64,000 bases of DNA from Seiridium cupressi (taxonomy: Eukaryota > Ascomycota > Sordariomycetes > Amphisphaeriales > Sporocadaceae): positions 186,001-250,000 of the forward strand of contig JARVKI010000067.1 in assembly GCA_036674765.1 (NCBI GenBank), written 5' to 3'. The position numbers were made by a program, and so were the translations under genes. Under the pieces are notes generated by a model, which saw only the letters and a list, made by a program, of their open reading frames with translations, ran no database searches and was not told the DNA's origin. Position 1 is the first letter of the stretch; every line of letters begins with the position of its first letter. Shown in pieces: positions 1-64,000 of this stretch.

Positions 1-435
1 AGCGTCTAAGGAAGTTATCTCCTCAGGCGTGACTGTGCCGGCATCGGGGTTGACCTCAGCTCTAAGTTTCGTCATCCGCTTTTTGTAGGCGGTCACGGCA
101 TTGGTTGTCGTTGCGATTACCTCGTAGTTGATCTTCTCGATCTCGTTTGCGACCTTGATGGGAGCAATCTGTTGTTGGTCCGCAATGTTCATCTTGGCCC
201 CCTCGCTCATCCAGAGGCTCTGTACTAGACCCTCCTTCACGAACTTTAGGTAGGTGCCGAGCTCTACGTGGAGGCGCTCAAAGGCATGCGCAATTAGAGG
301 ACTTTCAGCACCGGGAATACAGAGGCTGACTAGCTTATTGATCGCTTCGTTGTTGAAGGGGAGTTTTGCCACCTCGGGCGCATTGGCCTCTGTATCCTCG
401 AGTCGAGGCGGTTCAATGTAAGAACGGTCAGGCAT
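1..435 (-). CDS. Hypothetical protein, N-terminal part, runs off the left edge
   Basis: An open minus-strand frame starts at the ATG at 433-435 and continues to position 1 without a stop, giving 145 codons of a longer protein. An in-frame stop lies about 150 nt upstream and no other in-frame ATG intervenes, so this start is the only one available. The visible part is soluble and mixed in charge, with no signal peptide or membrane segment. It has a probable helical region (EIEKINYEVIATTTNAVTAY) followed by basic residues. I do not recognise the family and the C-terminus is outside the window, so no function is proposed. Confidence 0.5.
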   Translation of the reverse strand, partial: MPDRSYIEPPRLEDTEANAPEVAKLPFNNEAINKLVSLCIPGAESPLIAHAFERLHVELGTYLKFVKEGLVQSLWMSEGAKMNIADQQQIAPIKVANEIEKINYEVIATTTNAVTAYKKRMTKLRAEVNPDAGTVTPEEITSLDA

Positions 436-1164
436 CTCGATGGATTTGGTAGAGGCGGTTGTGATGGAGTAAAAGCGTCGATGATTTGGTAGAAGTATTG
501 TCGCAGAAGTATTGTTGCAAACTTGGGGAGCATTTTGACTCTTTATAGCGTGTCCGTGGTTGCGAGGTCGAGTGAATGTTGGTCACCGCGCATCGATATT
601 GTAGTCACTTGATGGTTCAGCAGACGCTTGCAACCGGAAACGGTGATGATGTCTGAAGAGAATCATACTGTAATCGTGATTCAGCAGGCGGCGGCTGACG
701 AGTGCGTGACTGCAATGTTCATCGTTGACGCATGTCATAAAACGATACTTGGTTGAAGATCAATGGCAATCGGTGGTTGTAAGCAAATGTAAAAGCCAGT
801 GAATTAAACATAGCTATAGATACAAAACAATGGCTTTTTACAGATGATAATCCTGGCATATTAATGATCAGTGAAGTCACTCAAAGATCGTAGTTTGTTG
901 GATATGATCCCATCACCTGCGGATGAACACAATTGAAGAATATGTTGTTGAAGTCGCTGCTTCGGACAGCGCAAATTGTGTTGTGCTGAAGATTTGTGGC
1001 AGCATTAAATTGTGAATTAAGATTTATTCATAAGAAGAAATGTACTTGAGTGAGACTGGAGGGAACATGCTGTATGCACTCGAACGAGGATCAGTATGTA
1101 ATACAGTTTGGAGAGCTATAGTGCGCCGTGGACCAACATCTATATGCTATTCATGAGTTCCTTA
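436..1164. other. Intergenic region, nothing recognised
   Basis: This is the upstream region of the gene at the left edge and the downstream side of the membrane-protein gene that ends at 1165. It is slightly AT-rich. I see no open frame with protein-like composition, no repeat and no RNA gene. Confidence 0.5.
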
Positions 1165-3429
1165 CTAAGAGTGAGGGAAATACTGGGGCCAAGATGGCGT
1201 GGCATACGCGTCTGGCGGTAGGTGACGCAGTGAGACGAAAGCCTCCACCACGAGATATGCCCTACAAAGACAGTAAAAGATCATCAAAGCATACACAGGT
1301 AGGTATAATATCCAGAAATGTACCTCGGAACTATTTTCCCAGTCAGAAATTCGTCCAAAAAAGGAGTTGACGCCTTTCAAAATGAATAGGACTGCATTCA
1401 ATGTCCAACGGAGATATCGTTTCTTCGGATGTTTCTTCTCATATCTTTCCAAACCCGATTCTGACACTGTCACCAGCACCTCCTTTGTGGCGGCGACGGT
1501 CCCAAGTGCTGAGACAGAGATGGCAGCAATTCGCCATAAGAGCTGCTCTATGCTCGAGGGAAAGTAATCGTTCCAAGCACTGGCATGTATCCCACCATAC
1601 ACTACGGCGCAGAGACAAAACCTATGTAATGTATAATCCATGTTAGCTTCTGGCTTCTTATATTATCGTAGGCTACGACGAATGGCAAATACGATTGTTC
1701 CATAGTAATACTGTTAACTACCGCTTGGCCCATGTAGCAATCAGTATACTTTACCTGTTCAAATAATCGCAGAAAGGGGGCATTGGAAGTGCTTACACAA
1801 CAAAGGCCATAGTAGATGGGAGACTAGTACCGGACTCTGCAGAATTCCCCGCAGCCGGAGTAATCATGGGATAGGACATACCCTCTCCAACTGCGCTCAG
1901 ACCAATTATGGATTTCTGCCGAGGCTGCTCGTTTCCTGTGCTATCCACGACCGGTAGTGTCCAATACTTCATTACGACGCCAAATGATTCCATGACCTCA
2001 GGGTACTCCAATTGCAAATGCAATATCAATTCCCATCTCCGGAGTATGATAGATTGGCTACTGGCGTGTCCGAGGTCCGGCTCGTCCTCACTTTCCTTGG
2101 TAAGGCAGGTCGCTCCCAGCATCTTTTTGAACGGGTGAAACTGAGTGTTCCATCCAGAGTGACAACGGTCATCCATTCGAGTTACAAAAAACGCTTTCCT
2201 CTCGATATGGCCACCCCGCAGTTCCAGGAGGGGGATTGCACTAGAAGCCGGAGGGAAATGACCGAGATAGCCAACCCACACGTCAGATGATGAGAATATA
2301 GCCTCCAAAGTGGATTGTTGCTGCCCACCCTCTTGATATTCTTCCATAGTTCGTATTCTGACGCCGGACTTGGGGCTGTACCTCAGGTATTTCAACATCT
2401 CTTCCTCCTTCCATTTTTCAACGTGTCCTGTAGATGGCACGCCCAGGTAAATACGATTGGATCTGCCTAAGGCACACTCCCAACACAGAGCAGCTATGGA
2501 CAAAACCAGTTCTCCAGGGACATTTGTTGCATTCTGGATGTCCAGTGGCTTCTCCCACCACAGAAAATACACGAGAAGTGCACATATTGCGTGTGCAAGA
2601 GCATTAAGTTCAAGTGCTGTCACAAATAGGCCAGATGCCCACCTTGTGATCACTTGAAAAATAAGCCAGCTGGCTTGGACTAGGACCAAACCCTTTGCAA
2701 CAGAGTCTGCTTTACTTTTTCCTTGATGTACTCTTTTGATATATCCGGTAGTAGGCCGAGCTCAGCCACACCCTTAACAAGTTCATCTTCCAGTGCTAGC
2801 TGGGAATAACCCGATACTTGACAGCATGTGAGATTCTTCCGTGGACTCACTTAATGCTAAAATAGGATTATTGACCTACAAATTGTTGGCCATCGATATC
2901 GGTCTCGACCGCAAATCCTCCCATGATAACATAGAAACTATGCGTTTTTGTCCATTTATAACGACGTCTGTTTTGAGGGTCTTCCTCTTTCTGGCAACGG
3001 TGAGGCTCCAGTTAGCATTTTCAGCTTCCAAAACACAGCCCTGTATTCTATACGATAGTAACTGCTCACTAATCTGTCAAATATGGCTTCCAGATCTTTA
3101 CTAAGCTGCCTGGATCGCTGGTTTTGAGTCCAGGCTACATGAACAATATACTCTGGCGCGAAGACGCCCATAAGTACCCATTGCGTTTTCGTCCAGCATT
3201 TCTTAGCCTGGGACGCATCGGGATGCGGGATGTTGAGATGCAGAGCGGTATATACGCAGAGAGCGAGTGTCACAACACAAGTCTTGATGATGCCGAAAGT
3301 GCCTCGACCGGCAGGCTCCGACCTATGTAGTTGTGCAGGCTCAGTCAGTCTGGATACCTAATGCAGTCCGGGGATTATCAAACGGTTAGAGAGTGCTTAC
3401 GTCCAGCCAACTGCCGTCGAATTCGACAT
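1165..3429 (-). CDS. Multi-exon fungal integral membrane protein with a probable 1-nt frame break
   Basis: Exons 3401-3429, 3070-3322, 2880-2990, 1797-2799 and a last exon ending at 1165 join in phase with good splice sites (GTAAGC, GTGAGC, GTAGGT, GTAAGC). The reading matches a large fungal multi-pass membrane-protein family: GRGTF near the N-terminus, LCVYTALHLNIP, HSFYVIMGGFAVET, a KSKAD-like step, QASWLIFQ, LELNALAHAICALLVYFLWW followed by KPLD, and a C-terminal VVYGGIHASAWN segment. Function is unknown; the family is usually annotated as hypothetical. In exon 4 the conserved block before KSKAD (ELGLLPDIS) and the block after it are in different frames. The switch lies at the run of five T at 2716-2720, one base short for a continuous frame. 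The last intron/exon junction (about 1650-1796) is not certain. It may be a recent pseudogene or carry a sequencing error. Confidence 0.65.
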
Positions 3430-4417
3430 GGTGGAAATACATAGGAGCTTGCTAGGCCCGATTGGGTGGTTTGACTTTACTTTGATGTTACAAAATTGGC
3501 CACAAGCCGAGTACGAGGTTCATGAAGCGGATATCTACAAAGCGCTACTAAATGAGCATCTGCGCGCAAGCATTGATCGGTTTGTGGTGCTATATCACGA
3601 TGGCCAGATGTAGCTTCTTCTCAAGGACTTAAATCATACTTAGAGAAAACGTTAAGATACTGCATGCTAGCTTGGTGGGGGGAGGTCGTTTTTGACTCCA
3701 ACTCAATGATCGAGGCCGAGCCTGGCGCTTACAGCAGCTGAAATAGGGCGGGGCAGTGTTGTGGCTATGCTGGCTTGCGGCTTGGAACCTTCCATATAGA
3801 GGTTTTCCATTAAAAACTTGTGAAGTTTTGGGAGCCGAAAACGAGGGCGTGTATGCGTGATGTCAGACCTCACGGGATTTGGATCGCTTGATGGGTGTAA
3901 ATAGGACACCAGTATACAACTTCCACGCTGGAGGCACTTGGGGCCGGATCTTCATCCTTCCCAATACTGCTCCTTCGCCCGTATACTTTCTGCACCCTTC
4001 TCCTTTGTAAGACGCCCAGTGGTGATGCTGTAGTATATTGCGACTCCTCGTATAGCGTATATCTGGCTTCTCTGATGCTAGAGTTGATGTTGGTGATGGG
4101 GCTCGTAGTGCGAGGGTAAAGGATTGAGGAGCTGTGCTTGGATAGGAAAGCCCCCAGCTACACCCACTAGGTAGAGGTAGGTATGTTACTGTACACACGA
4201 TGGGCGTAGTGGGGCACCCAGTCCACCTCCTCCTTGACCTCCCAACTTATGGTCACGTGACGATGACACGTAGCGATCGCAAAGAAGTCGTGAATTATGC
4301 GTGTAGAAGTCTGAGTTATATTTTGGATTACTGGAGTGTCAGAGCTGGTGTTGTCGCTGCCAACTTCGATAGCTGTGACTAACGCACCATAGTTTACCCT
4401 TTGAAGCCCCTGTAACG
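3430..4417. other. Intergenic region, no gene supported
   Basis: Short open frames occur on both strands, but none has family-like motifs, a convincing start context or intron signals. This side is upstream of the membrane-protein gene starting at 3429, so its promoter should be here. Confidence 0.4.
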
Positions 4418-4889
4418 TCAGGTTTCGATCTGCGCTAGAGGCTGTCCATTACCACAGAAGTATGGAACAGAACGCTTTTCCAATATTAATGCGGCTATCG
4501 TTGATGCGCATACCACTGCTTGATATGTGAGGACTGTCCGAATGATGAGAGTAACCAAAGTGACAGCTTGAGGGGTACGCCCCGTCGAGACCAATGTGAC
4601 GCCGGAGCAGGGGGGCGTTGCTTGCTTCTCGCGTAGAGCCAGCTCCAAACCAGATGAAAGCGAGGAAGCTCATGGTCGCTAGAATAAGGATCAATCCACC
4701 CATGATAATAGCCCACCCCGAAATCGTAAGGGACTCGCGAATGGTTGACCGTCCATCCAGTGCGGTCAAGTCTCTTAGCTTTGAGTCAGACGAGGGGTCT
4801 GTTCGATTTGTCTGGCTATCTGCCGCAGTACCTCCATTCAAGGAAACAAAACTAGCGGCTGATGTAGAAATGGCGACGAGTTTCTCCAT
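4418..4889 (-). pseudogene. Decayed fungal multi-pass membrane protein fragment
   Basis: From the ATG at 4887-4889 the minus strand encodes a hydrophilic N-terminus and then a strong membrane segment (WAIIMGGLILILATMSFLAF, about residues 59-78). Around 4590 the family-like reading moves to another frame, which encodes TPQAVTLVTLIIRTVLTYQA followed by an ASTIAALILEKRS-like stretch. This resembles a fungal membrane-protein family with an Ala-Val-rich segment and an AALALE motif. The frame then stops at 4418, far short of the several hundred residues usual for such proteins. Frame shift plus truncation indicate a relic. Function unknown. Confidence 0.55.
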
Positions 4890-4996
4890 TGGACTTTCGG
4901 ATCAGTAACAATGACGTGGCATTGAGTTTAGATTGAGATATGCCTAATCAGAGCAGTTCGATTGCTACAGTAAGTAGGTTACATTTCGTGCTCCAG

Positions 4997-5937
4997 TTAT
5001 TTTCCCAGAGAATTGAGGCCAGTTCCAATCACAGCTCCCGCATCCTGGTCTAGTCAGTCTGATCGAAACGTAAAGAAACAAGGTTTTGGACTTACCATAG
5101 CGGACTGCGGCACAGCAGTGGCTGTTGTACTCATCTTGACAGCCTCGGCATTATTGCCATACCAGAACCGACCGGTGGTACGTTTGGTAATCTCATCCAG
5201 AACCACTGATGCATATTCGCTTACATCCATTCTGGGAAGCCCGTCGTTGCCTTGAGCCCGGCGAGCGATGGTATGCTCGATGCTTTTGTACAGAGACTTG
5301 GAAGGCAGCTCAAAATCGCCGAAGTAGGTCTGGCCATTAGTTCCAACAGCACCGGTAACAACCTCAAGCACGTCGACACCGAACGGCGCCAACTCGAGAC
5401 GTAAAGTGTCAGCTACAATCTCAGTGGACTTCTTGGATGCTGAATATGTGCCTTTTCGTTCGGCTTAGTCCCGGAACAGATAGTAGAGGCTTGTGACTGA
5501 CCCATATACGGGATATTGAGATACCCAGAAACTGAAGTGATATATACTGCTGCACCCTTGGATTTGATGAGCAATGGTGCAAAGGCCTGAGTGATGACAA
5601 TCGGGCCGAAGAAGTTAGTATCGAAGAGGCTTTTCACCACGTCGATGCTTTCATCCAAAATTGGCATGAAGTGATTACGTCCCGCGTTGTTGACAAGATA
5701 ATTGAGGGTACCGCCCGTTTGCTTGGTAACTACTTCGACAGCAGCCTTGACATCAGCCGCCTTGACAACGTCGAGAGTCAAAAGGGTCACATTATCGAGC
5801 CCGCTAAGATTTGACATCTTTGAGGCATCGCGAGCCGTGGCGAAAACATGGAATCCACGTTGCTGAAAGACGATGGCCAGCGCAGAGCCGATGCCGCCAT
5901 CGCTGCAGCCTGTGATAAGGACGGACTCGGGCGCCAT
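4997..5937 (-). CDS. Short-chain dehydrogenase/reductase, AYR1-like
   Basis: Three exons (5502-5937, 5096-5451, 4997-5044) join in phase to give 279 residues, normal for classical SDR enzymes. The N-terminal Rossmann motif is TGCSDGGIGSALA (about residues 9-21). The NNAG motif follows near residue 87, the catalytic Ser lies in SVSGYLN and the catalytic Tyr/Lys in YSASK. The intron at 5452-5501 falls between MG and TYSASK and has a GTCAGT donor; the last intron (5045-5095) has a GTAAGT donor and CCAG acceptor and restores a conserved DAGAVIGTGL ending. By family this is closest to fungal 1-acyl-dihydroxyacetone-phosphate reductase-like SDRs using NADPH. The exact substrate cannot be read from sequence. 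All catalytic residues are present, so it is probably functional. Confidence 0.9.
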
Positions 5938-6699
5938 GATCAGGAAGTTGAGGGTGAGGTTGTTGGATTGTAAAATCCAGAGAAGGGCTAGAACTACGGT
6001 GTAAAGAACAATGTCCGGGAGATGGATTTATCGCACTGGTCTTCAAACAAAGAGAAGATAAAGACTACGAGACATATCCAAGGCTGAGTATTGACAGCCA
6101 GGCCACCCCCGAAGCCTACAGTCCGGAGGGCTATCGCTGCGCCACTTTGTTGGAAGTCATGTTGTGTCGGTCAAGCATGTAATTGGTCCACATCCATTGT
6201 TTGCTGTCCCACTTGGAACCAGCATGCAGCAGGTGGGACGATCTGCACGCCCTGTATAAACGCTACAGAGAGGGCCAAGGACAAGCCTTACCAGCTGTCC
6301 TGAGGAACGCTAGATCCCACGAGACTTTTGGTAGGGATGAAGACGGGAAGGACGATGACCGCAGCAAAGCCGTAGGACTGTGCAGCAGGACAATTAAGCA
6401 ATGCCTTACCACGGCATTTGATCTGACTGCACGCACGCCGAACAACTCCTCTGGCTACTTTGTATTTTTCATTCCCCCGTGCAGCTTCAACTTTGGCACA
6501 CTGTCGTGAGTTCCTTTCATCTTGTGCGATTCTTTACACCAGATCTACTAGCAGAACCATACGCCAAATCTTTCGCATCAAAGTGTGTGATATTACCTAC
6601 CAATGCCATATCGTCTGAGTGATGAGTCCCTCATCGTATGGACGATTCCTTATTCATCTAGTTCGAAGCAGACCTAGTTCCAAGATACCTGGCTAGTTT
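5938..6699. other. Intergenic region, SDR promoter side
   Basis: This holds the upstream region of the SDR gene that starts at 5937. Small open frames at 6091-6509 lack codon bias, motifs or splice structure and are not called. Confidence 0.4.
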
Positions 6700-7042
6700 C
6701 CAAACCAATTGGCCGCCAGGCCTTGTGTGGACATTTGCCAAAACCTCCTTCTTTATTATATATCTCTATATCTTCCGCCCTCTTGTATGGCTCCGAAGGT
6801 GTGTCTATCTTGGCCTGTTCGTGAACTGGGGGTTCTATACTGCCGTGGTAATAGCGAGTCTCTACTATCAAGCTCCCAGTCCCGGGCAGAATTGGCAGGA
6901 AGGTTTCGTGAACGTGCGCTATAATCAAACCTTCAACATGACCCAGGCCTCTTTAATGTTCGCTCATAATCGATTGCCAGTTACTTGCGCTGTCAATATC
7001 TCGCAACGGTCCATGTGCGCGATAAACGCGAAGAAACTTTGA
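6700..7042 (+). pseudogene. Relic of a fungal rhodopsin-domain-type integral membrane protein
   Basis: The plus strand from about 6715 reads WTFAKTSFFIIYLYIFRPL and then a second hydrophobic segment (RRCVYLGLFVNWGFYTAVVI), followed by SLYYQAPSPGQNW. This Lys-Thr-Ser...Leu-Tyr-x-x-Ile-Phe pattern and the A-P-x-P-G-Q-x-W step are typical of the plant-pathogen 'CFEM/rhodopsin' fungal membrane-protein superfamily. The upstream part is broken by a stop near 6692, no start or first helices are found, and the reading loses similarity by about 7040. It looks like a truncated remnant. Family assignment is moderate and function is unknown. Confidence 0.45.
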
Positions 7043-7899
7043 TCACATCAGATTCGCTTGCCGCCTAGGGGTGAAGCCCGCTTAAGCAGATGCAAAGTCA
7101 ATCGCGAATATTATGCAGTGATGATGGGTCCATTCGACCCCCTTCTTCATACCTGGTGGTATTGGAGTGCTACTTTATGAGACTAATACAATCGTAGGTG
7201 CATTGACTATCGAAACTACGACAGGTAGATGGGAATTCAAAACTTGCTAGTACGAATAATCGAAGAGCTTCATCACTACTCAGGTCCCCCGTCCTGACTA
7301 TTTTATACAGGCGCTTAAAGGTGGAAATCGAGAGGGTGGCCGCAGATGTGCTAGCATGTCACGCATGTATGGCTGATCCGTAAGACAAAACGAGAGAGAG
7401 CACTGCGACCACCCCTAGGATAGCGCTAATGCGATTCGAACTCAACACAATCCTTGACCTTTCCGTTACAAGCACGCACCGTAACCATCTCCGCGTTCTC
7501 CGTCTTCCACTTTGGCGTCGGTGTAGCTATACCTAATGGAGTATAGGGTATCACTAATGACAAGCGGGCAAATCGAACGAGTGTGGAGATATACACGAGC
7601 CCGCTCTAACTACTCCGACATTTAGTGCGCTGCATCTCATGCCGAGCCCGCCAGTGGAAAACAAATCTGGATCATCTAGACGATGGTTCATGTGTCGCCG
7701 AGCAGTCGGGTATGCAGTGGAGACCCACACCCGTACACTAGCAGTGTCTTCCATATGCGACGACCCATAAGTAACGCCAATGGGCCAATGAACAGATATT
7801 CCAAGGACTTGGTTTGGCTAATGAAACCTTGAGAGCATTTACGTTGCTACTCATGCCAACATCATCAAGTCAAGCTGCGAGAGCGTCTGCGGCTCGCCT
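7043..7899. other. No gene recognised
   Basis: No protein-like open frame or repeat is evident. It lies downstream of both the membrane-protein relic and the minus-strand glycoprotein gene ending at 7900. Confidence 0.4.
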
Positions 7900-8747
7900 C
7901 TACGAAACCACGAGGACCGAGGCGGCCAAAAGCACCACAAATAGAACCCAGGGCGTCACGACTGTTGAAGGAGCATGTCCCGGCACCCTGCTTCCTGGAG
8001 CAATTGAATCCGGCCGAACACAAACAAGGCTCATCTGATTGGCCGTCTCGTTTGCGGACTCGGGCATAAACCAAACAGCGACTACGTATGCGGTCTGAAG
8101 CGTTCGATCATATGCAGTAAAATTCCCTTTCTGGTGAGAAGCCTCAAGGCCATCGTCCACAATACCCGCAAAGCTGATGGTATTCTCCTGGGCATCGAAC
8201 GCAACCGCTGCAAGTACGGAATGAGCCAAAGGCAAAAAAAAAAAAAAAATTAAAAAAAAAAAATACAGATATTAGTAAAGCTGAACTTACGACCGAAACT
8301 TCCCCAGTCGTCGATCAGGCGACCCTCGCATTCGGTGGGAAGCGCAGCAGATACCCAGCACTTCCCATGGGCAATGCTCGTCTGGGCGATAGATGATTTC
8401 AGAGCGGCAACACACTCATCACCAAGCATCGATGAGCAAGGCTTGCTGTAGTCACCGGCCGCATCCACGCGTCCCAGATGTGCTTTACATGCGAGCCAGG
8501 ATGGATCAGCGCTGACGTTTCCATATGTCCTCGAGATAAGAAGCTGGGTTGTGGTGAGAAAACCCGACCCTTCGCTCGTCGGCTGAGGATAATCGGCTAT
8601 TACTTGGACGTCGATCGCCCATCCGGCTGTCAAAGTACCCGGGTATGGCTTTGAAGTATCGTAACCTTCGAAAGTTACATGGCCCGACGCATTGTATGGC
8701 AAGGGAGATGAATCGCCCAAGTCAAGCTTCGCAGGTATAGTGTGCAT
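7900..8747 (-). CDS. Hypothetical cell-surface glycoprotein with C-terminal hydrophobic anchor
   Basis: Two exons (8291-8747 and 7900-8207) join in phase (donor GTAAGT, acceptor TTGCAG) to give 254 residues. The middle contains several cysteines (LACKAH, KPCSSMLGDECVAALKSS, HGKCWVS, PTECEGR) and several N-glycosylation sequons (NAS, NVS, NFT, NET). The C-terminus ends in a hydrophobic stretch (TPWVLFVVLLAASVLVVS) that fits a GPI signal or single anchor. This suggests a secreted or cell-wall protein. The first ATG at 8747 is not followed by a clear signal peptide, so an upstream exon may be missing. I do not recognise a named family. The intron contains long A/T homopolymers. Confidence 0.65.
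8234..8262. repeat. Poly-A/T homopolymer inside an intron
   Basis: On the plus strand two long adenine runs separated by TT occupy most of 8234-8262. They fall inside the intron 8208-8290, where on the coding strand they become a poly-T tract upstream of the acceptor. Confidence 0.8.
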
Positions 8748-10024
8748 CTTCTTGTCCGTCTTTCAATAGTGCTCGTATAGTCAAACTCAATACCGCCTTA
8801 TAACGATCGCCCGGCTGCACCGTACCTCACAGGGAATGGTAGGGCTTGCTTTCGTTGCCTATCATTTGTTAGCTACTATAAACGGTCCATATGTCAATAG
8901 CCAGGAGGGGGTAGTCTGTTTAGAATCTCGTCGTGTAAGTTTGCAGTGCACCACGTCCAGTCTTATTACGAGAATTGCAAGAAGCTTGCAAGCGGAGATG
9001 GACCAGAGATCGCATTTCTACATAAGCCATTGGCCCTTTGTCGGGTTGTGCTGTACGACGCGACATTAGAATCCTTCGACATGCAGTCGCCTCACCTCGG
9101 TGCCGAGAAGCAACTTCTTGGAGGCGGCTGTCAGACATCAATTGGTTAATCCTGCCAATCCAATGTTTTACTTTCTCGCCACAATCTAGGCTGCAAGGTA
9201 GTCGAGAAATACATGGAGGTTGAGTCCTTTCCCACAATCCCGGTGAGGGAGACTAGAGAGGTTTAATTGGAAACAATATCAGAAGGGGCACATGACATTT
9301 TACCGACAAAGCTAACCCAACCAATCGAGAGCGGAGAAATGCACAGAGGCCGTCTTGCTTCGCTGGTGATGGAATGGAGTAGGGGCCGGTGGCTTGAACA
9401 AGGTCGAACGCTATGCGAATCGCGCCTCGGTGTGAGCCCGAGAAACGGTCACAGAGAGGATGTGTGGGGAAATGGAGTGCTTGCGCACTTCCTGCCAGGG
9501 ACAACAACCTATCGCACCTATCGCACTTCGCTTTATTAGACACCGAGAGAGCTGAGCTTGATCATATCAAGCTCCAATCCGTCTGTGGAATCGAGCCAAG
9601 CCACCAGCCAACCCCGCATTGGAGACCCCAAGATTCTTCCCCAGGCCCCGGAGCGTGGCCCAACTCTCGGGGAACCGACCCCTGCCAAAGCAAATGAAGG
9701 GATGCTTCCAACAGCGCTAACGGCTGCGCGGTCCTCGGTTGAGCATAAGCGCACCTATAATACCCCTACATAAGTACCAGGCGTTCCTAAGCAGCCTAAG
9801 GTAATTAACTGCCATTGGAGGACGTGCCTTGGAGCGACGCTTCTCCACAGGCGCAAATCTTACCCGACCGTTGTATACCCCGACCGCGCGTGATCCCTGG
9901 TCCCTCCCCCCCGGGATGGGAGGTGGGACAGTATGAAAGCACCGTCGCTGTCGTTCCTGTTTTCCTCTTCGTGTCCCCTTTCTCCAGTAGCACACCTTGT
10001 TCACTCAGGCAAACACCAGTCACC
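8748..10024. promoter_or_regulatory. Intergenic region with the promoter of the first sugar transporter
   Basis: No gene is seen. The 300-400 nt before 10025 are GC-rich and contain several CCCCG/CGGGG-type hexamers (for example around 9620, 9650, 9670 and 9908). These fit the SYGGRG consensus bound by the fungal carbon-repression factor CreA. A CTATAATA element lies near 9755. The CreA reading is an inference from the consensus and from the transporter downstream. Confidence 0.4.
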
Positions 10025-11888
10025 ATGAGTAACCCCGTCGATTCCAAGTCGCATGGCACCGCCGCCGAGGTCGAGGCCGAGGCAGGCCACAGCCACATAG
10101 ACCATGCCGCCGATCTCGACGAGAAGGCCGTTGCCGCCGACTACAAGGCGGACGCAGTCGAGGCAGAGAACGCAGAGCACAGGATGACGGTGCTGGAGGC
10201 CGTACGCGCGTACCCGATGGCTTCATTCTGGGCCTTCGTCATGTCCTGCACCATTGTGAGCCGCCCGCCCCCGTTTTCTGCTTAGCGCTTGCTCCGAGGG
10301 GGGAATCGCAGTTAACACCATGATCAGATTATGGAGTCCTATGATGTTTTCCTCATCAACAATTTCCTTGCCCTGTCTGCATTCAAGCAGCAATACGGTA
10401 TATGGGACGAGGCTACTGCGCAGTATGTTGTCGAGACCAAGTGGCAGTCTGCGCTTCAAGTGTCTGGGCAGCTCGGTGCGCTGATCGGCGTCTTCCTCGC
10501 CGGGCCCATCACCAGCCGCATCGGATACCGTTGGGCAACTTTGACCGGTCTCATGTGCTTGAACGCCTTCATCTTTGCCTTTTACTTTGCCGAGTCGCTT
10601 CCCGTCATCTTCGTGGCCCAGCTCCTCGAAGGCTTGCCATGGGGCATCTTCATCGCCAACGCGCCGGCATACTGCAGCGAGATCGTCCCGATTCAGCTGC
10701 GAGCCCCCGCTACCCAGATGCTGCAGATGTTTTGGGCTGTTGGCAGTATCATCGTCGGTGCCGTCACTTACCACTACAGCCCCAATACCGATCCTAGTGC
10801 CTACAAGTACGTGCTCAGCCGCATTGCAATCAAGTAAGCCCTTTCGCTAATGGAAAACCAACTAGAATCCCCATTGCCCTTCAGTGGATGTTCCCTACCC
10901 CGCTCGCCATCCTCATCTTCTGTGCCCCCGAGTCTCCCTGGTGGCTGGTGCGAAAGGGCCGTCTCGATGAGGCAGCAAATGCGGTCGGGCGCCTTGGACG
11001 CAGGTCGAGACTGAATACTGGTGAGACTGTCGCCATGATGCGCCGTGTCATTGAGATGGAGAAGACAGAAAAGGAACCCAGTCTCGTGGAACTATTCAAG
11101 GGCACTGACCTCTACCGCACCTGGATTGTATGCGGTGTGTATCTGGCGCAGAATCTCACCGGTAACCTTATTGCCAATCAGGCCGTCTACTTCTTCGAGC
11201 GTGAGTAGCCATGATCGTTGTTTTGGGTGACTACATATACTGACCAGCATCCAGAGGCCGGAGTTAGCGACGATACTGCATTCGCCCTAGGTCTTATCAC
11301 ATCGGCCCTTCAGATGATTTTCGTCATGCTTTCTTGGATTCTCACCACGTATCTTGGACGCCGCACCATCTACCTCTGGGGCTCCGCCTTTAACACCATC
11401 CTGCTGGTCGCCCTTGGTGTTGCAGGCTCTGTTGGCAAGTCGAACTCATCCTCACTGGCGCAGGCGTCCCTGGGACTCATCATCTCCGTCCTGTTCACCT
11501 TGGGACCAGCCCCCGCCTCGTGGGTCATTATTGGAGAAACGTCAGCTATTCGCCTCAGGCCTCTCACTACTGGAATGGGTCGTGCTGCGTATTACATCAT
11601 TGAAATTCCTTGCATCTTCCTAGGAAGTTACATGCTAAACCCCACGGTGAGAAAATTCCTTTTCCGAGTCTTTCGACAACAATTGCTAATATGTTGCAGG
11701 GCGGAAATCTTGGCGGCAAGTGCGGCTACGTCTGGGGCGCCACCGGTTTGATTTGCTTGATCACGGCATACTTCTACCTGCCTGAGATGAAGGGTCGATC
11801 TTACCGAGAGATTGACATCTTGTTCAAGCGCCGCGTCAAAGCCCGCAAGTGGAAGAAGACGGTCATCGATGTACAGGATGACGAGTAG
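10025..11888 (+). CDS. MFS sugar transporter, alpha-glucoside/maltose permease type
   Basis: Five exons (10025-10255, 10328-10806, 10866-11200, 11255-11646, 11700-11888) join in phase to 541 residues, the usual length for MAL-type proton-coupled alpha-glucoside transporters. The start follows a CACC context and precedes a hydrophilic acidic N-terminus. Hallmarks are MESYDVFLINNFLAL in helix 1, the SRIGYRWA loop after helix 2, GLPWGIFIANAPAYCSEIVP, CAPESPWWLVRKGR before the central loop, YLGRRTIYLWG, WVIIGETSAIRLR, and the C-terminal LPEMKGRSYREIDILF signature of sugar porters. It should act at the plasma membrane. A second family member lies at 19225-20880. No defect is seen. Confidence 0.92.
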
Positions 11889-12628
11889 ACGGGTCCTTGG
11901 AAAGACGGTGGATGCTAGGACGTACCTAGCCGCCCGAGTTGGTGGGGAAAATGGTAAAGCAACACGATGCAGCTTTATTACCCTACGAATAGCTATGCAA
12001 ATGTTCCAAATTCGCATGGCATTGTCTAGCTGTTCTTGCAGATTCGAATCTCATCCTTGAAAAGAACTATCGAGTCTTGATCTCTATCTTTTTGCCTCCA
12101 TGATAAGCTTGTGTGATGTGACTTGTTATCTAAAACTTCAATCCTTTTTATAGATAATGTTAGAGTTGAAGCATGTTTCGAAACGACGTTGATAATATGT
12201 GGAATATATACTGTGCTACTGGTCTACAATTAATTTTTTAGGGAACACAGTCATGATTGTGATAATGAAGTTCAAGTCATTTAAGCACTGACTAGAATTA
12301 ATCGCACCATATCCCATTCCATTGTCAATTCATTACTTTTCAATTTCCTTTTTACATGTTTTTATTACCATCACACCGTTACAGTCTAACACCCTATTAT
12401 CAAATTCTATCTGGAACACTGAGCTCGGTGTAGGCAAACAAACTGTCAGGACTTCACACAGGCCAGGAGCTATTGTGTAAGATTAATTCCGCCGCTTCAG
12501 CTGTCCATCTTCATTTTCGTTGACACATTCTTGGCCGCTGTCAGAGATGCTAAAGTTTAGTTGTTTCATGTACCGGGCCTATATCCGGTTAACTGCTCCC
12601 AGCTTTTTCCAACCATGCTCAGCCAAGA
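11889..12628. other. Intergenic region, transporter 3' side
   Basis: Moderately AT-rich with no recognisable gene. It should hold the 3' UTR of the transporter ending at 11888. Confidence 0.4.
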
Positions 12629-13622
12629 TGACCTGGTCTACTGTGATCGTCGGCTTGACTGCCGCCGTGGCATCCATAGCGGCCAGAACAGGCTACGAGC
12701 TCGGTAGCCCCAACAATATCATGTAGCTGTACACTGAAAAGATACCCCAGCGGGCCGAAGGTCGTGCATCTGGGAGCGAAACATTTGATCCTCTCATGGA
12801 GCGACAGACAGGAAACACGTTTTTGATAAAGAAGACTCAACGTGGGTAGTATGCGCACTAGCTAACCCCTCTGAGATCTGAGCACTGATCACTTTGCAGA
12901 GTTTGTCGTGAACTCAAGTCTACTTCCGGGTGTGGATTTCGATGTTGGAGAATCTTATGCCGGTCTCTTGCCGATTGGCAGCTCCAACGGCTCGGGGTTG
13001 TTTTTCTGGTTCTTCCCGTCAACCAACGAAGCAGCAAAGGAGGAGATTATCATTTGGTTTACTGGTGGTCCTGGTTGCTCATCGATGACGGTCTGACATA
13101 ACCTCAGCAATGTGATTTGGGTCGACCAGCATGTTAGCACTGGATATACTCAGGTAAGTAGATATTCATAGGTCCGAGGGTCTGGAGAACCTCTAATATA
13201 GCGATCTGAATACTTAGGTGAACCGACCTACCATAACGAATTCGAGGGCGCCCATCAGTTTAGAGGCTTTTAGGAAAACTGCGTTAACATAATCGACATG
13301 ACCAATTTCAATGTCTATGTTACTAGTGAAAGTTATGGTGGATTTAACGGTATAATTGTGGCCTGTGGAATGATTGATCAAAACGGCACCGAATACTTCG
13401 ATCGGGGCCCCTACGGTCTGTTTCAATCGGACGGAGGTCAAAGACGCTCTCAACGTTTCTCTTGATACGGATTGGGAGGTTTGTAAAACTGGCGTCTTCC
13501 CTTATGGCGACCTGTGGACGACGTCGAATATAGTACAAATTCCAAAAGTTATTGATAAAACACAAATTTTACAATTAGTGCATGTCTATTCAGCTCGTAC
13601 CAGTCAAGACAAATTTTGCTGA
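12629..13622 (+). pseudogene. Decayed serine carboxypeptidase (peptidase S10)
   Basis: The plus strand keeps an ordered series of S10 carboxypeptidase motifs. A signal-like N-terminus at 12629 is followed by an in-frame TAG near 12724. Then come a propeptide-like stretch, an intron (about 12842-12899) and [20 protein letters not shown] followed by GLLPI. Next are FFWFFPSTN, the oxyanion-hole motif [17 protein letters not shown] with GYTQ, and the nucleophile region ESYGG. Between GGPGCSS and NVIWVDQ roughly 50 family-typical residues are absent, and several frame changes and stops follow. The C-terminal Asp and His regions were not identified. This is a non-functional relic. Confidence 0.75.
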
Positions 13623-15816
13623 GTTGAAGTTCATCATCGCCTTTCTCCCTCACGTGTGAATCCTACTGAGTGATGACATTTCCAATGAATTGGGTGACAA
13701 TCAGAAATTGCCGTAGAATAGTTATACAAACTCCAGAGGAAATAGACACCTACCGCTCATTGGCTTGGGCTACGATTGTCGTTAGCTCGCTTAGGTGTTT
13801 GCCGGTATTTTGTTTTATATGCTTTTACTTCTACACCTCCACAATATGTGTAGGATTGTCTACATGATGAGTAGTAACATAACATTATCTGACTTCCGCC
13901 ATACATGCTTGCTGTAGCTTACTCAACCAATGACAAACCGAGGGTTAATCATTTCTCTCTAGACACAGAGACATGCCATTAAGCCTTGAGCCTCTGATAC
14001 GACAGACACTCATGAGAGAGTCAGGGAGACTTGTGAAATGGAGATTCAGGTTCCGGTTTTGGCAAACGGGATCAGATTCAAGTAGCACAGATTTCAAGTA
14101 ATTTGCAGTGTCCTCGATCGATCGTGCTAAGACATCCTAAATGCTGAACTGCGGCTGGGTACGTCCTGTTTTGCTTCATCTTTCTAGGGTTTCCTGGGTA
14201 ACGAAGTTGAGGAGTATTGCCAGACTAGAACCTAGATGTTTGTTGGTAATGTGCACGAGGCTCGTAGCGCTGAATCAGCAACCTCAAAGCATCCGAATTT
14301 CAATTAGAACCGGGCCGCCTCAGTCGGCTAGCTGACGCATGGTCTTCACAGATGTCATGTAATGCTGGCAGGGCTGCATTAGAGAGGCTGAATAGATGGT
14401 CCCATTTTATACTTTATCTCTACGTTAGACCGTTAAATCCCACTTCATGTATGGACGCCACAGTGCGGGCACCACAATCGATCCTATGGAATTGATGTCT
14501 TTGTTTCAAGAGAATCTAAGTTATTAACCCGGCGCTAGTTGCTGGCAGGTTTCCTCATCTAATAGAAGCATGTTCATTCATTTTAATAGTCCCCGAATGG
14601 CATTTCATCAAAATCACGAAGAGGGGCAAGAATCTAGCTATTCCAGCCCTTAAATCAACGATTAGGTTTAGTAAAGCTGTGGAGATGAACTAGAGTTCTA
14701 TGCTCAATCCAGCTGACGACTCCGCCCCGTCAGCAATAGGTATATGTGAGCTGGAATCTGGTGACCGTGCAAGAAAACATAAGCGGCGATGCTTCTGTCG
14801 TGACAATATTCTCGACTACCTACTATCTTCGTCGGGGTGGCCATTCAAGATAAGACGATTGTTAACGAAGCCTGATGGACGGCAATATGGGGAGAAATCC
14901 GTATATTGAGGTCCTCCGTGAGGATGATGATGAAGGGAGAAGGAAGCTCCCCTCTGCTGCCGTGAAGGCCTAAGACTAAGAACCCCACTGATCCACCCCA
15001 CGTGGTCTGTGCGTTCATCAAAGCCCAAGGTAGAACCACCAAGCACTGACCATCGAATGACATACCTCCATTTTGAGCAGTATGATCACTATTCAAGTCT
15101 GTCTAGGTCGTCTGGTATCTCTGTCAAGTGGATCTGTTGACGCCTCCTGCCGTTCCATGGGTTGTTTGCAGTCCACTCGTAGCCGAGATGTAGTTCCACA
15201 CTTGGATGGGCGACTTGACTGAAAATATGACTTTATCTTCCAATTAATTGTTCTGGATCTCGCTGGAGCCATAATAAACATTAGTTTGATGTTAGCCGAG
15301 GGTTGACCCCGAAGAAACTAAAAGATCTGAGCGGATGGGCAGCCCTTCATGTGAGTACAATGATGCGGCTCTGAACTCTGTTTCGCGATATGGGCTGATC
15401 CCTAATGCCCGTCATTCGGCCTCAATTAACCTTAGACTTCAATGCATGGACGCCACAATGGGTGAGGGGAAGTTCATGGACAAGGTTTCCTCCCGCTTAA
15501 CCAGTCGTGCTGGGTTCTGCAAGGTGTCTCTGATAACAGTTGAAATGTCTGTTTTCCGAAGGTTAGCTCATCAGCTGAAATCAAACGGCCTACAGGAAGC
15601 TTTTGGGGATTTGTGGCTTCGGCGATCCGAGTATGGGGTATCTAAGCTGGGAGTTCCAATAATCTAGAAGTAAGATTGCTTCAGCGAAAGCGGCCAATAA
15701 AAGACGGACTATAAATTATGTCAAACGTGCGCGTTTCTCGAATGTTCTTTTCTTCAATTTATTATCTCTGTCAACCATTCAATAACAATGACAATATTCA
15801 CTACTATCTATCAGTA
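13623..15816. other. Long intergenic stretch, nothing supported
   Basis: About 2.2 kb without a frame I can defend. Short open frames near 14700-15100 and 15335-15667 show no motifs. The last few hundred bases must contain the promoter of the FAD-dependent oxidase. Confidence 0.35.
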
Positions 15817-18028
15817 ATGGCTTCTTACAAGATCCCGTCTGACCTTCCTGTCGATAAGCGGCTAGGCCTGATCAAGGACCAAATCAACTCAAATGACAAT
15901 ATTGACAAATCTGAGCCAGGCCACAGCGAGTTGCTGAAACTCCTGGACGGGTATTTCGGTGATAAGGTCGATCATATCGACTTCCTCCGGGGCCTACTGC
16001 GAGTCTATCGGGAATCTAAGACGGACAAGGCATATCAGTCCTTTGTCAAGGACAAGCTCACCGATGACGAGCGTGATCGTGTGGAGAGATTTGTCACCGG
16101 CGCCAAAGCGGTGGAAGCCGGCAAGGGTTTCCAGATTCCGCATAGCATTAGCAGTCGTGAGGAAGCTGCATCTCTAGACAGGGTGAGCCAAGTTGTCATC
16201 CCTGCGACCGCTCCTAGTGTGTTGTTACGCGAGTCCTCGGACGACCCATTTGCCAAAATTGATATCAGTGCTATCGCTGCTCCGCAGACGGGGATTGCAG
16301 GCTTAGCTCATAAGCTGGCCGCCTTTCTTTGGAATCATGGCCACGATGACGAAGTCAAGGTTTGGGACAGCACGGAATTTCAGAATTGGGGTAGGACAGT
16401 AGCCTTCACGCCGAAATACACCATTTGGCCCAAGACTGTCAGGGGTATCATCAATATTGTCAGGTTCGCAAAGCAAGAAGGTCTTGGTGTCCGCTGCTCA
16501 GGCTACCGGCACTCATGGTCACCAATATTCGGCCGCCAAGGGCAAATCATCTTTTCAACACTCGACCCGAGCCGAATTTCACGGCTACCTGACTTGAGCG
16601 CCTTGCCTTTGGAAGGGACCAAACCGAACGAGCTTGAAACCATAGACATTGTTGACCCTGGTGAAATGCAAGCTACACAAGGAAAGACATTGGTTCGTGT
16701 TGGCACTGCCGTTACGAACGAGAGATTGCGTCGGTGGTGCATCCGGAAGGGAAAGATCACCCTTCCTTTCAACGTCATCATGGTTGAGCTTACTCTTGGA
16801 GGCAGCAATGCACCAATCTGCCATGGGGCCGGCTTGAAGCACCAGAGCCTTAGTGATCTCGTTCGCAAGGTGGAGTATGTTGACTGTCACGGCAAATTTC
16901 AGACCGTTACGGACCTGAAGCAGCTTCGAGCTGCGAGCGGTTGTTTTGGGCTGATGGGAGTTGTCACGCATATCACTATGGAATTTGACGCCATGACCTA
17001 TGCTCAACTTGCACCACAGAAGCTAGATGCTGTGGTTGCTATTCCTCCACCCGATGGCCTGGAACAAGAAATCCCACCTGCACTTCGAAAGCATCGCACG
17101 CCGGAGCAGCGTCAGCAAGACATCGCGAACTTTGAGAAGGCCTGCGCGAACGATTACTATGCCGAATGGTTCTGGTTTCCATACTCCGATCAAGTATGGG
17201 TCAACAAGTGGAACACAACGACTGATGCGTCAGATGTGGTCGAGTACCCAAGCGATGTCGACATATTCATACAATGGGGCTGGGACCGTGCTCGGCAACA
17301 TATCACAGAACTCAGGTGTGCTTGATGCAATCGGGAATTCGACTAACTTGCCCGTGAGTACGACACTGCTCTCTCGTGCCGCAATGTGGAATCTCGGAGA
17401 GAAGAAAGAGAAAACGTACCTCACCGACGGCTTGCACTTCCAGCGCGGGATTCAAAATATCCGAGTCCGGGATCTCGAAGTCGAGATGCCCATACCAGGC
17501 AAGGGTAGTGGTCAGGGGAACTCTTCCATTGGACCGGACTGGACCTACATTCGTCGCGCGTGGTGGGATGCTATTATCATTGCTTATGAACATATTAGGG
17601 ATCAGCCGCAGCAGATGCCGCTTGAGATGCGCGTTATGGGTGACAGTAATGTCATCATGGCGCCGCAGCGCGGCAACACGTTCGGCACCTGTTCGATTGA
17701 GATCTTGACGTTGGAGGCAGAGAAAGAGAAGTGGCCAGCCTACAGCCAAAGAGTACTTGACGCATGGATGAGCTACAAGGATGAGGCAGGTCGGCCTCTC
17801 CGTACTAGGCCACACCGGGCAAAAGAGTGGCATGGTTATACTGTGCAAGGACGCAAGTGGCCAGAGAAACTGAAGGAGGACTATAAAGTTGAGATTGTTG
17901 AGTTCAAGGAGACACTGGCTATAATCGGCAAATCCCATGGGTGGACATTGGATGAGATCAAGCAAAGGTTCTCGAATGACTTTTTCGATGATTTCATTTT
18001 CGGGGAGACGAACAGTACGAGCGCCTGA
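15817..18028 (+). CDS. FAD-linked sugar-1,4-lactone oxidase-like protein, frame-broken
   Basis: The likely start is the ATG at 15817; an ATG at 15718 in the same frame would only add a low-complexity leader. After a helical N-terminal extension of about 200 residues comes an FAD-binding PCMH domain: TIWPKTVRGIINIVRFAKQ, then CSGYRHSWSPIFG (the usual flavin-loop position), and LGGSNAPICHGAGLKHQSLS. An ALO-type substrate domain follows, with WFWFPYSDQVWVNKWN. At the run of four G at 17276-17279 the frame changes. The second frame continues with family-like sequence (IGPDWTYIRRAWWDA, MGDSNVIMAPQRGNTFGTCS) to a stop at 18028. One surplus G explains the break, so this is a fresh pseudogene or a base error. 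Its position between two sugar transporters fits a role in sugar oxidation. Confidence 0.75.
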
Positions 18029-19224
18029 AATGGTCCCTCGGTTGCATTGAATATGCAGGCCACTCTAGCTGTCATGAAAGCACATCTTAAAAGTCTGATA
18101 CTCGGTATGATATTCTTACTGGCAATTATTATGTACTAGTAACTTGACCCTCCTCGCAATGAATTACGAAGTGCCATTCGCGGATAGACTTGTACGGTAG
18201 ATCTAAACATGGATGCCTCTTGAATGTATGGTGACTGGTGTATAATCGAAATTATGAGATACTGTCACGTCAAGTACAACAAAACTCTTAGTATTCTAAA
18301 ACATTGCCAGTATATGGTGACTAATTTGCCTATATCGAGCCATTCGGTCCAGTAAGCAGAGTTACAATGTGTTCACTTTTGCCCACCACCCGCGGATGTG
18401 ACGTACGTTGGCCAGGATTGCGGGTTGGGGCCACTGGCGAATGAGCAAATGCTGGTTCCTTTGGTGAGACCTATTGTGCTATCTCAGTGGTTGCGACATG
18501 TGCTCAGGCATGTCTGGTTTAGGCGGATACGGCCTACAATTCACTGGAAGAAGACAGATGATCTAAGATTTGGAAACTGGAGGTCGCGCAAGTGCAACTC
18601 AAAATCCATTGGTAAAAGCCGTCGTTCCTCCCTCCTTTCCTCGTCGAACCCCGGCGAGTCGGTTCCCCCCTCTTCGAGCCCCAACGCGTCGCCCCCCACC
18701 CCCGGGGCAAGTCAACGATCAGAATTTTCTCTTAATATACGATAGCTAGTATCAATATAATAAGCCTCTATTTCTCTATTGTTGCGGAGGGGGAGTTGCC
18801 CCACTGTAGGTAGAGAGTTTCGAGGGATAGCTTGCTAATTCGAGCACTGCGAACCACCGGGGTTGAATACCAGATTCTCGCTAGCCCTAGGTTCACCCCG
18901 GATTCCTTGACGTTACCCCGGCCGCCTCCACTTCCCTCCGAGTTTCCCCAGCTTCTGTTTGGGTGACCTAGTTGACCCCAGTGGGGGTGATCCAATTGAA
19001 ACTCTTACATCTGCTTTCTCCGGGGAGATCTTCTCAGACGATCCCAGTGGTACTGCACCACATTTCAGACCTGGGCTGGGGGGCGCTGTTTGGTCGTATC
19101 GGCCTCGGGAGCCCACAAAGGCAAATGCCCAGAGAGTGCGGAGTACATATAAAGAGACGAGAAAGCGGGGATCGCATGACACAGAAGTCTCAACTTATAC
19201 AGCAACATAAGTTTGATCACTTGA
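18029..19224. promoter_or_regulatory. Intergenic region with the promoter of the second sugar transporter
   Basis: No gene is called. The last 350 nt before 19225 contain CCCCGG/CGGGG and CCCCAG/GTGGGG hexamers (near 18897, 18917, 18945, 18975, 19020) fitting the CreA consensus, and a CATATAAA box near 19146. The resemblance to the promoter region of the first transporter suggests shared carbon-source control; this is inferred. Confidence 0.4.
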
Positions 19225-20880
19225 TTGACAATTCTTTCTGAAGCAGCGCGACCGCTTCCAGACCTCCAGATGGCGCAGGCTGAAAAGGCTGACCAGGACA
19301 TGGTCACTCTAGAGCAAAATGAAGATGCTGCGGACACCAAGGATGCCGATATGGCACGGCAGGCTGCGGATCAGGAACATGCCATGACCTTTTCCCAGGC
19401 CATTCGCAAGTATCCCAAGGCTGTGTTCTGGTCGGTTTTACTGTCCACTTCCATCATCATGGAAGGGTACGATATCGTGCTGCTGTCCTCGTTCTTTGCC
19501 CAACCAGCATTCTCGAAGCGATACGGGGACTACGACGCCGCGACCGATTCATACCAAATCTCTGCATCTTGGCAGAATGGTCTCAGCAACGCGGTCAGCA
19601 TCGGGACCATCATCGGCGCCTTTGCAAATGGCTATTTTGCACAGCGATACGGGTACCGAAAGGTCTTGCTAGGCTCCCTCGTGCTCATAGTCGCATTCAT
19701 CTTCATCCCCTTCTTTGCTCCAAGTCTCCCCGTTCTCCTCGTCGGGGAGCTTCTATGCGGTATCCCTTGGGGCGTGTTCGCAACAATGGCACCGGCATAT
19801 GCCTCAGAGGTATGCCCGATGGCACTTCGTGGCTACCTCACCGTCTATGTCAACCTGTGTTGGGCTTTCGGACAGCTCATCTCAGCCGGAGTGCAAGCAG
19901 GCTTTTCCGAGAACACCTCCGAGTGGTCGTACCGAATCCCATTCGCCATACAGTGGGCTTGGCCAATACCCTTGTTTGCTATCCTCTTCTTCGCCCCCGA
20001 GTCTCCGTGGTACTACGTTCGGGCCGAGCGGTATGCCGACGCCGAGAAGAGCACGATGCGGCTCTCGTCGATAAGCAAAGCCGAGGCAAGGAAATCGGTC
20101 GCCATGATGGTCCATACAGACGAGCTGGAGAGGTCACTGGCGCAAGGCACGTCTTACCTGGATTGTTTTCGGGGCGTGGACCTGCGCAGAACCGAGATTG
20201 TGTGCTTCGCTTTCATGGCACAGCCGTTTTGTGGATCGGCCATGGGTGGCACGCCCACGTATTTCTTTGTTCAGGCAGGGCTGCCTACCTCCATATCGTT
20301 TCAGATGTCTGTCGGCGGATTGGGCCTCGCGTCTCTCGGCACCATCATTTCATGGTGGCTCATGCATGCCGTCGGACGTCGTACACTATACCTGTGGGGC
20401 CTAGGTCTCCTGACGGTAGTTCTGATGATTGTGGGATTCATTAGCGTTGGTGCCGCAAACTCTACTGCCGGCAACTACGCGCAGGCGGCGATGATGTTGG
20501 TGTGGCTCCTTGTTTATTACCTGACCGTGGGACCGATCTGCTACGCCATCATTGGTGAAACATCATCCACTCGTCTACGGAATAAGAGTGTTTGCCTCAG
20601 CCGTATCGCATATTACATATCTCAGATCGTCTGCAACATCATCAACCCATACATGCTGAACCCTACTGCCGGCAACTGGCGAGGCAAGACTGGATTCTTC
20701 TGGAGTGGCTGTGCTGCCCTCTTCTTCGCTTGGACCTGGTTCCGCCTGCCGGAGACCAAGAACAAGACCTATGAAGAACTTGACATTCTCTTCGCACGTG
20801 GAATCAAGGCCAGTGAATTCAAAAAGTACCGGGTAGATGCATACGCGCATGGAGAAGAGGTTTTGACCAAGGACGACTAA
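19225..20880 (+). CDS. MFS sugar transporter, alpha-glucoside permease type, intronless
   Basis: A single open frame of 551 residues; an alternative start at 19270 (MAQAEKADQ) would give 536 and fits the family equally well. It has a hydrophilic N-terminus, MEGYDIVLLSSFFAQPAF in helix 1, FAQRYGYRKV in the first cytoplasmic loop, GIPWGVFATMAPAYASEVCP, FAPESPWYYVRAERY, HAVGRRTLYLWG, YAIIGETSSTRLRNKS and the C-terminal RLPETKNKTYEELDILFARG sugar-porter signature. It is a paralogue of the transporter at 10025-11888 but lacks all four of its introns. It should import a disaccharide or alpha-glucoside with protons at the plasma membrane. No damage is seen. Confidence 0.93.
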   Translation: MTILSEAARPLPDLQMAQAEKADQDMVTLEQNEDAADTKDADMARQAADQEHAMTFSQAIRKYPKAVFWSVLLSTSIIMEGYDIVLLSSFFAQPAFSKRYGDYDAATDSYQISASWQNGLSNAVSIGTIIGAFANGYFAQRYGYRKVLLGSLVLIVAFIFIPFFAPSLPVLLVGELLCGIPWGVFATMAPAYASEVCPMALRGYLTVYVNLCWAFGQLISAGVQAGFSENTSEWSYRIPFAIQWAWPIPLFAILFFAPESPWYYVRAERYADAEKSTMRLSSISKAEARKSVAMMVHTDELERSLAQGTSYLDCFRGVDLRRTEIVCFAFMAQPFCGSAMGGTPTYFFVQAGLPTSISFQMSVGGLGLASLGTIISWWLMHAVGRRTLYLWGLGLLTVVLMIVGFISVGAANSTAGNYAQAAMMLVWLLVYYLTVGPICYAIIGETSSTRLRNKSVCLSRIAYYISQIVCNIINPYMLNPTAGNWRGKTGFFWSGCAALFFAWTWFRLPETKNKTYEELDILFARGIKASEFKKYRVDAYAHGEEVLTKDD

Positions 20881-21889
20881 AGGTGCGGGTCTGGAGTAGT
20901 AGCAAGAGGAAATGTAACTTTGCGCTGGACCATGTTATAGCAGGTGTGACACGTCCGCTGGAAAACCTGAATCGAGAGACTGTACATTGTTGCTTTGTCA
21001 TATATTTAATGTGAGAACGTCCCTTTTAAAGCAAACCACGCATTCCGGGGCCATATATCGCAGGGCTGGGAGAGTACCTGTTTCTATTTACATTCAACGA
21101 CGATTATGTGTCCATCATCAATGTTGCGTTACTGGATTTCTGAATGACTTATCCCATTTGGTCTTTTAACTACCGGAACTTCGGCTCGACTTGGACTCGG
21201 CTTCATCATTCACAATCGCCTCGTCGATCGTATTGGCGAGCTCCTCCATGCTAATGACACGTCGTCGACAACCTTCGATCCTATGATGGTGCCAGACCAT
21301 GTGTCCGTCCACCCTTTGAGCGCTGATCAGGTTTCATATAGGCACTCCACTGGTCCGAATTTGCCGAAGTTGAGTAGGTGCTTCAACACAATGAGCTATC
21401 GCCAATGGTTGGTTGGTCTAGGTGTCATGCGCGGGTTGCGCCCCTATAGAGTGCCGCCGAGAAAATTAGTTTAAGGTGTCGCGCGCTCACGTGTTCTATC
21501 CCTCGATGTCGTTAATAGAGTGGCAACGCGATACACTGGTTCAATCGACCTGAATCATCCCTCTGTGTACAACAGCTACACCGATGGCTGATTGGCCTCT
21601 GTGGACCATGGACCATGATACCACATGCTCAATTCATTATTGAAAGTACGGCTCTTCTTACGGGGCAATAACATCTTGTTACAGGCCAGTGCTGCGCGAG
21701 TTTCGTCCTCTTGTTTTCCCGGGCGATACCGGGGCCCCTGGCTCTGCTGCTGAGGCCGCCTGGGTTCAGTAGCTACCAACATTCAAGTAGTAATGCACAG
21801 AACACTAACACAGAAAGTTGGATCTCGAAAAAGAAGCAGGATTCTCTCGGTAAGATAACTCCACAGGGCAGGGAACGGAGTTGTCAAAT
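20881..21889. other. Intergenic region, only weak coding traces
   Basis: It contains the 3' flank of the transporter. From 21280 to 21600 there are short readings such as QWLVGLGVMRGLRPYRVPP that faintly recall fungal recombinase-like (DUF3435) C-termini, but stops and frame changes make this too weak to call. Confidence 0.3.
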
Positions 21890-22341
21890 GTTGCCAGTGG
21901 ACCCAGAGAAGGTCAAAGTATATCTGATGGTATGGCATAATGAAGTGACAGAAAAGCCGACTTTCATGGTCCATTCCATCGTGGCCCAAAAAATGTTACT
22001 AAAACCATCACAGGAATCGGAAGTTCGGATCGTCCATAACGTTGAAGAGGTACGGTCCTGGCTGTATAAGATCCACCGAAGAGTGATAGAACCCGAGAGA
22101 ATATTACTTGCCCCTTGCGAGGAGGGTGATATCGCGGTGTGGAACAATAGGGTAAGTTTCTCGTCCCTCCCCTTTCCCTATTGGCCACTTTCTCCGATTA
22201 TCTTCTCGACGATCATGATAAGGCCCGACCTGATCGAACCAAAAGGCGATGCGAGGTACGTTTATTAAGTATCAAGACTCGCACGGCCTACGTACCATGC
22301 ATCAAGTCAACTTGCCGGGCTCCATCCCTCCAATGTAGATA
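21890..22341 (+). pseudogene. C-terminal relic of a TauD/TfdA-type 2-oxoglutarate dioxygenase
   Basis: The reading from 21890 contains the pattern of the distal half of fungal TauD/xanthine-dioxygenase-type enzymes: FMVHSIVAQKM, then VEEVRSWLYKIHRRV, then CEEGDIAVWNNR. In the family the next residues supply the second iron-binding His, but here a GTAAGT donor follows and the expected segment is not recovered. A typical family ending (RTMHQVNLPGSIPP, stop at 22341) appears in another frame. The N-terminal half with the HxD motif was not found, so the gene is a remnant. No intact function is expected. Confidence 0.5.
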
Positions 22342-23093
22342 CGTAACAGAGGAGAAGGAGTCATTAGCGTTATACAATGATTGGAAGTCTCCTGCCTGGC
22401 CCGGAAGCGTCCCTCGTAGGAAACAATTTATCAGGTGTCGATTCCGAGGCGCGGGGTTGGCCAGCCATTCCGCTTTCAACATATTAATATTATATGTCGC
22501 TCTTGCATACTTTTCTATACAAGGCTAGCTTTGGCCGCTTCCTACGCCATACTGGCTTGCCCATGGAACCATTTCTAGAAACGATACCCTTAATGTGGGG
22601 GCCTACATAGTGAGAAAGTGAGGCCTGGAGACACCGGCCATCCAGCAAGCGGTGTCAAGACCATAAACTTTCAGGATCAAGACGTGCATAGATATTTCCT
22701 AATTTCTAGACCGTTTCAACTAATCCAGTAGGTTGCATTTTCAGCTATCAAACGTTCCACATTCTAGCACCCGAGAATCAATGCGTCCGCACTTATCTGG
22801 AGCTCATCACACCCAAACGCGGCATTTGTAATCCCGTTGGTTTGATACCGGCCGACGAGGGTAACCAAAACGAGAAGCTTCTTAGCATTATTTAGCTCCA
22901 GTTTACTTCATTCGGAGAACTATTCATTTTGATCTCTGCCCTTCCATCCTCATCTTTACGATTTTAATACAGGCCATGTTCTCTTTAATAGAATATAATA
23001 GTCCAATAATCAAAACTCTAATATAGAATTACAATCATCCACAACGCCTTACGGAACCAAAACCAATAAATTTGGCGTACCGGGACTTCTAGT
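22342..23093. other. No gene recognised
   Basis: Unremarkable sequence that becomes AT-richer towards 23000. Nothing supported on either strand. Confidence 0.4.
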
Positions 23094-23946
23094 TCAGGAA
23101 TCGCATCTCCAAAACTGTGAAGTAAACCTACTGCTACGCATATCTCGAGAATCTGAGAAACTTCGTCGTCTAGCCACCTGCTTTCGATCTTCCTCGCTGG
23201 CTATAGAAACATAATCGCTGGCTATAGAAATAGCATCGCTGGCTATAGAAATAGCATCGCTGGCTATAAAAATGGAATCTCTGTCCTGGGAAGGATTTCG
23301 TTTCAAGTGTCGGATTTGATGTTTATCGTACAGATCTTCGATTATTGCAAGAAGACCTTCAACTTGCCCAATGTGATCTGAAGTGGAGAGGAACTCAGCA
23401 CCAATCTCTTGAGGTACAGCGAATTCAGTTTTTAAATTACAGTCAACCATGTGGGATACCTCCGGTCGGCTTAGAATGTTCTTGAGAGCTTCACAGTGTC
23501 TCTGACCCTCCAAGATGAATAGCAGAGACGCCGATGCTTGCCGTTTTGCTGTAATTTGTGCCATACTGATGTATTCGCACGCGAAGATTAAATGGTGGCA
23601 ACAACAATTACCGCCATAGGGGGGAAACAGTAACCAGTCAAGTGATTTGCAGACCAGGAAACCCTCCTTGTATTTGCCCTGGAGCAAGAGGGCCCTCGAG
23701 CTGAATCGGAGAATGGAAATAAATCTTCCCCTGCGAGTTATGTCGACGGCCAGCTGACCCACTACCTCCAAATACACGGCTGCGCTGGCGTCTAACTTTC
23801 CACAACGAGCGAAACAACGCGCCAAGTCATGGTATAGATCCAAAGTATTGGTGAGTCCATACTGCTCCCGTGACAAGTCGATAAGTCTTGCATACACTAT
23901 TTCCCATACCTCTGAACGTCGAATCCGCCGCCATTTCCGAAGGCAA
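23094..23946 (-). pseudogene. TPR-like protein, 5' end cut off by an LTR
   Basis: The minus-strand frame is open from the LTR boundary at 23946/23947 to a stop at 23094, with no ATG at its upstream end. It therefore lacks its true N-terminus. It begins with helical, TPR-like sequence (TLDLYHDLARCFARCGKLDA, VVGQLAVDITRRGRF) and continues to a tail containing four tandem 7-residue repeats (SIASDAI type) and a basic Ser/Arg-rich end. TPR tails like this occur in fungal NLR-type and signalling proteins, but no catalytic domain remains. The abrupt start at the TG of an LTR terminus, with the reading continuing straight into LTR sequence, indicates disruption by insertion. Confidence 0.6.
23195..23278 (-). 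repeat. Four 21-bp tandem repeats coding for a heptapeptide
   Basis: Four consecutive 21-bp units (23195-23215, 23216-23236, 23237-23257, 23258-23278) differ by only a few bases. They keep the frame and encode I-x-I-A-S-D-x variants in the TPR-like relic. The unit length is a multiple of three, so copy changes would be tolerated by the protein. Confidence 0.9.
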
Positions 23947-24190
23947 TGTAACGAATATACTATCGTCAGGATAAACCTTAGAATAATACACTGGTATTAA
24001 GTTTATGCTAACAAGGTATGTAATAAGTATAAGAAGTACTAAGGCTTAAATTATAATATAATTGTTAAGGCTTAATAATCCTTATTTATAAATAAATATT
24101 TAGATTAATTATTAAAGTAATAACTATTTATATAAAGTAAAAAATCCGATTTTATTATATTTATTTATTCTTTTATTAATGTTTTTAAAT
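23947..24190 (-). repeat. LTR end fragment, lightly RIP-mutated copy
   Basis: It starts with TGTAACGAATATA, the same terminus seen (as TATAACGAATATA) at 24731 and 31629, and stays alignable with both for about 240 bp. It is less AT-shifted than either, for example CGTCAGGATAAACCTTAG against CGTTAGGATAAACTTTAA. Similarity is lost near 24190, after which the sequence is AT-rich and unassigned. It marks a separate insertion into the TPR-like gene, on the same strand as the full element to its right. Confidence 0.7.
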
Positions 24191-24730
24191 TATTTAAATT
24201 ATTTCGCGATTTTAATAATCCCGATTAAATTATTATTAAACTTTAATAATTTAATTACGTAACCGCGGGATATAATTCGCTTAGGTTAATTATTATTTTT
24301 AACCGTTAATTACCTTAACGGTTATATTTAATATAAGGCTTATAACTTTTTATTAAGTTTAATTCGTAATAATATATTTAAATTATAATATAAACTTATA
24401 CGTAAGTAATGAATTTTATAATTAACTTTTTATAAATTATTAATTCTTATAACTTTAATTATTTAAAGGCGTTAATAAGTAAATAATAAAATAATACGTT
24501 ATTAACGTTTTTTAGGATATATTTAAAATAAAGTTCGATAGTTTTTCTAACGATATAAAGCGGCGGATTTAAGTATTTCTTTAAAAAAAACCTTTTAAAT
24601 AATAATCGCTTTCGGTTTTATATTAAAATAAATATTAATATAACTATTTAAATAAAGCTTTATTTATAATTAATATTAATAAAGTATTTTAACAGTTATA
24701 AAAAAGATTTATATATAAAGATTAACTTTT
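24191..24730. other. AT-rich, RIP-like sequence between two LTR copies
   Basis: Strongly AT-rich and TA-rich with no readable frame. It is probably the mutated interior of the element that owns the LTR end at 23947, interrupted by the retrotransposon starting at 24731. Confidence 0.45.
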
Positions 24731-25164
24731 TATAACGAATATATTATCGTTAGGATAAACTTTAAGATAATATATTAGTATAGGGTTTATATTAATAGGG
24801 TACGTAATATAAAATAAAAATATTAAGTTTTAAAAAATAAGAATATAATCGTTAAAGCTTAATAGGCCTTATTTATAAATAAATAAATACTTAGATTAAT
24901 TATTAAAATAATAATTATTTATATAAAAAACGTTTATTATATATATATTTATTTATTCCCTTATTAATTTAGTTTATTTATATTTATTTATATTTGCTTA
25001 ATATATTAGTTTTAAACACTTTTAATTAAGGGTCTTACCGTCTAATTAAATAATAATACCTACTATTTATTAATATAAACATTCTTTTAGGTTAGGGGTA
25101 CTAAATACCTGTTTGTTACCTGCCGGTCGTGGTCCGTGCCCCCGACCGGGTTACGTTCGTAATA
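24731..25164 (-). repeat. 3' LTR of the retrotransposon
   Basis: Homologous to 31629-32115 over the first 260 bp and again at the last 10-15 bp. The part between about 25000 and 25164 differs from the other LTR and keeps a GC-richer island (around 25105-25150, including GGTCCGTGC shared with the right LTR). Confidence 0.7.
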
Positions 25165-25384
25165 TTAAGGTCCCCCTTTTTAAAACTTAGCCTTTAAAGC
25201 CTAAAATCTTATAAGTAAATCGCGTCTGCCTATTTTATTAATTTAATAAGTTCCTTTCCTTATTTTCGTTTTTATAATACGTATTTATTATATTAGGTCG
25301 TATTTAAAAAACTAAATAAAAGAAAAATCTTCCCGTTTTTTTTTTTATTCGCCGCGCGAACCTTTTTATTTCGTTTAAAGTATA

Positions 25385-25875
25385 TTTTTTTAAAATTATA
25401 CCGTATTTTCGATACTTTTTTAAAAAGCTTCCTTATAAAATAATAAAAGGAGTAAAAAGTTATAAGCTTTATACGGATAAAAATATAAAATACGATGGTT
25501 CGGGCGTTCCCGCGGCTTTTATAAAGGCCGTTTTACGAAAGTATCGTTATTTTAAGCGTACAAAGGCGGACGCTAAATCCTCCTTTTTAAAATTTTAGGA
25601 AAAATAAAAAAAGGCGTAACGGAAGATATATAAAAATATAAACGAAGCGATTAGTCGTCTTATTCGTTTAAAAAAGATGCGTACCGCGGCGCGCGTAAAA
25701 GGGGTTTAAATAGCGTAGCGGGAGTTCTAATCCATTAAAGAGTTAGAGGCTGCCAAGGCGGCGGAAGCGAACCTTGCGTAATCCGCGGGCGTTATAATCG
25801 ACTAAAGCGGCGTTAATTTAGCAAAACCCTTTAGTTTTAACTTCCTTACGGGTTTTAAAGATATCGCTTAAAAGT
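25385..25875 (+). pseudogene. Antisense RIP-damaged reading frame inside the retrotransposon
   Basis: On the plus strand, opposite to gag and pol, one frame from about 25385 to 25870 is interrupted only by TAA/TAG codons of the kind RIP makes from CAA/CAG. It encodes a basic, helical protein with segments such as AFIKAVLRKYRYFKRTKADA, INEAISRLIRLKKMRT and a SIKELEAAKAAEAN acidic/alanine helix. GC content is higher here than in the surrounding pol region. The arrangement resembles coiled-coil C-terminal regions of fungal transposon proteins, but I cannot name the family. It could be a second nested element or an extra antisense gene of the retrotransposon. Confidence 0.4.
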
Positions 25876-28800
25876 AATATAACCCTTAATATATCTCTTA
25901 AGTTTTTAAGTATTTTCTTTAAGTAAATAATCTTTTTATTTAACTAGATATTAAAAGCCTCTCTTTTTTTTACGGTACTTTAATATCTTTTTTACTTTGT
26001 ATTTTTGCTAATTAATTTTTATTTTTAGCGTTATATCGATTTTAGCGTTTTTAAATACTAGTTTAAATAAAAATACGTATATAATAAAGTAGTTTCGTAT
26101 TATTTTAAATAACGATAATTTAAAATTAACTTTTAAAATAATTTTATCGATTTTAAATGGTTTAAATTTTTTAAAATCGAATTTATCGCTAAATCGCTTT
26201 ATTTTAATGTTTTTATATAATAAATAAACCTTATCTCTTTTTATAAAAGTTAGTTTTTTAATCCTTTTTTTATTATAATATTATTTTATTTATTATTAAA
26301 GGAATAAGAATTCTTATTATAAGGATTATTATAATATTTAAAGTTTATTAATATATTCGATAGTTTTAAGCGTTTATTCGCCGTAAAATAGTTCTTTAAT
26401 AATATCGGGGTTATATTTAAAATTAGCGTAAAATAGTAATATCTTAATAAGCTTATTAATCGCGTTATTATAAGCGAATTATATAATTAATAATAATTAT
26501 ATTTAATTATTTTATTTATAATTAACGTAATATTATAAGTATTATTCGAATATTTAATTTATTTATTTTATTTATTTATTTATTTATAAGTAAAATGCCG
26601 TAAATAATTTATATTTAATTCTTAATTATAATATAAAGGATTATTAGAATTTTAACGTAAAGAGTTTATTTTTATCGGAAATAAATTCGTTTAATAGCCT
26701 GTATTAACTAATTATAATTCTAAAGATAATATAAGCGAGCTTTATAGCGTCGCTTATTTTCTTATATAAAATAAAGTATCTATACTTCGTAAGTCGTTCC
26801 GTAATAATAAGAATGTTATTATATTTTATATTTATTATTAATTCTTTTAATAATGGTAATTTAATAATAAAGTTTATAACGACCGATTTTTAAGCTTTAT
26901 CGGGTGGTATTATTAGTTATAACTTTTTATACGGTTTATATCGGGATGCTTTAGCTTTATTATAAAAATCGTAATTTTTAATATTTTTAAAAACGCGCTA
27001 TTTTAGGTTTTTATAATTAAATTATTATTAAATCCTTTTAATAGTTTTAAAGATTTTTATATATCTATTAAATAGTAATTTATAATATTTTTTAATAAGT
27101 TTTTTTCGTAGTTTTAAAGGTATTTATAATTTCTTATTATAATATACCTCGTTTCCGAATTCTTTTATTTCGTATTTATATATTAGGTTTTAAAATTAAG
27201 GTTTAATAACGTGGTTAATCTTTTTAACTTATATTCCTTAAGTAATTACGCGGTTAATAGCGTATATATTTATAATTAATACAAGGTTTCCTTTTTCGTT
27301 AATTATAAGGATAATGTGTATTTCTTTTAACGCTTTTTAAAAGTGGTCCGATCTGCGACTTAACGCGTCGGTTTTCTTATTCTCCGATCCTTTCCGGTAA
27401 ATAATAATAAAGTTAAAATTTATTAAGAATTTTAACCATTATATTTATCGTTTATTAAGTTTTTTATTATTAATAAACGATATTAAGTTTTTATAATCGG
27501 TATAGATTTTAATTTAATATATTATTCCGTTAAAGTAATATTTTTATTCTTTAAATACTTTAATAATTATTATTAATTCTTTATCGTGGATTTAATAATT
27601 AAGCTTTAGCCCGTTAAGCTTTTTAAAATAATAGGCGATTAAATGCGATTTCTCGTCGTTCCCTCGCTGGCTGAATTAACCGCCGATCGTATAATTTAAC
27701 GCGTTAATTTTAACTTCGAATTCTTTATTAAGGTTAATTATCGTTATAACGGGTTTTTCCGTTATCCTTTTTTTAAGTTCTTTAAACGCTTATTATTCGG
27801 TATAAGTTTATTAAAATGGTAGGTCTTTTTTAGTTAGGTTCGTTAAGGGGCTTCCTATTTTTGCAAAGCTAGGGATAAACATTTTATAATAGTTCGCTAA
27901 CCCTAAAAAGGATCGCACATCCGTAACGTTTTAAAGCGTTGGTTATTCTTTAATTGCTGCTATTTTAAAATCTTTTATTCGGATTTCTCTTAAAGATATT
28001 ACATATCCCACGAAAGTGACTTTTTGCTAATAGAATTTACTTTTTTTTAAGTTTATTAAAAGGTTTGCTTTTTATAGTTTTTTAAACACTATTATAATAT
28101 ATTATTTATATTCCTTAATTATATTCGAAAATATAAATATATTATTAAAATAAATTATTATAAACTTATTTAAAAAGTCTCGTAACATTATATTAATTAT
28201 ATTTTAAAAGCTTATAAATATATTTATAAATTTAAAAAGTATAATTAAATATTTAAAATGTTTATATTTATTACGGAATATTATTTTTTATTCGTCGCCT
28301 TTTTTAATCTTAATTAATTTATATACGTTAAGTAAGTTTAAAGCCGTAAACTATTTAACACCGTATAATTTATCTCGTAGGTCTTTAATTAATAATAAAA
28401 GGTATTTATTTTTAATTATAATTTCGTTAAGTTTTTAATAATCGATATAAAGCCTTTAATTAAGCTTTTTATCCTTGTTTTTCTTTAATATAAAAAGTAT
28501 TAAATATCTTATAAATAAAATGGATTCTTTAATCCATCCTTTTAATAGCATCTTATTAAAGTATTTTTTAAATGTTTCCTTATATTATAACCGTACCGGG
28601 TAAGTAAATATAAAATATAATTCCGTACCTTCCTTTAAAAATATCTCGTAATCGAACCTTATATATATTAATAATCTTATATTTAATTTTCTATTAAATA
28701 AGTCGCTAAACTTTTTATATTTTTTAAGTATTTTATATATAAATTTTAACTTAATATCTTTAGTTATAACGTAAAATCCAAGTGTTTTAATCTTATTTAA

Positions 28801-30500
28801 AGGTCTTTTCGTTAAGCGCTGCTTAAAGGTTAAGTCTTTTTTTAATATATCCTATTAAAACTAGCTTATATTCCAATTTACTTAAGGATTACTCGCTTAT
28901 AATTAAAGTATCTTTAAGACTAAATTGTAATTTATAATTTTTATAATATCGCACGTAAGCTTTTTATTATAATTTTAAATATAAATTTAAATATACGTAG
29001 TTTTTATATTAACGATTCCGTTATTATACGTTATTAATTCTTTATTTATAATTTTAAATTAATAAAGCGCCTTTTTCCGTTTTTATAATATTTAAAATTT
29101 ATTAATAATTTATAATAAAATAAAATTTCCTTAAGCTTTTATATTAATTAAAGCCTTAATATCTTAACTTATAATCCGCATTTTAATTATAAAGTAATTA
29201 TATACGCTCGTTTTTATAGCGTATAAAAACCTGGTATTTAACCGTTATTATCCCGTTATATACGGTTTTAATTATTTCCCGAACGCTTATCGCGTCGGTT
29301 ATATCGTCGTCGCTTTTTCCTATTTTCGGCTTTTTAATAAATAAAGGCGCAATTTACGTATAAGTTTTCCCGGCTTTAATATATTAAGGGTTTATTATAT
29401 TTTTATTCGTCGGCTCCCTACTTTATTTTTAATTTTGCAAAGGCTTATAATATTATTCGCATAAAGGGTATTAATCCTTCGTTTCGTCGTTATATTTAAA
29501 TACGATTTATAATTTTATAAATTTATAATTTAACCCTTTTATTACGTTATTTTTCGAATGCTTCTTTAATTAATTTTTTAAAATCGTCTTTTCTTTTTTA
29601 TTAATTTATAATAATACTAAATAAAAGGGATTTTAATTTAATTAAAAATCGTTTTACTTTATTATATTCTTTAATTTACTTTTAAGTTAAACTCTTTTTA
29701 TTAACGTGGATTAAGTATTCGTCGATTTTATATTAATCTTACGTTCGTAATTTTAAAGCGCATTCGCGTATTCTTTATAAATCGTTAATAATTACCGCGT
29801 ATCCTTAAAGGTTTTTATAAATAATAATAACGTCTCCTACTTACCTTCCGTTTTATAATATCCTAATAAAGTTTAATTCCAGCTTTTTAAGAAAGAATTT
29901 ATATTTTAATTTCTCCTTAAAATATTAATTATATAACCGGTCGATATAGCTAATTTATAATAAATTTATATAGTTTAAATATCCCGTTCTTAATTAAGCG
30001 TTATCCTTAAATATTATATAAAGGGTATAAGCGTTTCTAAACCTATCCTTTATAACAGCCTTTACTAAAACGTTTTTAAATTTTAAAACGCTATAAAATA
30101 ACCTTTTAAAAATAATTATTATTTAAAAGTCGTTTTAATACCTAACAGATTATCGTATTATAATAAGAATTCTATTAGTTTTTTTTTAAATTAATCGTAA
30201 TTTTAATACGTCGGCTTAATTTAAATTTTCTTCCTCTTTTTATTATCGTTTCGTACGACGGATAATAACTTAATTCTAGTTAGATTTATCCGCGCTTTCG
30301 TCGGAATACGCAAAGTATCCGTAAATATTAATTTATTATTCCGCGGGGCTCCTTCCTACCACCGCGATAGTCCTAATAACCGGTATTATAAAATACCATC
30401 CTACTCCGTCTTTATTTAACTTATATATCTTATATTAATTATTATAATATACCGTTTAAAACAGGCTATCGTACTTAACTAATTCTTTTATAATAAAGTT
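25876..30500 (-). pseudogene. Pol region remnant (reverse transcriptase and presumed downstream domains)
   Basis: The minus strand at 28110-28167 reads IYFNNIFIFSNIIKEY, which with the G-to-A changes expected from RIP corresponds to the YFDD catalytic core of Ty3/gypsy reverse transcriptase. The order relative to gag (to its right) is correct. RNase H and integrase should lie towards lower coordinates, but I could not read their motifs through the mutations. The region is almost entirely A/T at mutable positions and full of stops. Confidence 0.6.
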
Positions 30501-30539
30501 AATTTATCGTCTTTTTAAGACTAATTTAAAGGGTCGCTC

Positions 30540-31400
30540 CTTTTTAAGCGAGCGGCATTCGTTAGCAAAATATCCTTATCCTTTTATAATTATAATACGT
30601 TACCGATTTTTTATCATGCCTGCCGTTCTCTCGCTTTATAATATTAAGGTTTATAAATTTATTATATCCTCCGTAAGATATTTTCCCGCGTTATTCGTTT
30701 TTTAGGCGATATTAATTATTTTATTATAACCGGTTAATATTAACTTAAAGCCGTATCCACGTATTAGTCCGTAATCCTTTTAATTATCCTCGTTTTTTAA
30801 ATTGTTTCTTATATAAACGGTTATTAATTTTAACAATCCTTTTAATATAAGTGTTAAGGTCTTTTAATCGATCTTTTTTAGCAATTTCGTCCTTAATACC
30901 TTCCTTAAATCCCGCGTAAAAAAGCGTTATAAAGGCATTATCGTCGCTTTATTCGGTTTTAAAAGCGATTTATTTAAACTCTAATACGTACTTAATCGCA
31001 GAATTCTTTTACTTAAATTATATAAGCTTCTTTTTTATTATGCGGACTTCGTTTAGGTTGCTAAAAGTGGCTTTAAAGCGTCATTTAAACTTATTATAAC
31101 TAATAAAAACTTTTTAAATCTTTTCGTTTTTATTATTTTCGTTATTATTAAAATAATCTTTTATAATTAGTTTAAACTATTTAAAAGCGTCGTCTTTTAA
31201 GAATCCGGTAATATATAATATTTTATCGGAATTACTACTAATATTATCCTTATAAAAGCGTAGGTATACTTTTGCCTGGGTAAGGAATCCTTAGACGCTA
31301 CCGTCCTTACCGTTATAAGACTGCGGTACTGGCATTTTATAATTAGTTCTATAGGCGATAGGTGCCATAGCAGGGATAGCCGCGATCTGCTCGACAAGCT
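30540..31400 (-). pseudogene. Gag remnant of the retrotransposon
   Basis: The minus strand from 31400 reads a Gag capsid-like series: AAIPAMAPIAYRTNYKMPVP, SYNGKDGSV, a GFLTQAKVYLRFYK-like helix, FLKDDAF and later NLNEVR. This follows the P-Y-N-G-K...GFLTQ...FLKGDAxxWF order of fungal Ty3/gypsy Gag. Further down, near 30545-30600, FANECRSLKKERP resembles the end of a CCHC zinc knuckle. Stops and lost codons are of RIP type. Confidence 0.65.
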
Positions 31401-31628
31401 GCTAATTATCGCTGCGAACGCTATCGTAAGCCTATTAAAGGTTAACTAATTATATTACTAACTTTTATTATTATTATTATATTTAATATATTATACGCAA
31501 AGCGTTAAGTCCGCTAATTAAATTTTTAATATTATTTCCGCTAAAAGTTTAAAGTATTATTATCGCTTATAAAGTATTATTTAATAATTCCTAAACTAAA
31601 ATACGTATTTAAATAAAAATAATTAAAA

Positions 31629-32115
31629 TATAACGAATATATTATCGTTAGGATAAATTTTAAAATAATATATTAATATAAAGTTTATATTAATAAAATA
31701 CGTAATATAAAATAAGAATATTAAATCTTAAAAAATAAAAATATAATCGTTAAAGCTTAATAAACCTTATTTATAAATAAATAAATACTTAGATTAATTA
31801 TTAAAATAATAATTATCTATATAAGAAATATTTATCGTATATATATCTATTTATTCCCTTACTAATTTTTGTTTGCTTATATTTGCTTAGTGAGCAGAAC
31901 TGATCACGGTCAGTGCTGATCAGTGAGTCCCACTAATCACTTCTGATCGTTGGCTCTGATTAGTTCCGGCCGTTTGCCTTGTCTCCACCGCACTGGTGTC
32001 TGGAATGTTTGCTCCTTGCACGTCCGTACTTGCTTATCTTCTGTTATTGTCTTGGTCCGTGCTCGCGGAGTAAGGTTTATTCCGTTCCGGCTTTCTCCAA
32101 CCCATGTTCGTAACA
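31629..32115 (-). repeat. 5' LTR of the retrotransposon with an unmutated U3-like half
   Basis: The half next to the internal region (31629-31890) is AT-rich and matches the other LTR. The outer half (31891-32115) has normal base composition, with repeated TGATCA-type words (CTGATCACGGTCAGTGCTGATCAGTG) and ends in GTTCGTAACA. In minus orientation this outer half is where the LTR promoter (U3) would lie. Confidence 0.7.
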
Positions 32116-33060
32116 CTTTATAATTATTTTTAATATTAATTAACGCATTATACTACTTTTTAACTTCTTTTATTATATTAAACGATTAGTATAAGTATTA
32201 AAAGAACTGCGTATTAAATTTAAGACTGTTATATAGCGAGCATTAAGCTGGAGTTTAAAAGCGTTTCGATGATTAAGCTATGCATCATTGTTGCGGGGTC
32301 GATATATGCACTATTTATAATTATAGCGTACTATTCAGGGTTTTATTAAAGAATCGCTGCCGTATCCGAGAAATGCCGGTCAATTTCCGTCCCTAACTTT
32401 ACATATAGCGTTTATATATTATTGTGAATTAACACAAAAGGATGTATCCCAACCTCATCTTACTTCAACGCACACACTATCAACAAATCTAATCTAACAG
32501 ATGGGCATACATTAGAGACCATATGGCGGTATCCATGTAATGGCGTTCTATTAAGTGCCCACTAGATTCGGGCCAAATATTGGCTTCTAAGGATGGACCG
32601 CAGGTTTGACTTTGGTTTCTTAGGCAGGTTCTTTACTGCGTGATTGTGGAAGTGAAAGAGGAGTCTCAGCTGGGGAGTTTATTAACAATCCAGACATATG
32701 TAGCGAAGTACTAACCTGTGCTTAGAAAGAAAGTAGTGATGTATTAAGCGTCAACAACGCAGCAGATCGACCATGCAGACTTCTCGTTGAGCTGTTTAAT
32801 AATATTCCTTCGCCCGAACCAGCGCACCTCTCCTGCTGCAATGCTTTTCCATGGTGAGTGCAGTGTTTGCAACAGAGACTCGTAATGTATCTCCCATTCA
32901 GTGGCAAGGATTTGAATATGGCACTACCCATAGTCCTTTGGTCTATGAGACTTCATAGGGTGATTCCAATTGTGTCTCCCAATTGTTACTGCAGTTTTCG
33001 AGCAGACGAGGACAGACATCTGGATATTTATTTCACGCTACCTATTAGCATAGTAACGAT
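32116..33060. other. Transition from AT-rich repeat DNA to normal composition, no gene
   Basis: AT-rich until about 32420, then ordinary composition. The missing N-terminal half of the TPR-like gene (minus strand) would be expected on this side but was not recognised. Confidence 0.4.
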
Positions 33061-33117
33061 GGGAGAGGATGGGAGAGGATGGGAGAGGATGGGTGAGGAT
33101 GGGTGAGGATGGGTGAG
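33061..33117 (+). repeat. 10-bp tandem repeat, six copies
   Basis: Six consecutive GGGWGAGGAT units: three with GGGAGAGGAT followed by three with GGGTGAGGAT (the last ending GGGG). The purine-rich strand is the plus strand. No gene association is apparent. Confidence 0.9.
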
Positions 33118-33848
33118 GGGTGGATGGGACGCTTGCAATGTCCATCCTCTGGTTAACCACCGGCTCTTCCGAAATTCCGACTTCCACATCGATCGTGACG
33201 GTTCGTCGGGTTGGTTACTGAAACGCGAAACGTCTCCTCATCGTCATCTCCGGGCCCCCATGGTGTGAGAAGTATGGCGTAAGGAGGAATGTCGCGTACC
33301 TCACGGTACTGTTATGGACTAATCTAGGTTAAGGCATATGGCCCAGTAGAGGGTGGGGTAGATCGATCCTTAGCGGTCAACCACCAAAGGACAGCGCTGC
33401 AACTGCGATCGCAGTAACGGCAATTACCATTCAACACAATGCTATTTTGGATTATTGTTTGACGATGAGAAGAGTTCTATTCGAGAAGGGTAGCTATAGT
33501 CGGTAAGATAGAAATTGGCTTCTGGTCTACTCATTTAATATATTGTGCCTGATTACGCCAGAAACGCATCACGACAGGACGTTCGCGTTCTTTATTACCG
33601 AAACGGACATTTACACTAAGAGTACTCATTCCAAGCCGTTTCGCCTTTCCAGGGTGTAGTAAGACCCACTAGCTGCCCCATTTCTTAGACTATCATTTCT
33701 TTGCACTTGGAGTCTGTTCCACCATGAATGGTTTCTCAATATGTCAAAATAATCCCGTAATCACCACACCACCTCCTTGTACTATGTTTACTTTTTCGCA
33801 ACACATATCCCATGAAAAGATTGCAATTCCAGCTCGTACAGTAGTCAA
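33118..33848. other. No gene recognised
   Basis: Ordinary composition with no frame or motif that I can support. It is downstream of the membrane-protein gene that ends at 33849. Confidence 0.4.
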
Positions 33849-34391
33849 CTAGGCCGACTGGGGTTGTACTGGTGGCTTCCATGTCCGTATCGGGTTCCGA
33901 GACGGCGGTTGGGAAGGGGTATTCCAACGAACCGGAGTCAGAGTTCGTGGCACTTGATCGAGTTCGTCCTCGTAGACTGCTGACCTTAGAGGCGGTTCTT
34001 GAGGCTGATAATCCTGAGGGTGATTTTGCACCGCCGGGTGGACACCTAGCGGCGGTGGTGGCTGGACTACGATTGTTGGCTGCGGAGGCGACTGTGTTCC
34101 CGGGTAGACAGTTATAGGCGAGTCAAACCCATTACTGCTATTACGGGTAGCCGTCGGTTGTGCATTGTTAGGATGTGAAATCGGACTTATTCCAGGTATA
34201 ATTTTGTGGGAGAGAAATACGACCAGGAGTACGCCAGTCAACAGCACAAGGATTACAACACCAATAACCAGTCCTATTAGCAGGCCGGTAATGAAATTTT
34301 GGTTGTTCGCGTCGCTAAGAAGAGTAGTAGAGTAATATGAAAGCGTGGGCATTGTAGTAGGGTCAAGCTCGGTAATATTCGACGATCCCAT
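33849..34391 (-). CDS. Small single-pass membrane protein with proline-rich tail
   Basis: An uninterrupted frame of 180 residues from the ATG at 34389-34391. A short Ser/Thr-rich N-terminus (about 35 residues with one NIT sequon) is followed by one strong membrane segment (ITGLLIGLVIGVVILVLLTG, continuing LLVVFLS). The tail is Pro/Gln-rich (PPQPTIVVQPPPPLG and similar) and ends in RTWKPPVQPQSA. This is the layout of many fungal single-pass proteins with an extracellular Ser/Thr stub and a cytoplasmic proline-rich tail. No catalytic domain is visible and the family is not recognised. No introns are needed. Confidence 0.65.
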   Translation of the reverse strand: MGSSNITELDPTTMPTLSYYSTTLLSDANNQNFITGLLIGLVIGVVILVLLTGVLLVVFLSHKIIPGISPISHPNNAQPTATRNSSNGFDSPITVYPGTQSPPQPTIVVQPPPPLGVHPAVQNHPQDYQPQEPPLRSAVYEDELDQVPRTLTPVRWNTPSQPPSRNPIRTWKPPVQPQSA

Positions 34392-34909
34392 GGTTCGGAA
34401 TTCCTAACAAGTTACTGTAATAATGGAAAATTAGAAACGTTGAACAATCCAAGCTGATATGTAATGCTGAATAGAACAATTCCTTATATGTAATCACTAG
34501 AATTGAAGCCAGATCTGGATTTGAGATTGGCAGAAACTGATAATATCACAGTACAGTAAATAACGAAATTGGCTTCCGCATTAAGAGCAAGAATCTGTTT
34601 CTCGCGAGAGCCGTTTCTGGATCGAGTAATTGCAGAATTGATAAATACAATGCTCTGACTTGTTCGGGAAGCGATCCGTATGTGTCCATGATGTGGACAG
34701 CGTAAGTCTAGGAACTCGGTGAAGTCCTAGAATGAACACTATCGATTTGACGGGCCTGTTCCATACCTAGGGAACATGAATGTTTAATTGCAAGATGCTT
34801 CCAGGGAAACAATGAGGCAATTCATGTCATGCAAGTAATGCCTATTTGGGCATACGCTAGAATTAACCTGTTATTTTAGAAAAGAATCCACAAATGGCTC
34901 TCGAGAATA
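34392..34909. other. Intergenic region between two divergent small genes
   Basis: Holds the upstream regions of the minus-strand gene at 34391 and the plus-strand gene at 34910. Nothing specific recognised. Confidence 0.4.
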
Positions 34910-35200
34910 ATGATTTCTTCCAGCCACAGTGAGTTCGAGTACGAGATCAGCACCCTTCGCACGATGCTTCGCGAAGCTCGTGAGCAGAAGGAAACTGCCA
35001 TAATCGCCCGCAACGCGGCAGATCACGAGCGCGATACGGCCGTCGCCAGGTACGAGGAGAAGTGCAGAGAACTCGAGAGGTACGAGGAGCAGACGTCCCA
35101 GCACTTGCATGCACACGGGAAATCTGAGGGCGGGAGTCGCAGAGTATCGCGGAGAGTCTTGAAGACTAGCAACGGCGAAGCCGCGAGCCATTGTGATTGA
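34910..35200 (+). CDS. Small coiled-coil hypothetical protein
   Basis: A 96-residue frame with protein-like composition. It is rich in Glu, Arg and Ala with heptad spacing (EISTLRTMLREAREQKETAI, then ERDTAVARYEEKCRELERYE), predicting a coiled coil across about residues 8-65, followed by a basic Ser/Arg tail. It lacks signal peptide and membrane segments. The ATG at 34910 is preceded by a shorter overlapping frame beginning at 34894. Base composition is more GC-rich than the flanks, which supports real coding. Function unknown; it could also be a surviving exon of a larger gene. Confidence 0.5.
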   Translation: MISSSHSEFEYEISTLRTMLREAREQKETAIIARNAADHERDTAVARYEEKCRELERYEEQTSQHLHAHGKSEGGSRRVSRRVLKTSNGEAASHCD

Positions 35201-36494
35201 ACAGATTGGACAGAAGGACATGATCTGGGCATTCTGACGAACTTTGAGCGCGGCGGGAAGTTGGTGGAGTGTATATTGTGCCCCATTGATGTTATGGCTA
35301 TCCCAGAGAGCTTCCGTTTTGGCACGCGGTTATATTTCCATTTGTCTAAGGAGGTTTCAAGTCATGGTGGATGGCGTTTGGTGTTCGCGCGTTATCGTGC
35401 ATAATAAAATCGTTTACCAACACTTCCGATGAAGTTGAATCCTGGAAATCTAGTTGAACAGTGTCTCATGAGCTCATATAAGTTGCTAAAGTATTGAATG
35501 ATGATAATGAGTACGACTTAAGGTAATCGACTACTTTGATTAGCGTGTCGTTTAAAAAGACTGAAAATTGAAACTCAAATTTGCTTTTTAAGAATTTTAT
35601 ATGTAAATCATGACACATAACACAAAAACTTACGCTTTTCGTCTTTGAACAAGACTTTATTCCAAGCCGGCTTTATTCGTGAAATCGGAGTCCGACCCGG
35701 CAAATGGAGATCTTAGGCTAAGCATAAACAGCCCTTTGTGAGCCAGAGTCAATCAGTACTCGACATGAAAACTTCGAGAGGCTTATCACAACGCAATCGT
35801 GATTTTGGCGACGATGGAAAAGAACGAAAAGACTGACTACTTCGAGCGGTATGTCTTTAGCAAAAGTCGGTTTTCGTGGCCGATGGTAGATTGATTCAGG
35901 TCACGCGGGTCAAGAGCTTCGTAATGGGAAAAATGGTCCCCGTGGAAGTGATTCTGTTTGCTCAGTGGGCCTTATCGATTTTTTTGTGAGGCTGACATCA
36001 TTCTCGGTACTATGTACATACTCGGAGCTCTTTCCATCCATCGTAGCTCTGTATATCATCTATTCTTTGGGTCCCTACGGTGGGAATTGTCTAGCATTGG
36101 GTTCATAGTATTGATGGGACGCAGTACCTCTTCCATCTCTCTGGTGAACTGAAACAATGAAAATATACGGATGCGACGACGGCCCGCAAAGATTGACTTT
36201 ACTTCATTGGTGACGGCTGACCAAAAGTTGCTGAAATTCGGAGCTGGACGCATCTTGAATATGTAAGCACAAACCTCAATGCGGTGCTTTTGCATGTCAT
36301 ACTTCGATCCCGTCCTTGCATGTCACTCTCAACGGAAATTGCAAAGGCGTATGCTGCCAGGTTGCTGTCGCTCGCCATGTGACTTTTATATGTATGTTAT
36401 GATCAAAAAGATAGATGCGCCGCTCTCGCGACGCTACGCAAGTGGTTGGGCGCAATGTGTGGTTTGAAATTGACGAGCATCGTGGTAGCATGAT
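35201..36494. other. No gene recognised upstream of the RiPP-like cluster
   Basis: AT-leaning sequence with only short frames (for example minus strand 36056-36295) and no family motifs. It separates the small hypothetical genes from the UstYa cluster. Confidence 0.35.
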
Positions 36495-37641
36495 TTATGG
36501 AGGTACGTCTAAAGACTTTGCACCCTCAGGTTTAGAAGGATTCATAGGGGCGGTTCCTTCTGGGAATTCATGTAATCTTGTCCACGCTAGAATCCTATCA
36601 AAGTCCCGACACACCTGCTTGGTGTTGAAGTCTGGCCACGGATTATCGTGGCCTGCTACCCACTGCGATGTCACAAGTCCCACATCCGCGTGGCACATCA
36701 CAAATTGTCTCAGTATCTCGATGCAATGATCTTGGAGTGTTTGTTAGCAAAAGACTGTCCGGCAGGCTAGGCGCCATCAATGCACGGCGCAACCCGCTAC
36801 TAACCTATATGTGTTTTAAATATGTGCTCATTGTCGATGAAGTCATGGTCATTGCGGGCCTTGTAGTGATTGAACTTGAAGTAGGACACTTTTCGCATGA
36901 GATCCTGGGAGATTGAAATTAGTCGTCATGGAGCTGATAACGTCGGTTTTAGGAGATCGAGGGACTCATTCTGCATACCACGCAGTGCAAGTGGTGTGAG
37001 AACTCTGGGAGAACAAATAGACCACCTCCGTATTCCGGTGCATGTCTAACAGCAGTCTCCGGTTCGTCGGTGAGACTGGAGATTTCGGATGAATCAATGG
37101 TCATGTTGAGCGGCCGGACTTTCACAAGACATATGTTAGTCGTCATACGTAGAAGATTTGATGGTATGAGATTCTAGTGAACTTTACTAAGGTGTAAGCT
37201 CATCCACGCTCTGTCAGTCGACTCGTCAGGCTCCCCGCGAAAGGGTGAAGAAGCATTGAATGTTCCAGTAGTAACCACTTCTCTTAGGGTCCCCGGGATT
37301 TTATCGAGGAGGGGTGCTTGGAATAACATCAGTTTTAGATGTAACCACAAGCTACATTACTGTGTTTGATACAGCTTACAGTAGTATGAAGTTCTTTTCA
37401 AGCAGTATGAGTCATCCAACTTGCTTCCATGTGTCTGTCTCAGGGATATTGCAAGTATAAGAGATAGAACCCAGCCAGAGACAGCAATCAGAGAGATGAA
37501 TGAGGTCACGTTCAGAAGTCTCGACGATGACTTAGAGACTTCCGATTCAGCATCCTCAGCGAGCTCGTGTTGAGAATGGCGAGAAGTGAATGCAAACAAT
37601 GGGCGGTAAGACCCACGGGAGTTTCGACGAAAGGGGAGCAT
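36495..37641 (-). CDS. UstYa-type (DUF3328) oxidase, cluster member 1
   Basis: Five exons (37380-37641, 37188-37316, 36979-37118, 36805-36904, 36495-36730) join in phase to 288 residues. The order is that of UstYa proteins: a basic N-terminus, one membrane helix (about residues 42-66), a SPLLDKIPGTL/GTFNASSPFRG block, YGGGLFVLPEFSHHLHC with the first HxxHC (His172, His175, Cys176), then HIDHCIEILRQ with the second HxxHC (His209, His212, Cys213). Such proteins catalyse oxidative cyclisation and related steps on fungal ribosomal peptides and some non-ribosomal peptides. Both motifs are intact. It lies 3.3 kb downstream of the precursor gene, on the same strand, and resembles member 2 in motif positions. 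Confidence 0.9.
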
Positions 37642-38999
37642 GCTCGTTAGCCTATCTATCGAACGGAAAGGAAAAACAGACAGTCATCAACGTGGGTTCG
37701 GCAGCAAGTCGAGAATGTTGATTGTCTGAAATCTAACCGAGATCCCTTGGCCAATATTCACCATCTAGAAAACAAGAGATGGGGGGTTGACTCTCGATGG
37801 TCCCGTGATTACAGCCTTCCTTGGTGGTTCTTGACCAGCAAGGTGATGTTCTCGTATACTGTTTAAAGGCAAGATGCAGGTAAGTCATATTTGCTTTCAA
37901 GGTATGTAAACAAGTCCCCTGCACAATAATTTCCAATAGCTCGTCGCTGACGTGATGGCCTGGCCCGCACACATTGAGTGCAAGCGATTGCGACTCGCAT
38001 CGTTCTTCTGCCTGTTTTTAGCGCCACTAAGGGGATCGTCCCTAGGATTTTTCCAAAGCGGGCACATGATCATATGGGACGAAAGAGCCATTATATCTGT
38101 CGCATACCTGGCTGCCGGCTGCTGGATGCCTATGATGGATTACCATGCATTGCTGCTGGGAACCTGGACGCCACAAGAAATGAGCAAGGATTGTTCCACG
38201 AATGGCGGTAAATGCCGCTGTACAGTCTTCAGGGGGCAGATCAGATCATCAGTAATAGGCTGCATGCTTAGCGGCGACGAGTTTGGTGGCCTGAGTTAGC
38301 AAGTCGAGTGTCGCCTGGCGGCGGTATGCATTCGATCGGCAACGTGCGCAGCGGCTGAAGACGAAGTTCAAGGCAGGCCTGCTGTTATGCAGTAGCATGG
38401 TTGCATTGCATAATGTAGCCAAGACGTTGTCATCATCCTCTGCCTATCGACTGCGGATCATCCCAGCTCGAGAGGGTCCGTATGTCGTGCTCGGATCGAC
38501 AGACATTGGTCACGAGTGCAACCATGCAATCAGTTGGTCCTACGTATGCCGAATCAGGCAGTTGAACGCACACTTGTGGAGTGCCTTGCATCGGGCGGTT
38601 ATCATACGGCGCAGTATCGCACTAAACAATCGAGATATCCATGGTTGGGACTTTCTGCTCTTGGAGTTCCATTTCATCATATCAGATAAGCTGATGTCGT
38701 GGGTACCTAACTTTGTTTACGACTTGGCTCATATGACATGAAATTTTGAGCTAGTCTAAACTTCAATTATTGCATGACCGTCGTAAAGATTTCCACATTG
38801 GCCGACGCAAAGGCGCCGCAACTCACAAATTTATGAGTAGAATTAGTGAAAGTAAATTATTAACTACCAAATTGTTATCCGCAATTGAAATGAATACACA
38901 ACTACTTCTATAGACATATAGCTCGGATAAAAAGACGTGGAAATGACGCACAAACCTTGCCACTGCGCCGGTAGTCAATGACCCGGTTTCAGCCAGTGC
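37642..38999. other. Gap inside the cluster, no gene assigned
   Basis: About 1.35 kb between UstYa members 1 and 2. I looked for a tyrosinase, methyltransferase or peptidase and found none. A minus-strand reading around 38190-38430 (including RRQATLDLLTQATKLVAAK) looks protein-like, but it is closed by stops and unassigned. Confidence 0.35.
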
Positions 39000-40200
39000 T
39001 CAGGACTCGGCGTCCTTGATCTCCAGATCTCGCGGAAAGAGAAAGGCAGCCGGACCTCCGTCTTTCGTGCTGAGCTGTTCATGAGTAGCTAGAAACTCTT
39101 GTTCCGTTTTCCATGATATCTGGGGTTCAGCAGCGCCAGGTGGACCTGGATATGGCAGGTCTGGATGTGTCACCCACAAGGGCCGCTCAAGATGCGTGAC
39201 CCTCTTTGTCGCGTCGTGCGTTTGTCTCCATTCCTTCAGACGGTCCCAATTCTGACAAGAATGCAGCGTTTTGCTGGCTATCTCCGGGTTTGTGTTGTTT
39301 CTCACCCAGTTGTAGGTGAGTACCGAAGTATCTCCATGGCACTGAATAGACTGTCGAAGGACCTCGAAGCAGTGTCCTGCATCACACTATATGTTAGCCA
39401 CAGAACAAAACCACTGCGCCCATGAATACCGAGTGATTGGGTGCGTACTGATATGCCATTTGACATTCGCCAGCGTCCTACCGCCGAAATATTGCTTGTC
39501 TTTGTAGTAGTCGTAGTTGAAAAAGATGCCGCGTCGCATTATTTCAACGCAGTGGAGCTGATGATTAACTTCCAGAATAGCTATAAATTGATTGGTGCCC
39601 GGAATGCGGACTCCTGTCTCTGTATTCCCATTTACCATTACAAAAGCGTCTTCGTCGACCGCAAATACTTTAGTGGCTGAGAAGCATATTAGGTTCGTTT
39701 CACTGCGGAATTTAACACGAAAGCTCACCATCGACAAGCTGGTCCCAAGCACCATCCACCTCGGGGCCGGGATCGGATGTTAAAGGTCCGTAATGATCAT
39801 CAAGCTCCGTAAACCTTTGCAGCTGGTACTCAATTGCCTCCTCGGCAGGAGCTTTCCCCTGGATATAAGCATTTATGTTATTTGGACAGGATCGTCAGAT
39901 ATACTTACATGGTGATGTTACATGTGATTGTATAGAATGGACCACACTGCTGACGTAGTGTGGTGTTGCTCGTGCGCCGCGGATGATAAAGTAGGTGTTG
40001 ACGGCAAGAAGCGCTAGGTTGACCCATGCGAAAGGACTTCTCAACTGGACTGATAGCCATGACCTCTGCTTTTGACAGTGGCATAATTCACCGCCTTCGA
40101 GAAGAGTATCTTGTTCACTCTCGTCGAGACTGGGCTTTTCTCTGTGATCCTTTGGAGAGTCTTTCAAAGAAGAATACATTGTAGAAGACTGTTCAGCCAT
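39000..40200 (-). CDS. UstYa-type (DUF3328) oxidase, cluster member 2
   Basis: Four exons (39922-40200, 39729-39858, 39449-39667, 39000-39376) join in phase to 334 residues. A hydrophilic N-terminus leads into one membrane helix (LRSPFAWVNLALLAVNTYFI). Then come AIEYQLQRFTELDD, PGPEVDGAWDQLVDG, NHQLHCVEIMRRG (first HxxHC: His172, His175, Cys176) and HIRHCFEVLRQSIQCHGDTS (second HxxHC: His208, His211, Cys212), with a longer C-terminal tail than usual. The first donor is slightly uncertain: GTAACA at 39921 keeps phase, whereas the stronger-looking GTAAGT a few bases on does not. It is the UstYa gene nearest the precursor, which starts about 0.9 kb upstream on the same strand. Expected to be an integral secretory-pathway oxidase acting on the processed peptide. 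Confidence 0.88.
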
Positions 40201-40905
40201 AGCGTTAACAGTAAAAGTATATGCTACTATAGATGAGAAGTTTTATATTCAGTTCTTGGGATAATTCGGACTTCCGGTATGTCATATACTCAACGTCAGG
40301 TAAGTTGGTGGTAGTGATGTGTGGGTATGGATCAAAGTTCAGGATTCTCTAGGGTAGTCTTGGAGGGGAGAAATTGTCCTATCTGCTCTACCCGTAGGAA
40401 AGTCTCGGGCTTACTGGTAGTAACGAGGGGGTACGTACCAGTACCCATTGAACTAGAAGAGGCTACAAGCATCCCGCGCAGGGGTTGTGTGTGAACTGGT
40501 GTGCTCGGCCCTGACTCCCTTAGTTCCCTTATTCCCTGTCACCGGAGGCTGCATAAGCCTCAATATCGCATAACCGTAGAAGTTGCGACGAGACATCTTC
40601 CAGCCTTTTGACGCGCTCGCCGCCTTTCCCAAATCTGGAAGGAATATGGAAACTTAGACAAACTCAAACGGCTTCAGATGGCTACAGCGTTTAATATTTG
40701 AATTAGTGGAAACGCTGACGAATAGAAAACAGCGTTCAGCCTGCTTCGTGCTCGATTATCACCTATATGCTAGCATCGACTTGATCACTTTTTGCGTCCA
40801 TGAGCTCTTATATTGTCTAGACATGTTTGCCCCTGGAAGCTAGACGTAAAGGTATGCGAAACCCAGCAGTTACTACGAGAATGTACATTATACACCCATA
40901 TGACT
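40201..40905. promoter_or_regulatory. Spacer between precursor gene and UstYa member 2
   Basis: No gene. This 0.7 kb contains the 3' region of the precursor gene and the promoter of the oxidase gene starting at 40200. No regulatory site was identified with confidence. Confidence 0.35.
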
Positions 40906-41151
40906 CTACTTGGAGTCCACATATTTGCCGGAATTCCAGATTTCCTCTTCCCCGAGGAAACCGTCAGCGCTCACCGCTTCAGTCTCAGCGCGCTTCTTAC
41001 TATCAACATATTTGCCGGAATTCCAGATTTCCTCTTCCCCGAGAAATCCTTCCGCACTCACGGCCTCCGTGTCGATGGGGGTTGCGACTGGAGCAGTCAG
41101 GGCGCTGGCCATGAACAGCGCCAGTAAGGCGACAGTCTTGTAGGCAGGCAT
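40906..41151 (-). CDS. Dikaritin-type RiPP precursor with two Kex2-delimited repeats
   Basis: An 81-residue secreted peptide with a good start context (TTCACCATG). Residues 1-20 form a classical signal peptide (basic start, ALLALFMAS core, Ala-x-Ala-like end before PVATP). Residues 28-56 and 57-81 are two copies of one 29-residue unit differing at one aligned position (Glu34/Asp63). Each contains GFLGEEEIWNSGKYVDSK, and the first copy ends in the Kex2 site Lys-Lys-Arg (52-54); the second ends at the stop after Lys81. Signal peptide, repeated unit, Kex2 site and four neighbouring UstYa genes together match precursors of ustiloxin, phomopsin and asperipin. The mature core is probably in the Trp-to-Ser stretch; a Tyr-Val-Asp-Ser segment sits where ustiloxin precursors carry their Tyr-Ala/Val-Ile-Gly core. 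A short 3' exon cannot be excluded. Confidence 0.85.
   Translation of the reverse strand: MPAYKTVALLALFMASALTAPVATPIDTEAVSAEGFLGEEEIWNSGKYVDSKKRAETEAVSADGFLGEEEIWNSGKYVDSK
40909..41070 (-). repeat. Two in-frame 87-bp-period repeats in the precursor gene
   Basis: Units 40984-41070 and 40909-40983 (the second shorter by 12 nt at its end). The central 35 nt coding for GEEEIWNSGKY are identical at nucleotide level, while flanking codons differ mostly at third positions (for example the Tyr-Val-Asp-Ser-Lys codons). This suggests selection on the peptide, or recent homogenisation of the core. Confidence 0.9.
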
Positions 41152-41983
41152 GGTGAATATAGGGCTTTGATCTTTCTCAAACGAGCCGTCAGTATTTCTG
41201 TGGTGTGACCTCCATTTACCATAGAATTACCTACAAAGTGGTTTGAAAGTGTATGGGTTGAAAGTGTAGTATTTGAGAGGTTTTGGAATCTTAGAATATT
41301 AGCACACCGGTTTGCCTCACCAGCGGAGAGAACGAGGTATATATTAGTACGAGACCAGCGCATAGCCCTGCCCCTCTTCACTGTACAGTATCTTTTCCCC
41401 ATTTAATCCATCCTGACTCAGACCCCGCATGGTAGAAGCACATCAAGTGATGTAAGATGCTAACCGATCGACTGTGATAGCTGTTAGAATCCTGCAACAA
41501 GCTGTGTCAGGTACTTAGGTACTACTTTAGAGCGCAAGGAGCTAGACACTACGATAGGCACATTTTGATCATTGTGACATAGAATCACCGCGGTTTCTGC
41601 ATGATCCATGAACATGCTGTGCCTCAGATGGGCATGAACAATTTCGCTAGGCTGCCGCGTTTGAGTGGACGCAAGACTGTTTCTCGAGTCATGATAGTCC
41701 AGGGTTCACAGAATGCGTGTCGACCTCTCTTCCGATGCATCAGTGGCGGATCATACATGATAGAGAGGTGCTTATCATGTGACTGAGTAGACCCTTGTGT
41801 ATATACATGCATGCGCGATATAGCCGGGTCTCCGGCGCATTGATCCGGGCCCCTATAGATTTATCTACGTGGAAGACCACTATCGCGTATTTAGTAAGTT
41901 TCTTATATTGTCGTCTTAGAGCCGTCTGCTGCGCATAACGAAAGCGCACTTGAGTTATTATTCTAATTGGGTTTAGCCGGATT
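41152..41983. promoter_or_regulatory. Precursor promoter region
   Basis: Upstream of the precursor gene and downstream of UstYa member 3. A GGTATATATTAG element near 41336-41347 could be a TATA-like box about 190 nt before the start codon. No gene seen. Confidence 0.4.
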
Positions 41984-42963
41984 TCAAGTGGAACTATGAG
42001 CGTCATCATAAGCCTTTCGCTGCCAACCCATCAGATTATCCCAGTTGATGCAGTTTTTCGTGATGCCCCAACCCAAAGCTTTGCCCCATTTGTCTGCAAC
42101 CAGCGAGGGGTGTGTTCCAGGTGGGCTGTGTGACTCAATAGTGAGACCGTCACCACACATTATACTCAGTCTGAGATACTCCATACAGTGTTCCACATGA
42201 TCTGATACTATCTCTTCCTCTGACTTCGTGTGGGTAATGTTGTGAAGCTGTCGGTAGTGGTCTGTCCGCAAGATGCTCTTCAACCGATTCCAAGTAAAGT
42301 CAGTCTCTACGATCATCATCAAATAGCACATAAAACACAGCGCTTACAAGACAGTGTAATTGGTGTAGATTGCTGATACGATACAAGCCTGCATCGGAAG
42401 CAGACGTGCTGCCGTGTTCTTGTTTCTCTGGCTGCTCGAACCCGGGCCCGAGACTATAGGACAAGGGACGTCTGATCCAAACTTTCTCCGTACCTGGGAA
42501 CTGTTTGAGTTTCAGGGATGAATGACGGTAGTTATAGGTATCACGTACGATCAGTGAGTCGGCGCCAATTTTGGTTACTGTAGTCGTTCCAACCGAGATA
42601 TCGCTTGTCTGGCTCTATGACTTTTGGTATCGCCGGAGAGAAGACTGAGATCGGGATTGGCGTCTGCAGGCCTGGGTCTTTATGGCGGTTAAAGTTTAGA
42701 TGAGAGGAAGATGTAAACGGAAGTAGCAGACTAATCAATATTCCTGCCATGAACGCGACAAAGTAAGGAGCTACGATGGTGATCGCACGATAGGCAAGGA
42801 GTCCAGGTTTCGTTGCCGAAGGCATTTGAGGGTCTTTCGAAACCTCACAGCCAGAAAGATGATGGTAGCGTGAGGCTCCAGGGAAGAATGAACCGAGCAA
42901 TGTGAACCTTTTGGGAGCCGGTAAAGGGAGTTTACACAAAGATTGAAAGCTGTGTTGCAACAC
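41984..42963 (-). CDS. UstYa-type (DUF3328) oxidase, cluster member 3
   Basis: Three exons (42549-42963, 42348-42493, 41984-42277) join in phase to 284 residues from the ATG at 42963. A later in-frame Met (MPSATKPGL, residue 48) may be the real start, because it lies just before the membrane helix (residues 61-83). Motifs: IEPDKRYLGWNDYSNQNWRR, SNLHQLHCL (His182, His185, Cys186), HVEHCMEYLRLSIMCGDGLT (His214, His217, Cys218) and a distinctive GWGITKNCINWD ending. The second intron uses a TGAAG acceptor at the same place as member 4. It shares the GWG...NCINW ending with member 4 but not with members 1 and 2. Transcribed towards the precursor gene. Confidence 0.88.
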
Positions 42964-43865
42964 GACTAGAATTGAGATAGCTGATCACCGGCGAACTATT
43001 TCTAGTAGCTACGGATGTTTTATTTTACCCAGATCTAGATGGCCTGCCTACGAAGCTCAGACAAATGAGCGGTAGTCCCCCGACCGATTGTCCGGCACAG
43101 TCTTCCGTCGAAAGCGTCCGCATCATCCATCTCGTGTTCATCGCTTGAGGTATTATGGACAAGCCGCACGCGCTATGAAACCGAATCCCCGCAGTCATGA
43201 CGCTTTCACCAAATCGGAAGGTGATTGTGTAATCTGAGTGGGTTTCAACAGCTGGCAAATCCCAAATTTAACTTATATGCATCGCTAATGCGGCTCTTTG
43301 GATCATCACTCGGCCTTTCGGAATGAAGATAGGGTGTGACGAGCCTGCAGACCACATGTTGCTGCGTACCGGTAACTTGTTCTTTGCGTTGTGGAGATGG
43401 AATTTGGTGGGGCTAGCCGAGGCAACAATGTAGTCCTGCCTATCGGTACCTGTGGAGCATGATGCTGTGGATAACAAGTGGAATCTATGTAGGAACAGGA
43501 TGCTTCATACGGTATGAGGATTAGCCTCATGACATAGTGGGGCCTGTGTCGCCTCGTAATGCGTACTAGGAAAATGGTTGGTGGAAATATAAGGGTAATC
43601 AGTGCAGTATGCAGAGTTCGCTGAGTTAGTATCTGACATGCAGCGATGCCTACATCAGTCAGGTCGGCTATGCAGTGTTTAGGTTTGGCAATAGCCAACA
43701 GATACTTTGTACATGGCTTTAGCAACTATACCCAGTATATAGATATTGCCCTAGACGAGCTCGGAGGAATGATTTCGGACGAGGTGAACTTCATAGAGAG
43801 GGAAATAGGGGAACTGTTTTTTTCTGATCTCATGGGTGTGACAAGCTGCCATTCCAAGATCTTCT
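42964..43865. promoter_or_regulatory. Divergent promoter region between UstYa members 3 and 4
   Basis: About 0.9 kb between two divergent start codons (42963 on minus, 43866 on plus), so a bidirectional promoter is likely. No further gene is supported and no binding site is assigned. Confidence 0.45.
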
Positions 43866-44738
43866 ATGTTTCTTCATTCCAAGATGGCCGAATATCTACC
43901 GAATCGAGAATCTCAAGAGTCCAGCACATTCAATTGCAATGAGGCCGAGCAGAAATCTTTCCTTGACCAAGAACAACCCCGATGCAATCACAAAACAAAT
44001 ACACTTCCGATCTGGATATGGAGAGTCACTATTACGTTTTTAGCCTTGGGCTGGATAATACCGTTGTTGCACAGCTATCCAGGACGAGGGGCCAGATCCT
44101 CAACTACATGGCCAAAGCCGCATCTCTCGCCCCTCCCGACCGAGGTTTTCCAGACGGTTAAGAAGACGTTCTATCCCGATGAGCGCTACGTTGGTTCGTC
44201 AAACGACACTCATCGAAACTGGGATCACCTCGTTGCAGCGCACGATGCTCTGTACATAGCTGAACCACAGGAATATGGCCTTCCAGAAGGGATTCCACCT
44301 CCTTTTGATCACCCAAACAAAGTTGGAGACGGGCCGCACAACTTCTACGTTATTTCTGGTCTTCACCAAATGCACTGTCTCGTGAGTAATTATGACCCAC
44401 TTCAAAAAGGAACCGTACTCGTTAACACCGTCGCTCTGAAGAACATTATCCGATTTCATTACTTCCAGGTCGAAACTGGTGTTCCCCGGTATATACACTA
44501 TAGCAAAGAGGCATGGGAGGCTCACATGGAGCACTGCTTCGAGTACCTACGTCTGAGCATCTCGTGCGGTTCTCCATTCACTGTTGAAGGGTCATCGCCT
44601 CTTGCTGACCCTAGGGGACATGGCTTAGTAGCGTCAACCGTGACAGGGTGGGGCGTGGAGCATGATTGCATCAATTACGAGGCTATGAGGACTTTTCAGA
44701 TCAACCAAGAGAGGCTCTACAACCAAACATGGCAATAA
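43866..44738 (+). CDS. UstYa-type (DUF3328) oxidase, cluster member 4
   Basis: Two exons (43866-44381 and 44442-44738) give 270 residues. The 60-nt intron (GTGAGT donor, TGAAG acceptor) is a multiple of three and free of stops, so the unspliced frame is also open; splicing restores HQMHCLNIIRFHYFQ. The protein has a hydrophilic N-terminus, one membrane helix (residues 49-68), FYPDERYVGSSNDTHRNWDH, HQMHCL (His167, His170, Cys171), HMEHCFEYLRLSISC (His200, His203, Cys204) and a GWGVEHDCINYEAM ending. It pairs with member 3 by shared ending and intron position and is divergently transcribed from it. In known dikaritin pathways two UstYa proteins often act together, so members 3 and 4 are candidates for such a pair. 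Confidence 0.92.
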   Translation: MFLHSKMAEYLPNRESQESSTFNCNEAEQKSFLDQEQPRCNHKTNTLPIWIWRVTITFLALGWIIPLLHSYPGRGARSSTTWPKPHLSPLPTEVFQTVKKTFYPDERYVGSSNDTHRNWDHLVAAHDALYIAEPQEYGLPEGIPPPFDHPNKVGDGPHNFYVISGLHQMHCLVSNYDPLQKGTVLVNTVALKNIIRFHYFQVETGVPRYIHYSKEAWEAHMEHCFEYLRLSISCGSPFTVEGSSPLADPRGHGLVASTVTGWGVEHDCINYEAMRTFQINQERLYNQTWQ

Positions 44739-45307
44739 GTGAATATCGTCCCTGAATCATATGATGATATATAGGTGGAAAGTTAAAGGAAAGAAATCAC
44801 ATTGAATTAAAACTATCTGGGTGGTAGCCGTCGTCGGTTTGCCGGCTGTGCATAGTCAATATAATGCTTATCTCTACAATTATCGGTGGAAAAGGGCAGG
44901 CTCCTCTTTTGGGCTGAGAGGAAATGCGTAACCTGGGTCGCGGACCACCAGACCAGACTCAAGATTGTATGCGAGCTTTCTGTAATTCACCTGTGTACAC
45001 GTCCATAGATAAGATAAGATAGGATAGGATACTGTGGGTGAAATAACCCCGTTGCACAAAGGGTAGTGGATATCCACACCAGAAGTGGAGGGGAATGGGG
45101 ATTTAATACAGAAGGTCTTCACTTTCGCCTATAAAAGGTCAACCAAACCCCGCTTGATCTACGACTTGCCAGCATTCCTCCCACACTACCTCAAAACCTT
45201 CCTATTGCTTTGTTTGTCCCAATAGTGCCTGCCACTAATCGTCGTTCTCGGCTTACCATTCCCATTTTGAGATTGCGTCCCTGCGCTGAGGCGAGAGAGC
45301 GATTCCC
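44739..45307. other. Intergenic region, no gene
   Basis: Between the last UstYa gene and the GNAT gene. Contains a short GATAG/GATAAG-rich run (near 45008-45030), which matches GATA-factor core sites, but in a low-complexity context. Confidence 0.4.
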
Positions 45308-45982
45308 ATGAACATGTCTGGCCCCACATTTCGTAAAAGTCACAACATAGACACGCAACGTCTCATCATCCGCAGCGCCGTCCCCGAGGATGCGCAAGCC
45401 ATCGCTGCGCTGAGGGGGGACCCCAATAACAATCCCTTTAGAGGGCCGGACTCGGATGATCCTGAGGTGTACCTAAGGCGCATGGTAAACTGGCTGAAAG
45501 CAAGCGAGGAGGGCCGGTACGCCTTCACGGTCATTCTGCTCCGCCCACTCCCGAACTCTTCATCCCCCGCTGAGCACGAGAAAGGCGAGGGCGAGCTGAT
45601 TGGATTCGGTGGCTTCAACGATTTTCGCTGGATTGATTCTCCGGATGGCCAAGGCGATAAGGTGCTCGAGGTCGACGTCGGTGCGCAGATTGAGCACAAG
45701 CACTGGCGCAAGGGCTACGGACGAGAGGCATTCATCGGCATGACCGATTATGCGTTCACGGAGCTGAGCGCTCAGCGGGTGTCATGTGATACCGGTGTGC
45801 AGAATGAGCCCTGGAGGGAGCTGATGAAGACGGTTGGGCTCGGAGAGAAGGAACAGGCTCATGTAAATCCAGAGGGGCACCCGGGCGCTGGTGAAAAGTC
45901 TTGGCTGTGGCAGTTCAACCGTGAAGACTGGGCAAGTGCTAAGGGATGGCGTGATAATTGTGCTAGTCGAGTAGAACCATAG
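45308..45982 (+). CDS. GNAT-family N-acetyltransferase (RimJ/RimL-like)
   Basis: A 224-residue intronless frame. It starts with the typical RimJ/L opening (TQRLIIRSAVPEDAQAIAAL), continues through GELIGFGGFNDFRW (beta-4 region) and VDVGAQIEHKHWRKGYGREA, in which WRKGYGREA is the acetyl-CoA pyrophosphate-binding loop (Q/R-x-x-G-x-G/A type), and ends with a NEPWRELMKTVGL-like segment. It should transfer acetyl from acetyl-CoA to an amine or peptide N-terminus. It lies 0.57 kb downstream of the fourth UstYa gene on the same strand, so it may acetylate the cluster product or protect the producer. Equally, it may be an unrelated neighbour. Two nearby Met codons (residues 1 and 3) are possible starts. 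Confidence 0.88.
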   Translation: MNMSGPTFRKSHNIDTQRLIIRSAVPEDAQAIAALRGDPNNNPFRGPDSDDPEVYLRRMVNWLKASEEGRYAFTVILLRPLPNSSSPAEHEKGEGELIGFGGFNDFRWIDSPDGQGDKVLEVDVGAQIEHKHWRKGYGREAFIGMTDYAFTELSAQRVSCDTGVQNEPWRELMKTVGLGEKEQAHVNPEGHPGAGEKSWLWQFNREDWASAKGWRDNCASRVEP

Positions 45983-46004
45983 ATGGTATAAGGGCTGGAC
46001 TTGT

Positions 46005-46280
46005 GCTACCAAGTATGTTATGCGAGGGTCAAGACTATAGAGATAAATTTCCCAAGGTACTGAGCGGGTGATTCATTAGTAGCTTGACAGGCTTTGCCTT
46101 CAAATAAGATAGACATTCATTACTCCAGTGATCAGTCCAATCAACTGTGTAATTAGGTAACTCCACTCTCTATATATATCTATTCGTTCCCTAACTAATG
46201 CTAGTGCTGGGGCAGCTCACGGCCGCAGTCGTGATCCTTTATCCTGAATCACTAATCCGTTGGTAACTATTATTCCACTC
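46005..46280. repeat. LTR relic related to the 24-32 kb retrotransposon, barely RIP-mutated
   Basis: The stretch aligns in order with the AT-rich LTRs: GCGAGGGTCAAGACTAT corresponds to AT-shifted ATAAAATAAGAATAT, CTTGACAGGCTTTGCCTTC to CTTAATAAACCTTATTTAT, and CTATATATATCTATTCGTTCCCTAACTAAT to CGTATATATATCTATTTATTCCCTTACTAAT. Most differences are C/T and G/A, as if this copy kept an ancestral state. It lacks an internal region, so it is a solo LTR or fragment. Boundaries are approximate. Confidence 0.5.
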
Positions 46281-47249
46281 TCACGGTGACTGGGTCTCAC
46301 ATATAATTACACCAAGACAGTATGATGGTTGTGATAGTCGTGGCGTTCGTCGACTTAGGTACCGCTTGTGGGCGTCGCTCCGTACTCGCCGCTTGATGAT
46401 TACCTGTACAGAACCTGGCGACAGCGCCCGAATATCGGCACACAGTTGTTGCCCAAATAGGAGGATCATCTAGATCCTTCCGTTGTATCCAAAATGGATG
46501 AAAGCCTCATATGTCAAGTTGAATACACGATAGTCGGCAATCATTTACTGAATATGATAAGAGCCCCAGCGTTTCATCTTTAGTCAACCCGGCTTCAAGG
46601 ATCGGTAGATGATAAGGACAATCGGCCAACCTATTTTAATTGTGTCCGTAAACGGTCTATAAAGCAGAGCTCGAGGCATACGGGACACGGGTCGTATTAT
46701 ATATCAAAACTTCTATTTTCAAGCTTGCAAGCATGAAAAACGTAATTCGTGGCCATCAATTGTACCAAGATCGTGCTTTAGAAGCTAGAGAATTTGAATC
46801 CTATAGCACCTACTAGGCATCATGATGTTTTAGTAACTATGTTCTCCAAAATGAGGGACAAACTAGGCACAAGGCTTTTGAAATTCATCAGAAGACCTTC
46901 TCGTGAGACGTTGCGTTCACGAGATCCGATCGGTCCGGGGGAGGGGGGTTTAATGGTTCAATACTACCTGCCACCGCAGCATGAGTATATTTGTATATAT
47001 ATGTACAAACACTTTGAGGTCGCATCGAGATGAATTCGCTTTCACAAAGACTGCTGATACGTTTGCAAAGGTATGCTTTAATGAATACTTATCCTACATG
47101 AATAGAATGATCGAATAGCCTAGCATCTGGAGCAGAAACTGGCTCGGGCTTCTATAGCTCAAGTCTGCTTATCCTATCTTTTTGCGCCCAAACCATGAAC
47201 GGACACTATCAGACTTTTCCCTTTATCACATTATTCAGCAGAATATTAG
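46281..47249. other. No gene recognised
   Basis: Short frames only. The segment leads into the ankyrin relic. Confidence 0.35.
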
Positions 47250-47760
47250 ATGGGTTATGCTGCTGCTAGAGATCGGGATCACCAGCAGTTATTTACGTTG
47301 GCGATGGATTTGCTATCGAGTGCCAGTAAAATCAGGAGCTGGTGCCGACTCTACGAACCAGGCGGACCGTGGGAAATCTCAGAAGTCTCGAGGTTGAATA
47401 ACGATATAGCGGGTGGCTTATATTATGCATCACTTGGTGGGCTATCGAATTTAGTAAAATCAATGATAGATTCCGGCACAGATATCAATGCTCAGGGCGG
47501 CGTGTATGGCAACTCGCTACAGGCTGCCTCGATGAGAGGACACAAAGAGATTATGCAGATACTGCTCGAGAAGGAGGCAGATGTTAATGCTTAGGGCGGC
47601 GAGTATAGCAATGCGTTACAGGCTGCTTCGCGTAGAGGACACAAAGAGATTATAGGATTACTACTATATGTAGGAGCCAATGCCGATGCTTAGAGTACGA
47701 AGTTTGGTAACCTACACTAGGATGCCTCGTATATAGGACACAAGCATTGTACGGATGCTG
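47250..47760 (+). pseudogene. NACHT/ankyrin-type NLR relic inactivated by CAG-to-TAG changes
   Basis: The reading keeps a linker typical of fungal NACHT-ankyrin proteins (DLLSSASKIRSWCRLYEPGG, PWEIS, then GGLYYASLGGLSNLV), followed by ankyrin repeats with the GNSLQAASMRGHKEIMQILL pattern, EADVNA, SNALQAASRRGHKEIIGLLL and GANADA. In-frame TAG codons occur at 47592-47594 and 47691-47693, exactly 33 codons (one repeat) apart at the position where the family has Gln (NAQ). A third TAG replaces Gln in the next repeat. The upstream NACHT domain is missing. This is a broken heterokaryon-incompatibility/NLR-type gene. Confidence 0.7.
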
Positions 47761-48690
47761 CCATATACATCAGCCGATCGCAATTTGCAGACCAGAAGTT
47801 TTGGCAGCTTATTTTACTCACTGTACTCACTGTATCGCCCATACTGGTTTACAGTATCTTCGCACTTGCAGGCCTGGTTACAGTACACGTGCACTGGTAC
47901 TTTGGGGTACAAAGCGAGTCGGGCCATTTTCCACAGAGGTCCAAATCGGACCCGGTGGGTTGTCTTATGTAGTAATAGAGGCACATCTGGATCTGGTCAC
48001 AAGTCATTGCGCTGGCAGTTCTGGGTTTCCAGGTGGATACAGTATGTGAAACCATATCAATGAGCGTACAGTAGCTCAATTCAGATATTGTACGGAAATG
48101 TACCTCGATCCTCCACCCAGTAGGCAACAAACAGCCCCCTTGTCGGCCAGCACAGATGATTGCCCATCCAAAAACGTTTTTGTACAATGCCCGTATTTGT
48201 GCCATATTTGGTCGTGACCTTTGACGCAGTCCTGCGCCCTCTTCGGTCCATCGAACTCCTCGGAAGGTCCGATTTGGAGAAGCACAACTTTTATAGCCAA
48301 ATTGTATGATAACATATATTTCATATTCAAAGTACCAAATTAGACATATGCATGTCAACAAGTGTTAGTCTCCAATTCTTTGCACAGAAGACTCAATCTG
48401 ACACCCGTGGCTACTGCTTTGTATGTACGGATACGACACTTCGTGCACCTTCCGCAGCTCAAAAGATTAGCCGCAGTATAATCGCCACAACAATACGCGA
48501 CAGCAATACAACACGCAGCGACATATAAAATCTTAAAGAAAGGTGTACTGAATCATTTGTAAGGAAAGGTTCGGCTATTCTAGACAGCTCAGCTTGAAGG
48601 CCAAGCACTTGCTCAACAACAATTAAACTCTGTCTTTTTTAAAAGACCTCGGGGCATAAGTCCGCTAAGATCTTCCTTAGCTCTTTCCTG
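47761..48690. other. No gene recognised
   Basis: Ordinary composition with short overlapping frames on both strands near 47750-48360 but no motif or start that I can defend. Confidence 0.35.
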
Positions 48691-50260
48691 GAACCATCCG
48701 TACTTATTATTATTTATAAAAACTTTTAAAAATATATAATAATTATTAATAATTTATAAAAAATACGCGAATACGCTTTAAAATTATAAACGTAATATAA
48801 AAGGCGGTATTAACCGCGTTAAGTTTAGCGCCCTTTTAAAACTACTTAACGTTAATATCCGCCTTACTCGCCGCTTTCGCTATTAGCCTATAATCGCAAC
48901 ACGTTTCGCGCCGTAATATAAATAAGGGACCTTTTTTCGTTTGTCCTTATCTTATACTCTTAACTTTACGGCACTTATCCCTCCTTTTTACCGGCTACCG
49001 CGGTCGGGCCCTTGCCTTTAATATCGCTAAGGGTTTGGCTCCCCTTCCTTATTTATTTGGGCGTTGGATTCCCTAGCCATATTATCGTATTATATAGCGT
49101 CGGGGTTTTGTACCGCTCGCCGTCGAGGATTGTTGGATATCGTTAAGTATTTCTGGTCCGATCGCGACTCGTGCTTTACTCGGTCGGCATACTTAAAAGC
49201 GCTTACCTGGGCCTTTGATCGCTCTTACCGAGACTATAATTGTCGATATAGACTCTAAGTTCGTTATTGGAGGATCTTAAATATTATTGGCAACATATCC
49301 CTATTTCGACCGATTACAAAAATGCCGCAGGTAACAACCGCTTGACGGATATGCGGGGTCTGGGAGGCCTCCGGCAGCAACGCATGATTAGGATTATACG
49401 CTGGCGAGCCGCTTATGTCCACGGTGCTTAGCGTGGGGAATAGCACTGCTATTGTAAGGAACAGGCTGGACCCGATATAACGGCCGTTTACGAGTCTTAC
49501 GTTAGGCTTTAGTTATAGTTAACGGGATTATATTAGTTAGGCCCCTTTTTATACGACGCCACCCAATCTGGGTTTATCCCAAAAAGGAACAGGACCTTTA
49601 AAGTAATTATAATATAGGAGGAAATTAGGATAGGCAGGACGATGACGTAGTACCTTTAAAACCTCCGCGACGGATTAGCGCTTATAGCCGTAGCCTGGCG
49701 CTCGACCTTATTAGGTAATAGCCCCGTTTACGCGTATCTTAAAAAAAGGTTATTCGCAAAGCCGCCGTAAAGGCAGTATTATGCGATTTTATACCGTTAT
49801 TAGTGCTTATTTAAGAATAGCGTGATAGGAGGGACGTGATCTCGTACGATTAGGTTGGCCAGTGGAGATGACGACGTAGGTGTGTCACGCCAGCTAGGTT
49901 GTCCTGGGCTCATATCGGGGACGCCGAGCGTTATGTGCCATTAGGTCGGACTGTAATTCGCGAGAGCGGCGGTAGTGTCTTGCGATGTCGATGCGTGGCT
50001 GTTTTATCTTTTTTTCGGCAGTTATACGATTGGCAGGAATACGAGAGGCAGATAGTTTGGGACTCTGCAGGTCTTTTACCATTATACAGGGCGCGGTTAA
50101 TCGATACGAGGTTAAATCCCTCGGCCTTGGGACGAGATTAAGTGGAATAAGCGGCGAGCATGCGCTTTTTATTATCCTATAATAAGGAGCGTCTGTCTCC
50201 TTTACGATATATATAAGTCACCTGCCCTAAGGTTATAAATAAACGTGCCCTGGAATATCA
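48691..50260. other. AT-rich, RIP-like segment, unidentified repeat relic
   Basis: Base composition drops sharply at about 48700 (TTATTATTATTTATAAAAAC) with TA-rich words like those of the 24-32 kb element, then recovers gradually after 49000. Isolated frames such as 49064-49258 and 49899-50182 are interrupted before and after by TAA/TAG codons. I could not identify a transposon domain, so it is described only as a probable decayed repeat. Confidence 0.4.
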
Positions 50261-50358
50261 ATTCTGAAATCACTATTTCGCTGCTTACCTTAATTTGCAA
50301 GTTGCTCACGCCTGCATCCCGACATAATAGCTAACACCGCCTCTTAATATGGAACTTA

Positions 50359-52475
50359 CATGTCTTCTTTTCCCATAATCCAAGATTCGTCCAGCCGAGT
50401 GCCTACCGGATAGTCGGCAAAAGAAGCTTTTCTGCTGTCTAGCGATAATAAGTCTAATAATAACGATCTCTATAATAACGAATCTAACGATTCCCTCCCG
50501 TTACTTAACGAGCTTTTCCCGCGACCTACCAAAACTGTCGAACTTGGCAGCATTGCTGCTGTAGGTATGTATATAGCTGTCTGTCCTAACAGGATCCTAC
50601 TGACATGACTGGATAGATGGAGCCATACCCACGATTTCCACCAATACTCATGGTGACGAAGACAGGTTGGAGAAGATAGGCAGACCCAACAATGAGTCCA
50701 CATTCAGCCAAGAGCAGAGAAGCCACCTCCAGGCATCTTCACCTGCCTCTACTTTACCCCGGAGCCTGTCTGGGTCGTCCTTGGCACACCCAGCAGAACA
50801 GGACCTAGTCAGTCCTGCCAATGCTGCAACGCACGCATCTGGGCACATTACACGGAGTACACCTATTGCGGAATCCCTTAACGAGCTCCCATCCATATTT
50901 GAGTCTCGCCATCCGTCCAACCCAGTGCGCGACTCTAGTGCGTCTGTGCAATTGAACGACAGCAATTCTTAAGAAACTCCACGAATAGATGGTGCTAGCA
51001 ACGGCGAAGCTGAACAGCTTTAGATCACCCACCTTACTAAGGACTACCATGAAATCTTAGCTACTAATTACCTACATCGCACGACCGACGAGGTTGTAGA
51101 GCGCGACGGGGATAACGTTAAAGCTTCGTAGACGGCTTAGGAAAAGCATTACCCGCCAAATTAGGATTTATTAGGTTACTGTAACAGTGCTTCCTGTGAT
51201 GCTGAGCAGACAGCTTCGAGCGACGCCACAAATCGAGCGTCTGCGGAAGGAATCCTCCATGCGTTACCGTCTAGACTCGATGTCGAAACTACAAATAGCC
51301 TACGTTGCCTCTCCACGCCTGCGCCGACTCTGCAAAAGGGAGTTGCCGATGTCCAGACCATGCCCGGCTGTGACTTGGGTCGTGGTGGTGATAGTGGCCG
51401 CAGAGACTCGCCACAGCGCAAGCGGAAATTGAGGCCGAGGGTTACGTCGCTTTACAAAAGCCGCCGTGTCTCCTATAGTTCCAGCTCCTCTGTTTCAGAT
51501 GGCGAGGGAGTGGCGGAAGACCGGCAGGAAGATGATGAAGATTTTCAGCTGCCACAACACAAACGTCGCAGATAGTATCCGGTCCCCAGAGTATCCACCA
51601 GGCGGCGAGATTGCTTAGACGACACTGCATCTATGAAAACTTTCTCGATATCCCAAGCCCGCCGTCGTCGGAAAATAACACAGACAGAGAAAATACTACA
51701 AGCATGCCTATTATGGCGTTCCAGGAGTGGCCTTTTAATGATGCCGTTTTTAAAAGAATCACGGTAGGCGAGCGAACGACTTTTCAATTGCATTTCACTT
51801 GGGATACCTGCATAACTCATGGACGACAGAATAATATAATGGGAAGCCCAGAACCCCGGTCATCTATTAACGCGGCTCCTTTAGCAAAGCGAGGAACTAA
51901 AAGGCATATCTAGTGCGAAACAAATCATACTACGCAAGATGACAAGGAAGAGTGCCATATCAAAGCGATTTAAGACCACAAATTCACCGAGCCTAACAAC
52001 AAGGGTCTTTAGTTATATATCAAATGGAAGAACTCCCAAAAGAAGACTTGGGAACCAGTAAAAGAGTTCGAAGAGACGATAGCATACGACATATATCTGG
52101 CTCACAACGACATCTCCAAACCCTCCGACAGGCCCAGGCGTAGTCGACCGAGGAAAGCCCTGGCCGCCGGTGCTGCTGCGGTGCGCAATATATAAATTTA
52201 TCGTCAAGAGGCATCGAGGGAGCTGTCGATGAAGACACATTGATTAAACCAAGCCAACAACGGCAGCCATATGGCCGACAGAGTTCTCTACCCCAGCACT
52301 ACAAATTTCGCCTGCCTTACCTCGGCCGTAGCCAGAGCAGTACCGGCCAAGCCAGTAGCAGGCCGGGCTACATACCACGAGACCGCCGAGGAGTCACAGC
52401 GCAGAGTTGAGGGTCCGTTCCCGCGTTTTCCCCCTTGCCTCCTTATTCTTCTCTCCTCCTTCGCTGTCATCACCG
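50359..52475 (+). pseudogene. RIP-damaged gene for a chromodomain-like fungal protein
   Basis: From the ATG at 50359 a long reading continues through one probable intron (about 50565-50615). It is broken mainly by TAG/TAA codons that correspond to CAG/CAA, for example near 50407, 50970 and 51971. The N-terminal part is Ser/Gln-rich and disordered. Around 51714-51830 it has an EWPFNDAVFKRITVGERTTF block followed by QLHFTWDTCITHG, a pattern I associate with an uncharacterised fungal family. At about 51940-52090 it has a chromodomain-like segment (HKFTEPNNKGL, LYIKWKNSQKKTWEPVKEFE). A basic and Ala/Pro-rich tail follows. Without the stops it would be several hundred residues. Not expected to be functional. 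Confidence 0.55.
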
Positions 52476-52849
52476 CATGAATTGAGCACTGCATAATTTA
52501 CAATTGGTTGCCCAAGAGCTGGTCGCAGTGGCCATAATACGCGCTTTCCTGTCTGGGAGGGAAGCCGATCTACTTCGATCAAATCCCTGATGAGCCTCTT
52601 ACAACAGCTTCACACAAGTGTGAGATTGAAACCTGTCTAAGCATTTGATGCAGCATATCAAGCTGAGCTCCGGCAACATTAGGCGTCATAACAATCGGAG
52701 CAGCGCAGGCCGCAGCTCGGATTCGGCAAAACCGTCTTCCGCATTGTAACACAGATTGTTTACACCAAAATACCCCGCATTATCCCACTTGGGCTTCACT
52801 CCTCACCAACTAAGCTTGCGACTATCGCATTTAAGGCTTTGCGGATCTA

Positions 52850-53062
52850 CACTAGTGGAATGTGGAGTTTTGCGAGCCTTGTGGCCGGCCCTTTGTGGAT
52901 GAAAGTGCTCTTGAACAGCACCTTCAAACATCGAAGAATCATGGTTACTGTTCTCGATGCCATCGAGTTTTCGATTCTGCGCAGGCTAAACAGCAACATA
53001 TTCGGGATTCTCGCCATCATAACATATGTACCAGCTGCTCTACGCTTGTTCCATGGTAGTCT
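52850..53062 (+). pseudogene. C2H2 zinc-finger gene fragment
   Basis: A short frame encodes two complete C2H2-like fingers: CEPCGRPFVDESALEQHLQT with a following His, then CSRCHRVFDSAQAKQQHIRD with a following HH, and a third CTSC start before a stop at 53059. This Cys-Gly-Arg-x-Phe...Gln-His spacing is common in fungal multi-finger proteins. There is no ATG directly before it and the third finger is cut, so it is a fragment or a single exon of a lost gene. Confidence 0.55.
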
Positions 53063-53626
53063 CCGTATCTACCTCGGTAAATATGTTTTCCCCTTTTGCG
53101 GCGCTATACTTCTTTACCTATACTAAATGTCCCTTTATGCCACTGCCCATCGGCAACCGCTTCACTAGTGTTGCAATCAGAGCACGAGGCGAGTCTGTAA
53201 ATTAACCATTCAGTGTCTCTGGATATCCGCATTTATCGATTCTACCCAGGAAACCCTAACGGCACGAGACCCCTTGAGTGCGTAGAGTTGTGGAGGGTGT
53301 AAATTCGTTCTAATCCTTGCTAGTTAGTCCCGCTATGGCCACGGACGGTTACATGGTGCTATCTCTGTATCTGGCTATCACTAGGTTGGAAAGACCCTAG
53401 CGTCCCGAAGATTGGTTCCGTTTAAACCATGTGCAATCTTCTTCAATACAATGTGACGACAGCGCAATTGTAACTATTCAATCTATCACCAAATCTTTAT
53501 CTAAACTGTTGCGGTCTGTTACGCCCAAGTGATGCTACTACAACCTCTAGCGTAATAGACCACGATATAGAAGCAGCCATTTTTTTGCCGGACCAACGTG
53601 ATAGCAGCGTTGCTTCTTTGCCTGCG
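53063..53626. other. No gene recognised
   Basis: Contains the 3' side of the TB2/DP1-type gene on the minus strand. Nothing else supported. Confidence 0.4.
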
Positions 53627-54052
53627 TTATCGAGTCTTGTTGGTCTGCTTGTTACGCCACTGAGTAGCGAACAGTTTCCAAACTTGCTTCCCGCAAAATG
53701 ACCCCACGGTTTGGACTCCATTATCGGCAAAGCGAAGGATTCTCTCGATCGACATTTCTTGAGCATCGAGGTGCGGCCGCAAGAATGACTCAAATAGATG
53801 ACGATGGCCTCGTGCCTCTGGAAGGAGAAGATAGAGGATAAAGATGAGTCTTGTCGACGCATATATTGGAATATGTTTCAGGACGGAGTCTGAAAGCGAC
53901 TCAACGAACATTAACGTTGAAAGAATTGACCAGTACATCAACCATTCTCTCAATACCTCGGTGTTTGATGTTTTCAAGGCCTTGTAGGTTGAGAGAAGGG
54001 GATATAAAAGAGACGTCGTTGAGTTGAGGATATACAGTATGTTATTCAGCAT
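53627..54052 (-). CDS. TB2/DP1/HVA22 (REEP/Yop1-type) membrane-shaping protein
   Basis: A 141-residue frame starting at the ATG at 54052. It has the family core: LLYPLLSTYKALKTSN, then EWLMYWSILSTLMFVESLSD, then a hydrophobic IPIYASTRLIFILYLLLPEA hairpin and HLFESFLRPHL. REEP/Yop1/HVA22 proteins insert hairpins into the ER membrane and bend it or link it to vesicle traffic. The protein is somewhat shorter than typical (about 170), with a basic polar C-terminus, and the frame stays open about 30 codons upstream of the ATG. Introns are not needed. It may be a divergent, possibly decaying, paralogue. Confidence 0.75.
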   Translation of the reverse strand: MLNNILYILNSTTSLLYPLLSTYKALKTSNTEVLREWLMYWSILSTLMFVESLSDSVLKHIPIYASTRLIFILYLLLPEARGHRHLFESFLRPHLDAQEMSIERILRFADNGVQTVGSFCGKQVWKLFATQWRNKQTNKTR

Positions 54053-54364
54053 GATTAAGATGGCCAGATTAGTTTTGATAGTTGGAACGGGATACTTTAT
54101 TATGCTGGCACCGATTGCGCTTGAGACAAGCTTTTATGTTGCTTGTCGAATCAATAACACGGTCCAGTTTATCCCACGATCCAGAAATTGACAACTGGGC
54201 TCACTAAATCTTGACCTTTATTAAAAAAAGCCTTCTGATTTATGATCCGGCTTCGGTCCTCGTGGTAGTTAAATCCCCTTTTGGATCACCAGCATGCAGT
54301 ATCAGACAAGTAGCCTCAGAAACAGCAGCAAATAAAGTGCATCTCGTCACTTGGTTAACTAGTG
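54053..54364. other. Intergenic spacer
   Basis: Between two minus-strand genes: the 5' side of the TB2/DP1 gene and the 3' side of the next gene. Nothing else seen. Confidence 0.4.
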
Positions 54365-54970
54365 TCACGGAAGGCGGCTTCCTTGTCGGGCGTCGTATTT
54401 CTCTCGATTGATGGAATAATATAGTTTACTCTGAATCGGATAGGGAGGATCAATTGCCTCATTCGTGTCGCCGCCCAGGTTATGGTGCCTAACAGTCACC
54501 TTACTAATTCCAGTAGCGACGATGATGAAGCTGATGAGAAGCGTCCCAGTAAAGAGACACTCCAATACTACAACGTATACCGCACAACGATATCTATTCC
54601 CGTATACTACTAAGATCATTTCGTTCTCTCCCTGCCATTTCGAATTGATCGTAATCACAGCTCCATAAATGGTGATCACAGCAGCAGCCAAGGCCGACAC
54701 CATCATGTCGAGGAGAATACCACTCTGGAGCGATTGGAAACTGTTGTCCAGAAAGGTGCTGGTATTGTTGATATAGTGGGATCTTGCTCGGTCTCGCGAG
54801 ATGACTGCGAAACGCCCATTGATTGAGCTGAGACCGGCGACGGCTAGCGAGTGGAGAGTGAATAACAGGATCGTAAGGCGAACCCGGATCATGTGTTCAG
54901 AAGACATTGTAGAGGTGGAAGGCTGTTGATAGATGGTGTGGGTGGTCTCAAGGATTCTTGGTGTCGACAA
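54365..54970 (-). CDS. Hypothetical integral membrane protein
   Basis: An intronless frame of 201 residues. It has three likely membrane segments: RLTILLFTLHSLAVAGLSSI (about 30-50), ILLDMMVSALAAAVITIYGA (about 84-104) and YVVVLECLFTGTLLISFIIV (about 131-150). A polar loop with an NNTS sequon lies between the first two and a hydrophilic C-terminus follows. A second in-frame Met (residue 22) is an alternative start. The layout resembles small fungal MARVEL-like or otherwise uncharacterised membrane proteins, but no family motif is decisive. It sits next to the ER-shaping gene on the same strand. Confidence 0.6.
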   Translation of the reverse strand: MSTPRILETTHTIYQQPSTSTMSSEHMIRVRLTILLFTLHSLAVAGLSSINGRFAVISRDRARSHYINNTSTFLDNSFQSLQSGILLDMMVSALAAAVITIYGAVITINSKWQGENEMILVVYGNRYRCAVYVVVLECLFTGTLLISFIIVATGISKVTVRHHNLGGDTNEAIDPPYPIQSKLYYSINREKYDARQGSRLP

Positions 54971-55559
54971 AAGTGTTATAAAGTAGCAGTGGCAGAGGTA
55001 GGTGGTGAAATGTGAAGTGTGAGGAGACTGAAGACTCTACGCCCGTCTTCTTATATACTTCCCTCCTCCACACAAATTGACAGGCTGTTTTTTCTTGGGG
55101 CCTCTCGTACTGTCAATGCACTTTGAGAATACCCTTGGCCAGATTGCCCAGGGCTGTGTAAAGAGGCTTCTAGGAATATGGCCAAGTAAGATACTCAAGC
55201 TGAGAAAGGTCTGCGCCGCAAGCACATCTCTCAAGTCGGAGGCCCTATTGTATCCTGGCCGCGTGTATACCGGCATGTTATTGTACCAGTTTAACCCACC
55301 ATGGCGGAATGTTCTGAGCCCGACTCCCATATATAAATAGTCAGCGATCCTCTTACAGTCCCTTGCCAACCTTAGCATCCAGTCTATTAGCATCTTCGTT
55401 GATATCGCGCGCACATCTCTGCTATCTTCACTTACTTCTTTGTGTATTTTCAATTCACCGCACTACGAGATCGATCATTTGATAAACACTTGCACATTTG
55501 CAACAATCGACAATGATTTCTACTCTGAACATTGTCCTCAGTGCCTATAACCTCTTGTG
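54971..55559. other. Divergent intergenic region
   Basis: Upstream of the minus-strand membrane protein (54970) and the plus-strand small gene (55560). A minus-strand frame at 55037-55453 lacks convincing features and is not called. Confidence 0.4.
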
Positions 55560-56022
55560 ATGATCTTTTCCGATCCAGGGAAGTTTAAGCACTTCGCCCA
55601 TCCTCAGAATGCCGCCGAGGTGAAAAGGACCCCACTCTTGCGTCTACGTAATAGCTAACATTAAGCAGATCTTGGAGGGAAACCAACTTTGGAACGGGGT
55701 CCACCACGCTGATAAAATTGCTATCGAATTGCCAAATCACGTCTATTTTACGGTCTTCAGAAAAGACTCTGCACCTTATGTTGTCTATTATATCATATCG
55801 CGAGCGGTGATCAAAGACGTCGAGCACCTTCATAAGGTTGTTCAAGAGCGATGCGGTTCACTGATACCTTTTGTGGTCCTTGGCATCAGCAATGCCAGGA
55901 TCAGAGAGGAAGATTCTATTAGTAAGGAGAACCTCGAGGAACTAATGGAAAACTTGACGGAAAGCCTTGGCTTGAAAGTGATGCAAAAAGCTGCCATTCT
56001 TTCGTTAACATTTGAGAGATGA
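55560..56022 (+). CDS. Small hypothetical cytosolic protein, two exons
   Basis: Exons 55560-55619 and 55669-56022 join in phase (donor GTGAAA, a GCTAAC branch-like site, acceptor TTAAGCAG) to give 137 residues beginning MIFSDPGKFKHFAHPQ. The protein is soluble with an alternating beta/helix pattern (IELPNHVYFTVFRKD, YVVYYIISRAVIKDVEHL, LENLTES-like end). No catalytic motif or membrane segment is visible and I do not recognise the family. The short intron and continuous reading argue that the gene is real, but the weak donor makes the model moderate. Confidence 0.5.
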
Positions 56023-57214
56023 AGTATTTGTAATGCAGCTGGTACGATGAGGCTTGTCGACCAGCCTTTGACCTTGATAAATGACTAGGGCTATCGATAA
56101 TAAGGGTTGTTAAATGATATTCGGCCAGCCCAATCATAACAACGGTCTTTGATGATTGCTAGGCTAAGGTCTATGGTTCTAGGGTACAGTCATTACCTGC
56201 AAACAGTTAGATAGATTTTCTTTTTAAATTTCGTAGTCTCTCCGTATTTATTTTATACATTATCTGCTACGCGTCTTCTGCGATCGCATCTGTGACGACC
56301 ATGGACATGCGGCGGCCATTCATTCCTGTGAAAAAACGATTCCAAGCACATTTACGTCTACTCCGGGCAGCGAGAAGATTAAAAAGTGGATGAGTAACTT
56401 TGGGAACCCTAGGTCTTAATTGCCCACTTCTCTCGGCCTACCCTAAGTGTGTTCTTGGCAAGTGGGATATAATAGCATGGGTGATGGAGACTCTCTATTT
56501 CGCTATTAACGATCGTCTGTTTTCAGACAGGCTTGAAATTTCCCCAAAGGCTCATTTATTTATTCATGTCCCTAGCAAGAGATGTCTTTGGCCTGTCGGG
56601 TCAATTCCATACCTACAGCTAAGAGTGGCCACGCTTGTAACAGCTTGATCTGGGCCATCTAGTGCATGAGAAGCTAGCTATAGAAAAGAGATAGCGACAG
56701 GCCTTTTAGGAGAGTACCAACTAGAGACCAGTCAAGTACATGCTGCCTGTGGTCGCGCACAGAACTCTTGCTATAGCCATAGTACGGCGAGTGCCTTTAA
56801 AACAATGGCAATGCATCATTCCTTCGACCCACATACTATAGCTTTCAAGAGCTCTACTGGTCGCAGTAACTGTCTAGGTTTGACTAGCCAAATTGAGGCC
56901 GCATGTCTACGATTTCCAGATCCTCCCTGACTCAACTTGGAACTTTTTGCAGCTCCCCTTCAAGCTGTTCATTGTTTTTGAGTGCTCCTCCATAGAACAA
57001 ATTAACGCCTCATGTGTGGGGTAGCTACGAATAGGCAGAAATATCAATAGACCAATCAACTTCGTCCTCACAATGATATCAGACAAAGGAGGCCTTCTTC
57101 TCGGGTTTATGATAGCTACTCCCAAGACATGACCATAATATGTGCAGTTCTTTTTTTGATGGCCGCTTTTGAAGGACTGCTGGCTACTGCACTATCTTGT
57201 CTCTTGACATATTA
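56023..57214. other. No gene recognised
   Basis: Short frames only, for example 56400-56648 on plus, which lacks motifs. Contains the 3' side of the DUF3723 gene on the minus strand. Confidence 0.4.
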
Positions 57215-59140
57215 TCACCCAAGTATCGTAGAAGAGGTCGCATTCGAATACACAGAGGATCTGTCAGATATGGATCTTGGAGAACACAGTGGGTGGTGCT
57301 CCAAGATGTGATTCTGCTCAGGACTGTCAAACAACAACTGCTCTGCAGAGACCCTCAAGTCTCGAGTGATGTGCGCATGGTCCACGGGTACAAGAACAAT
57401 CACCCGTCCTGAGCTTGACATGGCTGCACCATAACACTCTTCTGGGAGAATTGGTCGCATGCGTGACGAAGAGAGGGAGAAAGGCCTCAAACGATGGGCC
57501 ATATAGGTTGCAGCGGCATCTTTGACTATGGAAGGATCATCGCTCGGCACCCGCGAGACTATCCTCCACTCGTTGCCCTCATGTGACACAAATGTTATCA
57601 GTTGCTCGTGAGGGCGCAGTCCCGACCTTGACAGGCTATTTTTGCTATTTCTCTGCTGCCCAACTCGCTTTTTGCGCTGTCTTGGGTGCTCTTCAATGCG
57701 CCCACCACTTATCTCGTCCGGGTCGCAAGTTGAGACTGTGCGGACAAGCGCAAGGTCCGAGGATTTCACAGCCAAAGATCCGTCGTCAGAGCGAGCCCAG
57801 CCGGCATCCGTACAGTAGCTGTCGAGCTCATCGGTTGGCGGGATCACGCGACTCTCTTGCTTGCGGTCTAGAAATGCCATGAAAATGCATCTGCGGACAA
57901 AGAGAGAAGTTACACCTGATATCGGAGCATCAGCCGCCGCGACTACATCCCAAAACAAATGTTTTCTGTCCTTTACGTGCTCGGCGGCATAAGGATGCCC
58001 GTTGCGGTTGCTCGTCTCGACGTTGTCCTTCCAAATCATGTCTTTATCTAGCCGCTGAACGGCACGAGGTCTTGTAGTATCTGCCATCTTCTCAAATTGT
58101 TCAAGAAGTGGCACGAATGATTCTGGCTCGTACTCATAGATTGTGGGCTTACGTGCTCTCAAGAGTGCATCTCGTGCAATATCTCTATCGGGCGCTCGCT
58201 GCTTAAGCTCTTTTATGTGATTGTTACGGAATCCCAGTCGGAAAGCTAGTGTCGCAAAGCCGCACAGCACATCGCTGTCTGCCTTTTCTGGTATTATTGT
58301 GGCCAGGCGCCTTCCCAAACCTTTCGCTGGGGGTGCTACTCTGACCAAATTCCGCATCGCAAAGAGCCACAGCTGTCTTCGCCCAAGTTCGAATTGTTTC
58401 TCCGGAGAAACCGACCTTGCCTCAAACAAACTTTCATCCATCTGGACTGGATATTGGTCCTCGTCCACCGGCTTAAGCAGTCTCTCAAAGCAACGGAAGT
58501 AGTCTTTTTATCATGGCCAAAGAGCCCAACAGCGTACCGGAGGTTTTGAGCGCAGGGCATCAGATAGTTGAGATCCTTGAAAAAGGAATGCAACGAAGGA
58601 ATGGTGCAGCCGATAGACAGGATATTGCCATATATTGTATCTTTTTCGGAATCCGTGAACCCCTGCAGGATATCGCCCGAGTTCATAAGAGACTCGAGCT
58701 TTTCCCTGTCGTCATTCGAGTACTTCGGACATGTAAGCTTCAGCGCTTGAACCGTCGCAGTATCAAGCCTTCTAAGTGCTGCAGGGTCATCAGGCAAGAG
58801 CTGCTTCCAAACTATGAGGATATGTTCTAGGTACTGAACCACCTCCTTCGGGCAACATACACGCCAGAGCGTAATGAATCACTTGCTTATAAAGCTTACT
58901 AACCTCGTCGCATTTCATGCCTACTATCTTATGAAACGTACTCAATCTCATACCTTCCCAGAATGCCGATACTTCCAGAAGCTTGTCAAGTGCATCTCGT
59001 ATGGGCTTGTTTTCGAGTAAGTTTTTTAGACTCCTCCTTCCGTGGTAGCTTAGTTGAGAGAAATCGAGTGTCTCTCTTTGAAGCTGACGTCTTCGCATGT
59101 GATGATAGATCTCCGTATCAGCTAATCCATGGCTTACCAT
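57215..59140 (-). CDS. DUF3723-family protein
   Basis: Three exons (58904-59140, 58538-58845, 57215-58481) join in phase to 603 residues. Family features run in order: LQRETLDFSQLSYHGRRSLK near the N-terminus, FWEGMRLSTFHKIVGMKCDE, a middle SGDILQGFTDSEKDTIYGNI region, ELGRRQLWLFAMRNLVR, LCGFATLAFRLGFRNNHIKE, then RDALLRARKPTIYEY, SLFVRRCIFMAFL, a charged low-complexity linker and a VHEGNEWRIV-like C-terminal domain ending near LPEECYGAAM. DUF3723 proteins are a fungal-only family of unknown function, often found in repeat-rich accessory DNA and reported among Starship cargo genes. No stop or shift interrupts this copy. The third acceptor (GAGAG) is less canonical. Confidence 0.8.
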
Positions 59141-59966
59141 ATTGCTGGGTTGTGCCAGCTACAGCGTATCTTTGTTTGTTGTTTCCCTGTTGGTACTTGT
59201 TGTTGTCAATCAGCTTCGGTGGTGTGGTATGGCATGTCTGTCTGGATCGGTTGGTGTTACAGTACTGTCCACGCAGTACATTCTCTTTAGTCAACATACT
59301 GTACTTCTCTTGTCTTTGGGCGTGGAAAGATCCACTGACGCAAAAAGGTTCAAAATTAGGTTCTACGTTGAGTGTTTGAAAGTCGTCTTTCGACGTCCAG
59401 AATGGGATCCCTCTGTGGCCAGAGAGGAGGGATTCGAGTTCGAATCTCTCGACACCAGTCGGTCCTAAAGGTGTCTTATCCATAAGCTACATTATGGATT
59501 CAAGAATGAATCGAAGGGACATGTTTTGCACAACCGACTACAACATTGTCACCATACCGGCCGCAGCGGCAAACAACTCTTTTGTGTCAGAGAACTTAAA
59601 GTGTGTATCAGATACAGTACAGTATCGTTCAAAAAACGCTACAGTAACTCATTTCGACTCATCCAGATCCTTACGCCACAGTAGACACGGTAGAATCAAT
59701 ACGAACTCCATGCTCGATCCAAAACCGGTTTTTGTGTACGGAAGTCGCTTTTGGTACAACTTTTACGAGAATCACTATCGACACTGTTCATCAGCCAATC
59801 CGGGGACCCCTTCGCACCTATCAGCATCGTTTCGTTCCGTGAGAGAAAGTATAAAACGAGCCGAAACTGGAACAGCAGCATCTCGGTAAGAGCATACGTA
59901 TATAAACCTACTTTCGAGACTCATCAGCTAGTTGTGATACTTTGGGATATCGATCTAAATTGCGCA
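59141..59966. other. Intergenic region between divergent genes
   Basis: Upstream of the DUF3723 gene (minus) and of the gene starting near 59967 (plus). The long plus frame opens at 59751, but its first 72 codons look non-coding. Confidence 0.4.
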
Positions 59967-60722
59967 ATGACATTATCTCAGGAATCCCGCAAAGGCACTG
60001 CGACTCGGCATGGCCTGAGCCCAGAAGCTGTTCAATCAATGGCAGAAATGGGTCTGCTGGGAACCATCTTGACCTGGTTAGTGGAACAGAAGGACCCAGT
60101 GGAGTTTCTTCAATTGGTTGCTTCGATGAAAGGAAACGATTTTGCGGTCCGCGCACTTATGAAAGCCACCGACGAGGCACAACAAACGATTCTTAAGCGT
60201 CTCGACAAGAGAGAGATACTCAAGAGGATTACCAAGCTCCAAAGTATGGATGGAATAGAGTCACATAAAAGTCATGTTGCAACATGGCCATGCCACCTCG
60301 GACTGCCAGATATTCCTGGAAGTGCCAAACGACCCGGTACTCCTAGGGACAATGTTCAATTGTGTACTACAGGGCAGGAAAGTGCCAACACGTTTAGAGC
60401 CCATTCACAGGAGCTTCATTGCCTGCGTTGTAGGAAAAGGGTCGAATTGATGTCAACAGACGCACTAGAGACAGTTGGGATGGTTCGAATAGGATGTGAT
60501 ATTTATTACTGCAATAGATGCGCGAATGAAACCGGCTATAGTTATGCTGGCTACTGTCTCCCTAAAACCTCTACTATCAAGCGCTTTTGGTTAAACAACG
60601 CAATGAATACACCCAGCACACATGGCAAATCTAGGATGTATAGCTGTAATCTGGTGGGTCGCAAGCCATGGCCAATCGCACAAGCCATCGGGACTGTCTT
60701 TCTGTCGTTTCCCCTGTACTAG
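59967..60722 (+). CDS. Hypothetical protein with paired CxxC motifs
   Basis: A 251-residue reading from the ATG at 59967; the frame is open further upstream to 59751 but composition favours the internal start. The N-terminal half is helical (LSPEAVQSMAEMGLLGTILT, KATDEAQQTILKRLDKREIL). The second half carries CLRC (152-155) and CNRC (182-185), spaced like a zinc ribbon. The C-terminus is basic and then hydrophobic. I do not recognise the family. It is divergent from the DUF3723 gene and converges with the kinase-like gene, ending only 17 nt before that gene's 3' end. A DNA- or protein-binding role is possible but unproven. Confidence 0.5.
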   Translation: MTLSQESRKGTATRHGLSPEAVQSMAEMGLLGTILTWLVEQKDPVEFLQLVASMKGNDFAVRALMKATDEAQQTILKRLDKREILKRITKLQSMDGIESHKSHVATWPCHLGLPDIPGSAKRPGTPRDNVQLCTTGQESANTFRAHSQELHCLRCRKRVELMSTDALETVGMVRIGCDIYYCNRCANETGYSYAGYCLPKTSTIKRFWLNNAMNTPSTHGKSRMYSCNLVGRKPWPIAQAIGTVFLSFPLY

Positions 60723-60738
60723 AGGGTGCTAGATATTG

Positions 60739-61856
60739 TCAGACATATGGTCTAGCCTTGCAAACGACCTCGAAAATGAGACTGACTTGCAAAAGTTCCG
60801 TGGCCGACTTTGCGCGCTTCAGTGTACCACGAGAGGATACAGGATCTGAAGTCGGAGGCGACTGCTCATCAAAGGATTCTGTGGGATACACTGACGCGGT
60901 CTTGTAAGTGAGTTGCAGGAGGATCAAGTCCAAGGACTTGAGCATATCCGCACCTCCTGTTGTTGGTACACCGTTCTGATCATACGCCGAACTCACTTCG
61001 ACTCGGTCAGATTGCGTACGCCATAGTCGACACAAAAGAAATCAATATGAGATCCGCTTACTAATCTTGACATCTCCAGCCAGATTCAGCAGAACCGACT
61101 GGGAATTCAACGAGGCGAACTGAAAGCCAAGCCGTTCGACATATGATAGCGCATCCAAAATCTAAGAATAATTAGTCCGCCCAATTCTTGCATGGAACTG
61201 AAACTGACCTGTCCAATAATAGCGCCAAGCTGCTCGCTGGAAGGATACGCGAGAGATCGGACCAGCATATCAAGACTGGCGAACATTTCCTCGTAGACGA
61301 CGATGCAGGCATCTCTTGTCGTATAGCTTTCAATGGAAGTGACTATGTTGCCATGGCGGAACCGTTGACACCAGTGCAAGACTTTATGCGCATCCCGGAG
61401 AGGGTACCGCCGCAGATGAACACATCCCATGGGCTCCTTTTTTGTTACTGCTACCATGACCATGCCGCCCAAGTCAAATTGCACCAGAGACAAAGTATAG
61501 TAGTCTGAAGGTGATTCCTCTTTCCTGACAAAGACCTGCGACGGACTGGCGAGCTTCTCCGGTTTCATATCTCGGTAGGTGTTGTCTCCAGTGAAGTTCA
61601 ATCGCTTGAATAGCTTCCTAGGAGACATCTCATTGTGAGGATGAGCATGATCTGCTGTGCGCTTGCCATTCTTGTTTCTGGGGTCCGGTCTGAGGGCGAC
61701 TTGTGACGCGCCAATCTGAGCCACTGGCTGTGCGACCTGGGAGACGGTATGCTCTATCTCATCAGGTTTGTGTGAGGTCGATTGGCGCGGTTCTAATTGT
61801 CCAATCTGAGTGATTCGTTTCGCTCGACTGGTTTCTTGTTGGGATGCTTCATCCAT
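60739..61856 (-). CDS. Degenerate protein-kinase-like protein (pseudokinase)
   Basis: Exon 61209-61856 (GTCAGT donor), exon 61062-61161 (GTAAGC donor) and a last exon from about 61005 to 60739. After a disordered N-terminus comes a kinase-like N-lobe (YPLRDAHKVLHWCQRFRHGN then IVTSIESYTT), the hinge-like ACIVVYEEMFASLDMLVRSL, and ILDALSYVERLGFQFASLNS followed by SVLLNLAGDVKI. The last replaces the catalytic HRD...N loop: His-Arg-Asp is absent and Asn-Ser-Gln stands instead. The DFG segment is not visible. This pattern belongs to a fungal family of kinase-fold proteins lacking catalytic residues, commonly found in accessory regions. The third exon boundary is approximate. Confidence 0.6.
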
Positions 61857-63003
61857 CCCGGGATATTGTAGCAGTCTGTAAGTATGGGTTTTCAGGCTTC
61901 GTGCCGAGGAAAATCAACAGCGTCACGACAGCTCACGAATACATACGAGTACTTTAAGCTACTACATGTATACAAGATAAACAGGCATCTGTTGCAGTCT
62001 TCCCATGAAGTTGGGTTCCCTTCTTTTTTTTTCAGACGAAAAGATTCGGTGCCTGAAAGCAATATCTGGATTAGCCTCGGAAGTGTGAGGTGTCCTTGCG
62101 CTTTCCTAGGTGTAAACCTAGATATATCATCGTGAGACGTTTCCGTCATAGTGAAATCTGAGAGGCTTGTGCATGCCAGGTCTCGCCAACTGCAGTCTAC
62201 AGTAAGCTTCAGTTTAAACACTTTTCCTACAATTTTAACTTGATTGTTAGCGATTGACGCACAAGTGAGCCTGAGTACCTAATCTGGTTGGCTCATGTAA
62301 TTTTTCGTTTTCGATATTCTCAATCCAAAAACGGCCCTTGTGCATTGCAGCTGGAGCCGTTTTCGTTCCAGATGGTACGTACTGTGATACACAGGTGAGC
62401 ACGTATTGAAATCTCGAACCTAGAATCAACCTTTAGAAATAATCAGATATGTTGATTTTTCTGCCACTATTCTCCATTAAAGAAGGGAAATTGCCACGAG
62501 GACCGACAAATCTTTCTATCAATTCCAACCCACCTTCAACATACAACGAGGACATTTATTTTCTTATAATATGCCACAGAAATACTGCCTATACAGACAT
62601 AACTACTAGCAAGAGAGAGAAACGGCAAGCAGAACCATTCGGAATCGGAGTATACTCACCCAACTAGTCAGATGCTTGAGATGGACGAGATCAAGAGTTC
62701 GACTAAAGTTCCTCAACAGCATAAGCAGAATTCTCTATCCATAAGCACCGGTCCTGGTAATAAAGCACAAGACATATGCCCGGGATGGTGGGCGCTGGAG
62801 TGGACATTTGCCATTGGCCGTCCGCAAACGGCAATCGGAGGAAAAGCCTGACGAGAATCGGCCTGCCCACCGTTTTGGCTTCCTTAGTTAATAGTTGGTA
62901 CAAGATATATGACTAAGCGTTGCTGATGTGCCCCAGTTGGAAGTCACTTGTCGACATGTAGACGTGGTGGATAGCGATAGCATGAATAACAAGCCCAGAG
63001 CAT
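61857..63003. other. No gene assigned
   Basis: Frames such as minus 61892-62221 (MTETSHDDISRFTPRKAQGH) have no family motif and no confirmed structure. Promoter of the kinase-like gene is on this side. Confidence 0.35.
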
Positions 63004-63242
63004 GCAATGCAAATCAGATCTACAGATCAGACAAGGATGCCGCCAATCTGCACTCGTTCATGTCGTGCATCGAGCCAAAGGCCATTCCGCGGTCGATTCT
63101 CCCTGGGACACAAAGGGGAAAGCCAATGGAAGATGCGATCGGCACACTTTGTGGCTTTGTAATTCTGGTAAACAGAGAGGACAGAGAGACATTCGGTATG
63201 CACCGACTGGTGCACGTGGCGACGACAGTATCCCTACCGTAA
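63004..63242 (+). pseudogene. Fragment of an NB-ARC/TPR-type NLR gene
   Basis: The plus strand reads YRSDKDAANLHSFMSCIEPK, AIPRSILPG, then EDAIGTLCGFVIL and REDRETFGMHRLVHVATTVS before a stop. This is the winged-helix end of fungal NB-ARC/TPR NLR proteins, where the family pattern is SDxxAADLLSFMSxIExKAIPxS...A-I-G-T-L-x-x-Y...F-x-M-H-R-L-V-H. No NB-ARC P-loop precedes it and no TPR repeats follow within the window, so it is a solitary relic. It lies about 300 bp from the minisatellite that ends the window. Confidence 0.65.
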
Positions 63243-63532
63243 ACCTATCACTAGAATAAGTAGCTTGCGCAACTGATAATGAAGGATGAACGCCGGGCAT
63301 AGCGAGGGGATGCACCTAATGCTGGGCCTGAGGTTGGTTTGGTCTCTGCTATGTATACTGGAGGGGTGATTGTATAGATTAGCTAGAAATCGCGTGAATG
63401 TGCCGGTTTATTTAGTGACAGTTCCTTAGTGCGATTGGAGTCCGGGCCATATCATCCATTTAGCTATGGCATTCAGCTGTTAAAAGCACACAGAGCTGCT
63501 GGCAGCCGATAGCCAGTTGTGGGCCTAGTTGT

Positions 63533-63983
63533 GGGACACCTTTTGTCCTGGGACACCTTTTGTCTTGGGACACCTTTTATCCTGGGATACCTTTTGTCTT
63601 AGGACACTTTTTATCCTAAGACACCTTTTATTTTAAGATACTTTTTATTTTAGGATACTTTTTATTTTAAGATACTTTTTATTTTAAAATACTTTTTATT
63701 TTAAAATACTTTTCATTTTAAGATAATTTTTATTTTAAAATACTTTTTATTTTAAGATACTTTTTATTTTAAGATACTTTTTATTTTAAAATACCTTTTA
63801 TCTTAAGGTATTTTTTATCTTAAGGTACCTTTTATTTTAAGATACTTTTTATCTTAGGATACCTTTTATCCTAGGACACCTTTTGTCCTGGGACACCTTT
63901 TGTCCTGGGACACCTTTTATCCTAGGACACCTTTTATCCTGGGACACCTTTTGTTTTAGGACACCTTTTGTCCTAGGACACCC
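63533..63983. repeat. 17-bp hairpin minisatellite, about 26.5 copies
   Basis: An uninterrupted array of a 17-bp unit, GGGACACCTTTTGTCCT (also starting AGGACACC), from 63533 to 63983. Phase is kept throughout, with no indels seen. AGGACA and TGTCCT within each unit are inverted repeats around CCTTT, so every unit can fold as a 6-bp stem with a 5-nt loop. The first four to five and last seven copies are GC-rich. Copies about 6 to 19 in the centre are shifted to AAGATACTTTTTATTTT types, nearly all by C-to-T and G-to-A. Confidence 0.92.
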
Positions 63984-64000
63984 TTATACAGGACAGTTGG

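Follow-up and report, generated by a model that had tools for sequence, protein, structure and literature searches.

The window, a stretch of 64,000 nucleotides, belongs to a 45.4-Mb fungal assembly and lies on a contig (C67) of 252.7 kb. Positions 36495–44738 are occupied by an array of genes of the UstYa family, with a small precursor gene inside it. Four matches to PF11807 (UstYa) in the window were above the curated cut-off, at 45.5–87 bits, and were confirmed on exon frames. Gene A (36495–37641, minus strand), with PF11807 found on its exons, was modelled with five exons and 277 aa and carries the motifs HHLHC and HIDHC; the boundaries of this model are provisional, those of the short second exon most of all. 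Genes B (39000–40200, minus strand, four exons, 339 aa, PF11807 at 87 bits) and C (41984–42825, minus strand, three exons, 228 or 238 aa, PF11807) carry HQLHC with HIRHC and HQLHC with HVEHC, respectively, and the first introns of both models are ambiguous. Gene D (43884–44738, plus strand, two exons, 264 aa, PF11807 at 84.5 bits) carries HQMHC and HMEHC. Removal of its in-frame 60-base intron (44382–44441) raised the score with the profile of its relatives from 354 to 374 bits, and relatives in named fungi showed up to 54% identity over 94%. The N-terminal frames at 37357–37641 and 42541–42963 matched no Pfam family.

All four models are complete, from start ATG to stop codon, and both HxxHC motifs are intact in each. 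Unspliced, genes A and B show one motif each and six of the eight are seen, but HIDHC in A and HIRHC in B span introns and all eight are present in the spliced models, so the earlier note's description of four flanking genes with two HxxHC motifs each is right after splicing. Judged by hydropathy, an N-terminal hydrophobic stretch lay above the 1.6 line in A, C and D and was weakest in B (best mean 1.45). The genes probably fall into two pairs, A/B and C/D. With 36 such genes, a number estimated from 42 exon-level matches in the genome, scattered at random, the expected count of groups of four UstYa genes within 8.2 kb is 1.4e-6. This expectation would fail under tandem duplication; pairwise identity among the four proteins is just 23–33%, and they are therefore not fresh tandem copies. 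A single-sequence UstYa query of the PDB gave one match, taken as chance (E 0.51), a profile of 20 relatives found no sequence relative there, and an AlphaFold2 model of a UstYa relative (P0002, 20-sequence alignment) was judged too poor (mean pLDDT 56.9).

The precursor gene (40906–41151, minus strand) encodes 81 aa, consisting of a signal-like N-terminus (approximately residues 1–20) and two 25-aa units, the second followed by the stop. The best 19-residue Kyte–Doolittle mean of the N-terminus was 1.82, a measure of hydropathy only. Unit 1, TEAVSAEGFLGEEEIWNSGKYVDSK (residues 28–52), is followed by KRAE and then by unit 2, TEAVSADGFLGEEEIWNSGKYVDSK (residues 57–81), which ends in DSK without KR. 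The sole Kex2-type site is KKR at residues 52–54 (40990–40998, minus strand, position counted by hand), and the 81-aa frame exists as had been claimed. A 38-base tract encoding LGEEEIWNSGKY plus two bases is identical in unit 1 (41006–41043, minus strand) and unit 2 (40919–40956, minus strand; offset 87 bases), and we propose the two tracts as copies of the core.

Between the two units, 13 of 75 bases and 11 codons are different, ten of the codons silently so, a pattern matched in none of 100,000 random placements. The frame therefore almost certainly codes for protein, and its units are under strong purifying selection. When the changed codons were shuffled, a run of 12 consecutive unchanged codons, as seen here, arose in 38 of 200,000 trials. 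The precursor matched no Pfam family, and the 81-aa query returned itself alone (34 candidates) from a database of 5.8 billion proteins, in which unannotated small genes are possibly absent. A 197-aa tandem probe for precursors with more units found none at E ≤ 10 among 7,992 candidates scored, a search of its own genome returned the gene itself and one weak match (E 1.7) attributed to chance, and no occurrence of the word WNSGKY was found in the papers searched. The absence of relatives from the proteins searched counts against a ribosomally synthesized, modified product (RiPP), as do the two units and single internal dibasic site.

Screened for secreted repeat frames, the window and 20 other UstYa loci fetched from the same genome (262 kb in all) yielded five, and four control stretches of 9.9 kb, a small control, yielded none. 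Three of the five have dibasic sites, namely the gene at 40906–41151 and two classical repeat precursors, one at each of two of the 20 other loci. These two loci, on contigs C19 (L015) and C41 (L017), likewise pair a UstYa match with a secreted repeat precursor nearby; they have three or four KR-separated repeats, a single UstYa match each and unlike unit sequences. A Kex2-type P-domain match is also present in the genome (C53).

A GNAT acetyltransferase gene (45308–45982, plus strand; PF13302, 67.5 bits) adjoins the array and is a candidate member of the cluster. Of the extent originally proposed, 36495–45982, the array stands, but the end takes in this gene. An AT-rich block of 8 kb (24001–32000; GC 0.20–0.27, RIP-like dinucleotide indices) stands 4.5 kb from the array and is the likely left border of the neighbourhood. 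Of the exon-level tyrosinase matches, 51 genome-wide, none fell on contig C67, which extends to the entire contig the earlier observation that no tyrosinase is visible nearby, and none of the three S41 peptidase matches did so. In the frames scanned, and with 150 of 345 Zn2Cys6 candidates scored, nothing beside the array was recognised as a transporter, peptidase or regulator. In the promoters of the five genes, four 7-mers occurred in at least four of the five against 1.2 expected, and five of 200 shuffles gave as many; the stretches for C and D overlap by 142 bases. No 8- or 9-base word was common to at least four promoters, a scan for Zn2Cys6 dyads gave scattered sites unlike each other, and there is no convincing common word. 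The lack of a recognised transporter, peptidase or regulator and of a convincing promoter word also counts against a RiPP cluster. The window gave no tRNA or Rfam matches (ARAGORN, bacterial code), and the final 2.8 kb of the contig contained no tandem telomere repeats.

The best reading of the locus, and one we consider likely, is a small RiPP cluster that depends on UstYa enzymes and turns LGEEEIWNSGKY into a peptide with oxidative cross-links. We favour it because four PF11807 genes, all with a double HxxHC after splicing, surround the precursor, because the units combine purifying selection with base-level identity over the proposed core, and because the genome has both a Kex2-type match and UstYa loci with classical repeat precursors. 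Published data point the same way. Across fungi, DUF3328/UstYa genes peak directly next to repeat-precursor genes, and the share of repeats containing Tyr is reported as 65.6% where the precursor lies near DUF3328 genes versus 38.2% otherwise (PMC7329392). The same survey gives 20.5% for W near DUF3328 genes versus 24.5% elsewhere, and Trp in the core is therefore no argument. A dicopper site is described for such links in UstY enzymes (PMC12186524).

In the proposed pathway, the five genes would be expressed together and the 81-aa precursor would enter the secretory pathway, where a single Kex2 cut after KKR would release two peptides, nearly identical and subject to further trimming. Within the ER/Golgi lumen, the core common to both units would be the substrate of the four membrane-anchored oxidases, which would divide between them the installation of at least one oxidative link between side chains, or desaturation. 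The most likely outcome would be a ring joining Tyr to an aliphatic side chain. If that side chain is the Ile six positions ahead of the Tyr, the ring would have seven residues, I-W-N-S-G-K-Y, like that of epichloecyclins. The cross-linked product would then be secreted. As a secreted two-unit peptide gene lies amid four genes of a peptide-cross-linking family, the expected product is probably a small ring-shaped peptide that is so far undescribed. The last point is weaker than had been claimed. Of 7,878 repeat proteins surveyed across 1,461 strains, 1,758 were near DUF3328/UstYa genes (PMC7329392); such clusters are common and "undescribed" is therefore the ordinary state of the class.

Three other explanations were considered. 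The small gene may encode a linear, Kex2-processed secreted peptide, signal- or hormone-like, with UstYa neighbours that serve something else. A single dibasic site and a repeat unit as long as 25 aa would suit this, and 6,120 of the 7,878 surveyed precursors had no DUF3328 neighbour (PMC7329392). However, this one sits within a four-gene UstYa array and its core contains Tyr, whereas nearly all annotated mating-factor or pheromone precursors are reported without UstYa neighbours, with three exceptions. Fungal alpha-pheromones were taken to show a dibasic site followed by XA or XP (STE13-type) dipeptides and no UstYa neighbours; here, AETEAV comes directly after KKR, with no such dipeptides, and there are four UstYa neighbours. 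A linear peptide is thus unlikely. The UstYa genes could instead be part of a pathway to a nonribosomal peptide or polyketide, the small gene encoding an unrelated secreted protein. UstYa proteins do work in the cyclochlorotine, astin and atpenin pathways (PMC12048977), which counts against the RiPP reading, but no NRPS or PKS core domain was found in 57 of the 80 frames listed for 18–36 and 45–64 kb, or in 25 further frames (23 of 45 listed for 1–20 kb and two in the array gap), scans in which small exons are missable. One weak KR-domain match in the latter set (E 5e-4) is probably due to either of two frames for short-chain dehydrogenases, which have the same fold class, and we regard this explanation as improbable. 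That the cluster is a decaying remnant beside the RIP-mutated block and out of use, as the nearby AT-rich DNA, few units and orphan precursor might suggest, is very improbable given the intact UstYa models, the selection on the units, an array GC of 0.47–0.51 and no RIP-like indices across 32–46 kb.

Taken as a UstYa-dependent RiPP cluster, the locus is a good candidate of a known type and introduces no new principle. A dikaritin is a RiPP from a Kex2-processed repeat precursor (KEP) cyclised by one or more UstYa homologs (PMC10512285), and the gene content fits this class. Yet one published KEP survey (PMC7329392) asked for at least three tandem repeats, each of at least 8 aa and lying between dibasic sites, and another (PMC6339444) for a minimum of four fragments; a precursor with two units and one KKR falls below both thresholds. 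The UstYa-dependent RiPP reading remains the best one, and the locus is a candidate for the dikaritin class, with putative product and ring. Precursors of this size are passed over by both surveys, and the locus suggests that they merit searching. With its single precursor and four enzymes, it is a clean further candidate for the dikaritins, of which a 2022 review counted just five (PMC10512285), against 1,758 surveyed precursors near DUF3328/UstYa genes. With four divergent oxidases, one 12-residue core and no tyrosinase, the product is possibly, though we say so tentatively, a multiply linked peptide involving Tyr and perhaps Trp from a minimal two-unit, one-site precursor. The absence of a tyrosinase on the contig makes this a simple setting in which to ask how several UstYa enzymes divide the work on one core.

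The earlier note held that known pathways combine exactly these parts, which is too strong. A tyrosinase is needed as well for ustiloxin and phomopsin (PMC7329392), and phomopsin-like clusters also contain S41 peptidases and a zinc-finger regulator (PMC6514808); with neither tyrosinase nor S41 peptidase on the contig, the locus is unlike dikaritin clusters of that type. The ustiloxin cluster of Aspergillus flavus (ustA, ustYa, ustYb, ustQ) likewise has a precursor with UstYa/UstYb, but with 16 core-bearing peptides per precursor, a tyrosinase homolog and tailoring enzymes (PMC6514808). The phomopsin cluster also has several UstYa-family genes, five in number (PMC7329392), of which three are reported necessary for cyclisation and desaturation (PMC10512285), but its core is of the YVIP type. 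The asperipin-2a cluster of A. flavus (aprA, aprY, aprT, aprR) resembles the locus in its Kex2-type secreted repeat precursor, its UstYa-type oxidase and, as described, the lack of a tyrosinase, and AprY is essential and thought to form the rings (PMC6514808), in favour of the RiPP reading. It has one UstYa homolog rather than four, a transporter and a reductase, and a hexapeptide core where we find a 25-aa unit, containing W and Y, in only two copies. The epichloecyclins of Epichloe (gigA) also derive from a Kex2-type repeat precursor, with four repeats and nonapeptide products rather than two units. Their heptapeptide ring on Tyr (PMC6514808) with Ile N-terminal in the ring (PMC9233826) again favours a RiPP, and IWNSGKY, one of several possible rings, would share with them the Ile-to-Tyr spacing and a Lys.

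A profile search of the S. cupressi assembly (45,361,241 bases in 228 contigs) returned 42 exon-level matches to the UstYa family (PF11807), grouped by eye into about 30 loci. The window corresponds to positions 186001–250000 of contig C67, and the introns, UstYa genes and Zn2Cys6 domains of the assembly suggest a filamentous ascomycete. The largest array was the one in the window, with genes A (36495–37641), B (39000–40200) and C (41984–42825) on the minus strand and gene D (43884–44738) on the plus strand; the runner-up, on contig C56, had about three genes, also judged by eye. The matches within the four genes (36576–36731, 39216–39623 and 42014–42289, minus strand, and 43998–44699, plus strand) were all above the curated cut-off. 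In local alignments the proteins of A and B were 32% identical and those of C and D 33%, with 23–29% for the remaining pairs. Identities in this range (23–33%) point to two old pairs, A/B and C/D, rather than to a recent tandem duplication. A protein database search with gene D found 34 relatives at E ≤ 1e-20 among 222 candidates. The best from a named fungus was in Penicillium lagena (54% identity across 94% of the length), followed by Colletotrichum, Grosmannia, Bionectria, Metarhizium, Trichoderma and others, and entries without a species name reached up to 71% identity across 58%.

Gene models were obtained from an enumeration of GT-AG introns, each product being scored against a profile made from 20 gene D relatives. 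They comprised five exons and 277 aa for A (HHLHC and HIDHC), four exons and 339 aa for B (HQLHC and HIRHC), three exons and 228 or 238 aa for C (HQLHC and HVEHC) and two exons and 264 aa for D (HQMHC and HMEHC). The two HxxHC motifs per gene claimed in an earlier note were thus present in all four spliced models; in A and in B the second motif is split by an intron, which leaves six of the eight legible without splicing. For B and C the first intron was ambiguous, the enumerated choice competing with an alternative that has a better donor, and these alternatives leave the motifs untouched. The same note proposed one membrane helix per gene, and by hydropathy A, C and D each have one hydrophobic stretch at the N-terminus, that of B being weaker.

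The candidate precursor, an 81-residue frame at 40906–41151 (minus strand), has the product MPAYKTVALLALFMASALTA-PVATPID-[TEAVSAEGFLGEEEIWNSGKYVDSK]-KRAE-[TEAVSADGFLGEEEIWNSGKYVDSK], in which the end of the signal peptide is an estimate. Its two 25-residue units share all but 13 of their 75 bases; 11 codons are affected, ten silently and one by a change of Glu to Asp. When the 13 changes were randomised, a mean of 9.2 residues was altered and one or none in 0 of 100,000 trials, which is strong evidence for translation and selection of this frame. All 11 codon differences lie in the flanks of a mid-unit tract of 38 consecutive bases (40919–40956 and 41006–41043, minus strand) that is identical in both units and corresponds to codons LGEEEIWNSGKY and two further bases. 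Shuffling the changed codons 200,000 times produced 12 unchanged codons in succession in 38 cases. The identity would reflect gene conversion or additional constraint, and we take the tract as the proposed core. A third copy of the unit was not found across 40200–42000. The impression that the repeat was unfamiliar was borne out, as a search of 5.8 billion proteins returned the precursor alone, and a word from the core did not occur in the collection of papers searched. In one survey, 2,560 of 7,878 precursors were reported as lacking homologs (PMC7329392). With some 30 UstYa loci in its genome, a fungus can be expected to have a new orphan precursor beside such genes.

The window and 20 of 29 other UstYa loci, picked for UstYa presence (262 kb in total), were screened with a detector for secreted frames that contain a repeated stretch. 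Five frames were recovered, three of them with dibasic sites, namely the window precursor and classical precursors on contigs C19 and C41. The two without a dibasic site were a repetitive frame in stretch L012 and the frame antisense to the window precursor. A repeat precursor was present at two of the 20 other loci, and four 9.9-kb control stretches that lie apart from UstYa matches yielded no frame. Since the control was small and the loci were chosen for UstYa, this result supports an association between UstYa genes and repeat precursors in the genome and does not measure enrichment. Across 1,461 surveyed strains, DUF3328/UstYa genes have been reported to accumulate beside repeat precursors (PMC7329392). 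The secreted precursor on C19 (stretch L015, C19:120100–130000, at 6518, plus strand), near a UstYa match, has three D(S/N)IIIKS(T/S)DTYKR units, the repeats ending in DTYKR, and by eye a fourth beyond a possible intron. That on C41 (stretch L017, C41:296000–305900, at 2313, minus strand), also secreted and near a UstYa match, has four LYWASTLL units and dibasic sites.

As the earlier note had it, no tyrosinase lies nearby: none of the 51 exon-level matches in the genome is on C67, the contig of the window. All three S41 peptidase matches are likewise on other contigs. The claim that no regulator is nearby held for the 150 of 345 Zn2Cys6 candidates scored, among which the C67 matches lie roughly 153 kb from the array (contig positions 64–69 kb); a nearer one may exist beyond those scored. 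Elsewhere, stretch L018 (C10:646500–656400) contains UstYa matches at C10:649916–650395 and C10:652565–653080 and a tyrosinase match at C10:654176–654520, and may be a ustiloxin-type locus, in which the detector found no repeat precursor. On C39 (336621–342890), a tyrosinase match (336621–337243) and a UstYa match (342726–342890) are about 5.5 kb apart.

Scanning of 57 of the 80 frames listed for the flanks (18–36 and 45–64 kb of the window) identified a sugar transporter/MFS protein (19225–20877), a GNAT acetyltransferase gene (45308–45982), ankyrin repeats, a TB2/DP1 protein, a weak retroelement-like SH3 match and DUF3723 matches in three frames. A DUF3723 protein is encoded at 57218–58507 (145.7 bits). 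A second scan of 25 frames (23 of the 45 listed for 1–20 kb and two in the gap of the array) found transporters, short-chain dehydrogenases and an FAD-binding oxidase. Neither the 57 nor the 25 frames showed an NRPS or PKS core. Next to the cluster, an AT-rich block of 8 kb (24001–32000, GC 0.20–0.27) had a TpA/ApT ratio of 1.27, compared with 0.73–0.89 elsewhere, and a (CpA+TpG)/(ApC+GpT) ratio of 0.25, compared with 1.16–1.25 elsewhere, which we take to resemble repeat-induced point mutation. The composition of the array itself is normal. The last 2.8 kb of the contig are also AT-rich (GC 0.28).

The cluster has four intact UstYa-family genes and one precursor that is under selection, looks secreted and carries two units and a single KKR. 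Kex2 would cleave after the KKR, the released peptides would be trimmed further, and the UstYa proteins A–D would install links in the core. The genome has one Kex2-type P-domain match, on C53. UstY enzymes are described as forming side-chain links via a dicopper site and oxygen (PMC12186524). The Ile-Tyr spacing in IWNSGKY would fit a seven-residue ring as in the epichloecyclins, where a ring of seven residues on Tyr (PMC6514808) with Ile N-terminal (PMC9233826) is reported. The Trp of the core may be a second linking site, and several other rings are possible. More speculatively, the A/B and C/D pairs might each act as a heteromer.

Judged on gene content, the set belongs with the dikaritin-like clusters that combine UstYa genes with a repeat precursor. 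Surveys of Kex2-processed repeat proteins have asked for three or more repeats (PMC7329392) or four or more fragments (PMC6339444), and the precursor falls below both thresholds; as these are operational filters, surveys would skip the gene, and a different way of working is not implied. The interest of the cluster lies in a clean four-enzyme set without tyrosinase, a two-unit precursor under the survey thresholds and a proposed core identical between units at the base level. Ustiloxin and phomopsin feature a tyrosinase, in contrast to the window cluster. The asperipin-2a cluster, as described, has four genes, with one essential UstYa homolog and without tyrosinase (PMC6514808), and cyclisation and desaturation of phomopsin are reported to require three UstYa homologs (PMC10512285).
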